DNA of 34,448 bases from a bacterium (GTDB lineage: Bacteria > Chloroflexota > Dehalococcoidia > Tepidiformales > Tepidiformaceae). A program made the translations under genes and the position numbers. The notes below the pieces were generated by a model. It worked only from the letters and a program-made list of their open reading frames with translations, ran no database searches and was not told the DNA's origin. Location: NCBI GenBank assembly GCA_017308185.1, contig JAFKFP010000106.1, forward strand, positions 1 through 34,448, in the 5' to 3' direction. This document shows positions 1 to 34,448 of this stretch, piece after piece (the first letter of the stretch is position 1; every line of letters begins with the position of its first letter).

Positions 1-586
1 GCGGCGAAGGCGTAGGTCGGTCTGTAGCGCCTATCGCGGTACACGCGAAATCCGGATGTCCGGAGCACGTTGGCCGATGGCACGAAATAAGCCCCTCGTT
101 AAAGAGAACGGCGCAGGGGAGGCGAGCCTCCCCTGCGTCACCAGGGTAACCGAAGTTGTTGCCCTAGTTATGGAAACCAGCGACATCAGTTCTGCGTTCG
201 TGGGTTGACGCGGCGGTTCGGCCGGAGCTACCAGAGCTTGAGCCCCGAGCACCACCGTCGCCCCCGAATCTTGGAGCAATTGGAGCGACAATCGGAACCA
301 GGCATGTTGTCCGGGGCGTGCCCTGCCCAGAACTAGGGCGTGCCGCCCGAGTCCCAATATATGAGCAACTCGCAGTGGTCTGCCTAGGTGCGGATTCGGT
401 GTAGCATCCCCCGTGCCTGCCAGCCATCCGCCCGGAACGTTGCCGTGTCTGTTTAGCGACGGCATGATGCTCGGCACGGCACGACGATTGGGCTACAACC
501 CAGCATCCTCCTTGGCATCGCGCAGATGCAGGGAGTCGTCCCAGAAGGCTGTGTCGCGACCGTCACCTTACGGGTGGGTTGATGTG
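1..586. other. Left-edge region without a recognisable gene
   Basis: I see no credible coding sequence here. The open frames present have no family resemblance and look like high-GC chance frames. The first 21 bases resemble the 3' end of the acr3 gene at 11373-11407: both hold GCGGCGAA, then GGCGTAGGTCGGT. The left edge may therefore hold the tail of, or a duplicated scrap from, a related gene. The only other clear structure is the perfect inverted repeat at 112-137. No promoter is assigned. Confidence 0.5.
112..137. terminator. Perfect hairpin, terminator-like
   Basis: The arms CGCAGGGGAGGC (112-123) and GCCTCCCCTGCG (126-137) are perfectly complementary; the two central bases plus flanking pairs would form a tight loop. 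There is no clear T-tract, so it could be a factor-independent terminator for a gene entering from the left or an intergenic palindromic repeat. A related CCTCCCCTGCG arm occurs at 11511-11521 downstream of the ACR3 gene. Confidence 0.5.
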
Positions 587-1547
587 ATGAGGTCGCCTAG
601 GGCCCTAGCAGTGCTCGGCGCTCCCTCAGGTGCAGGTGCCTGTGGCGTCGGTCAGGAGCAGGCGCCGATGGCCTTGCGCCGGGCTGAGCGAGCACCTCCG
701 CGCTGTAGGGTTCGAAGTCAGCGATCGTGGTGATTCGCGCGTGATTCCATGGCACCCGGACAGAACGAGGCCAAGAGCTCAGAACCTCGACGCGGTTGTC
801 GAGGTGGTTCGAACGACCGCGGATCGAGTCGCCCAGGCACTGCGCGAGCGTGAGCAGTTGGTTCTGGTCCTTGGCGGAGATTGCACCGTTGGCATTGGGA
901 CGATCGCCGGCATCCGGTCAGCCGTCGGCGACATAGCCCTTGTGTACTTCGACCTTCATTCGGACCTCAACATCCCTGACACCGCCAGCGACGGCGCTCT
1001 CGACTGGATGGCCCTTGCGCACATGTTGTCCATCGATGGCACAGAGCCGAGCCTGGCGCACGCTACGGCGAGCGACCCGTTACTCGCTCCGGAGCAAGTC
1101 GGGTTGTTCGCCCACAGCCTGTCCCAATCAACTCGCTTCGAGCGGCGTGAGATTGAGCGACTCGGGCTGGCGCGCATCGCGCTGGAAGACGTTCGCAGTG
1201 ATCCCGCCGGTGCTGCCCATGACATGCTCGAAGTCCTGGCCAAGCGGTCTCATCGCTATGCAATACACCTCGATGTCGATGTCGTTGACTTCACGGATGC
1301 GCCGCTCTCGGAGCACCCGTCACGAAACACCGGCCTGAAGCTTGATGAGATGTTGGACGCACTAGCGGTCCTTGCCTCGGGTCCCGGTCTGGTCGCTATC
1401 ACGGTTGCGGAACTTAACCCGCACAACCCCGCGGCGGACAAAGGGTTGCTGCAGCGCTTCTCCGCATCGTTCGCCCAGGCCATCCGCTCGTCGTCGTTGA
1501 ACGTGAGGACGGCCAGACCAGAAAGACCTAGATCCTCGAACCATTGA
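587..1547 (+). pseudogene. Arginase/agmatinase-family protein, frameshifted
   Basis: The ureohydrolase fold signatures are visible: a GGDCT motif where the family usually has GGDHS, DLHSD (the DxHxD metal motif), DVDVVD, and a late Glu in AELNPHNP. These enzymes are Mn-dependent hydrolases of guanidino compounds. The C-terminal part (from about 681) is in one frame. The expected N-terminus (LAVLGAPSGAGACGVGQEQAP) is in another, beginning at ATG 587. Joining them at about 681-685 restores a continuous family-like protein, consistent with a small deletion, for example 5 nt in a C/G-rich run. GGDCT replaces a metal-binding His with Cys; I recall related actinobacterial arginase-like proteins having this, so it need not be damage. 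It is either a pseudogene or a sequence error. The substrate cannot be predicted. Confidence 0.75.
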
Positions 1548-1773
1548 AGCGACGACTGGGACCGTTCGACGTGGCACGAGTGGATTGCGCTAGAAGCTAC
1601 GGCCCGCGCAATGCCGCCTGCGTAGTTCGGTTGTCCCCGACGGATCGTTGGCTCGTCTCTGGGACTTTGGTACGCCGAACGTGGGCGTTGAATGGCGCGT
1701 TCCCCTGTGAACTGCCCCATTCGGAACGGGCCGCGGCCCGCCGAGGACACCGGCCGCCGCCTTTCCGCCGGAA

Positions 1774-2109
1774 TCAAGACGGCCGGGGGCCAAACATGAT
1801 TGTTGCGACGCCAAGCAGGCAAATCGCGGCCCCCAGCACATCGAAGCGATCAGGCCGGAATCCGTCCAAGACCGTACTCCACACGAGCGCGACAGCAATG
1901 AACACTCCGCCGTAAGCGGCGAGGACGCGGCCGAACTCCGGCTCCTCCTGCATCGTAGCGGCGAGTGGGTACACGCCGGAGGCGGCGACGCCTAGACCAA
2001 TCCATACCAGGCCGCGATTCTCCCGAACGCCCTGCCATACAAGCCACGAGCCGAGCAACTCGGCCGCCGCTGACAAGCAGAAAATAGCAAAGGTCGTCAC
2101 GACCGGCAT
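1774..2109 (-). CDS. YnfA/UPF0060 family small membrane protein
   Basis: A 111-residue protein with four predicted membrane helices and the family pattern: the first helix contains [11 protein letters not shown], and a middle segment has the ARVYAAYGG-like sequence (here [12 protein letters not shown]) ahead of [22 protein letters not shown]. It sits in the cytoplasmic membrane. The YnfA family resembles small multidrug-resistance proteins, but its role is not established. The ATG at 2107-2109 is chosen because it matches the family N-terminus and has an AGAGGTG Shine-Dalgarno; a longer in-frame extension has no family resemblance. It is the last gene of the minus-strand run behind the MerR-type regulator and the small Cys-Cys membrane protein, so it may belong to the same metal-responsive unit. 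Confidence 0.85.
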
Positions 2110-2182
2110 CAACACACACCTCTTGTTCCAGGGCCACGTCCGATTCCAACGACGTACGTCTGACACCGGCTCGGCGGAGCGG

Positions 2183-2476
2183 CTACCGTCGCTCCCACTC
2201 GTCGACAAGCGGCAGTGGCACGGGGCCCAGCGGTTGCTTCCGATCATGGCTTCGCCTGCGCAGGAGAACAAACGCAGCACCGAACGCTGCTACCGCGACC
2301 ACGACAGCCGCGTACCACGCCGAGCCGAAGGACAAGGCCGACAGGCCCCCGGCCACGGCAGCCAACGCCGGAATGAGCAGCGGTAGACAACATGGTATGC
2401 AAGCGGCCACTGCAAACAGCCAGATCTTGCGCGGCCGGGGCAGCCGGCTCAAAGCGCCGCCTCGGGCACCGGCCAT
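2183..2476 (-). CDS. Small two-helix membrane protein with a Cys-Cys pair, MerF-like
   Basis: 97 residues with two predicted membrane helices (about 17-43 and 50-70) and a basic C-terminal end. The first helix contains C-I-P-C-C followed by [11 protein letters not shown] vicinal Cys pair in the first of two helices is the layout of the small mercury transporters MerF and MerT/MerC, where the pair passes Hg(II) across the membrane. Sequence identity to a named mer protein is not obvious to me, so MerF-like describes the layout only. The start ATG (2474-2476) lies inside the end of the MerR-type gene (28-nt overlap), implying translational coupling and shared regulation. Confidence 0.65.
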
Positions 2477-3222
2477 GCAGTCGCCATCACCTCCAGCTGA
2501 GCACGCGTGCCGGAGACAGTCAGATCAACGACATCCGCCGTCTCGCTGACCTCCCAGCCCATGCCCCCACAGCAGACGCATTCCGCGGCGGCGAACTGCC
2601 GCACGGCTTCGGCGGCTGAGCGCTCAAACCGAACCACGAGCTGGTCACGTGCGATCGCAACCGACTGAAGGTTTGGGGCTAGGTCATCCGGCGTGGGGGC
2701 ATCCGGCCGGGCTCCGATATCGCACTGCAGGACTTCGAGCATGTCCTCGGTGAAGCGGTCCGCGATGGAAGACGTGGAAGGAGAGCAGTAGCCAGCGCCA
2801 GCGCTGCCGTCATCCATCAGCAAGCAGCAGGGGCAATCCGCGACGAGCTGGCTGCTGCCGGACGCCGCCGTCGCGTCGGCTGCGAGACTGTCAAGCTCTG
2901 CCCTGATGCGCTGAAGCTCCGAAATTCGCTGGTCGGTCTCCTGGCGCTGGCGATCCACGAGAGCGATGACCTTGTCTGCGTAGGCACCGCAGGTACTCCC
3001 GTGGATGTCGGTCAGCAGCCCCTGGACCTCGTCGAGTGGTATGCCGAGCGTGCGGGCGTTTTGGATAAGGCGCAGGCGCCGAAGGTCGGCCTCGTCATAG
3101 CGGCGATAGCCCGACTCCGAGCGCGCCGCCGGCTGAAGGAGCCCGCGACCCTCGTAGAAGCGGATGGTGTGCGCGCTGAGGCCTGTGGCCTTGGCGGCTT
3201 CCCCGATGCGGTAAGTGTTCAT
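2449..3222 (-). CDS. MerR-family metal regulator with an extra Cys-rich C-terminal domain
   Basis: 257 residues. Residues 1-70 are a typical MerR winged helix (YRIGEAAKATGLSAHTIRFYE then GYRRYDEAD). A dimerisation helix follows with Cys78 at the position of the first MerR mercury ligand, then a CPCC cluster (C130, C132, C133). Known mercury or zinc MerR proteins end about here. This one continues for about 110 residues with C146, C167 and a CVCC-GG-MGW motif (C215, C217, C218). The start at 3222 is preferred over an upstream ATG at 3279 because the longer form would translate through the operator; GGAG lies 5 nt before 3222. It likely activates its own promoter and the coupled membrane protein in response to a thiophilic metal. 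The metal is not determined. Confidence 0.85.
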   Translation of the reverse strand: MNTYRIGEAAKATGLSAHTIRFYEGRGLLQPAARSESGYRRYDEADLRRLRLIQNARTLGIPLDEVQGLLTDIHGSTCGAYADKVIALVDRQRQETDQRISELQRIRAELDSLAADATAASGSSQLVADCPCCLLMDDGSAGAGYCSPSTSSIADRFTEDMLEVLQCDIGARPDAPTPDDLAPNLQSVAIARDQLVVRFERSAAEAVRQFAAAECVCCGGMGWEVSETADVVDLTVSGTRAQLEVMATAWPVPEAAL

Positions 3223-3229
3223 GTCTCCA

Positions 3230-3260
3230 AGCATGGACCTTCGAGCGACTCGAAGGTCAA
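3230..3260 (-). promoter_or_regulatory. MerR-type promoter with operator dyad between -35 and -10
   Basis: On the minus strand a -35 TTGACC (3255-3260) and a -10 CATGCT (3230-3235) are separated by 19 bp, the over-long spacing that MerR-family activators correct by DNA distortion. The spacer holds a dyad: GACCTTCGAG and CTCGAAGGTC (3236-3258) separated by 3 nt. The start codon follows the -10 by only 7 nt, so the message has almost no leader. This points to autoregulation of the MerR gene and the genes behind it. Confidence 0.8.
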
Positions 3261-3309
3261 GTGGCTTGAGAAAGTCCATGGCAGCCCCCGAGTAAATCTA
3301 CCCGGATAC

Positions 3310-4538
3310 CTAGCGCCGAAGAGAGATCCAGGTGAGCACGGCCATCAGCAACAGCACTCCTGCCGCGACTCGGAAGCCCACCTCATAGGCTGCCTGGCTC
3401 GTACCCATGGCGCCGACGGTCACCGGTCCGAGGGCGCGCGCTGCGGCAACGAACAACGCCTGGAGTCCAATGATCCGCCCGAAGTACGGACCCGCGAATC
3501 GCTCGGACATCACGAGCGCACGTAGCGGATAGACCGCGCCAAAGATCGCGCCGAACACCGCCACGTAGACCCAAACCTGCCACCACGCGCCGGCAACGCT
3601 CGGGAGGAGCGCGGCGGATGCCAGAAGGCTGAAGCAAACCGCCAGCAGCGTCGCACTCGGCACCCTGCCCGATGACATTGGCAGGAGCAGCCGCGCCGGA
3701 AGGCTGACGATCCCGGTGATGGCGATTGCGTTCGCCACGGAGGTTTCGTCGAACCCACGCGTCTCGAGCTGGCTGATCATGTGGAAGGAGAACCCGCTGA
3801 AGGCGACGGTTGCTCCAAAGAATGCCAGCGTAAACGCCCAGAACCGCGCATCGGCCTGGCGCGACCCTTGCCAGGCTTGGGCCACGAACCGGCGCGGAGT
3901 GAGCCGCTCTGGTTCCCGTCCGGCATCCAGAGGCTCGTGGAGCAGCACCGGAACGAGAGTGCCGACCGTTGCCAGGATGAGCCCGAGCAGCACACCGCCT
4001 GGCGCCAACCGAACTCGTCGACAAGCCAGCGGGTGAGCGGCGTGTAGATGGTGATGGAGAATCCGCTGAGTAGCGTCAGGATTCCGTAGGCCCGCGGGCG
4101 CTCCTCAGCGGTAAACCAGCGGTTCATGAGCACGTACACCGGCTCATAGAACGTGGCGGCCATGGCGGGTCCGCAAACGAGGGCGAGTACCAGAACGAAC
4201 TGCCACACCGACTGGCTCGCTGCCAGTAGCGCCAGTCCCACACATCCAAGCAGGGCACCGCCCGCCAATAAGCGGCGGGTGCCTAGAGGTCGGCCATGGT
4301 CCCCGTGAAGATTGCCGTCACTCCGGATACCAGGAGCGCGAGCCCAAATCCAAGGGAGACGGTGCCGGCCCCGAAGTCGCCTCCGGGGCCGGAATCGGTC
4401 ACAAGCACGCCTGAACGCATAGGAGAGCGTGCCGTAGCTCGTGTTGATGAACATCGCGGCCGCAAAGACCTGCAGCCAGCGCCGAGACAGCGCGGCGTGC
4501 CTTCCCCGCACGAGCACGGAGTCGGCCGCGGTGGTCAC
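3310..4538 (-). pseudogene. MFS transporter with three frameshifts
   Basis: Recognisable major facilitator segments occur in order in three frames: FINTSYGTLSYAF, then GVLVTDSGPGGDFGAGTVSLGFGLALL (frame change near 4425), then LLAGGALLGCVGLALLAASQ through TRWLVDEFGWRQ (change near 4290), then LLGLILATVGTLVP to the end (change near 4000). The first change looks like one extra base, the second one missing base, and the third a duplicated TG. Intact, it would be a 12-helix permease of about 400 residues. A GTG start at 4536-4538 overlaps the flavoprotein stop by 4 nt (GTGA), so the two were co-translated. In an ars context an export role for an arsenical is plausible but not shown. It may be inactive or the frames may be sequence errors. 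Confidence 0.8.
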
Positions 4539-5929
4539 CTGCAGCCGCCCCCAGCCGCACCCGCAGCAACGGGAGTGGCGCACGATGAGTCGGCGGCCTC
4601 CACGCTACCCAGATCGATGACGCTCTTCGTAATGGGCCCACAGCAACCGGACGCCGCCGTGGCGGTAGCCGCGTCGAGCTGGGGGCCACCCGTGTTACAG
4701 ACGCCGGTAGCGGGCAGTTCGAGCCGCACTTCGCGTGCCGCGGCGTGGTCGCCAACCAGCTCCGCCACCACCGAACGCACCTGTTCGTACCCCGTCAGCA
4801 TCAGGAAGGTAGGCGCGCGGCCATAGCTCTTCATGCCGACAATGTAGAACCCCGGCTCGGGATGACTCAGCTCTTCGACGCCGTGCGGGGGCACGGTGCC
4901 GCAAGAATGCACGTTTGGATCGATCAGTGGAGCGAGGGCGGGCGGCGCCTCGACGGTCGGATCGAGCGCGACGCGGAGCTCGCGCGTGAGCGAGAGGTCC
5001 GGCCGGAAACCGGTGGCGCAGACGATCTCGTCGAACGGGCCGAGCTCGCCGTCGAAGGATCGGACGTAGACGCCGCCGTCGTCCTGGCGGAGCGCGGTGA
5101 TGGGAAAGCCACTCACGAACCGCAGCTTCCCGGAGCCGACGAGGTCTTTCATCGCCGTGCCGAGCGCGCCGCGCAGCGGGAGAGCATCGCCCGCGCCGCC
5201 GCCGTACATTGCGGGATCAGGCGTCGAGCGGATTGCCCACGTGACGGTGGTTGCCGGCTCGGCATTCTGGAGCTTCGCGAGGTCGAGTAGGGCGTTGAAT
5301 GCCGAGTGTCCAGAGCCGACCACGAGAACGCGGCGCCCGGCGTAGCGGTCTCGCTGGGCATCGAGCACATCGGCGATGCCGTAGAAGATGCGGTCCGCGG
5401 CCTCGGCCTCTCCCTGGGCGGGGACACCGAAGGCTCCGAGTGGGTTGGGGGACGAGAACGTGCCACTGGCGTCGATGACGGCACGAGCGAGGAGGCTCTC
5501 GCGTGAGCCATCGCGGAGGCTGACCTGGAGGAGGAACGGCGCATTGTCACGATCGCCGGACTTCATCTTGTCGAAGCCAAGGCGGCTGATCCCGGTCACG
5601 CGGGCGCCGAGCCGAAGGTGCTCACGGATGGGCTGGAGGTCCGCAAGGGGCTGCAGGTAGCGGTCGATGAACTCGCCGCCGGTGGGGGCTTCGTTCCAGA
5701 CCGGCGGTTGCCAGCCCGAAGCCTCGAGCATTTCCCGTGCCACGCTATCGACGTTCTCTCGCCAGGCGGAGAACGTGCGAACGTGCGCCCACTGGCGAAT
5801 GTTCGCGGCGGGCGCGGAGCCCGCTTCCAAGAGGATGGGCCTCTCGCTACGCGAAAGGAGATGGGCTGCAGCGGCAAGACCAACAGGTCCTGCGCCGATG
5901 ACGGCAACCGGTAGGGACGACGTATTCAC
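4535..5929 (-). CDS. FAD/NAD(P)-binding flavoprotein monooxygenase-like, ArsO-like
   Basis: 464 residues. An N-terminal Rossmann motif GAGPVG (residues 12-17) binds FAD. A second dinucleotide motif, GSGHSAFNALL, follows in the middle, and the ATG motif CATGFRPDL lies further on, as in flavin-containing monooxygenases. The C-terminal tail is Cys-rich (VCNTGG, GCCGP, SSC, GGGC). Such flavoproteins recur in actinobacterial-type ars operons beside ArsR and an MFS permease, where the name ArsO is used; the substrate is not established here. The GTG start at 5929 is chosen because AGGAGG lies 6 nt upstream; the longer ATG frame at 5974 would translate the ribosome-binding site. It overlaps the MFS gene by 4 nt and follows ArsR by 69 nt, so ArsR probably controls it. 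Confidence 0.75.
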   Translation of the reverse strand: MNTSSLPVAVIGAGPVGLAAAAHLLSRSERPILLEAGSAPAANIRQWAHVRTFSAWRENVDSVAREMLEASGWQPPVWNEAPTGGEFIDRYLQPLADLQPIREHLRLGARVTGISRLGFDKMKSGDRDNAPFLLQVSLRDGSRESLLARAVIDASGTFSSPNPLGAFGVPAQGEAEAADRIFYGIADVLDAQRDRYAGRRVLVVGSGHSAFNALLDLAKLQNAEPATTVTWAIRSTPDPAMYGGGAGDALPLRGALGTAMKDLVGSGKLRFVSGFPITALRQDDGGVYVRSFDGELGPFDEIVCATGFRPDLSLTRELRVALDPTVEAPPALAPLIDPNVHSCGTVPPHGVEELSHPEPGFYIVGMKSYGRAPTFLMLTGYEQVRSVVAELVGDHAAAREVRLELPATGVCNTGGPQLDAATATAASGCCGPITKSVIDLGSVEAADSSCATPVAAGAAGGGCR

Positions 5930-5998
5930 AGACTTCCTCCTGTAGTTCGACACTTCGGCAGAAATCGAAGTCAACCACCAAAAGAAAGAGGGGCGCGG

Positions 5999-6346
5999 TC
6001 AGATGCCGCACTCCCCACAATCCTCTGGCAGCAGAACCTCGAAATAGCTACCCAGCGACCGCAGCACTTCCGGCTCGACCCAGCACTCCCGCTCCTGGCC
6101 GTTCCGAACCATCGCGATGAGGCCGGCCGTCCGGAGCTCCTTCAAATGGTGCGAGACGGTCGAGGGCGCGATAGTCAGCATCGACGCCAGCTTCCCGACC
6201 GTGGCAACCATCCGGTCGTCGGTCGTCGTGGACCCCACGCAACAATTGCGCGCGAGGTACTCGAAGATCGCGAGCCGGTGAGGGTTACCGAGGGCCTGGA
6301 ACTGCTCAGCCAGCCTGGCCTGCTCCTCTGTTTGAAGTTTCGACAT
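5999..6346 (-). CDS. arsR: ArsR/SmtB-family transcriptional repressor
   Basis: 115 residues with the ArsR winged helix: FQALGNPHRLAIFEYL, then LTIAPSTVSHHLKELRTAGLI as recognition helix, and a wing with RNGQERECWV. Candidate thiol ligands are C35-C36 in an N-terminal helix, C88, and C110/C113 in a terminal CGECG. The arrangement is not the classical CVCDLC of E. coli ArsR, so the As(III) site would be a different one, as known for other ArsR subtypes. The ATG at 6346 is chosen because a strong promoter lies directly upstream and reads into it. It leads the flavoprotein and MFS genes, and should repress them until arsenite or antimonite binds. Confidence 0.88.
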   Translation of the reverse strand: MSKLQTEEQARLAEQFQALGNPHRLAIFEYLARNCCVGSTTTDDRMVATVGKLASMLTIAPSTVSHHLKELRTAGLIAMVRNGQERECWVEPEVLRSLGSYFEVLLPEDCGECGI

Positions 6347-6382
6347 GTCTCGAAGTATCGACAGCCCAGCCACCTCTGTCAA
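6339..6382 (-). promoter_or_regulatory. arsR promoter, leaderless, with candidate operator
   Basis: On the minus strand TTGACA (6377-6382) and GATACT (6354-6359) are 17 bp apart, close to the sigma-70 consensus. The ATG follows the -10 by 7 nt, so transcription probably starts at or just before the start codon. An imperfect dyad TTCGA-N6-TCGAA (6339-6354) covers the start site and is a plausible ArsR operator. Confidence 0.75.
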
Positions 6383-6414
6383 GCGTTCGTCTTGTCCGGG
6401 CGTAGACTCCCCCT

Positions 6415-6639
6415 ATGAGACAACGCGTGCGCGAGAAATCGGACGACCGTGTGAGGCGTCGGAGGATCGCGATCGGCGCAGGGGCTGGCGGATTTGTCCT
6501 GCTGTTGGTGGCGGTGCAGATGCTTACGTCCTCCAGCATCGGCGTCCTGGTCGCTGGATGGATCCTCGTCGTCTGGGGTGCGGGCGCCGCCCTCTGGGCG
6601 TTCCGGGAGTTATGGGAAACTCGCGCGCGACAGCCCTAG
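6415..6639 (+). CDS. Small membrane protein of unknown function
   Basis: 74 residues with a very basic N-terminus (RQRVREK..RVRRRR), then two predicted membrane helices (about 19-40 and 43-64) and a short charged tail. I do not recognise the family. No Shine-Dalgarno is visible; TAGACT lies 5 nt before the ATG and could be the -10 of a leaderless promoter, facing away from arsR. The positive-inside pattern supports a real inner-membrane protein. It lies between two ars units but nothing in the sequence ties it to arsenic. Confidence 0.5.
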   Translation: MRQRVREKSDDRVRRRRIAIGAGAGGFVLLLVAVQMLTSSSIGVLVAGWILVVWGAGAALWAFRELWETRARQP

Positions 6640-6749
6640 GCGTTAGATGGACCCCGCCAGCCCACGATGGAGCCCTTATCGACCTCGCGGCTCGTCGGGA
6701 CGCTACGGGCCCTCGCTGGGGTGACGGTGGGCGCCCGCAACCGATCCAC

Positions 6750-6971
6750 CTACTGCCGTAGAGCGAGCAGACGCTCACGCGCGTAACGGCGAACGAGCAT
6801 CGGCACGAAGGTCGTGACTGTCGGTCTACCTGAGAACGTTTGAAGCGCCTCATCCACGATGCGATCGATTGTTGCCCGGTCGAAGGAGCCCGTGAATTCA
6901 GCGGCGAGTCTGTCTGCTTCCTTCGCGACCATTCGCTTCAGTTCTGCCTCAACGTTCGAGCTGAAGGTCAT
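6750..6971 (-). CDS. Stand-alone three-helix-bundle domain of the kind fused to ArsC
   Basis: 73 residues, all helical: ELKRMVAKEADRLAAEF, then FDRATIDRIVDEALQTF, then TTFVPMLVRRYARERLLAL. This matches the pattern of the three-helix-bundle domain found at the N-terminus of many actinobacterial arsenate reductases. It occurs here as a separate gene beside the ArsR-ArsC fusion, which lacks such a domain. The ATG at 6971 is chosen because AGGAGA lies 7 nt upstream; the longer frame to 7058 has no family match. It is divergent from the arsR-arsC gene (110 nt apart). I infer a dimerisation or partner role for the reductase; this is unproven. Confidence 0.7.
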   Translation of the reverse strand: MTFSSNVEAELKRMVAKEADRLAAEFTGSFDRATIDRIVDEALQTFSGRPTVTTFVPMLVRRYARERLLALRQ

Positions 6972-7081
6972 TCCGTCTCTCCTGCGCCCCGGATCTCCAG
7001 CAGCAGTGCCGTGAGCGCCTGTCGGGAAGTCTATGCCAGAACGCCTTGTTTGATCCAACCGAGATTGATACAGTTTCGGTC

Positions 7082-7837
7082 ATGGCTATCCCGACACCCG
7101 GCCCGCCCCCCCCGGTCCTCGCACTCGGCGCCGACCCGGTCCGTTGGGCCCTGATGCGAGAGCTTTCGCAAAGCGACCGCCAGGTCGACGAACTCGTCGA
7201 TGCCCTGAAGAAGCCGCAGAACCTCGTGTCCTACCACCTCGGAAAGCTGCGCGCAGCGCAGGTCATTTCGGTGCGTCGGAGCTCGCACGACGCCCGTGGT
7301 CTGTATTACCGACTGGACCTCCCGCGATGCCAGGAGCTTCTTTCAGGCGCGGTCCATGCGCTGCACCAATCGCTGGAAGTCACCGCGATGACGAGCGTCC
7401 GCGAGCCTGGGAGCGCGGTAAGGGGCACCAGCGTCCTGTTCCTCTGCACTGCGAACAGCGCTCGATCGCAGATGGCTGAAGGTTTGCTCCGCGCTGCCGC
7501 CGCAGATGTGAGTGTCGCCAGCGCAGGGAATAAACCTTCGTCCGTCCATCCGAACGCCATCCGCGCTATGAAAAAGCGCGGCATCGATATTAGCGGCCAG
7601 ACATCGAAACACCTCGATGGATTCCGCGAGACCGCATTCGACACCGTTGTCACTGTCTGTGACCACCTGAAGGAGGAATGTCCGGACGTTCCGCGCGCTG
7701 GGCACGTCGTTCACTGGAGTATTCCCGACCCGGTCAGTGAGGGTGAGAATGCCGGCAAGCTTTCCGCCTTCGAGCGCGTCGCCGATGAATTGGCGGTACG
7801 TGTCCAGTATCTCATCCCCGTTCTGAGGGGAGCCTAG
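7082..7837 (+). CDS. ArsR-ArsC fusion: repressor domain plus thioredoxin-type arsenate reductase
   Basis: 251 residues in two parts. Residues 12-100 are an ArsR-like winged helix (ALGADPVRWALMRELSQ, then LVSYHLGKLRAAQVISVRRSS). Residues 113-251 are a low-molecular-weight phosphatase-fold arsenate reductase: the nucleophile loop CTANSAR (C122 to R128, CX5R), then TVCDHLKEEC (C193, C200), the pair that forms the disulfide cascade in thioredoxin-coupled ArsC, and an IPDP loop. It reduces arsenate to arsenite. The ATG at 7082 is used since it is followed by the family-like start; no Shine-Dalgarno is visible, and GATACA (8 nt upstream) may be the -10 of a leaderless promoter. It heads the GAPDH-ArsJ-ACR3 run (51-nt gap to GAPDH), so regulation and reduction are combined in one protein. 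Confidence 0.9.
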   Translation: MAIPTPGPPPPVLALGADPVRWALMRELSQSDRQVDELVDALKKPQNLVSYHLGKLRAAQVISVRRSSHDARGLYYRLDLPRCQELLSGAVHALHQSLEVTAMTSVREPGSAVRGTSVLFLCTANSARSQMAEGLLRAAAADVSVASAGNKPSSVHPNAIRAMKKRGIDISGQTSKHLDGFRETAFDTVVTVCDHLKEECPDVPRAGHVVHWSIPDPVSEGENAGKLSAFERVADELAVRVQYLIPVLRGA

Positions 7838-7888
7838 CCAATCGACGAATTGACATCGTCACTGCCAACACTGGAGACGGAGGAACCA

Positions 7889-8908
7889 ATGGCCATCCGC
7901 GTCGGGATTAATGGCTTCGGTCGCATGGGACGCCTCGCGCTTCGCGCGGCATGGGGCTCATCCGACTTGACGGTCGCTCATATCAACGAAGTCAAGGGCG
8001 GCACCGCCACAGCGGCACACCTACTGGAGTTCGACAGCGTACACGGCCGCTGGGCACGCGACATCCACGAGACGGAAGGTGGGCTAATGGTCGACGGCGT
8101 GCCGATCAGCTTCACCGAACATGCAGGTCCGGAAATGATCCCGTGGGCGCAACTAGGCGTCGACATCGTCATCGAGTCTTCGGGGAAGTTCCGGACGCCG
8201 GAGAGCCTGCAGCCCCACTTCGACAATGGTGCTCGGAAGGTCATCGTCGCGGCGCCGGTGAACAAGGGAGCCTTGAACATCGTCATGGGCTGCAACGATG
8301 ACCTGTACGACCCGCGCGAGCACCACCTGATCACTGCCGCTTCCTGTACGACGAACTGCCTCGCTCCGGTAGTGAAAGTCATTCACGAGGGCATCGGCAT
8401 CGTCCATGGCGCAATCACGACGGTGCACGACGCGACGAATACCCAGGTGGTCGTGGATGCCCCGCACAAGGATTTGCGTCGCGCCAGGTCCGCGCTGACT
8501 TCGCTGATTCCGACCTCCACGGGCTCGGCAACGGCCATCTCGCTGATCTATCCGGAGCTGAAGGGCAAACTCAACGGAATCGCCGTGCGCGTGCCATTGC
8601 TCAATGCTTCGCTCACGGACTGCGCCTTCGAAGTGAAGCGAAAGACGAGCGTTGAGGAAGTCAACAGCCTCTTCGAGAGTGCTTCCAAAGACTCGCTCAA
8701 CGGCATCCTCGGGTACGAGACCAGGCCGTTGGTCTCCGTCGACTACGTGAACGATCCACGATCGTCAATCGTCGATGCGCCATCGACGATGGTGGTGGAC
8801 GACACCTTCGTGAAGGTCATTGCTTGGTACGACAACGAGTGGGGCTACGTGAATCGGCTGGTCGAATTGACCGGCCGTGTCGCGCGTACCCTGCCAGGAG
8901 GCGCCTGA
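7889..8908 (+). CDS. ArsJ-associated glyceraldehyde-3-phosphate dehydrogenase
   Basis: 339 residues, full-length type I GAPDH. The NAD-binding start is [13 protein letters not shown]; the active-site motif is SCTTNC with the catalytic Cys153; [18 protein letters not shown] and the terminal [11 protein letters not shown] are all present. The [18 protein letters not shown] stretch resembles the GAPDH subtype that sits next to ArsJ. By the known mechanism it uses arsenate in place of phosphate, giving unstable 1-arseno-3-phosphoglycerate for ArsJ to export. The ATG at 7889 has GGAGG 4 nt upstream; an ATG-less extension to 7850 is not needed. It is 2 nt from arsJ, so the two are translated together. 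Confidence 0.93.
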
Positions 8909-8910
8909 GC

Positions 8911-10188
8911 ATGGCCACCGGCGCGGTCGAGCAGGTGAAGGGAGCTTCAGGCCACCTTCGAAACTACATGCTTGTCACGGGCGCCTACTGGGCGGATACC
9001 CTCACCGATGGCGCGCTGCGGATGCTCGTCCTCCTGTACTTCTATCAGCGTGGCTACTCTGCGCTCGAAGTCGCCATGCTCTTCCTGTTCTACGAGGTCT
9101 TCGGGATTGTCACCAATCTCGTCGGCGGCTGGATCGCGGCGAGACTGGGTTTGAAGTCCACCCTATTTGCCGGGCTGGGTACGCAACTTGTCGCCCTCTC
9201 GATGCTCATGGCAGGCGCCGGGTGGCTCACGGTTCCCTACGTCATGGTCGCCCAGGCGCTCTCCGGCATCGCCAAGGACCTCACCAAGATGAGCTCCAAA
9301 AGCGCTGTCAAGCTCCTCGTCACCGACGACTCTCAATCGACCCTATTCAAATACGTCGCCGTGCTTACAGGCTCAAAGAACGCTTTGAAGGGGATCGGCT
9401 TCTTCGTGGGTGGTCTCCTGCTCTACCTTGTTGAGTTCCGTGCTTCGGTGCTCGTCCTCGCGATCCTCGTGGCCACGGCATTGGCTTCGACCGCAATCCT
9501 GATGCGCGGCGACCTCGGAACCGCGAATAAGAAGGCCAAGTTCCAGCAGGTCTTCTCGAACAACCGCTCGGTGAATCTCCTCGCCGCCGCCCGCGTATTC
9601 CTCTTCGCATCCCGCGACGTTTGGTTTGTCGTGGGTCTCCCTGTCTTCCTGCGTTCCGTGATCGGCTGGAACTTTTGGCAGGTAGGGGCATTTATGGCTG
9701 TTTGGATCATCGGGTATGGGGCGGTGCAGGCTGCCTCCCCAATGATCTTGCGCCGCTTCTATCGTGACTCCGGCAATGCTCCAGATGGAACCACAGCGAT
9801 GTGGCTAGCCTTAATACTGGCTGCTTTCCCCGCCGGGATTGCATTGGGGCTGGCGGGGGATCTTCCGGCGGCGTGGATCATTGTGGTGGGTCTCATCGCC
9901 TTCGGAGTCATCTTTGCGCTCAACTCGGCGGTGCACTCCTACCTGATTCTCGCGTACACGGACAACGACAAGGTCGCGATGAACGTGGGCTTCTACTACA
10001 TGGCCAACGCCTGCGGACGGCTCGCTGGTACTGTGCTTTCAGGGATTCTCTACCAGCAATACGGGCTGGAGGGATGCCTGTGGGCGAGTGCTGGCATCAT
10101 ACTGGTGGCCGGCGTCATCTCGTCCTTGCTCCCATCCAACCGCAACGCCACTGTTTCGCTGGCGGCGGCAACGGGTGGAGGCGATTGA
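8911..10188 (+). CDS. arsJ: ArsJ, MFS exporter of 1-arseno-3-phosphoglycerate
   Basis: 425 residues with about 12 membrane helices. The opening NYMLVTGAYWADTLTDGALRMLVLLYF, the stretch GIAKDLTKMSSKSAVK and the ending with SAVHSYLILAYTDNDKVAMNVGFYYMANACGR are characteristic of ArsJ. It exports the arsenylated sugar phosphate made by the GAPDH encoded 2 nt upstream, and the compound then breaks down outside the cell. The ATG at 8911 has AGGAGG 9 nt upstream, located inside the GAPDH 3' end; the longer frame beginning at 8824 overlaps GAPDH and has no family match. The following ACR3 gene is 106 nt downstream. Confidence 0.93.
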   Translation: MATGAVEQVKGASGHLRNYMLVTGAYWADTLTDGALRMLVLLYFYQRGYSALEVAMLFLFYEVFGIVTNLVGGWIAARLGLKSTLFAGLGTQLVALSMLMAGAGWLTVPYVMVAQALSGIAKDLTKMSSKSAVKLLVTDDSQSTLFKYVAVLTGSKNALKGIGFFVGGLLLYLVEFRASVLVLAILVATALASTAILMRGDLGTANKKAKFQQVFSNNRSVNLLAAARVFLFASRDVWFVVGLPVFLRSVIGWNFWQVGAFMAVWIIGYGAVQAASPMILRRFYRDSGNAPDGTTAMWLALILAAFPAGIALGLAGDLPAAWIIVVGLIAFGVIFALNSAVHSYLILAYTDNDKVAMNVGFYYMANACGRLAGTVLSGILYQQYGLEGCLWASAGIILVAGVISSLLPSNRNATVSLAAATGGGD

Positions 10189-10236
10189 CCTGAGCGCCTG
10201 GCTCGCCTCTATGGCTACGACGACTTCTTGAGATGA

Positions 10237-10270
10237 CGCCGACCGGCCGGTTCAGGCACGACGGTCGGCG
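10237..10270. terminator. Intercistronic stem-loop between arsJ and acr3
   Basis: The arms CGCCGACCG (10237-10245) and CGGTCGGCG (10262-10270) can pair around a 16-nt loop. There is no T-tract. It may attenuate transcription into acr3, or stabilise the message. A full terminator seems unlikely as acr3 has no evident promoter of its own. Confidence 0.4.
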
Positions 10271-10294
10271 CCAAGCGACACTGGAGGCGCCTTT

Positions 10295-11401
10295 TTGCAC
10301 AAGACAGCCACTCGTCCCGGGCAGTTCGAGAGTTCGGTGCTCAGCCAGCTTTCCACGCTCGATAGGTTTCTGCCGGTCTGGATCGGTCTCGCGATGGCCG
10401 TTGGCCTCGCTCTCGGACGTATCTTCCCGGATCTGAACGACCAGCTCGACCGGGTGAAGGTCGACCAGACCTCGCTGCCAATCGCTATCGGCTTACTCGG
10501 GATGATGTACCCGGTGCTGGCGAAGGTGCGCTACGACCGGCTCGGCTCAGTTACCGCCGACAAGCCGCTCGTTGGCTCGTCGCTCCTGCTGAACTGGATC
10601 GTCGGCCCGGCCCTCATGTTCACGCTTGCCTGGGTTTTCCTTCCAGACCTGCCTGAGTTCCGCACCGGCATCATCCTGGTAGGACTCGCCCGCTGTATCG
10701 CCATGGTGCTCATCTGGAACTCACTCGCCTGCGGTGACACCGAGGCTGGCGCCGTCCTGGTCGTGCTCAACTCCGTGTTCCAGGTCGCGGCCTACGCTCT
10801 GCTCGGCTACTTCTACCTCGAAACCCTGCCCGGCTGGCTGGGCCTTGAACAGACCGCGATAGACTTCCAGCTCTGGGACATCGCTAAGTCCGTCATCATC
10901 TTCCTCGGCGTCCCCCTCGTCCTCGGCGCGCTAACGAGCATCATCGGCCGCCGTAAAAAAGGCCACGTCTGGTACGAGCAGCGCTTCCTTCCCCGGATCG
11001 GGCCATGGGCGCTGTACAGCCTGCTCTTCACAATCGTTGTACTCTTCGCCATCCAGGGTGATGCGATCACATCGCAGCCGTTCGACGTGGTCCGCATCGC
11101 GGTCCCGTTCCTTGCCTACTTCGCCCTGATGTGGACGGTTTCATTCGCCTGGGGACGCGCCCAGGGCCTCGATTATCCAAAGACTGCGACCCTCGCGTTT
11201 ACGGCGGCGGGCAACAACTTCGAGCTCGCCATCGCGGTTGCGATCGGGACCTTCGGCGTCACCTCTGGCCAGGCGCTAGCCGGGGTAGTTGGCCCACTCA
11301 TCGAAGTGCCCGTGCTGGTGGCGCTTGTCTATGTCTCCCTGTGGGCAAGACGCCGCTTCTTCGCTGCTGAACGCGGCGAACCGGCCTCGGCGCAGGCGTA
11401 G
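10295..11401 (+). CDS. acr3: ACR3-family arsenite efflux transporter
   Basis: 368 residues with about 10 membrane helices. ACR3 signatures: the LARCIAMVLIWNSLACGD segment with the conserved Cys134 in helix 4, and TLAFTAAGNNFELAIAVAIG with the conserved Glu in helix 9. It exports As(III) (sometimes Sb(III)) using the proton gradient. The start is TTG at 10295, supported by GGAGG 8 nt upstream and by family length. It receives the arsenite made by the ArsR-ArsC reductase, and so complements the ArsJ route for arsenate. The C-terminal codons and the first bases after the stop resemble the extreme left edge of the window. Confidence 0.93.
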   Translation: MHKTATRPGQFESSVLSQLSTLDRFLPVWIGLAMAVGLALGRIFPDLNDQLDRVKVDQTSLPIAIGLLGMMYPVLAKVRYDRLGSVTADKPLVGSSLLLNWIVGPALMFTLAWVFLPDLPEFRTGIILVGLARCIAMVLIWNSLACGDTEAGAVLVVLNSVFQVAAYALLGYFYLETLPGWLGLEQTAIDFQLWDIAKSVIIFLGVPLVLGALTSIIGRRKKGHVWYEQRFLPRIGPWALYSLLFTIVVLFAIQGDAITSQPFDVVRIAVPFLAYFALMWTVSFAWGRAQGLDYPKTATLAFTAAGNNFELAIAVAIGTFGVTSGQALAGVVGPLIEVPVLVALVYVSLWARRRFFAAERGEPASAQA

Positions 11402-11870
11402 GTCGGTACTGCCGAAGCAGTTCGTGCTGGAGCGGCACGGATTGGCCGCCGTTCACGGAGCGCCAGGCACAACAAACAGCCCTCTTTCGACGGATGCAAA
11501 GGAGGCAGAACCTCCCCTGCGATCCTAGTGTTCGATCAGATTTCCGGCGGACGATTCCGAGGCACACCGAGCGCTTCGGGTAAGGTGGCCGGCGTACATT
11601 TCAGCGATTCGATGACCACGTCAGCTGGCGCTCAAGTGCCGCTTTCTTGGACGGGAAGAGCTCGGAGGACTTTGGCAGCGAGACGCGTCCGCGGCCTAGA
11701 ACATATGTTTTGGTCGCTCCGCGGTCCGGGGGGAAAGGCCGAACTTTTCTGCGTTTCGAGGCCACCCTCAAAGTCAACTGCAACAAAGAGCGAACCTGGC
11801 GAGAAGCGGCACACTTCTCCTGGGAGGCGATGCCTTCAGCCGAGGTGTCGCAACGAACCGAGCCGCGGTG
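11402..11870. other. Intergenic stretch, no gene seen
   Basis: I find no credible gene. A weak inverted repeat GGAGG (11501-11505) / CCTCC (11511-11515), ending CCTCCCCTGCG, resembles the right arm of the hairpin at 112-137 and may be the acr3 terminator. The rest shows only short frames without family resemblance. Confidence 0.45.
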
Positions 11871-12107
11871 CGTCACGCTCGCGAATGGAAGGCGTCGATG
11901 AACCAGCGCGGGGAATCGAGGGCCGAGCTCGCGCGGCGGCTTGGTGTCTCGCTAGCTCGTGTTACGTAGGTTCTTCAGGTCTTGGACCTGGACTCGGCGG
12001 CGTTGGAGATGTTGGAGCGGAACTCTGAACCATCGCGGGCGTCCGAGCGCGCATTGCGATCACCTAGGCGCCTGTCGACCGAGGCGCAGTGCGAGCAGGT
12101 GGCAAGG
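11871..12107 (+). pseudogene. Decayed helix-turn-helix fragment
   Basis: In one frame the sequence reads HAREWKASMNQRGESRAEL, then ARRLGVSLARVT, a stop TAG (11967-11969), then VLQVLDLDSAALEML, and continues to ALRSPRRLSTEAQ. The SRAELARRLGVS-ARVTQVL pattern is a ParB/KorB-like helix-turn-helix seen in proteins of mobile or recombinase-linked loci; the stop replaces the expected Gln by a single base change. No intact start, N-terminal domain or end is visible. It is the only trace of possible mobile-element coding sequence in the window. The minus-strand acetyltransferase frame runs into it antisense. Confidence 0.55.
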
Positions 12108-12902
12108 TGGTCTGCTTCAAGTGCAGGTTCGGCGTAAAGAGCTCCCGGTGCCCGGCCGTGAGCAGTAGGCACCGACTTGCCACACACACAGCCGAAAACA
12201 GCAGGCAGCGTAAGTCGCCAGGAAGCAACGAGTGCGATCCGAGTCGTCGTCGCACTTCCCCAGACCGCGGCATAGAGCCCGTTTCAAGCTTCGCTGGGTG
12301 CAGCGGGGCCACACCCATGACATGACCCTCGCAGGCCCAGCAGGGATCCAGCGGTTCGTGGGCCAGGGGAAGCCCGAGCAGTTCGGACGCGGCAACCGCA
12401 CGTTCTCCGTGCGTCAGAGGCGCGAGCGATGGCCGACTCTCTGCCTCGAGCGAAAGCTCAGCCATCGGCTGGAAGCCGGCCCGCGTCATTCCTACCGCCG
12501 AGGGCAAGTTTTCGGGCGCGTGGATTATCCACAGCCGCGTCGCCGACGGGCACTCTTGCCGGACGATTTCGGCTAATAGTCTCGGATAGAGGCCGCGGCC
12601 CCGAAACGCGGGCAATGTAGCGAAGTCCCACAGGTACCGATTCGCAGGCGGTATCTCGAAGCTCAGCCCGAGCTCGCCGATGGAGCCAGTTCTTTCGGCA
12701 ATCCACCCGTAGGCGGCCGGTACGCCATCAACCCGCGCGACGTATGGGCGATTGGCGGCGCCTCTGCGCCGAGCGATCTCATCCAGCGGCAGGGTCGCAA
12801 TGCAGGCCACGACCCCATCATCGGGCGGGCATTCGACCGCGAGCCCCGTGACCGATTCGATCGACGGCTGCCGTCTTCAAACCACCACGTTGCCAGCACC
12901 AT
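12064..12902 (-). pseudogene. GNAT-family acetyltransferase, frameshifted
   Basis: The start MVLATWWFEDG (ATG 12900-12902) is in one frame; the rest, from about SIESVTGLAVECPPDD onward, is in another, with the change near 12855. The body is a clear GNAT domain: YVARVDGVPAAYGWIAE, LWDFATLPAFRGRGLYPRLL (the acetyl-CoA loop RGRGLY) and IIHAPENLPSAVGMTRAGF. A DPCWACEGH motif near 12345 is where relatives normally end. The remaining open frame down to 12064 has no resemblance and runs antisense into the HTH fragment, so the natural end is probably lost. The start is 3 nt after the stop of the response regulator, indicating coupling. The substrate is unknown. Confidence 0.65.
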
Positions 12903-12905
12903 TGT

Positions 12906-13301
12906 TCACTCCTGAGCGCTTCGGATGTTCGCCGCGACCGCGCGGATTGTCGCCATGAGCTCCTCGTCAATCATTTGCTTCCCGACCACGCCGGCGGCGC
13001 CGAGCCTTGCTGCTTCCGCCCGAACGCGAGCGTCGTCGTGCATCGTCAGGAAAATCACCTGAGTTCCTGGATCACTCGCCAGGATGAGAGCTGCGGCGCT
13101 GAGCCCATCGAGTCCAGGCATGCGAACATCCATGAGGACCAGGTCAGGTTTCAGTCTGCGGGCACTATCAACGGCGCTGAGGCCGTCCGGAGCCTCGCCA
13201 ACAACCGCAAGGTCGGGTTCGGCCCGCAACCTCAACGTGAGGCCGCGGCGGATCGGCCTCTCATCATCGACAATCAGTATCCGTGTCGGTGGCATGCGCA
13301 T
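12906..13301 (-). CDS. Single-domain response regulator (receiver only)
   Basis: 131 residues, a complete receiver domain and nothing more: acidic pair D12-D13, phosphoacceptor D58 in DLVLMDVRMPG, T87 in the IFLTMHDD strand, and K108 in VVGKQMIDEE. There is no DNA-binding domain, unlike the NarL-type regulator encoded divergently at 13452. The closest resemblance is to NarL receivers (PIRRGLTLRLRAEPDLAVVGEAPDG). It could be a phosphate sink or relay for the nearby kinase, or a NarL protein that has lost its output domain. The ATG at 13301 has GAGG upstream. It is followed 3 nt later by the broken acetyltransferase. Confidence 0.85.
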   Translation of the reverse strand: MRMPPTRILIVDDERPIRRGLTLRLRAEPDLAVVGEAPDGLSAVDSARRLKPDLVLMDVRMPGLDGLSAAALILASDPGTQVIFLTMHDDARVRAEAARLGAAGVVGKQMIDEELMATIRAVAANIRSAQE

Positions 13302-13451
13302 AGGCTGGACCTCGACGCTGACGCTCGCATCGTGCACCGGGACAACCTCTCGCTCCTACGGCCGACTACCAATGAGTCATCCGTTAGGAGGATGATGGAT
13401 CTCCAGCCCGATGCTAGGCTCCACTCAAATCTGCCCCGGGACACTGCCTAA

Positions 13452-14093
13452 ATGCCGATTCGTGTCCTCATCGTTGATGATCACTCTGTCGTACGGCAGG
13501 GACTGCGACTCTTTCTTCGCACGGATCCCGAGCTGGAAGTCGTCGGGGAAGCGCCTGACGGCGCCCAGGCCCTTATCCGCGCTGCCGAACTCCGGCCCGA
13601 CATCATTCTGATGGACCTCTTGATGCCGGTGATGGATGGCATCGAAGCGATCGGCAGGCTGCGCCAGGACCTACCGGAGACTGAAATTATCGCGCTGACC
13701 AGCGTCCTCGAAGATAGGTCCGTGGTACGGGCCGTTCGAGCCGGAGCGATCGGGTATCTCCTCAAGGATACGGAGGCCGACGATCTCTGCCGGGCCATCA
13801 AGGCAGCAGCGGCAGGCAAGGTTCAGCTTTCCGCCGAAGCCGTCGAACGGCTCATGCGAGAGGTCGCGGCTCCAGCCAACCCTGATCCGCTGAGCGAGCG
13901 GGAGATCGCCGTACTCAAGCTGCTCGCGCGCGGAGAGACGAACAAGGAGATCGCGCTGGGGCTTTCGATCCAGGAGACGACGGTGAAATCCCACGTCAGC
14001 AGTATCCTGGGGAAGTTGGGTGTCCCGAGCCGGACCCATGCAGCTCTGTACGCTGCGCGCATTGGACTGGCCGAACTTGCGAGTACCCCATGA
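13452..14093 (+). CDS. NarL/LuxR-type response regulator
   Basis: 213 residues. The receiver (1-120) has D9-D10, the phosphoacceptor D55 in DIILMDLLMP and K105 in YLLKDTEADD. A LuxR-type helix-turn-helix follows at about 148-207: DPLSEREIAVLKLLARGETNKEIA, then LSIQETTVKSHVSSILGKLG. It is a transcription factor activated by phosphorylation. The kinase gene begins inside its stop (ATGA overlap at 14090-14093), so the pair is one two-component system. No binding sites could be recognised; the signal is unknown. Confidence 0.93.
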   Translation: MPIRVLIVDDHSVVRQGLRLFLRTDPELEVVGEAPDGAQALIRAAELRPDIILMDLLMPVMDGIEAIGRLRQDLPETEIIALTSVLEDRSVVRAVRAGAIGYLLKDTEADDLCRAIKAAAAGKVQLSAEAVERLMREVAAPANPDPLSEREIAVLKLLARGETNKEIALGLSIQETTVKSHVSSILGKLGVPSRTHAALYAARIGLAELASTP

Positions 14094-15730
14094 CGAGATC
14101 ACCGGCAGGACCCGACCTGGCCTTCGGGGACGCTATGCACGGCGAGCCCGGCGACAGCGCGCACCGGTATCGTGCGATCTTTGAGGCAAGCCGCGAGGGG
14201 TTGTTCATTGCAGACGTTCAAGGCCGGATTCTCGAGGCAAACCCCGCGTTTGCGGCTATGCACGGCCAAGACGAAGTCGTGGGCATCCTCGTCCACGATG
14301 TATGCCCCGAGCTCGGGCAACTCATGGCGTCAGCGTCTGTGGGACTGCGTCCGATGCGAACAAGGCATCGCCGTGCGGACGGAACTACGTTCGAAGCAGA
14401 AGTGACCTGCCGGCCAATTCAGTGCGGCGCCGGGATGGCCACGCTTGGGGCCGTCCGCGACATCACCAAGCAGGCGCGGATCGAGCAAGTCCTTGAGGAC
14501 CGCGTCGCGGAGCGGACCCGCGAACTCGAAAGCCTCCTGCAGGTGGCGCGAGCGGTCACATCGACCCTCGACCTGCGGGAACTGGTTCGCCTCGTGCTGA
14601 CCGAGCTGCGGGCCGTCATCGATTACAGCGCGGCATCCCTGATCCTGATCGAAGGCGACGAGCTTGTAGTTCATGACCTTGTCGTCGACCCGGAGCGGGC
14701 GGGAAAGGGCACGCCTCAGACCGGCGCCCGTTTCCGCATCGCGGAGCTAACTGCCAAGACGCACGCCACCGAGGTGCATCCCTCGACACTCGACTACCCC
14801 TGCGTGCAGGTCGCCGCGAGCCAGGACTTCTGGGACGACATCGGCCGCGCGCAGACTGTGGTGATCGAAGATGTCCTGACGAGCGGTGGCGCCATCGCGA
14901 ACGCTTATCGCGAGGCCATGGGCCATCTGCTCCACACCGAAGCGTTCGCCTTCATTCGAACGTGGATGGCGGTCCCGCTCATGGTGAAAGGTGCGCCGAT
15001 CGGGTATTTCGGCGTCGCGAACGACACCCCGCATTGCTTCACGGACAAGCAGGTAACGATTGCGAAAGCGTTCGCCGATCATGCATCCGTCGCCATCGAG
15101 AATGCCCGGCTCTACGAACAGGCGCACGCCCTCGCCGTCCTGGAAGAACGGCAACGCCTCGCGCGCGACCTTCATGACTCGGTGGCACAGGCTATGTACG
15201 GGGTAGCGCTGGGAGCCAAGGCTGCACGCAAGTACCTCGACAAGGACGTCGAAGCAATCGAACCGATGGACTACGTTATCTCGCTTGCCGCGGCCGGCCT
15301 GGCAGAGATGCGCGCCCTCATTTTCGATCTCCACCCCGGCGCCATCGCTGAGGAAGGGATTGTCAACGCCGTGAAGCGCCAGGTGACCGCTGCAGAGGCG
15401 CGTCACGGGCTTAGCGTGGACTTCAACGCGGTCGAGCCGGAGGCCGACCTGAAGGCTAAAGAAGCCGTGTATAGCGTGGTCCGCGAAGCGCTGCACAACG
15501 TGGTTAAACATGCGCAGGCGAGCAACGTCACCATTGCGATCGACGCCGTCGATGACAAGCTGAACTTCGCGGTCATCGACGACGGCATCGGATTCGACCC
15601 GGCGGCGACGGGCCCCGGCCACATGGGACTGCAGTCGATGAGGGAGAGGATCGAACGGATGGGCGGGACCATTGCGATCGAGAGTGACCAGGGCCACTGG
15701 AGCAAGGTCGCCGGCTCACTCCCGCGCTAG
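14090..15730 (+). CDS. PAS-GAF sensor histidine kinase (HisKA_3 type)
   Basis: 546 residues without membrane helices, so probably cytoplasmic. A PAS domain (about 25-127: YRAIFEASREGLFIAD, then TLGAVRDITKQ) is followed by a short coiled coil (128-150) and a GAF domain (about 150-343, with the ending AFADHASVAIENARLYEQA). A HisKA_3 dimerisation helix then carries the phosphoacceptor H362 in LARDLHDSVAQ. The HATPase domain has the N-box REALHNVVKHAQA and the G-box DDGIGFDP. It phosphorylates the NarL-type regulator encoded just upstream. The Cys residues of the GAF domain are not in a known heme or metal pattern, so the signal is unclear. Confidence 0.93.
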   Translation: MTRSPAGPDLAFGDAMHGEPGDSAHRYRAIFEASREGLFIADVQGRILEANPAFAAMHGQDEVVGILVHDVCPELGQLMASASVGLRPMRTRHRRADGTTFEAEVTCRPIQCGAGMATLGAVRDITKQARIEQVLEDRVAERTRELESLLQVARAVTSTLDLRELVRLVLTELRAVIDYSAASLILIEGDELVVHDLVVDPERAGKGTPQTGARFRIAELTAKTHATEVHPSTLDYPCVQVAASQDFWDDIGRAQTVVIEDVLTSGGAIANAYREAMGHLLHTEAFAFIRTWMAVPLMVKGAPIGYFGVANDTPHCFTDKQVTIAKAFADHASVAIENARLYEQAHALAVLEERQRLARDLHDSVAQAMYGVALGAKAARKYLDKDVEAIEPMDYVISLAAAGLAEMRALIFDLHPGAIAEEGIVNAVKRQVTAAEARHGLSVDFNAVEPEADLKAKEAVYSVVREALHNVVKHAQASNVTIAIDAVDDKLNFAVIDDGIGFDPAATGPGHMGLQSMRERIERMGGTIAIESDQGHWSKVAGSLPR

Positions 15731-15871
15731 AAGACCTACTAATCTGGGCGGCGCCCGCATCAATTCTCGGTACAGTTGAACTCTCCAGGAGCGATTCGTC
15801 CTCGCGACTTATGGCGGTGCCCCGCCAAGCCGTCAGCGGCCTGCAACAAACGGGTCCATCGCTCCGGCGCG
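15731..15871. other. Short intergenic stretch after the kinase gene
   Basis: No gene or clear terminator was seen. Minus-strand frames run through it from the broken gene at 15872-16212, but without recognisable family sequence. Confidence 0.35.
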
Positions 15872-16212
15872 TTAAGCCAAGACGCAGCGACATGTGTCGC
15901 CCGGCGCACGACGCCAAGCGCCACCTCCGCCATCGTCGCGTTGCTCCGTCGATGCCTGGCCTGTGGTGAGCGATGTCTGCCGGTTGGGAGGGCCGCTGGG
16001 TGGCGGGATGCGCGATAGTTGGTACGCAGACCTGGAGCCCCACCGTTCCGACGGGCACTTAACGGCCACGAGCCCCACGGCCATCAGCAGGTAGCCCGCC
16101 CGCATGATGTTCAGCCGGTACGTAGGCAGCGAGCCGACCGCCGCGGACCGCAGCGAGTATGGGCCGCCGCCCGCGGGGCGAGATGTGCGATTTCGGCGGT
16201 TGGGACCGTCAT
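15872..16212 (-). pseudogene. Broken small membrane protein gene
   Basis: The start MTVPTAEIAHLAPRA (ATG 16210-16212, GGAG 6 nt upstream) is in one frame. A second frame, reached near 16165, reads GSLPTYRLNIMRAGYLLMAVGLVAVK, a first membrane helix with the YRLNxMRxGYL pattern that I recall from small uncharacterised membrane proteins (DUF6632-like). After VAVK the sequence loses all resemblance. It is therefore a frameshifted and probably truncated remnant. It lies directly downstream of the DUF2938 pseudogene, likely from one former operon. Confidence 0.4.
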
Positions 16213-16264
16213 GGTGTGCTCCTTCCTCGTGAGTGAGCCGGTCAGAGCGCAGCGCGGGGACTGC

Positions 16265-16751
16265 CTACACGAGCGAGATGGCCACGGCCGGAACGTAGAG
16301 TCCGAGGCCGTAACGGTGTGGGTGCCCAGGTTCCGGAGCCGGCCGCCCCAGGGGCGGGGGGTCATTGCGCCCGCAAATGCCGGCGCCGAACGCCGGGTGC
16401 ATGACGAGCCAGGGGGCGAGGACCGAGCCGAACCCGACGACGAGCGGCGGCACGATGTTCGGCAAGCCCGCCCAGTCGAAGCCCCCACAGCGCGAGGAGG
16501 GCGGCCGCGAACGCCACGCCGACCGTGTAGTGCGCCACCCAACCGAGGGGCCGTTCGCCTCGGATCGGTGTAGCGGAGGCGATGCGTGCTTGGACGAAGC
16601 GGCCCGCGGGAAGTGTCCGATCCAGCGGCCGAGCATCGCATAGTCGAGCGTGGCGACGTGGAATTCGTGGCGCAGCACCAGGCTCCACGCATCAATGAAC
16701 GCGGAGCCAGGCAACGCCGAGGAAGGCGGCGGTTGCGAGGTTGTCATTCAT
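16265..16751 (-). pseudogene. DUF2938-family membrane protein with at least five frame changes
   Basis: DUF2938 features appear in order but in changing frames: MNDNLATAAFLGVA, then GSAFIDAWSLVLRHEF with LDYAMLGRWIGHFPR, then GRFVQARIASATPIRGERPLGWVAHYTVGVAFAAALL, then IVPPLVVGFGSVLAPWLVMHPAFGAGI, then GAMTPRPWGGRLRNLGTHTV, then GLGLYVPAVA. All are in family order, so the gene was once complete at about 160 residues with four helices. The start at 16751 is supported by AGGA upstream. Five changes in under 500 bp is far above the rest of the window. Its function is unknown in general. Confidence 0.75.
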
Positions 16752-16834
16752 TGTTCGAGTTCCTGCCTGGCATGGTTGGCTTGTCCGAGGAAACCGACAG
16801 GGAGGTCGTCGTCGAACTCCCCGTCGCGCTGGAA

Positions 16835-17665
16835 TCACGCGTCGCGCCTCTGGAAGGCCACGTACGCGGCGCCCACGATGGCGAACAGCCAGGTAGCGGC
16901 AAGCAGCGCGGCGAGCGGCGGGGCTGAATATGGCGGCGCGCTCATCATCTGGCCGAGCGTCATGCTGTCGAGGGCGCTGCCCGGGAAGAGGCTGATGATG
17001 TGCTCCTGGCCCCAGGCCGGCATGAATTCGCCGAAGATCTGGGGAAGCCAGAGAAGGCCAAGGACGGTGGTAATCCCGCCGGCGGTGCTGCGGAGCAGGA
17101 CCCCAAGGGCGAGGCCGATGATGGAGAAGAATGGCATCGTAGCGCCGAGCCCAAGCACGACCCACTGCGCGTCGGTCTCGGCGAGGGTCGTGGTCGGGAA
17201 GCCATACGCTCCCAGCAATGCCTGTCCGACCAGGAACATCGCGATGGTCGTGAGCATGCCAAACGCGAGGATGGTCAGCGTGACAAGCAGCAGCTTGGCG
17301 AAGAGCACCTTGTGCCGGGCTGGCGTCGCTATCAGCGTGAGCCGGATCGTGCCACTGGAATATTCGCGGCTGACCGCGAGCACGCCGAACACCGAGTAGA
17401 CGATGAGGGCGAAGACATTCCCGACCATCGAAAACAGGATGGGGTCGAACTCCTCGGGCCATGCGGTGTTGGTAGCGCCCATCGCCACGCTGGCCACGGC
17501 GGTCGTAGCGACCGAAAGAAAGAGGCCGAGGCCGAGGGTGAGGTACGTGGAGCGCAGCGTGGCCACCTTGGACCACTCCGCACCCAGGGTGTTCCAGAAG
17601 CTCGCCGGCGGCGTGGTGGCGGCTCCCGCGAGGGGGGTAGTCGAGGGTATCGTTGCTGTTGTCAT
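16835..17665 (-). CDS. ABC-2 type transporter permease
   Basis: 276 residues with six predicted membrane helices and the ABC-2 pattern: EWSKVATLRSTYLTL before the first helix, then VFGVLAVSREYSSGTIRLTLIATPARHKVLFAKLLL, and a C-terminal helix ending AYVAFQRRDA. It forms the membrane channel for the ATPase encoded 34 nt upstream. The ATG at 17665 has AAGGA upstream. Relatives export drugs, lipids or peptides; the substrate is not visible here. Confidence 0.9.
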   Translation of the reverse strand: MTTATIPSTTPLAGAATTPPASFWNTLGAEWSKVATLRSTYLTLGLGLFLSVATTAVASVAMGATNTAWPEEFDPILFSMVGNVFALIVYSVFGVLAVSREYSSGTIRLTLIATPARHKVLFAKLLLVTLTILAFGMLTTIAMFLVGQALLGAYGFPTTTLAETDAQWVVLGLGATMPFFSIIGLALGVLLRSTAGGITTVLGLLWLPQIFGEFMPAWGQEHIISLFPGSALDSMTLGQMMSAPPYSAPPLAALLAATWLFAIVGAAYVAFQRRDA

Positions 17666-17699
17666 GGTCGAGTTTCCTTCGGTTGCTGAGTTGAGCGGT

Positions 17700-18623
17700 C
17701 TACGCGACCGCGGCGATTTTCTTGGCGTCGGCCTGGTATTGCAGGCTCGATTCCGTTAGCTCCATGAACGCTGCCTCCAGGCTCGCCCGGCGCGTCGCAA
17801 GCTCATGGACTTCGATGCCGTTGGCGGCGGCAAGGTTGCCAATTTGCGGGGCCTCCATGCCCGTCACGCTGAGGGCACCCTCGGCCCTGGTGACGATTGC
17901 GCCCGCCCGCTCCAGCAACGGGGCGAGGTCGGCGGCGCGGGGCGAGACCACGCGGACGTGACTGCTCCGGCTCCGCTGCGTGAACGCAGCGATGCTCTCG
18001 TCGGCGATGAGCCGTCCGCGGCCAATCACGATGATGTGGTCCGCCGTCTCTTCCATTTCGCTCATGAGGTGGCTGGAGAGGAGGATGGTGCGTCCGTCGG
18101 CGGCCAGCTGCTGAAGGAAGCTTCGGATCCAGCGGATGCCTTCGGGGTCGAGGCCGTTCACCGGCTCGTCGAAGATCAGGATGCGCGGGTCGCCCAGCAG
18201 TGCAACGGCGATGCCGAGCCGCTGGTACATGCCGAGAGAGAAGCCGCCGACGCGCCTCCCGGCCACATCCGCCAGACCGACGATGTCGAGCACATCGCCG
18301 ACCCGCTTTTCCGGAATTCCGCCGGCCCGGGCAATCCAGCGCAGGTGCTGTTGGGCGGTATGGCCGCCGTATGCGGCTTTGGCATCTAGCAGTGCGCCTA
18401 CCTCGTGCATGGGCGCCGGAATGTCCCGGTACGACCGGCCGTTCACCGTGACTTGCCCGCTGCTCGGGGTGTCGAGACCGAGGATCATGCGCATCGTGGT
18501 GGTCTTGCCGGCCCCGTTCGGGCCGAGGAACCCGGTGACAATGCCGGGCTTAACCGCGAACGAGAGGTGGTCCACGGCGACCGTATCGCCGTACTGCTTC
18601 GTGACATCGTTGACTTCGATCAT
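17700..18623 (-). CDS. ABC transporter ATP-binding protein (DrrA/CcmA type)
   Basis: 307 residues. Walker A is GPNGAGKTTT (residues about 34-43). The signature is FSLGMYQRLGIAVALLG, a variant of LSGGQ with SLGMYQR that is usual for this subfamily. Walker B is ILIFDEPVNGLDPEG, and the H-loop is LSSHLMSEME. The roughly 90-residue C-terminal extension (VRVVSPRAADLAPLLERAGA onward) is typical of antibiotic or lantibiotic self-protection exporters. The ATG at 18623 has AAGGA upstream. It is the first gene of a minus-strand unit with the permease and the DUF2938 remnant. Confidence 0.92.
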   Translation of the reverse strand: MIEVNDVTKQYGDTVAVDHLSFAVKPGIVTGFLGPNGAGKTTTMRMILGLDTPSSGQVTVNGRSYRDIPAPMHEVGALLDAKAAYGGHTAQQHLRWIARAGGIPEKRVGDVLDIVGLADVAGRRVGGFSLGMYQRLGIAVALLGDPRILIFDEPVNGLDPEGIRWIRSFLQQLAADGRTILLSSHLMSEMEETADHIIVIGRGRLIADESIAAFTQRSRSSHVRVVSPRAADLAPLLERAGAIVTRAEGALSVTGMEAPQIGNLAAANGIEVHELATRRASLEAAFMELTESSLQYQADAKKIAAVA

Positions 18624-18880
18624 GGCTGTCCTTCTTTCCTATTGGCTCGGTCGACCTGCACACGCGCCGAATCGAGACGATCCGCATTCCCAGGTCCCGG
18701 ATCCGCATAAGGAGTCCGTGTAGGGCGGAATGGTCGACGAGTGGGTCGGTCAGGGTGGTAAGAAGACATCGACGGAGCTTCGTGCTTTCGAAAACGGTCT
18801 TACCGGGCTGGTGCTACTCATGATTGTCTCGCCGCCGTACAACGAACGGCTGGCGCGGCCACTGATAGCCAGTGCCGCAA
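18624..18880. other. Intergenic stretch upstream of the ABC unit
   Basis: Apart from the ribosome-binding site of the ABC ATPase near 18630 I see no supported feature. A plus-strand open frame crosses it into the repeat at 18881, but it has no family resemblance. The promoter of the ABC unit must lie here; I could not identify it with confidence. Confidence 0.35.
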
Positions 18881-19105
18881 AACGAATGGAGATATCACGG
18901 GAGCCTCCTCAGGACGTACTTGCTACGCGGTCACTCTGCCAGCGGGGCACAGGGGACGAAATCGTCAGGTGGAAGAGTCTTCTCGGGCGCTTCGGAGGAT
19001 CCCCGATCCTCCGTTAGAAGGAGGCGGAGCCGCCTGAACCGGAGGTGGTATCGAATCGCCAGCAACTGGCGCTTTGACGTTGCCACGCTCAATCCCAGCG
19101 TTCCG
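18881..19105 (+). repeat. Long imperfect inverted repeat, copy A
   Basis: This stretch aligns with the reverse complement of 25880-26105. Shared blocks include GATATCACG, GAGCCTCCT, ACTCTGCCAGCG, GGGGACGAAATCG, GGGCGCTTCGGAGGATCCCC, GATCCTCCGTTAGAAGGAGG, TTTGACGTTGCCACG-like and TCAATCCCAGCGT. Inside is a perfect hairpin GGAGGATC-CCC-GATCCTCC, followed by the GGCGGAGCCGCC palindrome. It sits downstream of copA, between it and the ABC unit. It encodes no protein that I can support. Confidence 0.8.
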
Positions 19106-19118
19106 GCCGAAGGCCCGC

Positions 19119-19154
19119 GTAAAGAGGGCCGCCCCGCGCGTCGGCCCTCTTTAC
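19119..19154 (-). terminator. Strong stem-loop after copA
   Basis: Arms GTAAAGAGGGCCG (19119-19131) and CGGCCCTCTTTAC (19142-19154) form a perfect 13-bp stem with a 10-nt loop, beginning 15 nt beyond the copA stop. It probably ends copA transcription, although no T-tract follows. Confidence 0.7.
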
Positions 19155-19169
19155 CACTCGACCACCCCA

Positions 19170-21914
19170 CTAATCCACGCGCAGCGTCGTCCTCATCCCT
19201 TCCTGGGTGTGGCTGATGTATCCGCCATCCACCTCGTCGACGATGTCGCAAAGCAGCTCATACTCGCCCGCTTCGAGGTTGAGGTGGAGCGTGGCGCTCC
19301 CTGCGGTGGGGATGTTCTCCGTCCGGCCCACCATCTCGTAGTCGCCATCCGAGGCATGGCGGAGAACCACCAGGTTGTGGACGCTTCCCGGTTCACCCTC
19401 ACCATGCGCCCCGTGTCCATCCTCCGCTGGATGGACCACGATTAGTGTGGTCTCTCCGGCGGAGACGGACTGCCGGTCGGGCCGTACCCTCCAGTTCGTG
19501 AGTTCCACCCTGAGGGCATCCTCCGGGACCACGACGGAATGGTCGTCGCCGCCCTCGTGGCCATCGTCGTTGCTCTCGCCGAACCAGCCCCGGTCGAGGC
19601 CGGTAAATACCGTCAGGGGAAGAACGAGGACGGCAGTCGCTACGACCATGGCGAATAGTGGCGCCCGGTTGGCAGTGACGAACGACCGACGCGGTCCGCC
19701 GTACTCGTTGCCGCTCGTCGTGGCGATCGACTGACTCTTCGTGCGCAGCCGGAGGCTGTTCGCCATCACACTCACCGAGCTAAAGGCCATTACGCCGCCG
19801 GCGATGATCGGGTTAAGCAGGGCCAGGGCGGCCACCGGCAACGCTACGACGTTGTAGCCGAACGCCCACACGAGGTTCTGCCGAATCGCGGTCAGCGTGG
19901 AGCGGCTTAACGTGATCGCCTCCGCTATCTTCGACACATCGCCGTTGAGGAGTGTGATGTCGCCGGCCTCGATCGCCGCGTCTGTGCCGGTGCTCATCGC
20001 GATGCCGATGTCTGCCTGAGCCAGAGCCGGCGTGTCGTTAATCCCGTCGCCCACCATGGCGACGGATAGGCCCTCGGCCTGCAGCGACCGCACCAGCTCA
20101 AGCTTGTCTTCAGGGCGCGCGCCCGCTCGAAACTCGGTGATCCCAACGCTCGCGGCGACCGCCGCCGCAGCCCGCTCGTTGTCACCCGTCATCATGATCA
20201 CGCGAAGGCCTAGCTTATGAAGGGCCTCGACCGCGCGCGGCGCGTTCCGCTTCACCTCGTCGGCGATTCCCACTATGCCTTCGATGCGCCCATCGACCGA
20301 AGCCAGGATGACCGTCCTTCCCTGAGATTCCAGAGACCGGACTCGTTCCGCCACGGACGACGAGATGGAGACGCCATGCTCTTCGAAGAGCCGCGAGTTT
20401 CCAGCCAGGACTACGTCACCGTCCACGACGGCCCTGACACCGCGTGCAGTGATGGCCTCGAATTCAGTCGCTTTGGCGAGGTCATGGCCCTCGTCAACAG
20501 CGGCGTCGACGATCGCTCTGCTGAGCGGGTGTTCGCTTCCTGATTCGGCCGAGGCGATCAGCCGAAGAAGTTCGCCACGGGCCAGGGAACCGAAGGCGAC
20601 GACGTCCGTGACCTGCGGCCGGCCTTCGGTCAGCGTGCCGGTCTTGTCCAAGACAATCGCGCCAAGCCCCCGGGTGCGTTCAAGGACCTCCGCATTCTTG
20701 ATGAGGATGCCGCGCTCAGCGCCCATCCCCGTGCCGACCATGATCGCGGTTGGGGTCGCAAGACCAAGCGCGCACGGGCAAGCGATGACCAGGATGGCAA
20801 CCGCTGCAACCATCCCTGTTTGCCAGTCGCCACCGATGCTGCCCCACGCCAAAAAGACCACTCCCGCGAGCGCGATGACGATCGGGACGAACACCGCTGC
20901 CACCTGGTCGACGAGCTTCTGGATGGGGGCCTTCGAGCCCTGGGCCTCTTCCACCATTCGAGCCATGCGGTTCAGCGCGGTCTGTTCACCCACTGCCGTT
21001 GCCTCAACGTAAATCAGGCCGTTCTGGTTTACCGTGCCGCCGATCACGTGGTCGCCAATGCGCCGCTCCACGGGGATCGCTTCGCCGGTGATCATGGCCT
21101 CGTCGACCGTGCTGTGGCCCTCACGGATCACGCCGTCGACGGCGATCCGCTGCCCCGGCCGGACGATGAAGAGGTCGCCTAGCTTCACCTCCTCGACGGG
21201 AATTTCCGTCTCGGTGCCATCCCTGAGGACGGTTGCCGTCTTTGCGGAAAGTCCGAGGAGCGAGCGAATCGCACTCGACGCAGCCCCCTTCGAGCGCTCC
21301 TCGAAGTACTTGCCCATTGTGATGAAGACGAGCACGGCCGCGCTCACGTCGAAGAACATGCTTTCGTGACTTCCGCTCGCTACCACCCACACGCTGTAGC
21401 CGTAGGCAACGCTCGTGCCGAGGGCGACGAGGACGTCCATGTTGGGGTTTAAGTGTCGAAGGCTGGTGTAGCTGCCGCGGTAGAACCGCCAGCCGAGCCC
21501 GAGTTGCACGGGCGTGGCGAGCGCAACCAGGAGCCAGCCGGTCAGATCGCGGTCGCCGTTGATGTGCATCCCGGCGATGTCCATGGCCATTGCCAGCACC
21601 ACGGTTGGAATGGCAAGAAGCGCACCCGCGATGAGCGTGATAAGGGTGGCGCGCGCGTGGTTGGCGCGCACCGATTCGCGATCGTTGTCGGCGGACGATG
21701 GCTGCGCCTGGTAGCCGGCCTTCTCCACCGCGGTCACCAGGGACTCGACCGGGACTTCACCGGCGAACGTTACCCGCGCAGTCTCAGCCGCGAAGTTCAC
21801 GCTGGCCGTTTCTACGCCTTCTACTTTGCTGAGCGCGCGCTCCACGCGGCGCACACACGAGGCGCAGGTCATCCCGGCGATATCTAACGTTACTGCTGGA
21901 CCTGAGTTCTCCAC
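19170..21914 (-). CDS. copA: CopA-type Cu(I) P1B-ATPase fused to a C-terminal cupredoxin-like domain
   Basis: 914 residues. An N-terminal HMA domain has MTCASC (C17, C20). The ATPase core follows with TGEAIP (the TGE actuator loop), the metal motif CPC at 379-381, DKTGT at 423-427, the HP pair at 462-463, TGDNE and GDGIND. The helix-7/8 motifs YN (688) and MxxSS-type are also present. Known CopA pumps end near residue 730. Here about 185 more residues follow: a ninth predicted helix (753-772), an acidic His-bearing linker, and a beta-rich domain with H846, C889, H902 and M907, a Cys-His-x4-Met type-1-copper-like set. A ninth helix would place this domain outside the membrane, on the export side. 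The start is GTG 21914, with AGGAGG 5 nt upstream; the ATG frame from 22091 would translate through the promoter. Confidence 0.92.
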
Positions 21915-21955
21915 CTGGTCCTCCTTTCGGCGGTGTTCGACCGCTGTCGTACGAA

Positions 21956-21983
21956 GAGACGCAATCGGCGGTCCCCGGTTACA
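21956..21983 (-). promoter_or_regulatory. ECF-type promoter of copA
   Basis: On the minus strand TGTAACC (21977-21983) and CGTCTC (21956-21961) are exactly 15 nt apart. The same bipartite motif occurs upstream of copZ, the CopB-like ATPase and the MFS exporter. The CGTC-type -10 and the -35 with AAC are typical of extracytoplasmic-function sigma factors; the CorE-like sigma factor encoded nearby is the natural candidate. The copA GTG is 41 nt beyond the -10. Confidence 0.82.
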
Positions 21984-22080
21984 CCACCAGCCGCCCGTCT
22001 CGTGGAATCGTTTTGCGTCTGCGCTCGGCCAACGGCCATCGAATTCGTGCCGGCACTGCGACGCAGTCTTTCCCGGTCGC

Positions 22081-22108
22081 TGTAACCACACCCCACGCTC
22101 TACGTCTC
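22081..22108 (+). promoter_or_regulatory. ECF-type promoter of the copZ-sigma operon
   Basis: TGTAACC (22081-22087), 15 nt, CGTCTC (22103-22108), identical in the conserved parts and spacing to the copA promoter that faces the other way 97 nt off. As the sigma factor gene is third in the downstream run, this promoter would let it activate its own expression. Confidence 0.82.
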
Positions 22109-22158
22109 AACTCGCGAAGGGCGTACCGCCAATGAGCGAGCCCAACGGAGATATAGAC

Positions 22159-22569
22159 ATGGAAACCACCCTTAGCGTCCCCGACATCACCTGCGGCCAC
22201 TGCGCCCGAACCATCACCAGCGCCGTTGAGCCCCTCGACGGCATCCGCTCAGTGAACGTCGATATCCTCAGCCGCCGGGTGAGCCTGGCGTACGACCAGC
22301 CGGCCGACCTGGAGGCTGCGGTGAACGTCATGGCTTCGAAGGGTTACCTGGTCGCGGGCGGGCAAATGGACGAGCAGCAGCGCCGCGGAACGTCCGTGGA
22401 CCCCGTGTGCGGAATGAGCGTCCGCGTTGAGGGTGCGGCCTTCACGACCAGCCGCGAAGGTGTTGACTACTACTTCTGCTCCAGCGGCTGCCAGCAGACA
22501 TTCGAATCCGCTGAACCGGCAGCGGCACAGGAACGTAGTACAGGCTGCGCCTGCTGCTCGCCCGCCTAA
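22159..22569 (+). CDS. CopZ-like HMA domain fused to a YHS domain
   Basis: 136 residues. Residues 3-66 are a heavy-metal-associated domain (VPDITCGHCARTI with C12 and C15), a cytoplasmic Cu(I) chaperone fold that hands copper to CopA. Residues 78-115 are a YHS domain (VDPVCGMSV with C84, then YYFCSSGC with C107 and C111), a TRASH-like metal-binding module. A CACC tail ends the protein. ATG 22159 has GGAG 8 nt upstream; an in-frame ATG at 22132 is an alternative and cannot be excluded. It lies divergent from copA and is first in a three-gene run (35-nt gap to the acetyltransferase). Confidence 0.88.
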   Translation: METTLSVPDITCGHCARTITSAVEPLDGIRSVNVDILSRRVSLAYDQPADLEAAVNVMASKGYLVAGGQMDEQQRRGTSVDPVCGMSVRVEGAAFTTSREGVDYYFCSSGCQQTFESAEPAAAQERSTGCACCSPA

Positions 22570-22604
22570 TCCACTTCGCCCAAACCTTCCTTGGTGGTGT
22601 CGTC

Positions 22605-23567
22605 ATGCTCGCTGCTGAATCGAAAAACACTCGGCAATCGCTCGCGGTCCCGGCGTTTCGCACCACCGCCGTTACCAAAGCCACAGCGGATCTGGGAGAC
22701 CTCCTCTGGAGAGCGTCCCAGGATGCTGACGACATCCTCTTCCGGCCGCCCGACGAATGGTGGCCGCTCTCCGGCTGGTCCCACGTCAGCTCTCTCCTCT
22801 GGCGTGGGCCCCTGCCGGTAGGCATCGCGGGGCTGGCGCCGTCGGCGTTCCCGGGGCGAGCCGAGGCGCGCCTAGGCCTTGCACCGGCCACGCGAACGCC
22901 GACATCCGCCCGCCACGCCGTTGAGGCTGCACTTCAACTGGCCGCTGAATCGGGGTACGAGGAACTGGTGCTGGCGCTGCCGGGCGCAGCGGCCTGGGCT
23001 CGGGCTGCCGCGAGCGAGGCCGGTTTCGAGCCGAGCCACACATTTCAGGTGCTCGAACGGCCGGCGTCGGTTTCGTCTCGTCGAATCGAACGCAGCCTTG
23101 AGTTCGAAGCCGTTGGCAGCGAGCGGTTGGACGAGCTGCTGGCCGCTTTGAACGCAGCATACGAGGGCAGTCCCGACTTTGTGCCCATCGCCCGCGCGAC
23201 ACTGGCCGCGGAACTGGCCATGGCGAAAAGCCCATTCGTGGTCGCGAAGGGCGAGTCCGGCGAGATCCTTGCTACCGCCCACTTACGCTTCTCCGCAACG
23301 GCGACGAACCCCTCGGGCGGGCCATACGCCTGGGTCTCGAACCTCACGGTTTTGCCGGCTGCTCAAGGACTGGGCCTCGGCCGGAAGATGATCCGCCGCG
23401 CCGTAGCGGAGCTTCATGCGATGGGTGCGCTCTCTGTCACACTCGGCGTCGACTCGCGGAACCTCCGGGCGGTGCGCCTGTATGAGAGCGAAGGCTTCCA
23501 GTTTGTCGGCGAACTCGTCTTCTGGAGTCGGCGCGTTCCGTCCAGGCGAACCGATCCGGTACGCTGA
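22605..23567 (+). CDS. GNAT-family acetyltransferase (tandem-domain size)
   Basis: 320 residues. The C-terminal half is a clear GNAT domain: AWVSNLTVLPAAQGLGLGRKMIRRAVAEL (the acetyl-CoA loop Q-G-L-G-L-G) and NLRAVRLYESEGFQFVGELVFW. The N-terminal half (residues 60-150) looks like a degenerate second GNAT fold (GYEELVLALPGAAAWARAAASEAGF), the layout of MshD-like two-domain enzymes. It acetylates an unknown small molecule or protein. It lies between copZ and the ECF sigma factor with gaps of 35 and 33 nt, so it should be made under copper stress. The copper-related substrate, if any, is unknown. Confidence 0.82.
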   Translation: MLAAESKNTRQSLAVPAFRTTAVTKATADLGDLLWRASQDADDILFRPPDEWWPLSGWSHVSSLLWRGPLPVGIAGLAPSAFPGRAEARLGLAPATRTPTSARHAVEAALQLAAESGYEELVLALPGAAAWARAAASEAGFEPSHTFQVLERPASVSSRRIERSLEFEAVGSERLDELLAALNAAYEGSPDFVPIARATLAAELAMAKSPFVVAKGESGEILATAHLRFSATATNPSGGPYAWVSNLTVLPAAQGLGLGRKMIRRAVAELHAMGALSVTLGVDSRNLRAVRLYESEGFQFVGELVFWSRRVPSRRTDPVR

Positions 23568-23600
23568 TTCAAGTGCCGTCTCACGGCATGGGGAGCAAGG

Positions 23601-24146
23601 ATGACGTCGCCTACCGCTGAACAGCAGCCTATGGAACACCTGTACGAGAGCCGGCAGAGATTCGTGGAGTACGTGCGCCGTCGCGTCGACGACCCGGAGC
23701 TAGCCGAGGACATCGTTCACGACAGCCTGCTGAAAGCACTGAAATCCGCGCCAGAGCTGCGGGACGACGAACGCCTCATCCCATGGTTCTTCCGCATCCT
23801 GCGCAACGCGGTTGTCGACGAGTACCGCAAGCGCGATGTCGCGCGGCGGCATGTGCAACAAACCGACGAACTGCCGGACCTGCCCGATCTGAGTGATGAG
23901 GAAGAGCGGACCATCTGTGCCTGCTTCCAGGCCCTGCTTCCCTCGTTGAAACCCGAGTACAGCGATCTCATTGAGTCCTTGGATCTTGGCGGGGAGCAGC
24001 CCGAGGCCGTCGCAAACCGGCTTGGCATCACCCCGAACAACCTCAAGGTGCGGCGCCACCGTGCGCGGCAGGCGCTCCGGCAGCAATTGGAGAACGCGTG
24101 CGGTACATGCGCGCAAGGCAATTGCATCGGAGATTGCACTTGCTGA
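23601..24146 (+). CDS. CorE-like ECF sigma factor with Cys-rich tail (ECF44-type)
   Basis: 181 residues. Region 2 (about 17-85): DPELAEDIVHDSLLKALKS, LIPWFFRILRNAVVDEYRKR. Region 4 (about 112-162): YSDLIESLDLGGEQPEAVANRLGITPNNLKVRRHRARQAL. The linker holds a CxC pair (C106, C108), and the C-terminus holds C167, C170, C175, C179 and C181. A CxC linker plus a Cys-rich tail is the mark of CorE-type sigma factors, which in Myxococcus xanthus are switched directly by copper (CorE) or by Cd/Zn (CorE2) without an anti-sigma factor. No anti-sigma gene is adjacent here either. It is third in the copZ operon and should read the TGTAACC-N15-CGTCTC promoters. Which metal it senses is inferred from context. 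Confidence 0.88.
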   Translation: MTSPTAEQQPMEHLYESRQRFVEYVRRRVDDPELAEDIVHDSLLKALKSAPELRDDERLIPWFFRILRNAVVDEYRKRDVARRHVQQTDELPDLPDLSDEEERTICACFQALLPSLKPEYSDLIESLDLGGEQPEAVANRLGITPNNLKVRRHRARQALRQQLENACGTCAQGNCIGDCTC

Positions 24147-24163
24147 TCCTTACGGGGCCTCAG

Positions 24164-24652
24164 TCACTCGACGGTCAACAGCGCGTACATTCCCTCCTCG
24201 TAATGGTTCACGTCGTCGCCATCGACGACGAGGCATGAGAGTTCGTAGCGGCCGGGTTCGAGTACCGCCTCGCCTGTCTTTTCTTCGCCGACCTTGATGT
24301 CCGCGAGATTAAGGACCGGTGCGCCGAACTTCGTCTCGCCGACATCCGCTCCGTCCTGCAAGCGCGCGACGACGAGTTGGTGTGTTGCGCCGGCCTCACC
24401 TGCACCATGGCCCCCATGCGCTTCTTCTTCGTGAGTTGCCCTGAATGACACAGTCCCCGCCTTGACCGTCGCCGAGGAGGGTTCGACGGCCCAGTTCTTG
24501 AGGTTCACGGTGATGCTCGTCGCGGACCCGCCGTCAGCGACCGACCTCGTCGGAGTCGCGTCCGTGTCGTCATCTCCTCCGCATGCAACGGCCAGTGCGG
24601 TCAGCACGGCCAGGCCCGCGCCGAAGAGGTAGAGCTTCGTGTTCTTGTTCAT
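24164..24652 (-). CDS. Cupredoxin-like lipoprotein
   Basis: 162 residues. A signal peptide with lipobox LAVAC (C24) anchors it to the outer face of the membrane. After a Thr/Asp linker a beta-rich domain follows (ITVNLKNWAVEPSSATVKAG onward). Candidate copper ligands are H91, C140, H150 and M155, again with an H-x4-M pair after the Cys. A His/Glu-rich loop (HEEEAHGGHGAGEAGATHQ) precedes the first ligand. The domain is clearly a paralogue of the C-terminal domain of the CopA fusion, including the loop and the ending. It may take up or store copper released by the pumps. The start has AGGA upstream. It ends 17 nt from the convergent sigma factor gene. Confidence 0.82.
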   Translation of the reverse strand: MNKNTKLYLFGAGLAVLTALAVACGGDDDTDATPTRSVADGGSATSITVNLKNWAVEPSSATVKAGTVSFRATHEEEAHGGHGAGEAGATHQLVVARLQDGADVGETKFGAPVLNLADIKVGEEKTGEAVLEPGRYELSCLVVDGDDVNHYEEGMYALLTVE

Positions 24653-24659
24653 GAGGTTC

Positions 24660-24678
24660 CTACTATGAATGGTAGTAG
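24660..24678 (-). promoter_or_regulatory. Shared 19-bp start-site motif, copy 1
   Basis: Read on the minus strand it is CTAC-N8-ATAGTAG, with an inverted CTACTA/TAGTAG core, placed 7 nt before the lipoprotein start. The same spacing and ends occur at 25734-25752 before the HMA-like gene. The position over the transcription or translation start suits a repressor site; the regulator is unknown. TTGTCC and TAAGCT 16 nt apart further upstream may be the promoter. Confidence 0.45.
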
Positions 24679-24850
24679 CTACAGCTTACGGCCGGTCGGG
24701 GAAAGGACAATGCTTGCGCCTCGCCTGCAAGCCAGACCGACCTGCGTTGGCCTCACCTTCCCTTGACTGCGGCGGGCTGTGGTCCCTAAACGCCCGGCTG
24801 TCTGGTGCTGGCCGGAGACCGGTGGTGACGGGCCTCAGGCTCGAGTTGCC

Positions 24851-25243
24851 TCAGCCACTCGTTGGCGTCGAGTGATGCCCCTCATGCTGGCCGGCTCCCG
24901 GGGCGCCGGGCGGCATCACTCCATCCAAACCCAGGAAGCCCTCCATAGCCGCCATCATTCCGTCCATGTCCGACATGTCCATGGGCATCCCTGCCGCGTG
25001 GTCCCCCATTGCGTCGAGCATGCGCTGATAGGCGTCGTCGCCCAGGACATTCTTCATGTGATCCTGCATCATGTGATCCTGCATCGCTGCGGGATCCATC
25101 ATCTGCCCCATGGGCATGGCCTCCGCCGTGCCACCGTGATGGTATTTACCCGGCATCTGTGCGAACGACACCCCTGCGACCACGCCGACCGCCAGGACCG
25201 CGGGCACTGCAGCTCCCACAAGAAACTTCTGTGCCCGGTTCAT
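24851..25243 (-). CDS. Secreted Met/His-rich protein, probable copper binder
   Basis: 130 residues with about 20 Met and 8 His. A Sec-type signal peptide or membrane anchor (residues 1-29, ending VSFAQ) is followed by clusters such as MPMGQMM, AMQDHMMQDHM, MPMDMSDMDGMM and a terminal HEGHH. Met and His clusters of this kind bind Cu(I) and Cu(II) outside the cytoplasm. I do not recognise a named family, though the pattern resembles PcoE/CopC-type accessory proteins only in composition. The ATG at 25243 has GGAG upstream; the longer frame to 25279 is not needed. It is 20 nt behind the HMA-like gene, so probably co-transcribed. Confidence 0.78.
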   Translation of the reverse strand: MNRAQKFLVGAAVPAVLAVGVVAGVSFAQMPGKYHHGGTAEAMPMGQMMDPAAMQDHMMQDHMKNVLGDDAYQRMLDAMGDHAAGMPMDMSDMDGMMAAMEGFLGLDGVMPPGAPGAGQHEGHHSTPTSG

Positions 25244-25263
25244 GTTCTTCTCCTTCTCCCCGC

Positions 25264-25731
25264 TCAGCAGCAGGGGCAAGGTTCGCGGCTCTCGGTTGCC
25301 CGAAAGCCAGTTCGTTCGATGGCAGCAACGATCTCCTCAAGCGCAACGACTTCGGAGAGCAATTCGACACAGACCGCCTGGCGAGGCTCATCGAACCGGG
25401 CGGCCGTTACACCGGGCGTTGATCGCAGCACCCGAACCAGCAGGTGTCCGCCTCCGCAGTCCGGTTCGAAGCCAAAGATGCGCAGGCGGTGTTGCGAGAT
25501 TCGCTGCATACAATGCCCTCCGTGGTTCATGAACTTTATGTGGGCGAAGACCAGCCCCACGATGACGAGGATGGCCAGGCCCCAGGCGATGGGTCCGCCA
25601 ACGGCGCTCGCGACCGAAATCGCAATGGCCATCTCCACAGACATGGCCATCACGAGAATCGCCATGCTGAGCATCGCGCCCGCTGTGTTGTGGTGACCGC
25701 TCTCGTGTCCGGTTTCATGTCGCTGTGCCAC
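25264..25731 (-). CDS. Two-helix membrane protein with HMA-like fold lacking CxxC
   Basis: 155 residues. A His-bearing N-terminus (HETGHESGHH) leads into two membrane helices (about 18-40 and 46-66) and a HIKFMNHGGHC motif. A cytoplasmic-size domain (about 85-146) follows with HMA-like order (beta-alpha-beta-beta-alpha-beta: LLVRVLRSTPGVTAARFDEPRQAVCVELL, EEIVAAIERTGFRA). The metal loop that is normally CxxC reads D-C-G-G-G-H (C92, H96). A CPCC tail ends it. The combination is not one I recognise. A metal relay between membrane and cytosol is a fair guess only. The start is GTG 25731 with a weak GGGATA upstream; the shared motif lies directly before it. The Met/His-rich gene follows. Confidence 0.72.
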   Translation of the reverse strand: MAQRHETGHESGHHNTAGAMLSMAILVMAMSVEMAIAISVASAVGGPIAWGLAILVIVGLVFAHIKFMNHGGHCMQRISQHRLRIFGFEPDCGGGHLLVRVLRSTPGVTAARFDEPRQAVCVELLSEVVALEEIVAAIERTGFRATESREPCPCC

Positions 25732-25733
25732 TT

Positions 25734-25752
25734 CTACTATCCCCTGTCGTAG
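25734..25752 (-). promoter_or_regulatory. Shared 19-bp start-site motif, copy 2
   Basis: On the minus strand it reads CTAC-N8-ATAGTAG with the same ends and spacing as copy 1 at 24660-24678, and lies 2 nt before the GTG of the HMA-like gene. It could be an operator common to the minus-strand copper genes. No copy was seen elsewhere by eye. Confidence 0.42.
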
Positions 25753-25879
25753 GATGATTAAAGAGTCGGCTCCCGGCGTTCCGGCTCCAAGGACCGATCG
25801 GCCCCGCGGAACGGGCCATCCGGGCCAATACGATGAGCCAGCGAGGTGCGGTGGCAGAACGGGTCAACGTTTCACCCGC

Positions 25880-26105
25880 CGGTCACGCTGGGATTGACCG
25901 TGGCAACGTCGAAGCGCGAGCAAAACTGGCGCTTCGACACCAATTCTGGTTCCTGCGGGCTGCGCCTCCTTCTAACGGAGGATCGGGGATCCTCCGAAGC
26001 GCCCGCGAAGACTCTCCGACCTGCCGATTTCGTCCCCAGGCCGCGCTGGCAGAGTCACGGGGACGCAAGCGCGTCCTCAGGAGGCTCACGTGATATCCCA
26101 ATTCG
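25880..26105 (-). repeat. Long imperfect inverted repeat, copy B
   Basis: The reverse complement of copy A at 18881-19105, with small gaps and substitutions. The hairpin GGAGGATC-GGGG-type palindrome and the GGAGGC-type second palindrome are conserved. It lies between the divergent HMA-like and CopB-like genes, 58 nt before the ECF promoter at 26163. Open frames in it carry stops in one copy or the other, so it is not coding. Confidence 0.8.
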
Positions 26106-26162
26106 TCCAGCCGAAGGGGCCACCTCGGCGTTCGGAAGAACCAGTCCACGCCGGCCGGCCGC

Positions 26163-26190
26163 TGTAACCGAAAGCCGGCTCCCACGTCTC
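26163..26190 (+). promoter_or_regulatory. ECF-type promoter of the CopB-like ATPase operon
   Basis: TGTAACC (26163-26169), 15 nt, CGTCTC (26185-26190). Identical in conserved bases and spacing to those of copA, copZ and the MFS gene. The start codon of the ATPase is 69 nt downstream. It shares CACGTCTCCTGA around the -10 with the MFS promoter at 30835. Confidence 0.82.
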
Positions 26191-26259
26191 CTGATGTGAA
26201 AGCAGAACCGGCCCGACGACATTGGTAACGTCGGCGGGCTGACCCGAAACGAGGACGAA

Positions 26260-28599
26260 ATGCCTGAACAGGACCACAGCCAGCATCGCGATCACTCGCA
26301 GCACTCCGCCCCGGAGCCCCGACGGGCGTCATCGGCGGATCCGCATGGCGTGCATGCCGGCCACGGCGATCACGTACCCGGACCGACGGCCGCCGCCCCC
26401 GACGCCGGTCACACCGATCATGCTGGGCATGGAATGCAATCTCCGTCGCCGGCCGCTCGGGTGGGTCATGGTGAGCACGCGCAGCACGCCGCGGACGCAA
26501 GGTTGGACGAACACAAGGGTCACGGCGGAGGGCATGACCACGCTGCAATGATGTCCGATCCCCGCATGGCAGCGGCTATGGAGCGGGACATGCGCAACCG
26601 CTTCCTCGTCTCGTTCCTGCTGACGATCCCGGTGATCCTCTACTCGGAGCTCGGCGAGACAATCTTTGGCGACATGCCTCCGGCGCCGTTCGGGCTGAGC
26701 ATGGAATGGATGGGCTTTCTCCTCGCGACGCCGGTCGTGCTCTACGGCGGATGGGTGTTCATTCTTGGGACTTACGACGCCCTCCGAAGCCTGCGGCTCG
26801 ACATGTCAGTCCTGATCTTCACTGGCGTGGCGGCCGCCTACCTGTATTCGGTCGGAGTGACTTTCACTGGCGGCGGCGAAGTGTTCTACGAAGCCGCGGC
26901 AATGCTCATCACGTTCGTGCTGTTCGGCCACTGGATGGAGATGCGCAGCCGGCGCGGCACCACGGACGCGCTCCGTGCCCTGCTCACGCTCGTCCCGGAG
27001 CGGGCACTGGTCGTCCGGGACGGTCAGGAGGTCGAGGTCGACACGGCGGAGGTCGTGCCCGGCGACCGCGTACGCATCCGGCCTGGCCAGCGCGTACCGG
27101 TCGATGGCACCGTGCTCGAAGGCCGTAGCTCCATCGACGAATCGCTGGTGACCGGCGAATCCCTCCCGGTCGAGCGCCGCGAAGGGGACCAGGTAGTGGC
27201 AGGCTCGGTGAACGGTGACGGCCTCCTGCTGATCGAAGCCGTGGGGACGGGCAGCGAGACGGTGCTCGGACGAATCATCGAGCTGGTCCAGAATGCCCAG
27301 GCGTCGAAGGCGCCGGCCCAGCGAATCGCCGACCGGGCCGCGGCCGTCCTGGTCGTGGTGGCAGTGAGCTCCGGCCTGCTGACATTCGCGCTCTGGATGT
27401 TGCTGGATGGTGACACGACCACAGCGCTGCGCTTTGCCATTGCCGCCGTTGTCATCGCTTGCCCGGACGCCCTCGGGCTCGCCACGCCGACCGCGGTTGC
27501 GGTCGCGACGGGACTCGGCGCCCAGCACAAGATCCTGATTAAGGACGCAGCCACGCTTGAGCGGGTGTCGGCGGTGAATGCCATCGTGCTCGATAAGACC
27601 GGCACCATCACAGAAGGGAAGCCCCAGGTCGTGGAGATCGCGCCCGCGGACGGATGGGACAAGCGCATGCTGTTGCGATATGCAGCGGCACTGGAGCAGT
27701 CGTCAACGCATCCGCTAGCGGAGGCAGTCGTCAACGCGACCCATCCCCTGGGGCTTCATGAGCTACCAGCATTCGAAGCCGCCGAAAACGTGCCCGGGTA
27801 CGGCGCGAAGGGAGTCGTCGAAGGCAAGCAGGTTCTCGTCGGCAATGTGGATCTGCTTCGACGTGAAGGCGTAGCGGTCGGCGCTCTTGAGGCAGAAGCC
27901 GACCGAATCGCGACCGCGGGACGCACGGTCGTGGCCGTCGCGGTCGGCGGCGAGCCGGCCGGAGTGATCGCCCTTGCGGATGTCGTTCGCGCTTCTGCTG
28001 CCGGGACGGTCCGGGCGTTCAAGGATCAAGGAATCGAGGTTGCACTGCTCACGGGCGACAACGAAGGCACGGGACGCGCGGTGGCCGCGCAGGTGGGCAT
28101 CGACCGGGTGTTCGCCAACGTGAAGCCGGCGGATAAGGCCGAATACGTGCGAAGACTCCAGGCCGAGGGCAAAGTGGTCGCGATGGTTGGCGACGGCGTC
28201 AACGATGCACCGGCACTCGCCGCCGCCGATGTAGGCATCGCGATTGGAGCGGGCACGGACGTTGCTATCGAGACCGCCTCCGTCGTGCTCATGCGAAGTG
28301 ACCCCGTCGACATCCTCAAGGCAATCGACCTGAGCAAGGCAACGATGCGGAAGATGAAGCAGAACCTCTTCTGGGCTTCGATCTACAACGTGCTCGCCAT
28401 ACCCCTTGCCGCTGGCATCATCTACAACAGCACCGGCTTCCAGATTCGGCCAGAGATCGCGGCACTGCTCATGTCAGTTTCCTCCATCATCGTGGCCACG
28501 AACGCGGTGCTCCTCCGCCGCCAGGGTCAGCACATGGACGAGGTCGAGCGGGAAGTCGTCGTCCAGACGCCCGCGCAGCTGCAGAGTGCCACCACATGA
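26260..28599 (+). CDS. CopB-like P1B-ATPase with His-rich N-terminus and a CPD metal motif
   Basis: 779 residues. The first 95 residues hold about 18 His in HxxH-like runs and no HMA CxxC domain, as in CopB-type ATPases. The core has TGESLP, the sixth-helix motif CPD (401-403, ACPDALGLATP), DKTGT (445-449), the HP pair (SSTHPLAEAV), TGDNEGT and GDGVND. CopB proteins normally carry CPH and CopA proteins CPC; Asp in the third place is unusual, so the metal cannot be assigned with certainty. The end (YNVLAIPLAAG then SVSSIIVATNAVLLRR) is typical of CopB. It should export a copper ion or related metal. The start has GAGGA upstream. The BNR lipoprotein gene overlaps its stop (ATGA). Confidence 0.9.
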   Translation: MPEQDHSQHRDHSQHSAPEPRRASSADPHGVHAGHGDHVPGPTAAAPDAGHTDHAGHGMQSPSPAARVGHGEHAQHAADARLDEHKGHGGGHDHAAMMSDPRMAAAMERDMRNRFLVSFLLTIPVILYSELGETIFGDMPPAPFGLSMEWMGFLLATPVVLYGGWVFILGTYDALRSLRLDMSVLIFTGVAAAYLYSVGVTFTGGGEVFYEAAAMLITFVLFGHWMEMRSRRGTTDALRALLTLVPERALVVRDGQEVEVDTAEVVPGDRVRIRPGQRVPVDGTVLEGRSSIDESLVTGESLPVERREGDQVVAGSVNGDGLLLIEAVGTGSETVLGRIIELVQNAQASKAPAQRIADRAAAVLVVVAVSSGLLTFALWMLLDGDTTTALRFAIAAVVIACPDALGLATPTAVAVATGLGAQHKILIKDAATLERVSAVNAIVLDKTGTITEGKPQVVEIAPADGWDKRMLLRYAAALEQSSTHPLAEAVVNATHPLGLHELPAFEAAENVPGYGAKGVVEGKQVLVGNVDLLRREGVAVGALEAEADRIATAGRTVVAVAVGGEPAGVIALADVVRASAAGTVRAFKDQGIEVALLTGDNEGTGRAVAAQVGIDRVFANVKPADKAEYVRRLQAEGKVVAMVGDGVNDAPALAAADVGIAIGAGTDVAIETASVVLMRSDPVDILKAIDLSKATMRKMKQNLFWASIYNVLAIPLAAGIIYNSTGFQIRPEIAALLMSVSSIIVATNAVLLRRQGQHMDEVEREVVVQTPAQLQSATT

Positions 28600-29456
28600 G
28601 GAAGACAGCCGAACTCGCCCTGGCATTGCTCGCCGCCGCCGTCCTGACGGCGTGCGCCGACGATGGATCGAATAACACCGCATTCGAGACGGGCGGGCCT
28701 GAGAATGGCCCGCCCGAACTCGTGCACGTTCATGGCCTCGGAGTGAACCCCGCCAACAACATGCTCTACGTGGCAACGCACAACGGCCTCTATCGTTTGA
28801 ACGAGGGAGTCCCAGAGTTGGTGGGCGGGCGATATTGGGACGTGATGGGCTTCACCGTCCGGGGTCCGGACAATTTCATTGGCGGCGGCCATCCTTCGCT
28901 CAACGAGATCCGCGAGGGCAGGTACCCACCGCTGCTTGGGTTCATCGAGACGAACGACGGCGGTGCTAGTTGGGAAATCCTGGCGATGCGCGGCGAAGCT
29001 GATCTCCACGCCTTCGCAGTGGATGGGGATGCGATCTATGCGGTCGACAGTACAAGCGGCCGCGTCCTTGCAAGTTCGGACGGGAGGTCATGGGAAGCGC
29101 GGTCCGGAGTGCGCGCATTGAGCCTTGCCGCGAAAGAAGACGGCAGGATCCTCGCCACGACCGAGGTCGGGCTGCTTGAATCTACCGATGGAGCGAGAAC
29201 TTGGACTGCCCCCGCCGGCGCCCCACCGGTCCTGCTTGTCGCGAGTCAGCCAGGTACCGTTACTTGGGGTGTCAGCTCCGACGGAGGCGTGTTTCGCGAT
29301 GGAGGCGAGGCGGGTTGGCAGAGGGTAGGGTCGGTCGCGGGGCGGCCTGAGGCGTTCGGTGCGTCCGCGGATCGGTTGTTCGCCGCCACCGGCGAGGGGA
29401 TCTTCGAGTCATCCGACGGCGTTTCCTGGATCGAAGTTTACGCGAACCCGGAATAG
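28596..29456 (+). CDS. Beta-propeller lipoprotein (F510_1955-type, BNR repeats)
   Basis: 286 residues. Signal peptide with lipobox LTAC (C20). Repeated modules resemble BNR/sialidase-type propeller blades: LVHVHGLGVNPANNMLYVATHNGLYR, LLGFIETNDGGASWEIL, GRVLASSDGRSWEA, GLLESTDGARTWTAPAG, GEGIFESSDGVSWIEV. NCBI uses the name F510_1955 family glycosylhydrolase for this type, but I see no catalytic evidence. The HVHG and HPSL motifs near the start could bind metal. It overlaps the CopB-like gene by 4 nt, so it is probably made under copper stress and is exposed outside the membrane. Confidence 0.78.
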   Translation: MRKTAELALALLAAAVLTACADDGSNNTAFETGGPENGPPELVHVHGLGVNPANNMLYVATHNGLYRLNEGVPELVGGRYWDVMGFTVRGPDNFIGGGHPSLNEIREGRYPPLLGFIETNDGGASWEILAMRGEADLHAFAVDGDAIYAVDSTSGRVLASSDGRSWEARSGVRALSLAAKEDGRILATTEVGLLESTDGARTWTAPAGAPPVLLVASQPGTVTWGVSSDGGVFRDGGEAGWQRVGSVAGRPEAFGASADRLFAATGEGIFESSDGVSWIEVYANPE

Positions 29457-29541
29457 GAAATGAGTCTCACGGCCCGAAGCAAACTCGCATCCCTCGTTAG
29501 TTCAACTTGCGATTCGATATTCTCTATGCCGGAGGTCTCTG

Positions 29542-30078
29542 ATGGCTCATAACGACCACCAACGAATGCAGCACGGTGAAGCCAACAGACAGAAAGAGAC
29601 GGACGACCGGTCAAGCGGACACGACGGCGACCGTGCCATGTACTGGCGGCTGGGCATCATGCTCGGCGTGTCCCTGATCTGGATGTACGGCGCGATGTTC
29701 GCGATGGTGAACACGTTCTCGGACGTCTATATGAACCTCAACTTCTTGTACATGGCCGTGCTCATGGCAGCCCCCATGGGCATCTTTGAACTATCGCTCA
29801 TGTCGACGATGTACCGGGACAGGCGGTTGAACGTCGCAGTTCTCGCCATCAGCTTCCTGATCACTGTTGGCAGCTTCCTGGCAATTCGCACCCAAGTCGC
29901 CGTCAATGACGAGCGATTCTTGGAATCCATGATCCCGCACCACTCCGGCGCCATCCTCATGTGTGAGGAAGCATCGATCAAGGACGAGCAGGTCCAGGAC
30001 CTCTGTGATCGCATCATCGAAAGCCAGCGAGAGGAGATCGCCGAGATGGAGGACATCCTCGACCGGCTCGACAATTGA
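29542..30078 (+). CDS. DUF305-family membrane protein
   Basis: 178 residues. A His-bearing N-terminal part (NDHQRMQH) leads into three membrane helices (about 37-57, 66-86 and 96-115). A DUF305 domain follows: MIPHHSGAILMCEEA (H133, H134, C141) and a helical QVQDLCDRIIESQREEIAEME. The MxPHHxxAI motif is found in many proteins of copper loci and is thought to bind copper. The start ATG is 29542, with a GGAGG 8 nt upstream. It follows the beta-propeller gene by 85 nt. A direct link to the ECF regulon is not shown as it has no copy of that promoter. Confidence 0.85.
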   Translation: MAHNDHQRMQHGEANRQKETDDRSSGHDGDRAMYWRLGIMLGVSLIWMYGAMFAMVNTFSDVYMNLNFLYMAVLMAAPMGIFELSLMSTMYRDRRLNVAVLAISFLITVGSFLAIRTQVAVNDERFLESMIPHHSGAILMCEEASIKDEQVQDLCDRIIESQREEIAEMEDILDRLDN

Positions 30079-30175
30079 TGCCGCATCCTCAACGCCGTGA
30101 GCCATTGCACCGCTTCGCGGCTGGTTCGGCGCACAGCGCAGGCACTGACCGCACCTCCATAGACAGGAGAATCGA

Positions 30176-30808
30176 ATGAGCGATCAAGAACCCACGCGGC
30201 GAATCTCCACCGTTCGCGTCTCCGCACGTGGTCAGGACTACCGGGTGGTCCAGGTCATTGGCAACCTGTTCATCTGCACGAAAGCGAACGGGAGCTGTTG
30301 CTGCGGTTGGGAGGAGAAGGGCCGCATGCCGTTTGCGAACGAACTGTGGTCGGACGAGTGGGAGCGCCGCAGGATTCGCAGTCGGCTGCACCTCACCTTC
30401 ACTGGTTGCCTTGGTCCGTGTATCGCCGGCAACAACGCGCTCTTGCAGCTGCACGGACGCTCCATCTGGCTCAAAGACCTGAACGATCTGAGTCTCGTGC
30501 CGGCCGTCTTTGACTTCGCTCAGCAGATGCTCGATGAGGGCAAGGTGCTTCCGCCGCCGCCCGAGCTCGCCGATCACGTATACGAGCGCTATGGCCCTCC
30601 GCCCACCGAGGAGTGGTTCGAGCTCGTGCCGTCTAAGCAGGACGGGGACAACGGGCTGGCTCGCCTCGACCCGGTCTGCCTGATGGACGTGGATCCCGCA
30701 ACCGCGAGGCACACGGTCGAGTACCAGGGCCGGATCATCGCCTTCTGCGCGCCCTCCTGCAAGAAGCAGTTCTTAGCGGATCCCCAGGCCTATCAACTGA
30801 CAGGCTGA
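30176..30808 (+). CDS. Thioredoxin-fold 2Fe-2S ferredoxin-like domain fused to a YHS domain
   Basis: 210 residues. Residues 20-130 look like a thioredoxin-like 2Fe-2S domain: LFICTKANGSCCC (C34, C41-C43) and TGCLGPC (C78, C82). Residues 163-205 are a YHS-type domain: LDPVCLMDVDPATA (C168), then IIAFCAPSCKKQF (C191, C195). In the usual YHS motif CGMxV the Gly is Leu here. The combination suggests redox or metal delivery; the partner is not known. The start has AGGAG 5 nt upstream. It lies between DUF305 and the MFS exporter of the ECF regulon. Confidence 0.82.
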   Translation: MSDQEPTRRISTVRVSARGQDYRVVQVIGNLFICTKANGSCCCGWEEKGRMPFANELWSDEWERRRIRSRLHLTFTGCLGPCIAGNNALLQLHGRSIWLKDLNDLSLVPAVFDFAQQMLDEGKVLPPPPELADHVYERYGPPPTEEWFELVPSKQDGDNGLARLDPVCLMDVDPATARHTVEYQGRIIAFCAPSCKKQFLADPQAYQLTG

Positions 30809-30834
30809 CCAAGAGCCCAATCCCGGACACAAGG

Positions 30835-30862
30835 TGTAACCGCCCGCTGCTCCACACGTCTC
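30835..30862 (+). promoter_or_regulatory. ECF-type promoter of the MFS exporter
   Basis: TGTAACC (30835-30841), 15 nt, CGTCTC (30857-30862), the fourth copy of the motif, in the correct orientation 62 nt before the MFS start. Confidence 0.8.
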
Positions 30863-30924
30863 CTGAATCGAACGGCCGAACGCATCTGCGAAACGGGCCC
30901 GAAGCACTCAGGAGAAGCAGAACA

Positions 30925-32358
30925 ATGGCAACCACAAGTCCGGCGCGACCGATCGCCCAACAGCGCACCGCCGCAGAAGTCATGGAGGGCCGCCGTTGGT
31001 GGGCTCTCCTGGTGCTCTGCGCGGCGCAGTTCATCGTCATCGTCGATACCTCGATCGTCGCGATCGCACTTCCGGCGATTCAGAGCGACCTCAGCATCTC
31101 GTCCAGCAACTTGCAGTGGGTGTTCAATGCCTACGTCGTCGTGCTGGCCGGGCTACTCCTCCTCGGTGGAAAGCTGGCCGACATATTCGGACAACGACGC
31201 ATCTTCCTGACCGGGTTCGCGATCCTGACGGGAGCATCGCTGGCCGCTGGACTGGCGCAGTCGGGGGAGGCCCTCTTCGCCGCTCGCGGCGCAATGGGCC
31301 TCGGAGCGGCACTGATTGCGCCATCGGCTCTCTCAATGCTATTCGGCATCTTCGGTTCCCGGCCGCACGAGTTGGGTAAGGCACTCGCGTTCTTCGGCGC
31401 CGCCGCGCCTGCCGGCGGTACAGCTGGCGTATTCCTTGGCGGCGTCATCACCGAGTGGATGGACTGGCGCTGGACCTTCCTCATCAACATCCCCGTGGGC
31501 CTGCTCGTGCTCGCGGTCACTTCCTCGCTCTTGCCAGCCGGCATCCGGCGCGGCGGACGCCTCGACATCATAGGCGCCCTCGTCGTGACCGCCGCCATGA
31601 TCATCGGTGTCTACGGGGTCGTCACGGCGCCCGATACGGGCTGGGGCTCGACCCAGACGATCTCGCTCCTGGGTGGCGCTGCTGGGCTGCTCGCCGCCTT
31701 CGTTGTCATCGAAGGGGTGCAGAAGGAGCCGCTCGTGCGGCTCGGTATCTTCCGGGCACCGAACCTGTCTGCCGGCAACATCGCCATGGCACTACTTGGC
31801 GCCGCGTGGATTCCCCTGTGGTTCTTCTTGAACCTCTACCTCCAGCAGGTCCTCGGCTACGGCGCCTTCGAAAGTGGCCTCGCACTCCTGCCGATGACCG
31901 GCGCGATCATGCTCCTCATGGTGGCCGCCACCGGACGTCTGACGGCCATCTTCGGCATCAAGCTGAACATCGCGGCGGGCATGGTGTTCCTCGTGGCCGC
32001 ACTGCTGCTGCTCGCCCAAACGCCGACTGACGGTGAGTTCCTGCTTCACGTGCTGCCGGCGTCACTGCTGGCCGCGGTCGGCATGTCGTTCGCCTACATC
32101 CCTGCGATGATCGCCTCGACGGCCAGCGCGCCGACTGAGGACTCCGGTCTCGCCTCCGGGCTCGTGAGCACGACCTACCAGGTGGGTTCGGCCCTCGGAC
32201 TCGCGGCGATGACGGCGGTCGCACAGTCGTACACCAACGGCACTGGTCTGACCGACTTCAACGACGGCTTCCACGCCGCGTTCTACGGCGCGGCGGTGGT
32301 CGCGGTAGTCGGTGGCCTGGCAGCCCTCGCGTTCATTCGGACGCCCCGCAAGGGATAG
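30925..32358 (+). CDS. MFS exporter, DHA2 (EmrB/QacA) type
   Basis: 477 residues with about 14 membrane helices. DHA2 features are seen: FIVIVDTSIVAIALPAIQSDL in the first helix, NLQWVFNAYVV, motif A GGKLADIFGQRRIFL, and GAALIAPSALSML. Such proton antiporters export drugs or other hydrophobic or cationic compounds. The start has AGGAG upstream. Its link here is the ECF-type promoter at 30835, so it should belong to the copper response, possibly exporting a metal complex or metallophore; this is inference. A hairpin terminator follows. Confidence 0.9.
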   Translation: MATTSPARPIAQQRTAAEVMEGRRWWALLVLCAAQFIVIVDTSIVAIALPAIQSDLSISSSNLQWVFNAYVVVLAGLLLLGGKLADIFGQRRIFLTGFAILTGASLAAGLAQSGEALFAARGAMGLGAALIAPSALSMLFGIFGSRPHELGKALAFFGAAAPAGGTAGVFLGGVITEWMDWRWTFLINIPVGLLVLAVTSSLLPAGIRRGGRLDIIGALVVTAAMIIGVYGVVTAPDTGWGSTQTISLLGGAAGLLAAFVVIEGVQKEPLVRLGIFRAPNLSAGNIAMALLGAAWIPLWFFLNLYLQQVLGYGAFESGLALLPMTGAIMLLMVAATGRLTAIFGIKLNIAAGMVFLVAALLLLAQTPTDGEFLLHVLPASLLAAVGMSFAYIPAMIASTASAPTEDSGLASGLVSTTYQVGSALGLAAMTAVAQSYTNGTGLTDFNDGFHAAFYGAAVVAVVGGLAALAFIRTPRKG

Positions 32359-32382
32359 CAGAGAGAGCCGGGTTCCCGATTA

Positions 32383-32408
32383 GGCGGCAGCACAAAGGTG
32401 CTGCCGCC
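32383..32408 (+). terminator. Terminator-like hairpin after the MFS gene
   Basis: GGCGGCAGCAC (32383-32393), loop AAAG, GTGCTGCCGCC (32398-32408): a perfect 11-bp stem. The tail TGCCTCTGTAT is only partly T-rich. It separates the MFS gene from the ArsR promoter. Confidence 0.75.
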
Positions 32409-32431
32409 TGCCTCTGTATGGCCAGTTGCTA

Positions 32432-32461
32432 TTGACATGTGACCATTTGGTCACGTACGGT
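32432..32461 (+). promoter_or_regulatory. Promoter with perfect operator dyad, leaderless arsR-type gene
   Basis: TTGACA (32432-32437) and TACGGT (32456-32461) are 18 bp apart. Between them is the perfect 16-bp dyad GTGACCA-TT-TGGTCAC (32439-32454), a good repressor operator. The GTG start of the repressor follows the -10 by 7 nt, so the message is probably leaderless and autorepressed. Confidence 0.78.
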
Positions 32462-32468
32462 CCCGACC

Positions 32469-32786
32469 GTGGACGATGAGGCCGTCTTCAAGGCTCTTGC
32501 CGACCGGACCCGCCGCCATCTGCTGGATCTGCTCTTCGAGCGCGACGGCCGCACGCTCAGCGAGCTCGAGTCCGAGGTAGAGATGACACGGTTCGGAGTG
32601 ATGAAGCACCTGAAGGTCCTCGAAGAGGCGGGCCTCGTCGCCACGCGTCGGTCAGGGCGAGAGAAGCTCCACTTCCTCAGTCCCGTCCCTATTCAGCTCA
32701 TCCACGACCGTTGGATCGACAAATACACAGAGCACCGAATCTCAGCGCTCGCCGATCTCAAGACAAAGTTGGAGAAATCGGAATGA
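32469..32786 (+). CDS. ArsR-family regulator paired with an AHSA1-like gene
   Basis: 105 residues. An ArsR winged helix (AVFKALADRTRRHLLDLLFERDG, TRFGVMKHLKVLEEAGLV, RSGREKLHFL) without Cys metal ligands. This subtype commonly neighbours SRPBCC/AHSA1 genes and is not metal-responsive. The GTG at 32469 is chosen because the GTG at 32439 would translate the operator and -10. The next gene overlaps its stop (ATGA). It likely represses itself and that gene. The ligand is unknown. Confidence 0.85.
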   Translation: MDDEAVFKALADRTRRHLLDLLFERDGRTLSELESEVEMTRFGVMKHLKVLEEAGLVATRRSGREKLHFLSPVPIQLIHDRWIDKYTEHRISALADLKTKLEKSE

Positions 32787-33247
32787 CATCTGCCACGACG
32801 GCAACGACGACCCAGGTGTACCACGTCTTCATCCGGGCCACGGCACAACAGATCTGGGACGCGATTACGAAGCCCGAGTTCACCTCGCAGTACTTCCACG
32901 GCTCCCGGGTCGAGACAACAGCCCTGGCGGGCTCGCCGATCAAGTACTAGGCGCCCGATGGCACAACGCTCTGGGGCGACGACACTGTGATCGAAGCGGA
33001 TCCGCCGCGGAAGCTGGTCGCCACATGGAGCTCGCCCTGGGACGAGGAGGCGGCCAAGGAGGAGCACAGTCGCGTGACGTGGGAGATCGCCGAACGTGAT
33101 GGTGGCATGTGTCTGCTCACCGTTGTCCACGACCGCCTGGAGAACGCCCCGAAAACGGCCGCGATGATCGCAGGCGAGGGCTGGATGCTAGTGCTCAGCG
33201 GGATGAAGACGCTGCTCGAGACGGGTTCGCCGCTACGCTCTACCTAA
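32783..33247 (+). pseudogene. SRPBCC/AHSA1-like protein with an in-frame amber stop
   Basis: One continuous frame reads YHVFIRATAQQIWDAITKPEFTSQYFHG, then SPIKY, TAG (32948-32950), and goes on with APDGTTLWGDDTVIEADPPRKLVATWS to an end with WMLVLSGMKTLLETG. These are AHSA1-family features over about 154 residues. A single base change explains the stop (for example from Trp, Gln or Lys). It is 4-nt overlapped with the ArsR gene. It is probably inactivated, or the base is wrong; there is no sign of stop-codon readthrough. Confidence 0.8.
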
Positions 33248-33392
33248 GCTGCGAGCTTCCATAGCGTGTGTTTGGATTAGTGGCGTCGGGACAGGACAAC
33301 AAATTGCCTCACGCCCGGGACGTGTCGACGACTTGCAATAGTTGGTAGTTGCCGAGTCGTTGCAGCGATGGGTCGCTGGTAGAATTGGAACG
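33248..33392 (+). promoter_or_regulatory. Upstream region of the CDF gene with leaderless -10
   Basis: TAGAAT lies 7 nt before the ATG at 33393, placing the start of transcription near the start codon as for arsR at 6346 and the gene at 32469. I found no convincing -35 at normal spacing (TTGCAG is only 14 nt away). Short GTTGC repeats occur at 33338-33370. Confidence 0.45.
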
Positions 33393-34448
33393 ATGTCAAC
33401 CCACGGCGCCCACGACAATCACGACGAAGCCGGGCACGTGCATGCGCAGAGTGAAGGCATTCGCGGATTCATTTCTAGCATTGTTCGTCCCCACAGCCAT
33501 GACTCATCGGACAGTGTTGATGACGCACTCGCCGGTTCCGCTGAGGGCATCAAAGCCGTCAAACTCTCGCTTCTGGGACTGGGAGTAACTGCCGCCCTTC
33601 AAGTGGTGATCGTCGCTGTCACCGGTTCGGTCGCGCTGCTCGCCGACACGATTCACAACTTCGGCGATGCCATCACGGCGGTCCCGCTCTGGATCGCCTT
33701 CGCGCTTACAGGTCGCGTGGCCAGTCGGCGCTACACATATGGCTATGGGCGAGCCGAAGACCTCGCTGGTGTCTTCGTTGTCCTGATGATCGCGGCATCC
33801 GCGGTCCTGGCGGGCTATGAGTCCGTTAGCCGCCTAGTAGACCCGCGTCCAATTCACAACCTGGGCCTGGTGGCTCTCGCGGGCTTCCTCGGGTTCATAG
33901 GAAATGAAGCAGTCGCGCAATATCGCATCCGGGTCGGGAAGCGCATAGGAAGCGCCGCGCTCATCGCTGATGGCTACCACGCGCGGACCGACGGCTTCAC
34001 ATCGATAGCGGTCGTGTTTGGCGCCGCTGGAGTGTGGCTCGGCATCAAGCAGGCAGACCCTATCGTCGGCCTCGCGATTACCCTTGCGATTCTCTTCGTC
34101 CTGAAGAGCGCTGTCAGCCAGATGTGGCGACGGCTGATGGACGCGGTCGAGCCTGAGATTCTCCACCAGGCGGAGGAAGCCGCGGCAGGAGTCCCGGGGG
34201 TAGTCGACGTTTCGCTTGTCCGGCCACGCTGGATCGGGCACACCATTCACGCCGAGGCGCGAGTCACGGTAGACCGCGAACTCTCGGTGGCTGATGGGCA
34301 CCGGATCGCGGAGCAAGTAGAACACGCCATGGTGCACGCCGTACCGAAGCTCACCACGGTCATCGTCCATGTGGATCCGTGCGGGCACGATGGCTCGACC
34401 GCATACGGCGTCGATCATCACAAGGCCCATCTCAGCGCCCATTCTCAC
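33393..34448 (+). CDS. Cation diffusion facilitator (CDF) transporter, 3' end outside the window
   Basis: 352 codons are visible with no stop; the gene runs off the right edge. The N-terminus is His-rich (THGAHDNHDEAGHVHA). Six membrane helices follow. The metal site motifs are HNFGD (helix 2) and HARTD (helix 5), both HxxxD, where the zinc-type is HxxxD in each helix. The C-terminal cytoplasmic domain (EPEILHQAEEAAAGVPGVVDVSLVRPRWIGHTIHAEARVTV) has the usual ferredoxin-like fold. It exports divalent metal, Zn or a related ion, against protons. A His-bearing tail (DHHKAHLSAHSH) is still open at the edge. Confidence 0.92.
   Translation, partial: MSTHGAHDNHDEAGHVHAQSEGIRGFISSIVRPHSHDSSDSVDDALAGSAEGIKAVKLSLLGLGVTAALQVVIVAVTGSVALLADTIHNFGDAITAVPLWIAFALTGRVASRRYTYGYGRAEDLAGVFVVLMIAASAVLAGYESVSRLVDPRPIHNLGLVALAGFLGFIGNEAVAQYRIRVGKRIGSAALIADGYHARTDGFTSIAVVFGAAGVWLGIKQADPIVGLAITLAILFVLKSAVSQMWRRLMDAVEPEILHQAEEAAAGVPGVVDVSLVRPRWIGHTIHAEARVTVDRELSVADGHRIAEQVEHAMVHAVPKLTTVIVHVDPCGHDGSTAYGVDHHKAHLSAHSH

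Follow-up and report, generated by a model that had tools for sequence, protein, structure and literature searches.

A CorE-like ECF sigma factor with a variant cysteine-rich tail and a predicted copper regulon in a Dehalococcoidia bacterium

The stretch of DNA analyzed here (34,448 nt, contig JAFKFP010000106.1; hereafter, the window) belongs to the 3.14 Mb genome of a Dehalococcoidia bacterium. At 23601..24146 on the forward strand, it carries a gene for a 181-residue ECF sigma factor that we describe as CorE-like, on account of its Pfam domains, its clade and its cysteine elements. The open reading frame starts with an ATG that is preceded by GGGGAG, which resembles a ribosome-binding site. 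The matches to Sigma70_r2 (PF04542) and Sigma70_r4_2 (PF08281) are both above the Pfam cut-offs, and these sigma2 and sigma4 regions make up the entire Pfam domain content of the protein. The original prediction of seven cysteines, five of which close the C-terminus as C-x2-C-x4-C-x3-C-x-C, holds exactly in the translation: Cys106 and Cys108 form one element, and Cys167, Cys170, Cys175, Cys179 and Cys181 form the other. The tail reads CGTCAQGNCIGDCTC, such that its last Cys is also the end of the protein.

The sigma gene is the third member of an apparent operon in which the genes are about 35 bp apart, all on the same strand: it is preceded by genes for a metal-binding protein with HMA and YHS domains (22132..22569, forward strand; Pfam HMA 1.3e-12, YHS 4.9e-10) and for a GNAT acetyltransferase (22605..23567, forward strand; Pfam Acetyltransf_1 2.7e-15). 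The latter protein also shows a weak similarity to the mycothiol synthase MshD (42.8 bits, vs a cut-off of 163). Downstream, and convergent with the sigma gene, is the gene for a cupredoxin-like lipoprotein (24164..24652, reverse strand). The lack of an anti-sigma gene had also been claimed, and we concur: the neighbours on either side were all identified, and none is anti-sigma-like by Pfam or by similarity.

The sigma operon lies between the genes for two copper P1B-ATPases. Upstream of the sigma operon, and divergent from it, lies copA (19170..21914, reverse strand), the product of which is a CopA-like P1B-ATPase with an HMA domain, a CPC motif and a cupredoxin-like C-terminal extension. 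Further downstream is copB (26260..28599, forward strand), which encodes a CopB-like P1B-ATPase with a His-rich N-terminus and CPD in TM6. Both exceed the 397-bit cut-off of the NCBIfam copper-translocating ATPase model TIGR01511 (572 bits for CopA, 576 bits for CopB); both also pass the Cd-family model TIGR01512, but for each of them the copper model scores higher. An MFS transporter (DHA2-like; 30925..32358, forward strand; Pfam MFS_1 7e-45) is a predicted member of the same regulon (see below), and the window additionally encodes a DUF305/CopM-like protein and a second YHS protein. P1B-ATPase genes adjoin related sigma genes at most of the loci that we examined.

Some features of these partners deserve comment. 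CopA contains an extra hydrophobic stretch as well as the C-terminal cupredoxin-like domain, which is homologous to the lipoprotein encoded at 24164 (E = 6e-9); this domain is probably an acceptor of copper outside the membrane that has been fused to the pump. In CopB, CPD stands in place of CPC or CPH, as it also does in G016, which represents a sister genus, in G068 and G382, and in other Chloroflexota. Elsewhere (2449-11401) the window encodes a MerR-type regulator, a flavoprotein, an ArsR-ArsC-like fusion, GAPDH, an MFS protein and an SBF/ACR3-like transporter; as a whole, the contig resembles an island of metal-resistance genes.

We next consider the two cysteine elements. The CxC motif (Cys106-Ala-Cys108; 23916..23924, forward strand) is invariant in all 10 aligned homologues, the window protein included, as are four of the five cysteines of the C-terminal Cys-rich domain (CRD; Cys167 to Cys181; 24099..24143, forward strand). 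In 21 of 22 distinct proteins, the CxC lies 61 residues ahead of the first tail Cys. The original prediction placed the CxC between regions 2 and 4. This stands as regards the junction of sigma2 and sigma4, but the motif is not in a loose linker: in the AlphaFold model it is part of the first sigma4 helix (residues 99-115). Residues 168-181 are modelled as disordered (pLDDT below 50 for the tail; the model was built with six sequences), which is compatible with a tail that becomes ordered upon metal binding. A profile search of the PDB with the window sigma retrieved sigma2/sigma4 relatives only, none of which covers the tail.

A reference for the tail is CorE of Myxococcus xanthus, in which the cysteines at positions 181, 184, 189, 192, 194 and 206 describe C-x2-C-x4-C-x2-C-x-C plus one; of these, Cys181, Cys184, Cys192 and Cys194 are named as invariant, and exact spacing is not a defining feature (PMC3107203). 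Cys167, Cys170, Cys179 and Cys181 of the window protein align with this invariant set, and Cys175 is the equivalent of CorE Cys189. The span between the second tail Cys and the last Cys pair is uniform in the 21 other proteins, and is one residue longer in the window protein; the extra residue sits between Cys175 and Cys179 (x3 vs x2). We found the x3 gap elsewhere only in G016, with a tail peptide identical to that of the window, even though the surrounding coding DNA is 77% identical and synonymous changes occur throughout the tail. Because this peptide is the same despite the divergent DNA, a sequencing or frameshift artefact can be rejected as its source, and the spacing variant is real and appears to be under purifying selection. 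A separate variation is seen in four alphaproteobacterial CRD sigmas (L039, L040, L042 and L045), which have a CorE2-like CC pair in the tail and no equivalent of Cys189; they possibly represent a further class of metal specificity.

To place the window protein without recourse to its cysteines, we built a tree of 77 ECF sigmas from an alignment in which the CxC was masked and the tail was cut off. A single branch, with SH-aLRT support of 100, sets apart the 22 sigmas that possess both elements (the window protein plus 21 others). Among them are proteins from Phenylobacterium zucineum, Roseobacter litoralis and Roseovarius TM1035, which emerged from a tblastn search of plasmids (42 records) and whose host organisms and replicons match those of founding members in the PMC3107203 list. 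Presumably they are the listed accessions themselves; the two from Roseovarius lie one gene apart, in line with the listed numbers 00365 and 00375. Within this clade, the window sigma groups with Chloroflexota members, near proteins from a Manganitrophus plasmid and from Bacteroidota MAGs. We assign the window sigma to the CorE group (ECF44/ECF238) by phylogeny. Chance clustering of cysteines is ruled out by the invariant positions, the constant 61-residue distance and the recovery of the clade without the Cys columns.

CorE-like sigmas have been known since 2011, at that time from Proteobacteria, Acidobacteria, Verrucomicrobia and Nitrospira (PMC3107203), and the only members reported to have been studied experimentally are CorE and CorE2, both from one myxobacterium (PMC8103513). 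Our literature search, the reach of which stopped short of the core ECF papers and which is therefore a weak negative, retrieved no description of a CRD sigma from Chloroflexota. Strong matches were detected in 4 of 99 genomes in the window's own relative set (Dehalococcoidia MAGs); in a set of 400 genomes from the phylum, such matches occur in the window's genome and two others, with a truncated fragment in G152 as a possible third. This patchy occurrence suggests horizontal transfer.

Another observation concerns the promoters. Comparison of the DNA upstream of copB with that of G016 revealed a conserved block that contains TGTAACC-N15-CGTC. The window contains four exact copies of this motif, vs an expectation of 0.009 (the mean of 1000 dinucleotide shuffles, in which the maximum was 2). 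All four sites are located 25-75 bp ahead of start codons: that of the sigma operon (22081..22106, forward strand), which would amount to autoregulation, and those of copA (21958..21983, reverse strand), copB (26163..26188, forward strand; the block shared with G016) and the MFS efflux gene (30835..30860, forward strand; the MFS gene of G016 is likewise preceded by a site). The position of the copA site is the reason that we set the copA start at the GTG at 21914, behind AGGAGG. When spacers of N14-16 were allowed, the whole genome yielded only five sites, four of them in the window; the fifth (N14) falls within an open frame. The AAC-to-G distance in the predicted promoters is 16-17, and the rule for CorE promoters is a spacing of 16-18 (PMC3107203). 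A looser form of the motif, with up to two mismatches, was not in excess in the window (21 matches, vs 21.9 in shuffles), and so we used exact matches alone. The CRD-sigma motif was not found before the lipoprotein gene (24164..24652). Upstream of that gene, and of the gene at 25264-25731, there is instead an imperfect palindrome, CTACTAT-N-GTAG (24660-24678 and 25734-25752); both copies are conserved in G016 and one is also present in G019, and they are possibly operators for a second regulator.

The TGTAACC/CGTC motif also lies beside a CRD sigma gene at seven other loci (G016, G068, G382, G191, G475, G583 and the Manganitrophus plasmid), where it precedes P1B-ATPase, YHS or other genes; these associations span Chloroflexota, Bacteroidota and Nitrospirota. 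In G382, a CopA gene on a separate contig is preceded by one more copy. The base that follows CGTC, which was outside our search pattern, is T in 16 of 16 sites linked to CRD sigmas (a set that includes near-copies from sister genomes), vs 2 of 24 background matches. We also compared genomes that encode a CPD-type CopB homologue: four with the sigma have the site, and eight without the sigma lack it. Two genomes complicate this count. In G019 there is a site but no detected CRD sigma, and the contig stops about 800 bp upstream of copB; G092 carries a divergent CRD sigma but lacks the site. The hypergeometric p value for co-occurrence, which ignores the kinship of the genomes, is 0.002 if G019 and G092 are left out, 0.007 if G019 is treated as a contrary case, and 0.023 if both are. 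The CRD sigmas of G092, G610, G533, G525 and G483 had no strict match in their vicinity, and so the motif is valid only for the subgroup closest to the window sigma. From the co-occurrence of sites and sigmas, we strongly infer that the window sigma reads the TGTAACC/CGTC motif, and the four sites probably indicate the genes that it turns on.

In considering all of these data, we regard it as highly probable that the window encodes a CorE-like, metal-activated ECF sigma that is its own copper sensor, and that drives its own operon, copA, copB and the MFS exporter. The original reading of the protein as CorE-type is supported by both cysteine elements, the missing anti-sigma gene, the clade obtained without the Cys elements, the copper-related neighbourhood and the promoter-defined regulon. 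The original prediction included neither the copper operon nor the promoters, and did not remark on the extra residue relative to the CorE tail. We envisage the following sequence of events: upon a rise in cytoplasmic copper, the ion would be bound by Cys167, Cys170, Cys175, Cys179 and Cys181, probably joined by Cys106 and Cys108 at the edge of sigma4; the bound copper would order an otherwise flexible tail, and so render the sigma competent to bind RNA polymerase or promoter DNA. The active sigma would then transcribe from TGTAACC-N14/15-CGTCT promoters. One target would be its own operon (HMA-YHS chaperone, GNAT and sigma), which would generate positive feedback, and the others (copA, copB and the MFS exporter) would bring about the export of copper. 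That copper is the ligand we infer; that it acts by binding to the CRD plus the CxC would follow by analogy with CorE (PMC3107203). Several points count against this proposal: G019 has the site but no detected sigma, five genomes have CRD sigmas with no strict motif nearby, the tail spacing is one residue off that of CorE, and other ECF sigmas of this genome, in which there are four more ECF matches, could be the ones that read AAC/CGT promoters.

The tail spacing may also bear upon the choice of metal. Could the longer gap between the equivalents of Cys189 and Cys192 define a CRD subtype with another metal or redox response, such as activation by Cu(I) in a reducing host, vs the Cu(II)-on/Cu(I)-off behavior of CorE? 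We view this idea as doubtful; were it true, the gap would set a response different from that of CorE. A related proposal, which we deem improbable, is that the sigma is a self-sensing CorE type of which the cognate metal is Zn, Cd or Ag, possibly through the altered tail. The x3 gap between the third and fourth tail cysteines is indeed peculiar to the window protein among the 22, its ATPases pass the Cd-family model, and PMC9023288 and PMC8999054 describe the CorE2 paralogue as a Cd/Zn sensor with a specificity that depends on Cys positions. However, the protein lacks the residue reported to set Cd/Zn specificity in CorE2, Cys174, and has the Cys189-equivalent; moreover, both ATPases favor copper over Cd models, and their HMA, His-rich and cupredoxin-like partners are nearby.

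It is still less probable that the protein is an ordinary ECF sigma, with a Cys tail that holds a structural metal or reports thiol oxidation, and that the cop genes obey other regulators: the MerR-type protein encoded at 2449, or a factor that recognizes the CTACTAT palindrome. That MerR-family gene is related to CueR/ZntR, and the palindromes at 24660 and 25734 are conserved, but the latter are not at the copA or copB promoters, and the four sites have the AAC/CGT form typical of ECF sigmas and accompany the sigma in three phyla. Lastly, we dismiss the notion that the Cys pattern is a product of chance or convergence in a protein of a different ECF group (SigZ, for example, or the Cys-rich ECF287/288), since SigZ (TIGR02959), although the best NCBIfam match, scores only 98.8 bits, far under its cut-off of 168.65, and since, although other Cys-tailed ECFs exist (PMC8999054; OrbS, PMC9023288), the CRD sigmas still form a single clade with full support when the Cys columns are removed, and the OrbS motif is unlike the window tail.

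We therefore return to the copper-sensing CorE-like reading, according to which this is a known kind of self-sensing sigma, here in a Dehalococcoidia bacterium. The useful additions are the promoter consensus, the probable regulon and the tail-spacing variant. The window sigma comes with a probable promoter and four targets, and the motif also accompanies its relatives in Chloroflexota, Bacteroidota and Nitrospirota, so both the pairing of sigma with promoter and the metal specificity are directly testable in a laboratory strain. The natural insertion of one residue in the presumed metal site offers a variant with which to probe how Cys spacing relates to specificity for Cu(I), Cu(II) or Cd/Zn.

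These features can be set against those of named systems. One is OrbS of Burkholderia cenocepacia, which likewise is an ECF sigma that carries its own Cys-based metal sensor, but is inhibited by iron, contains C-x2-C-x3-C-x5-C and controls siderophore genes (PMC9023288). Another is the CRD sigma on a Candidatus Manganitrophus plasmid (CP114563, L037): it is 50% identical to the window protein, with the same CxC and a similar tail, and the same TGTAACC-N15-CGTCT sites lie upstream of a CopB-like gene; it differs in that it is plasmid-borne and its tail, CRSCATHGCLDCTC, has the CorE spacing. CorE itself, formerly of ECF44 and now placed with ECF238 (PMC3107203, PMC8999054), shares with the window sigma the sigma2/sigma4 architecture, the CxC at the junction, a CRD with Cys189 or its equivalent, the lack of an anti-sigma, a copper operon with P1B-ATPases, and AAC...G promoter spacing within 16-18. 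In contrast to CorE, the window tail has x3 rather than x2 between its third and fourth cysteines and stops at its last Cys, with no equivalent of Cys206, so the functions of the longer CorE tail, whatever they are, are missing in this lineage; the host is a member of the Dehalococcoidia; and the neighbours are HMA-YHS and GNAT genes, where CorE has a multicopper oxidase. CorE2 of M. xanthus, described in PMC8999054 and PMC9023288 as a Cd/Zn sensor, resembles the window sigma in architecture and group. Its motif, C-C-x3-C-x2-C-x-C, is said in PMC9023288 to owe its Cd/Zn specificity to the second Cys (Cys174), and the window protein has Ala171 at this position; on that basis, a CorE2-like Cd/Zn type is disfavored. 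With a Cys189-equivalent and without the CorE2-type adjacent Cys, the aligned Cys set of the window sigma is closer to that of copper-sensing CorE than to that of CorE2.
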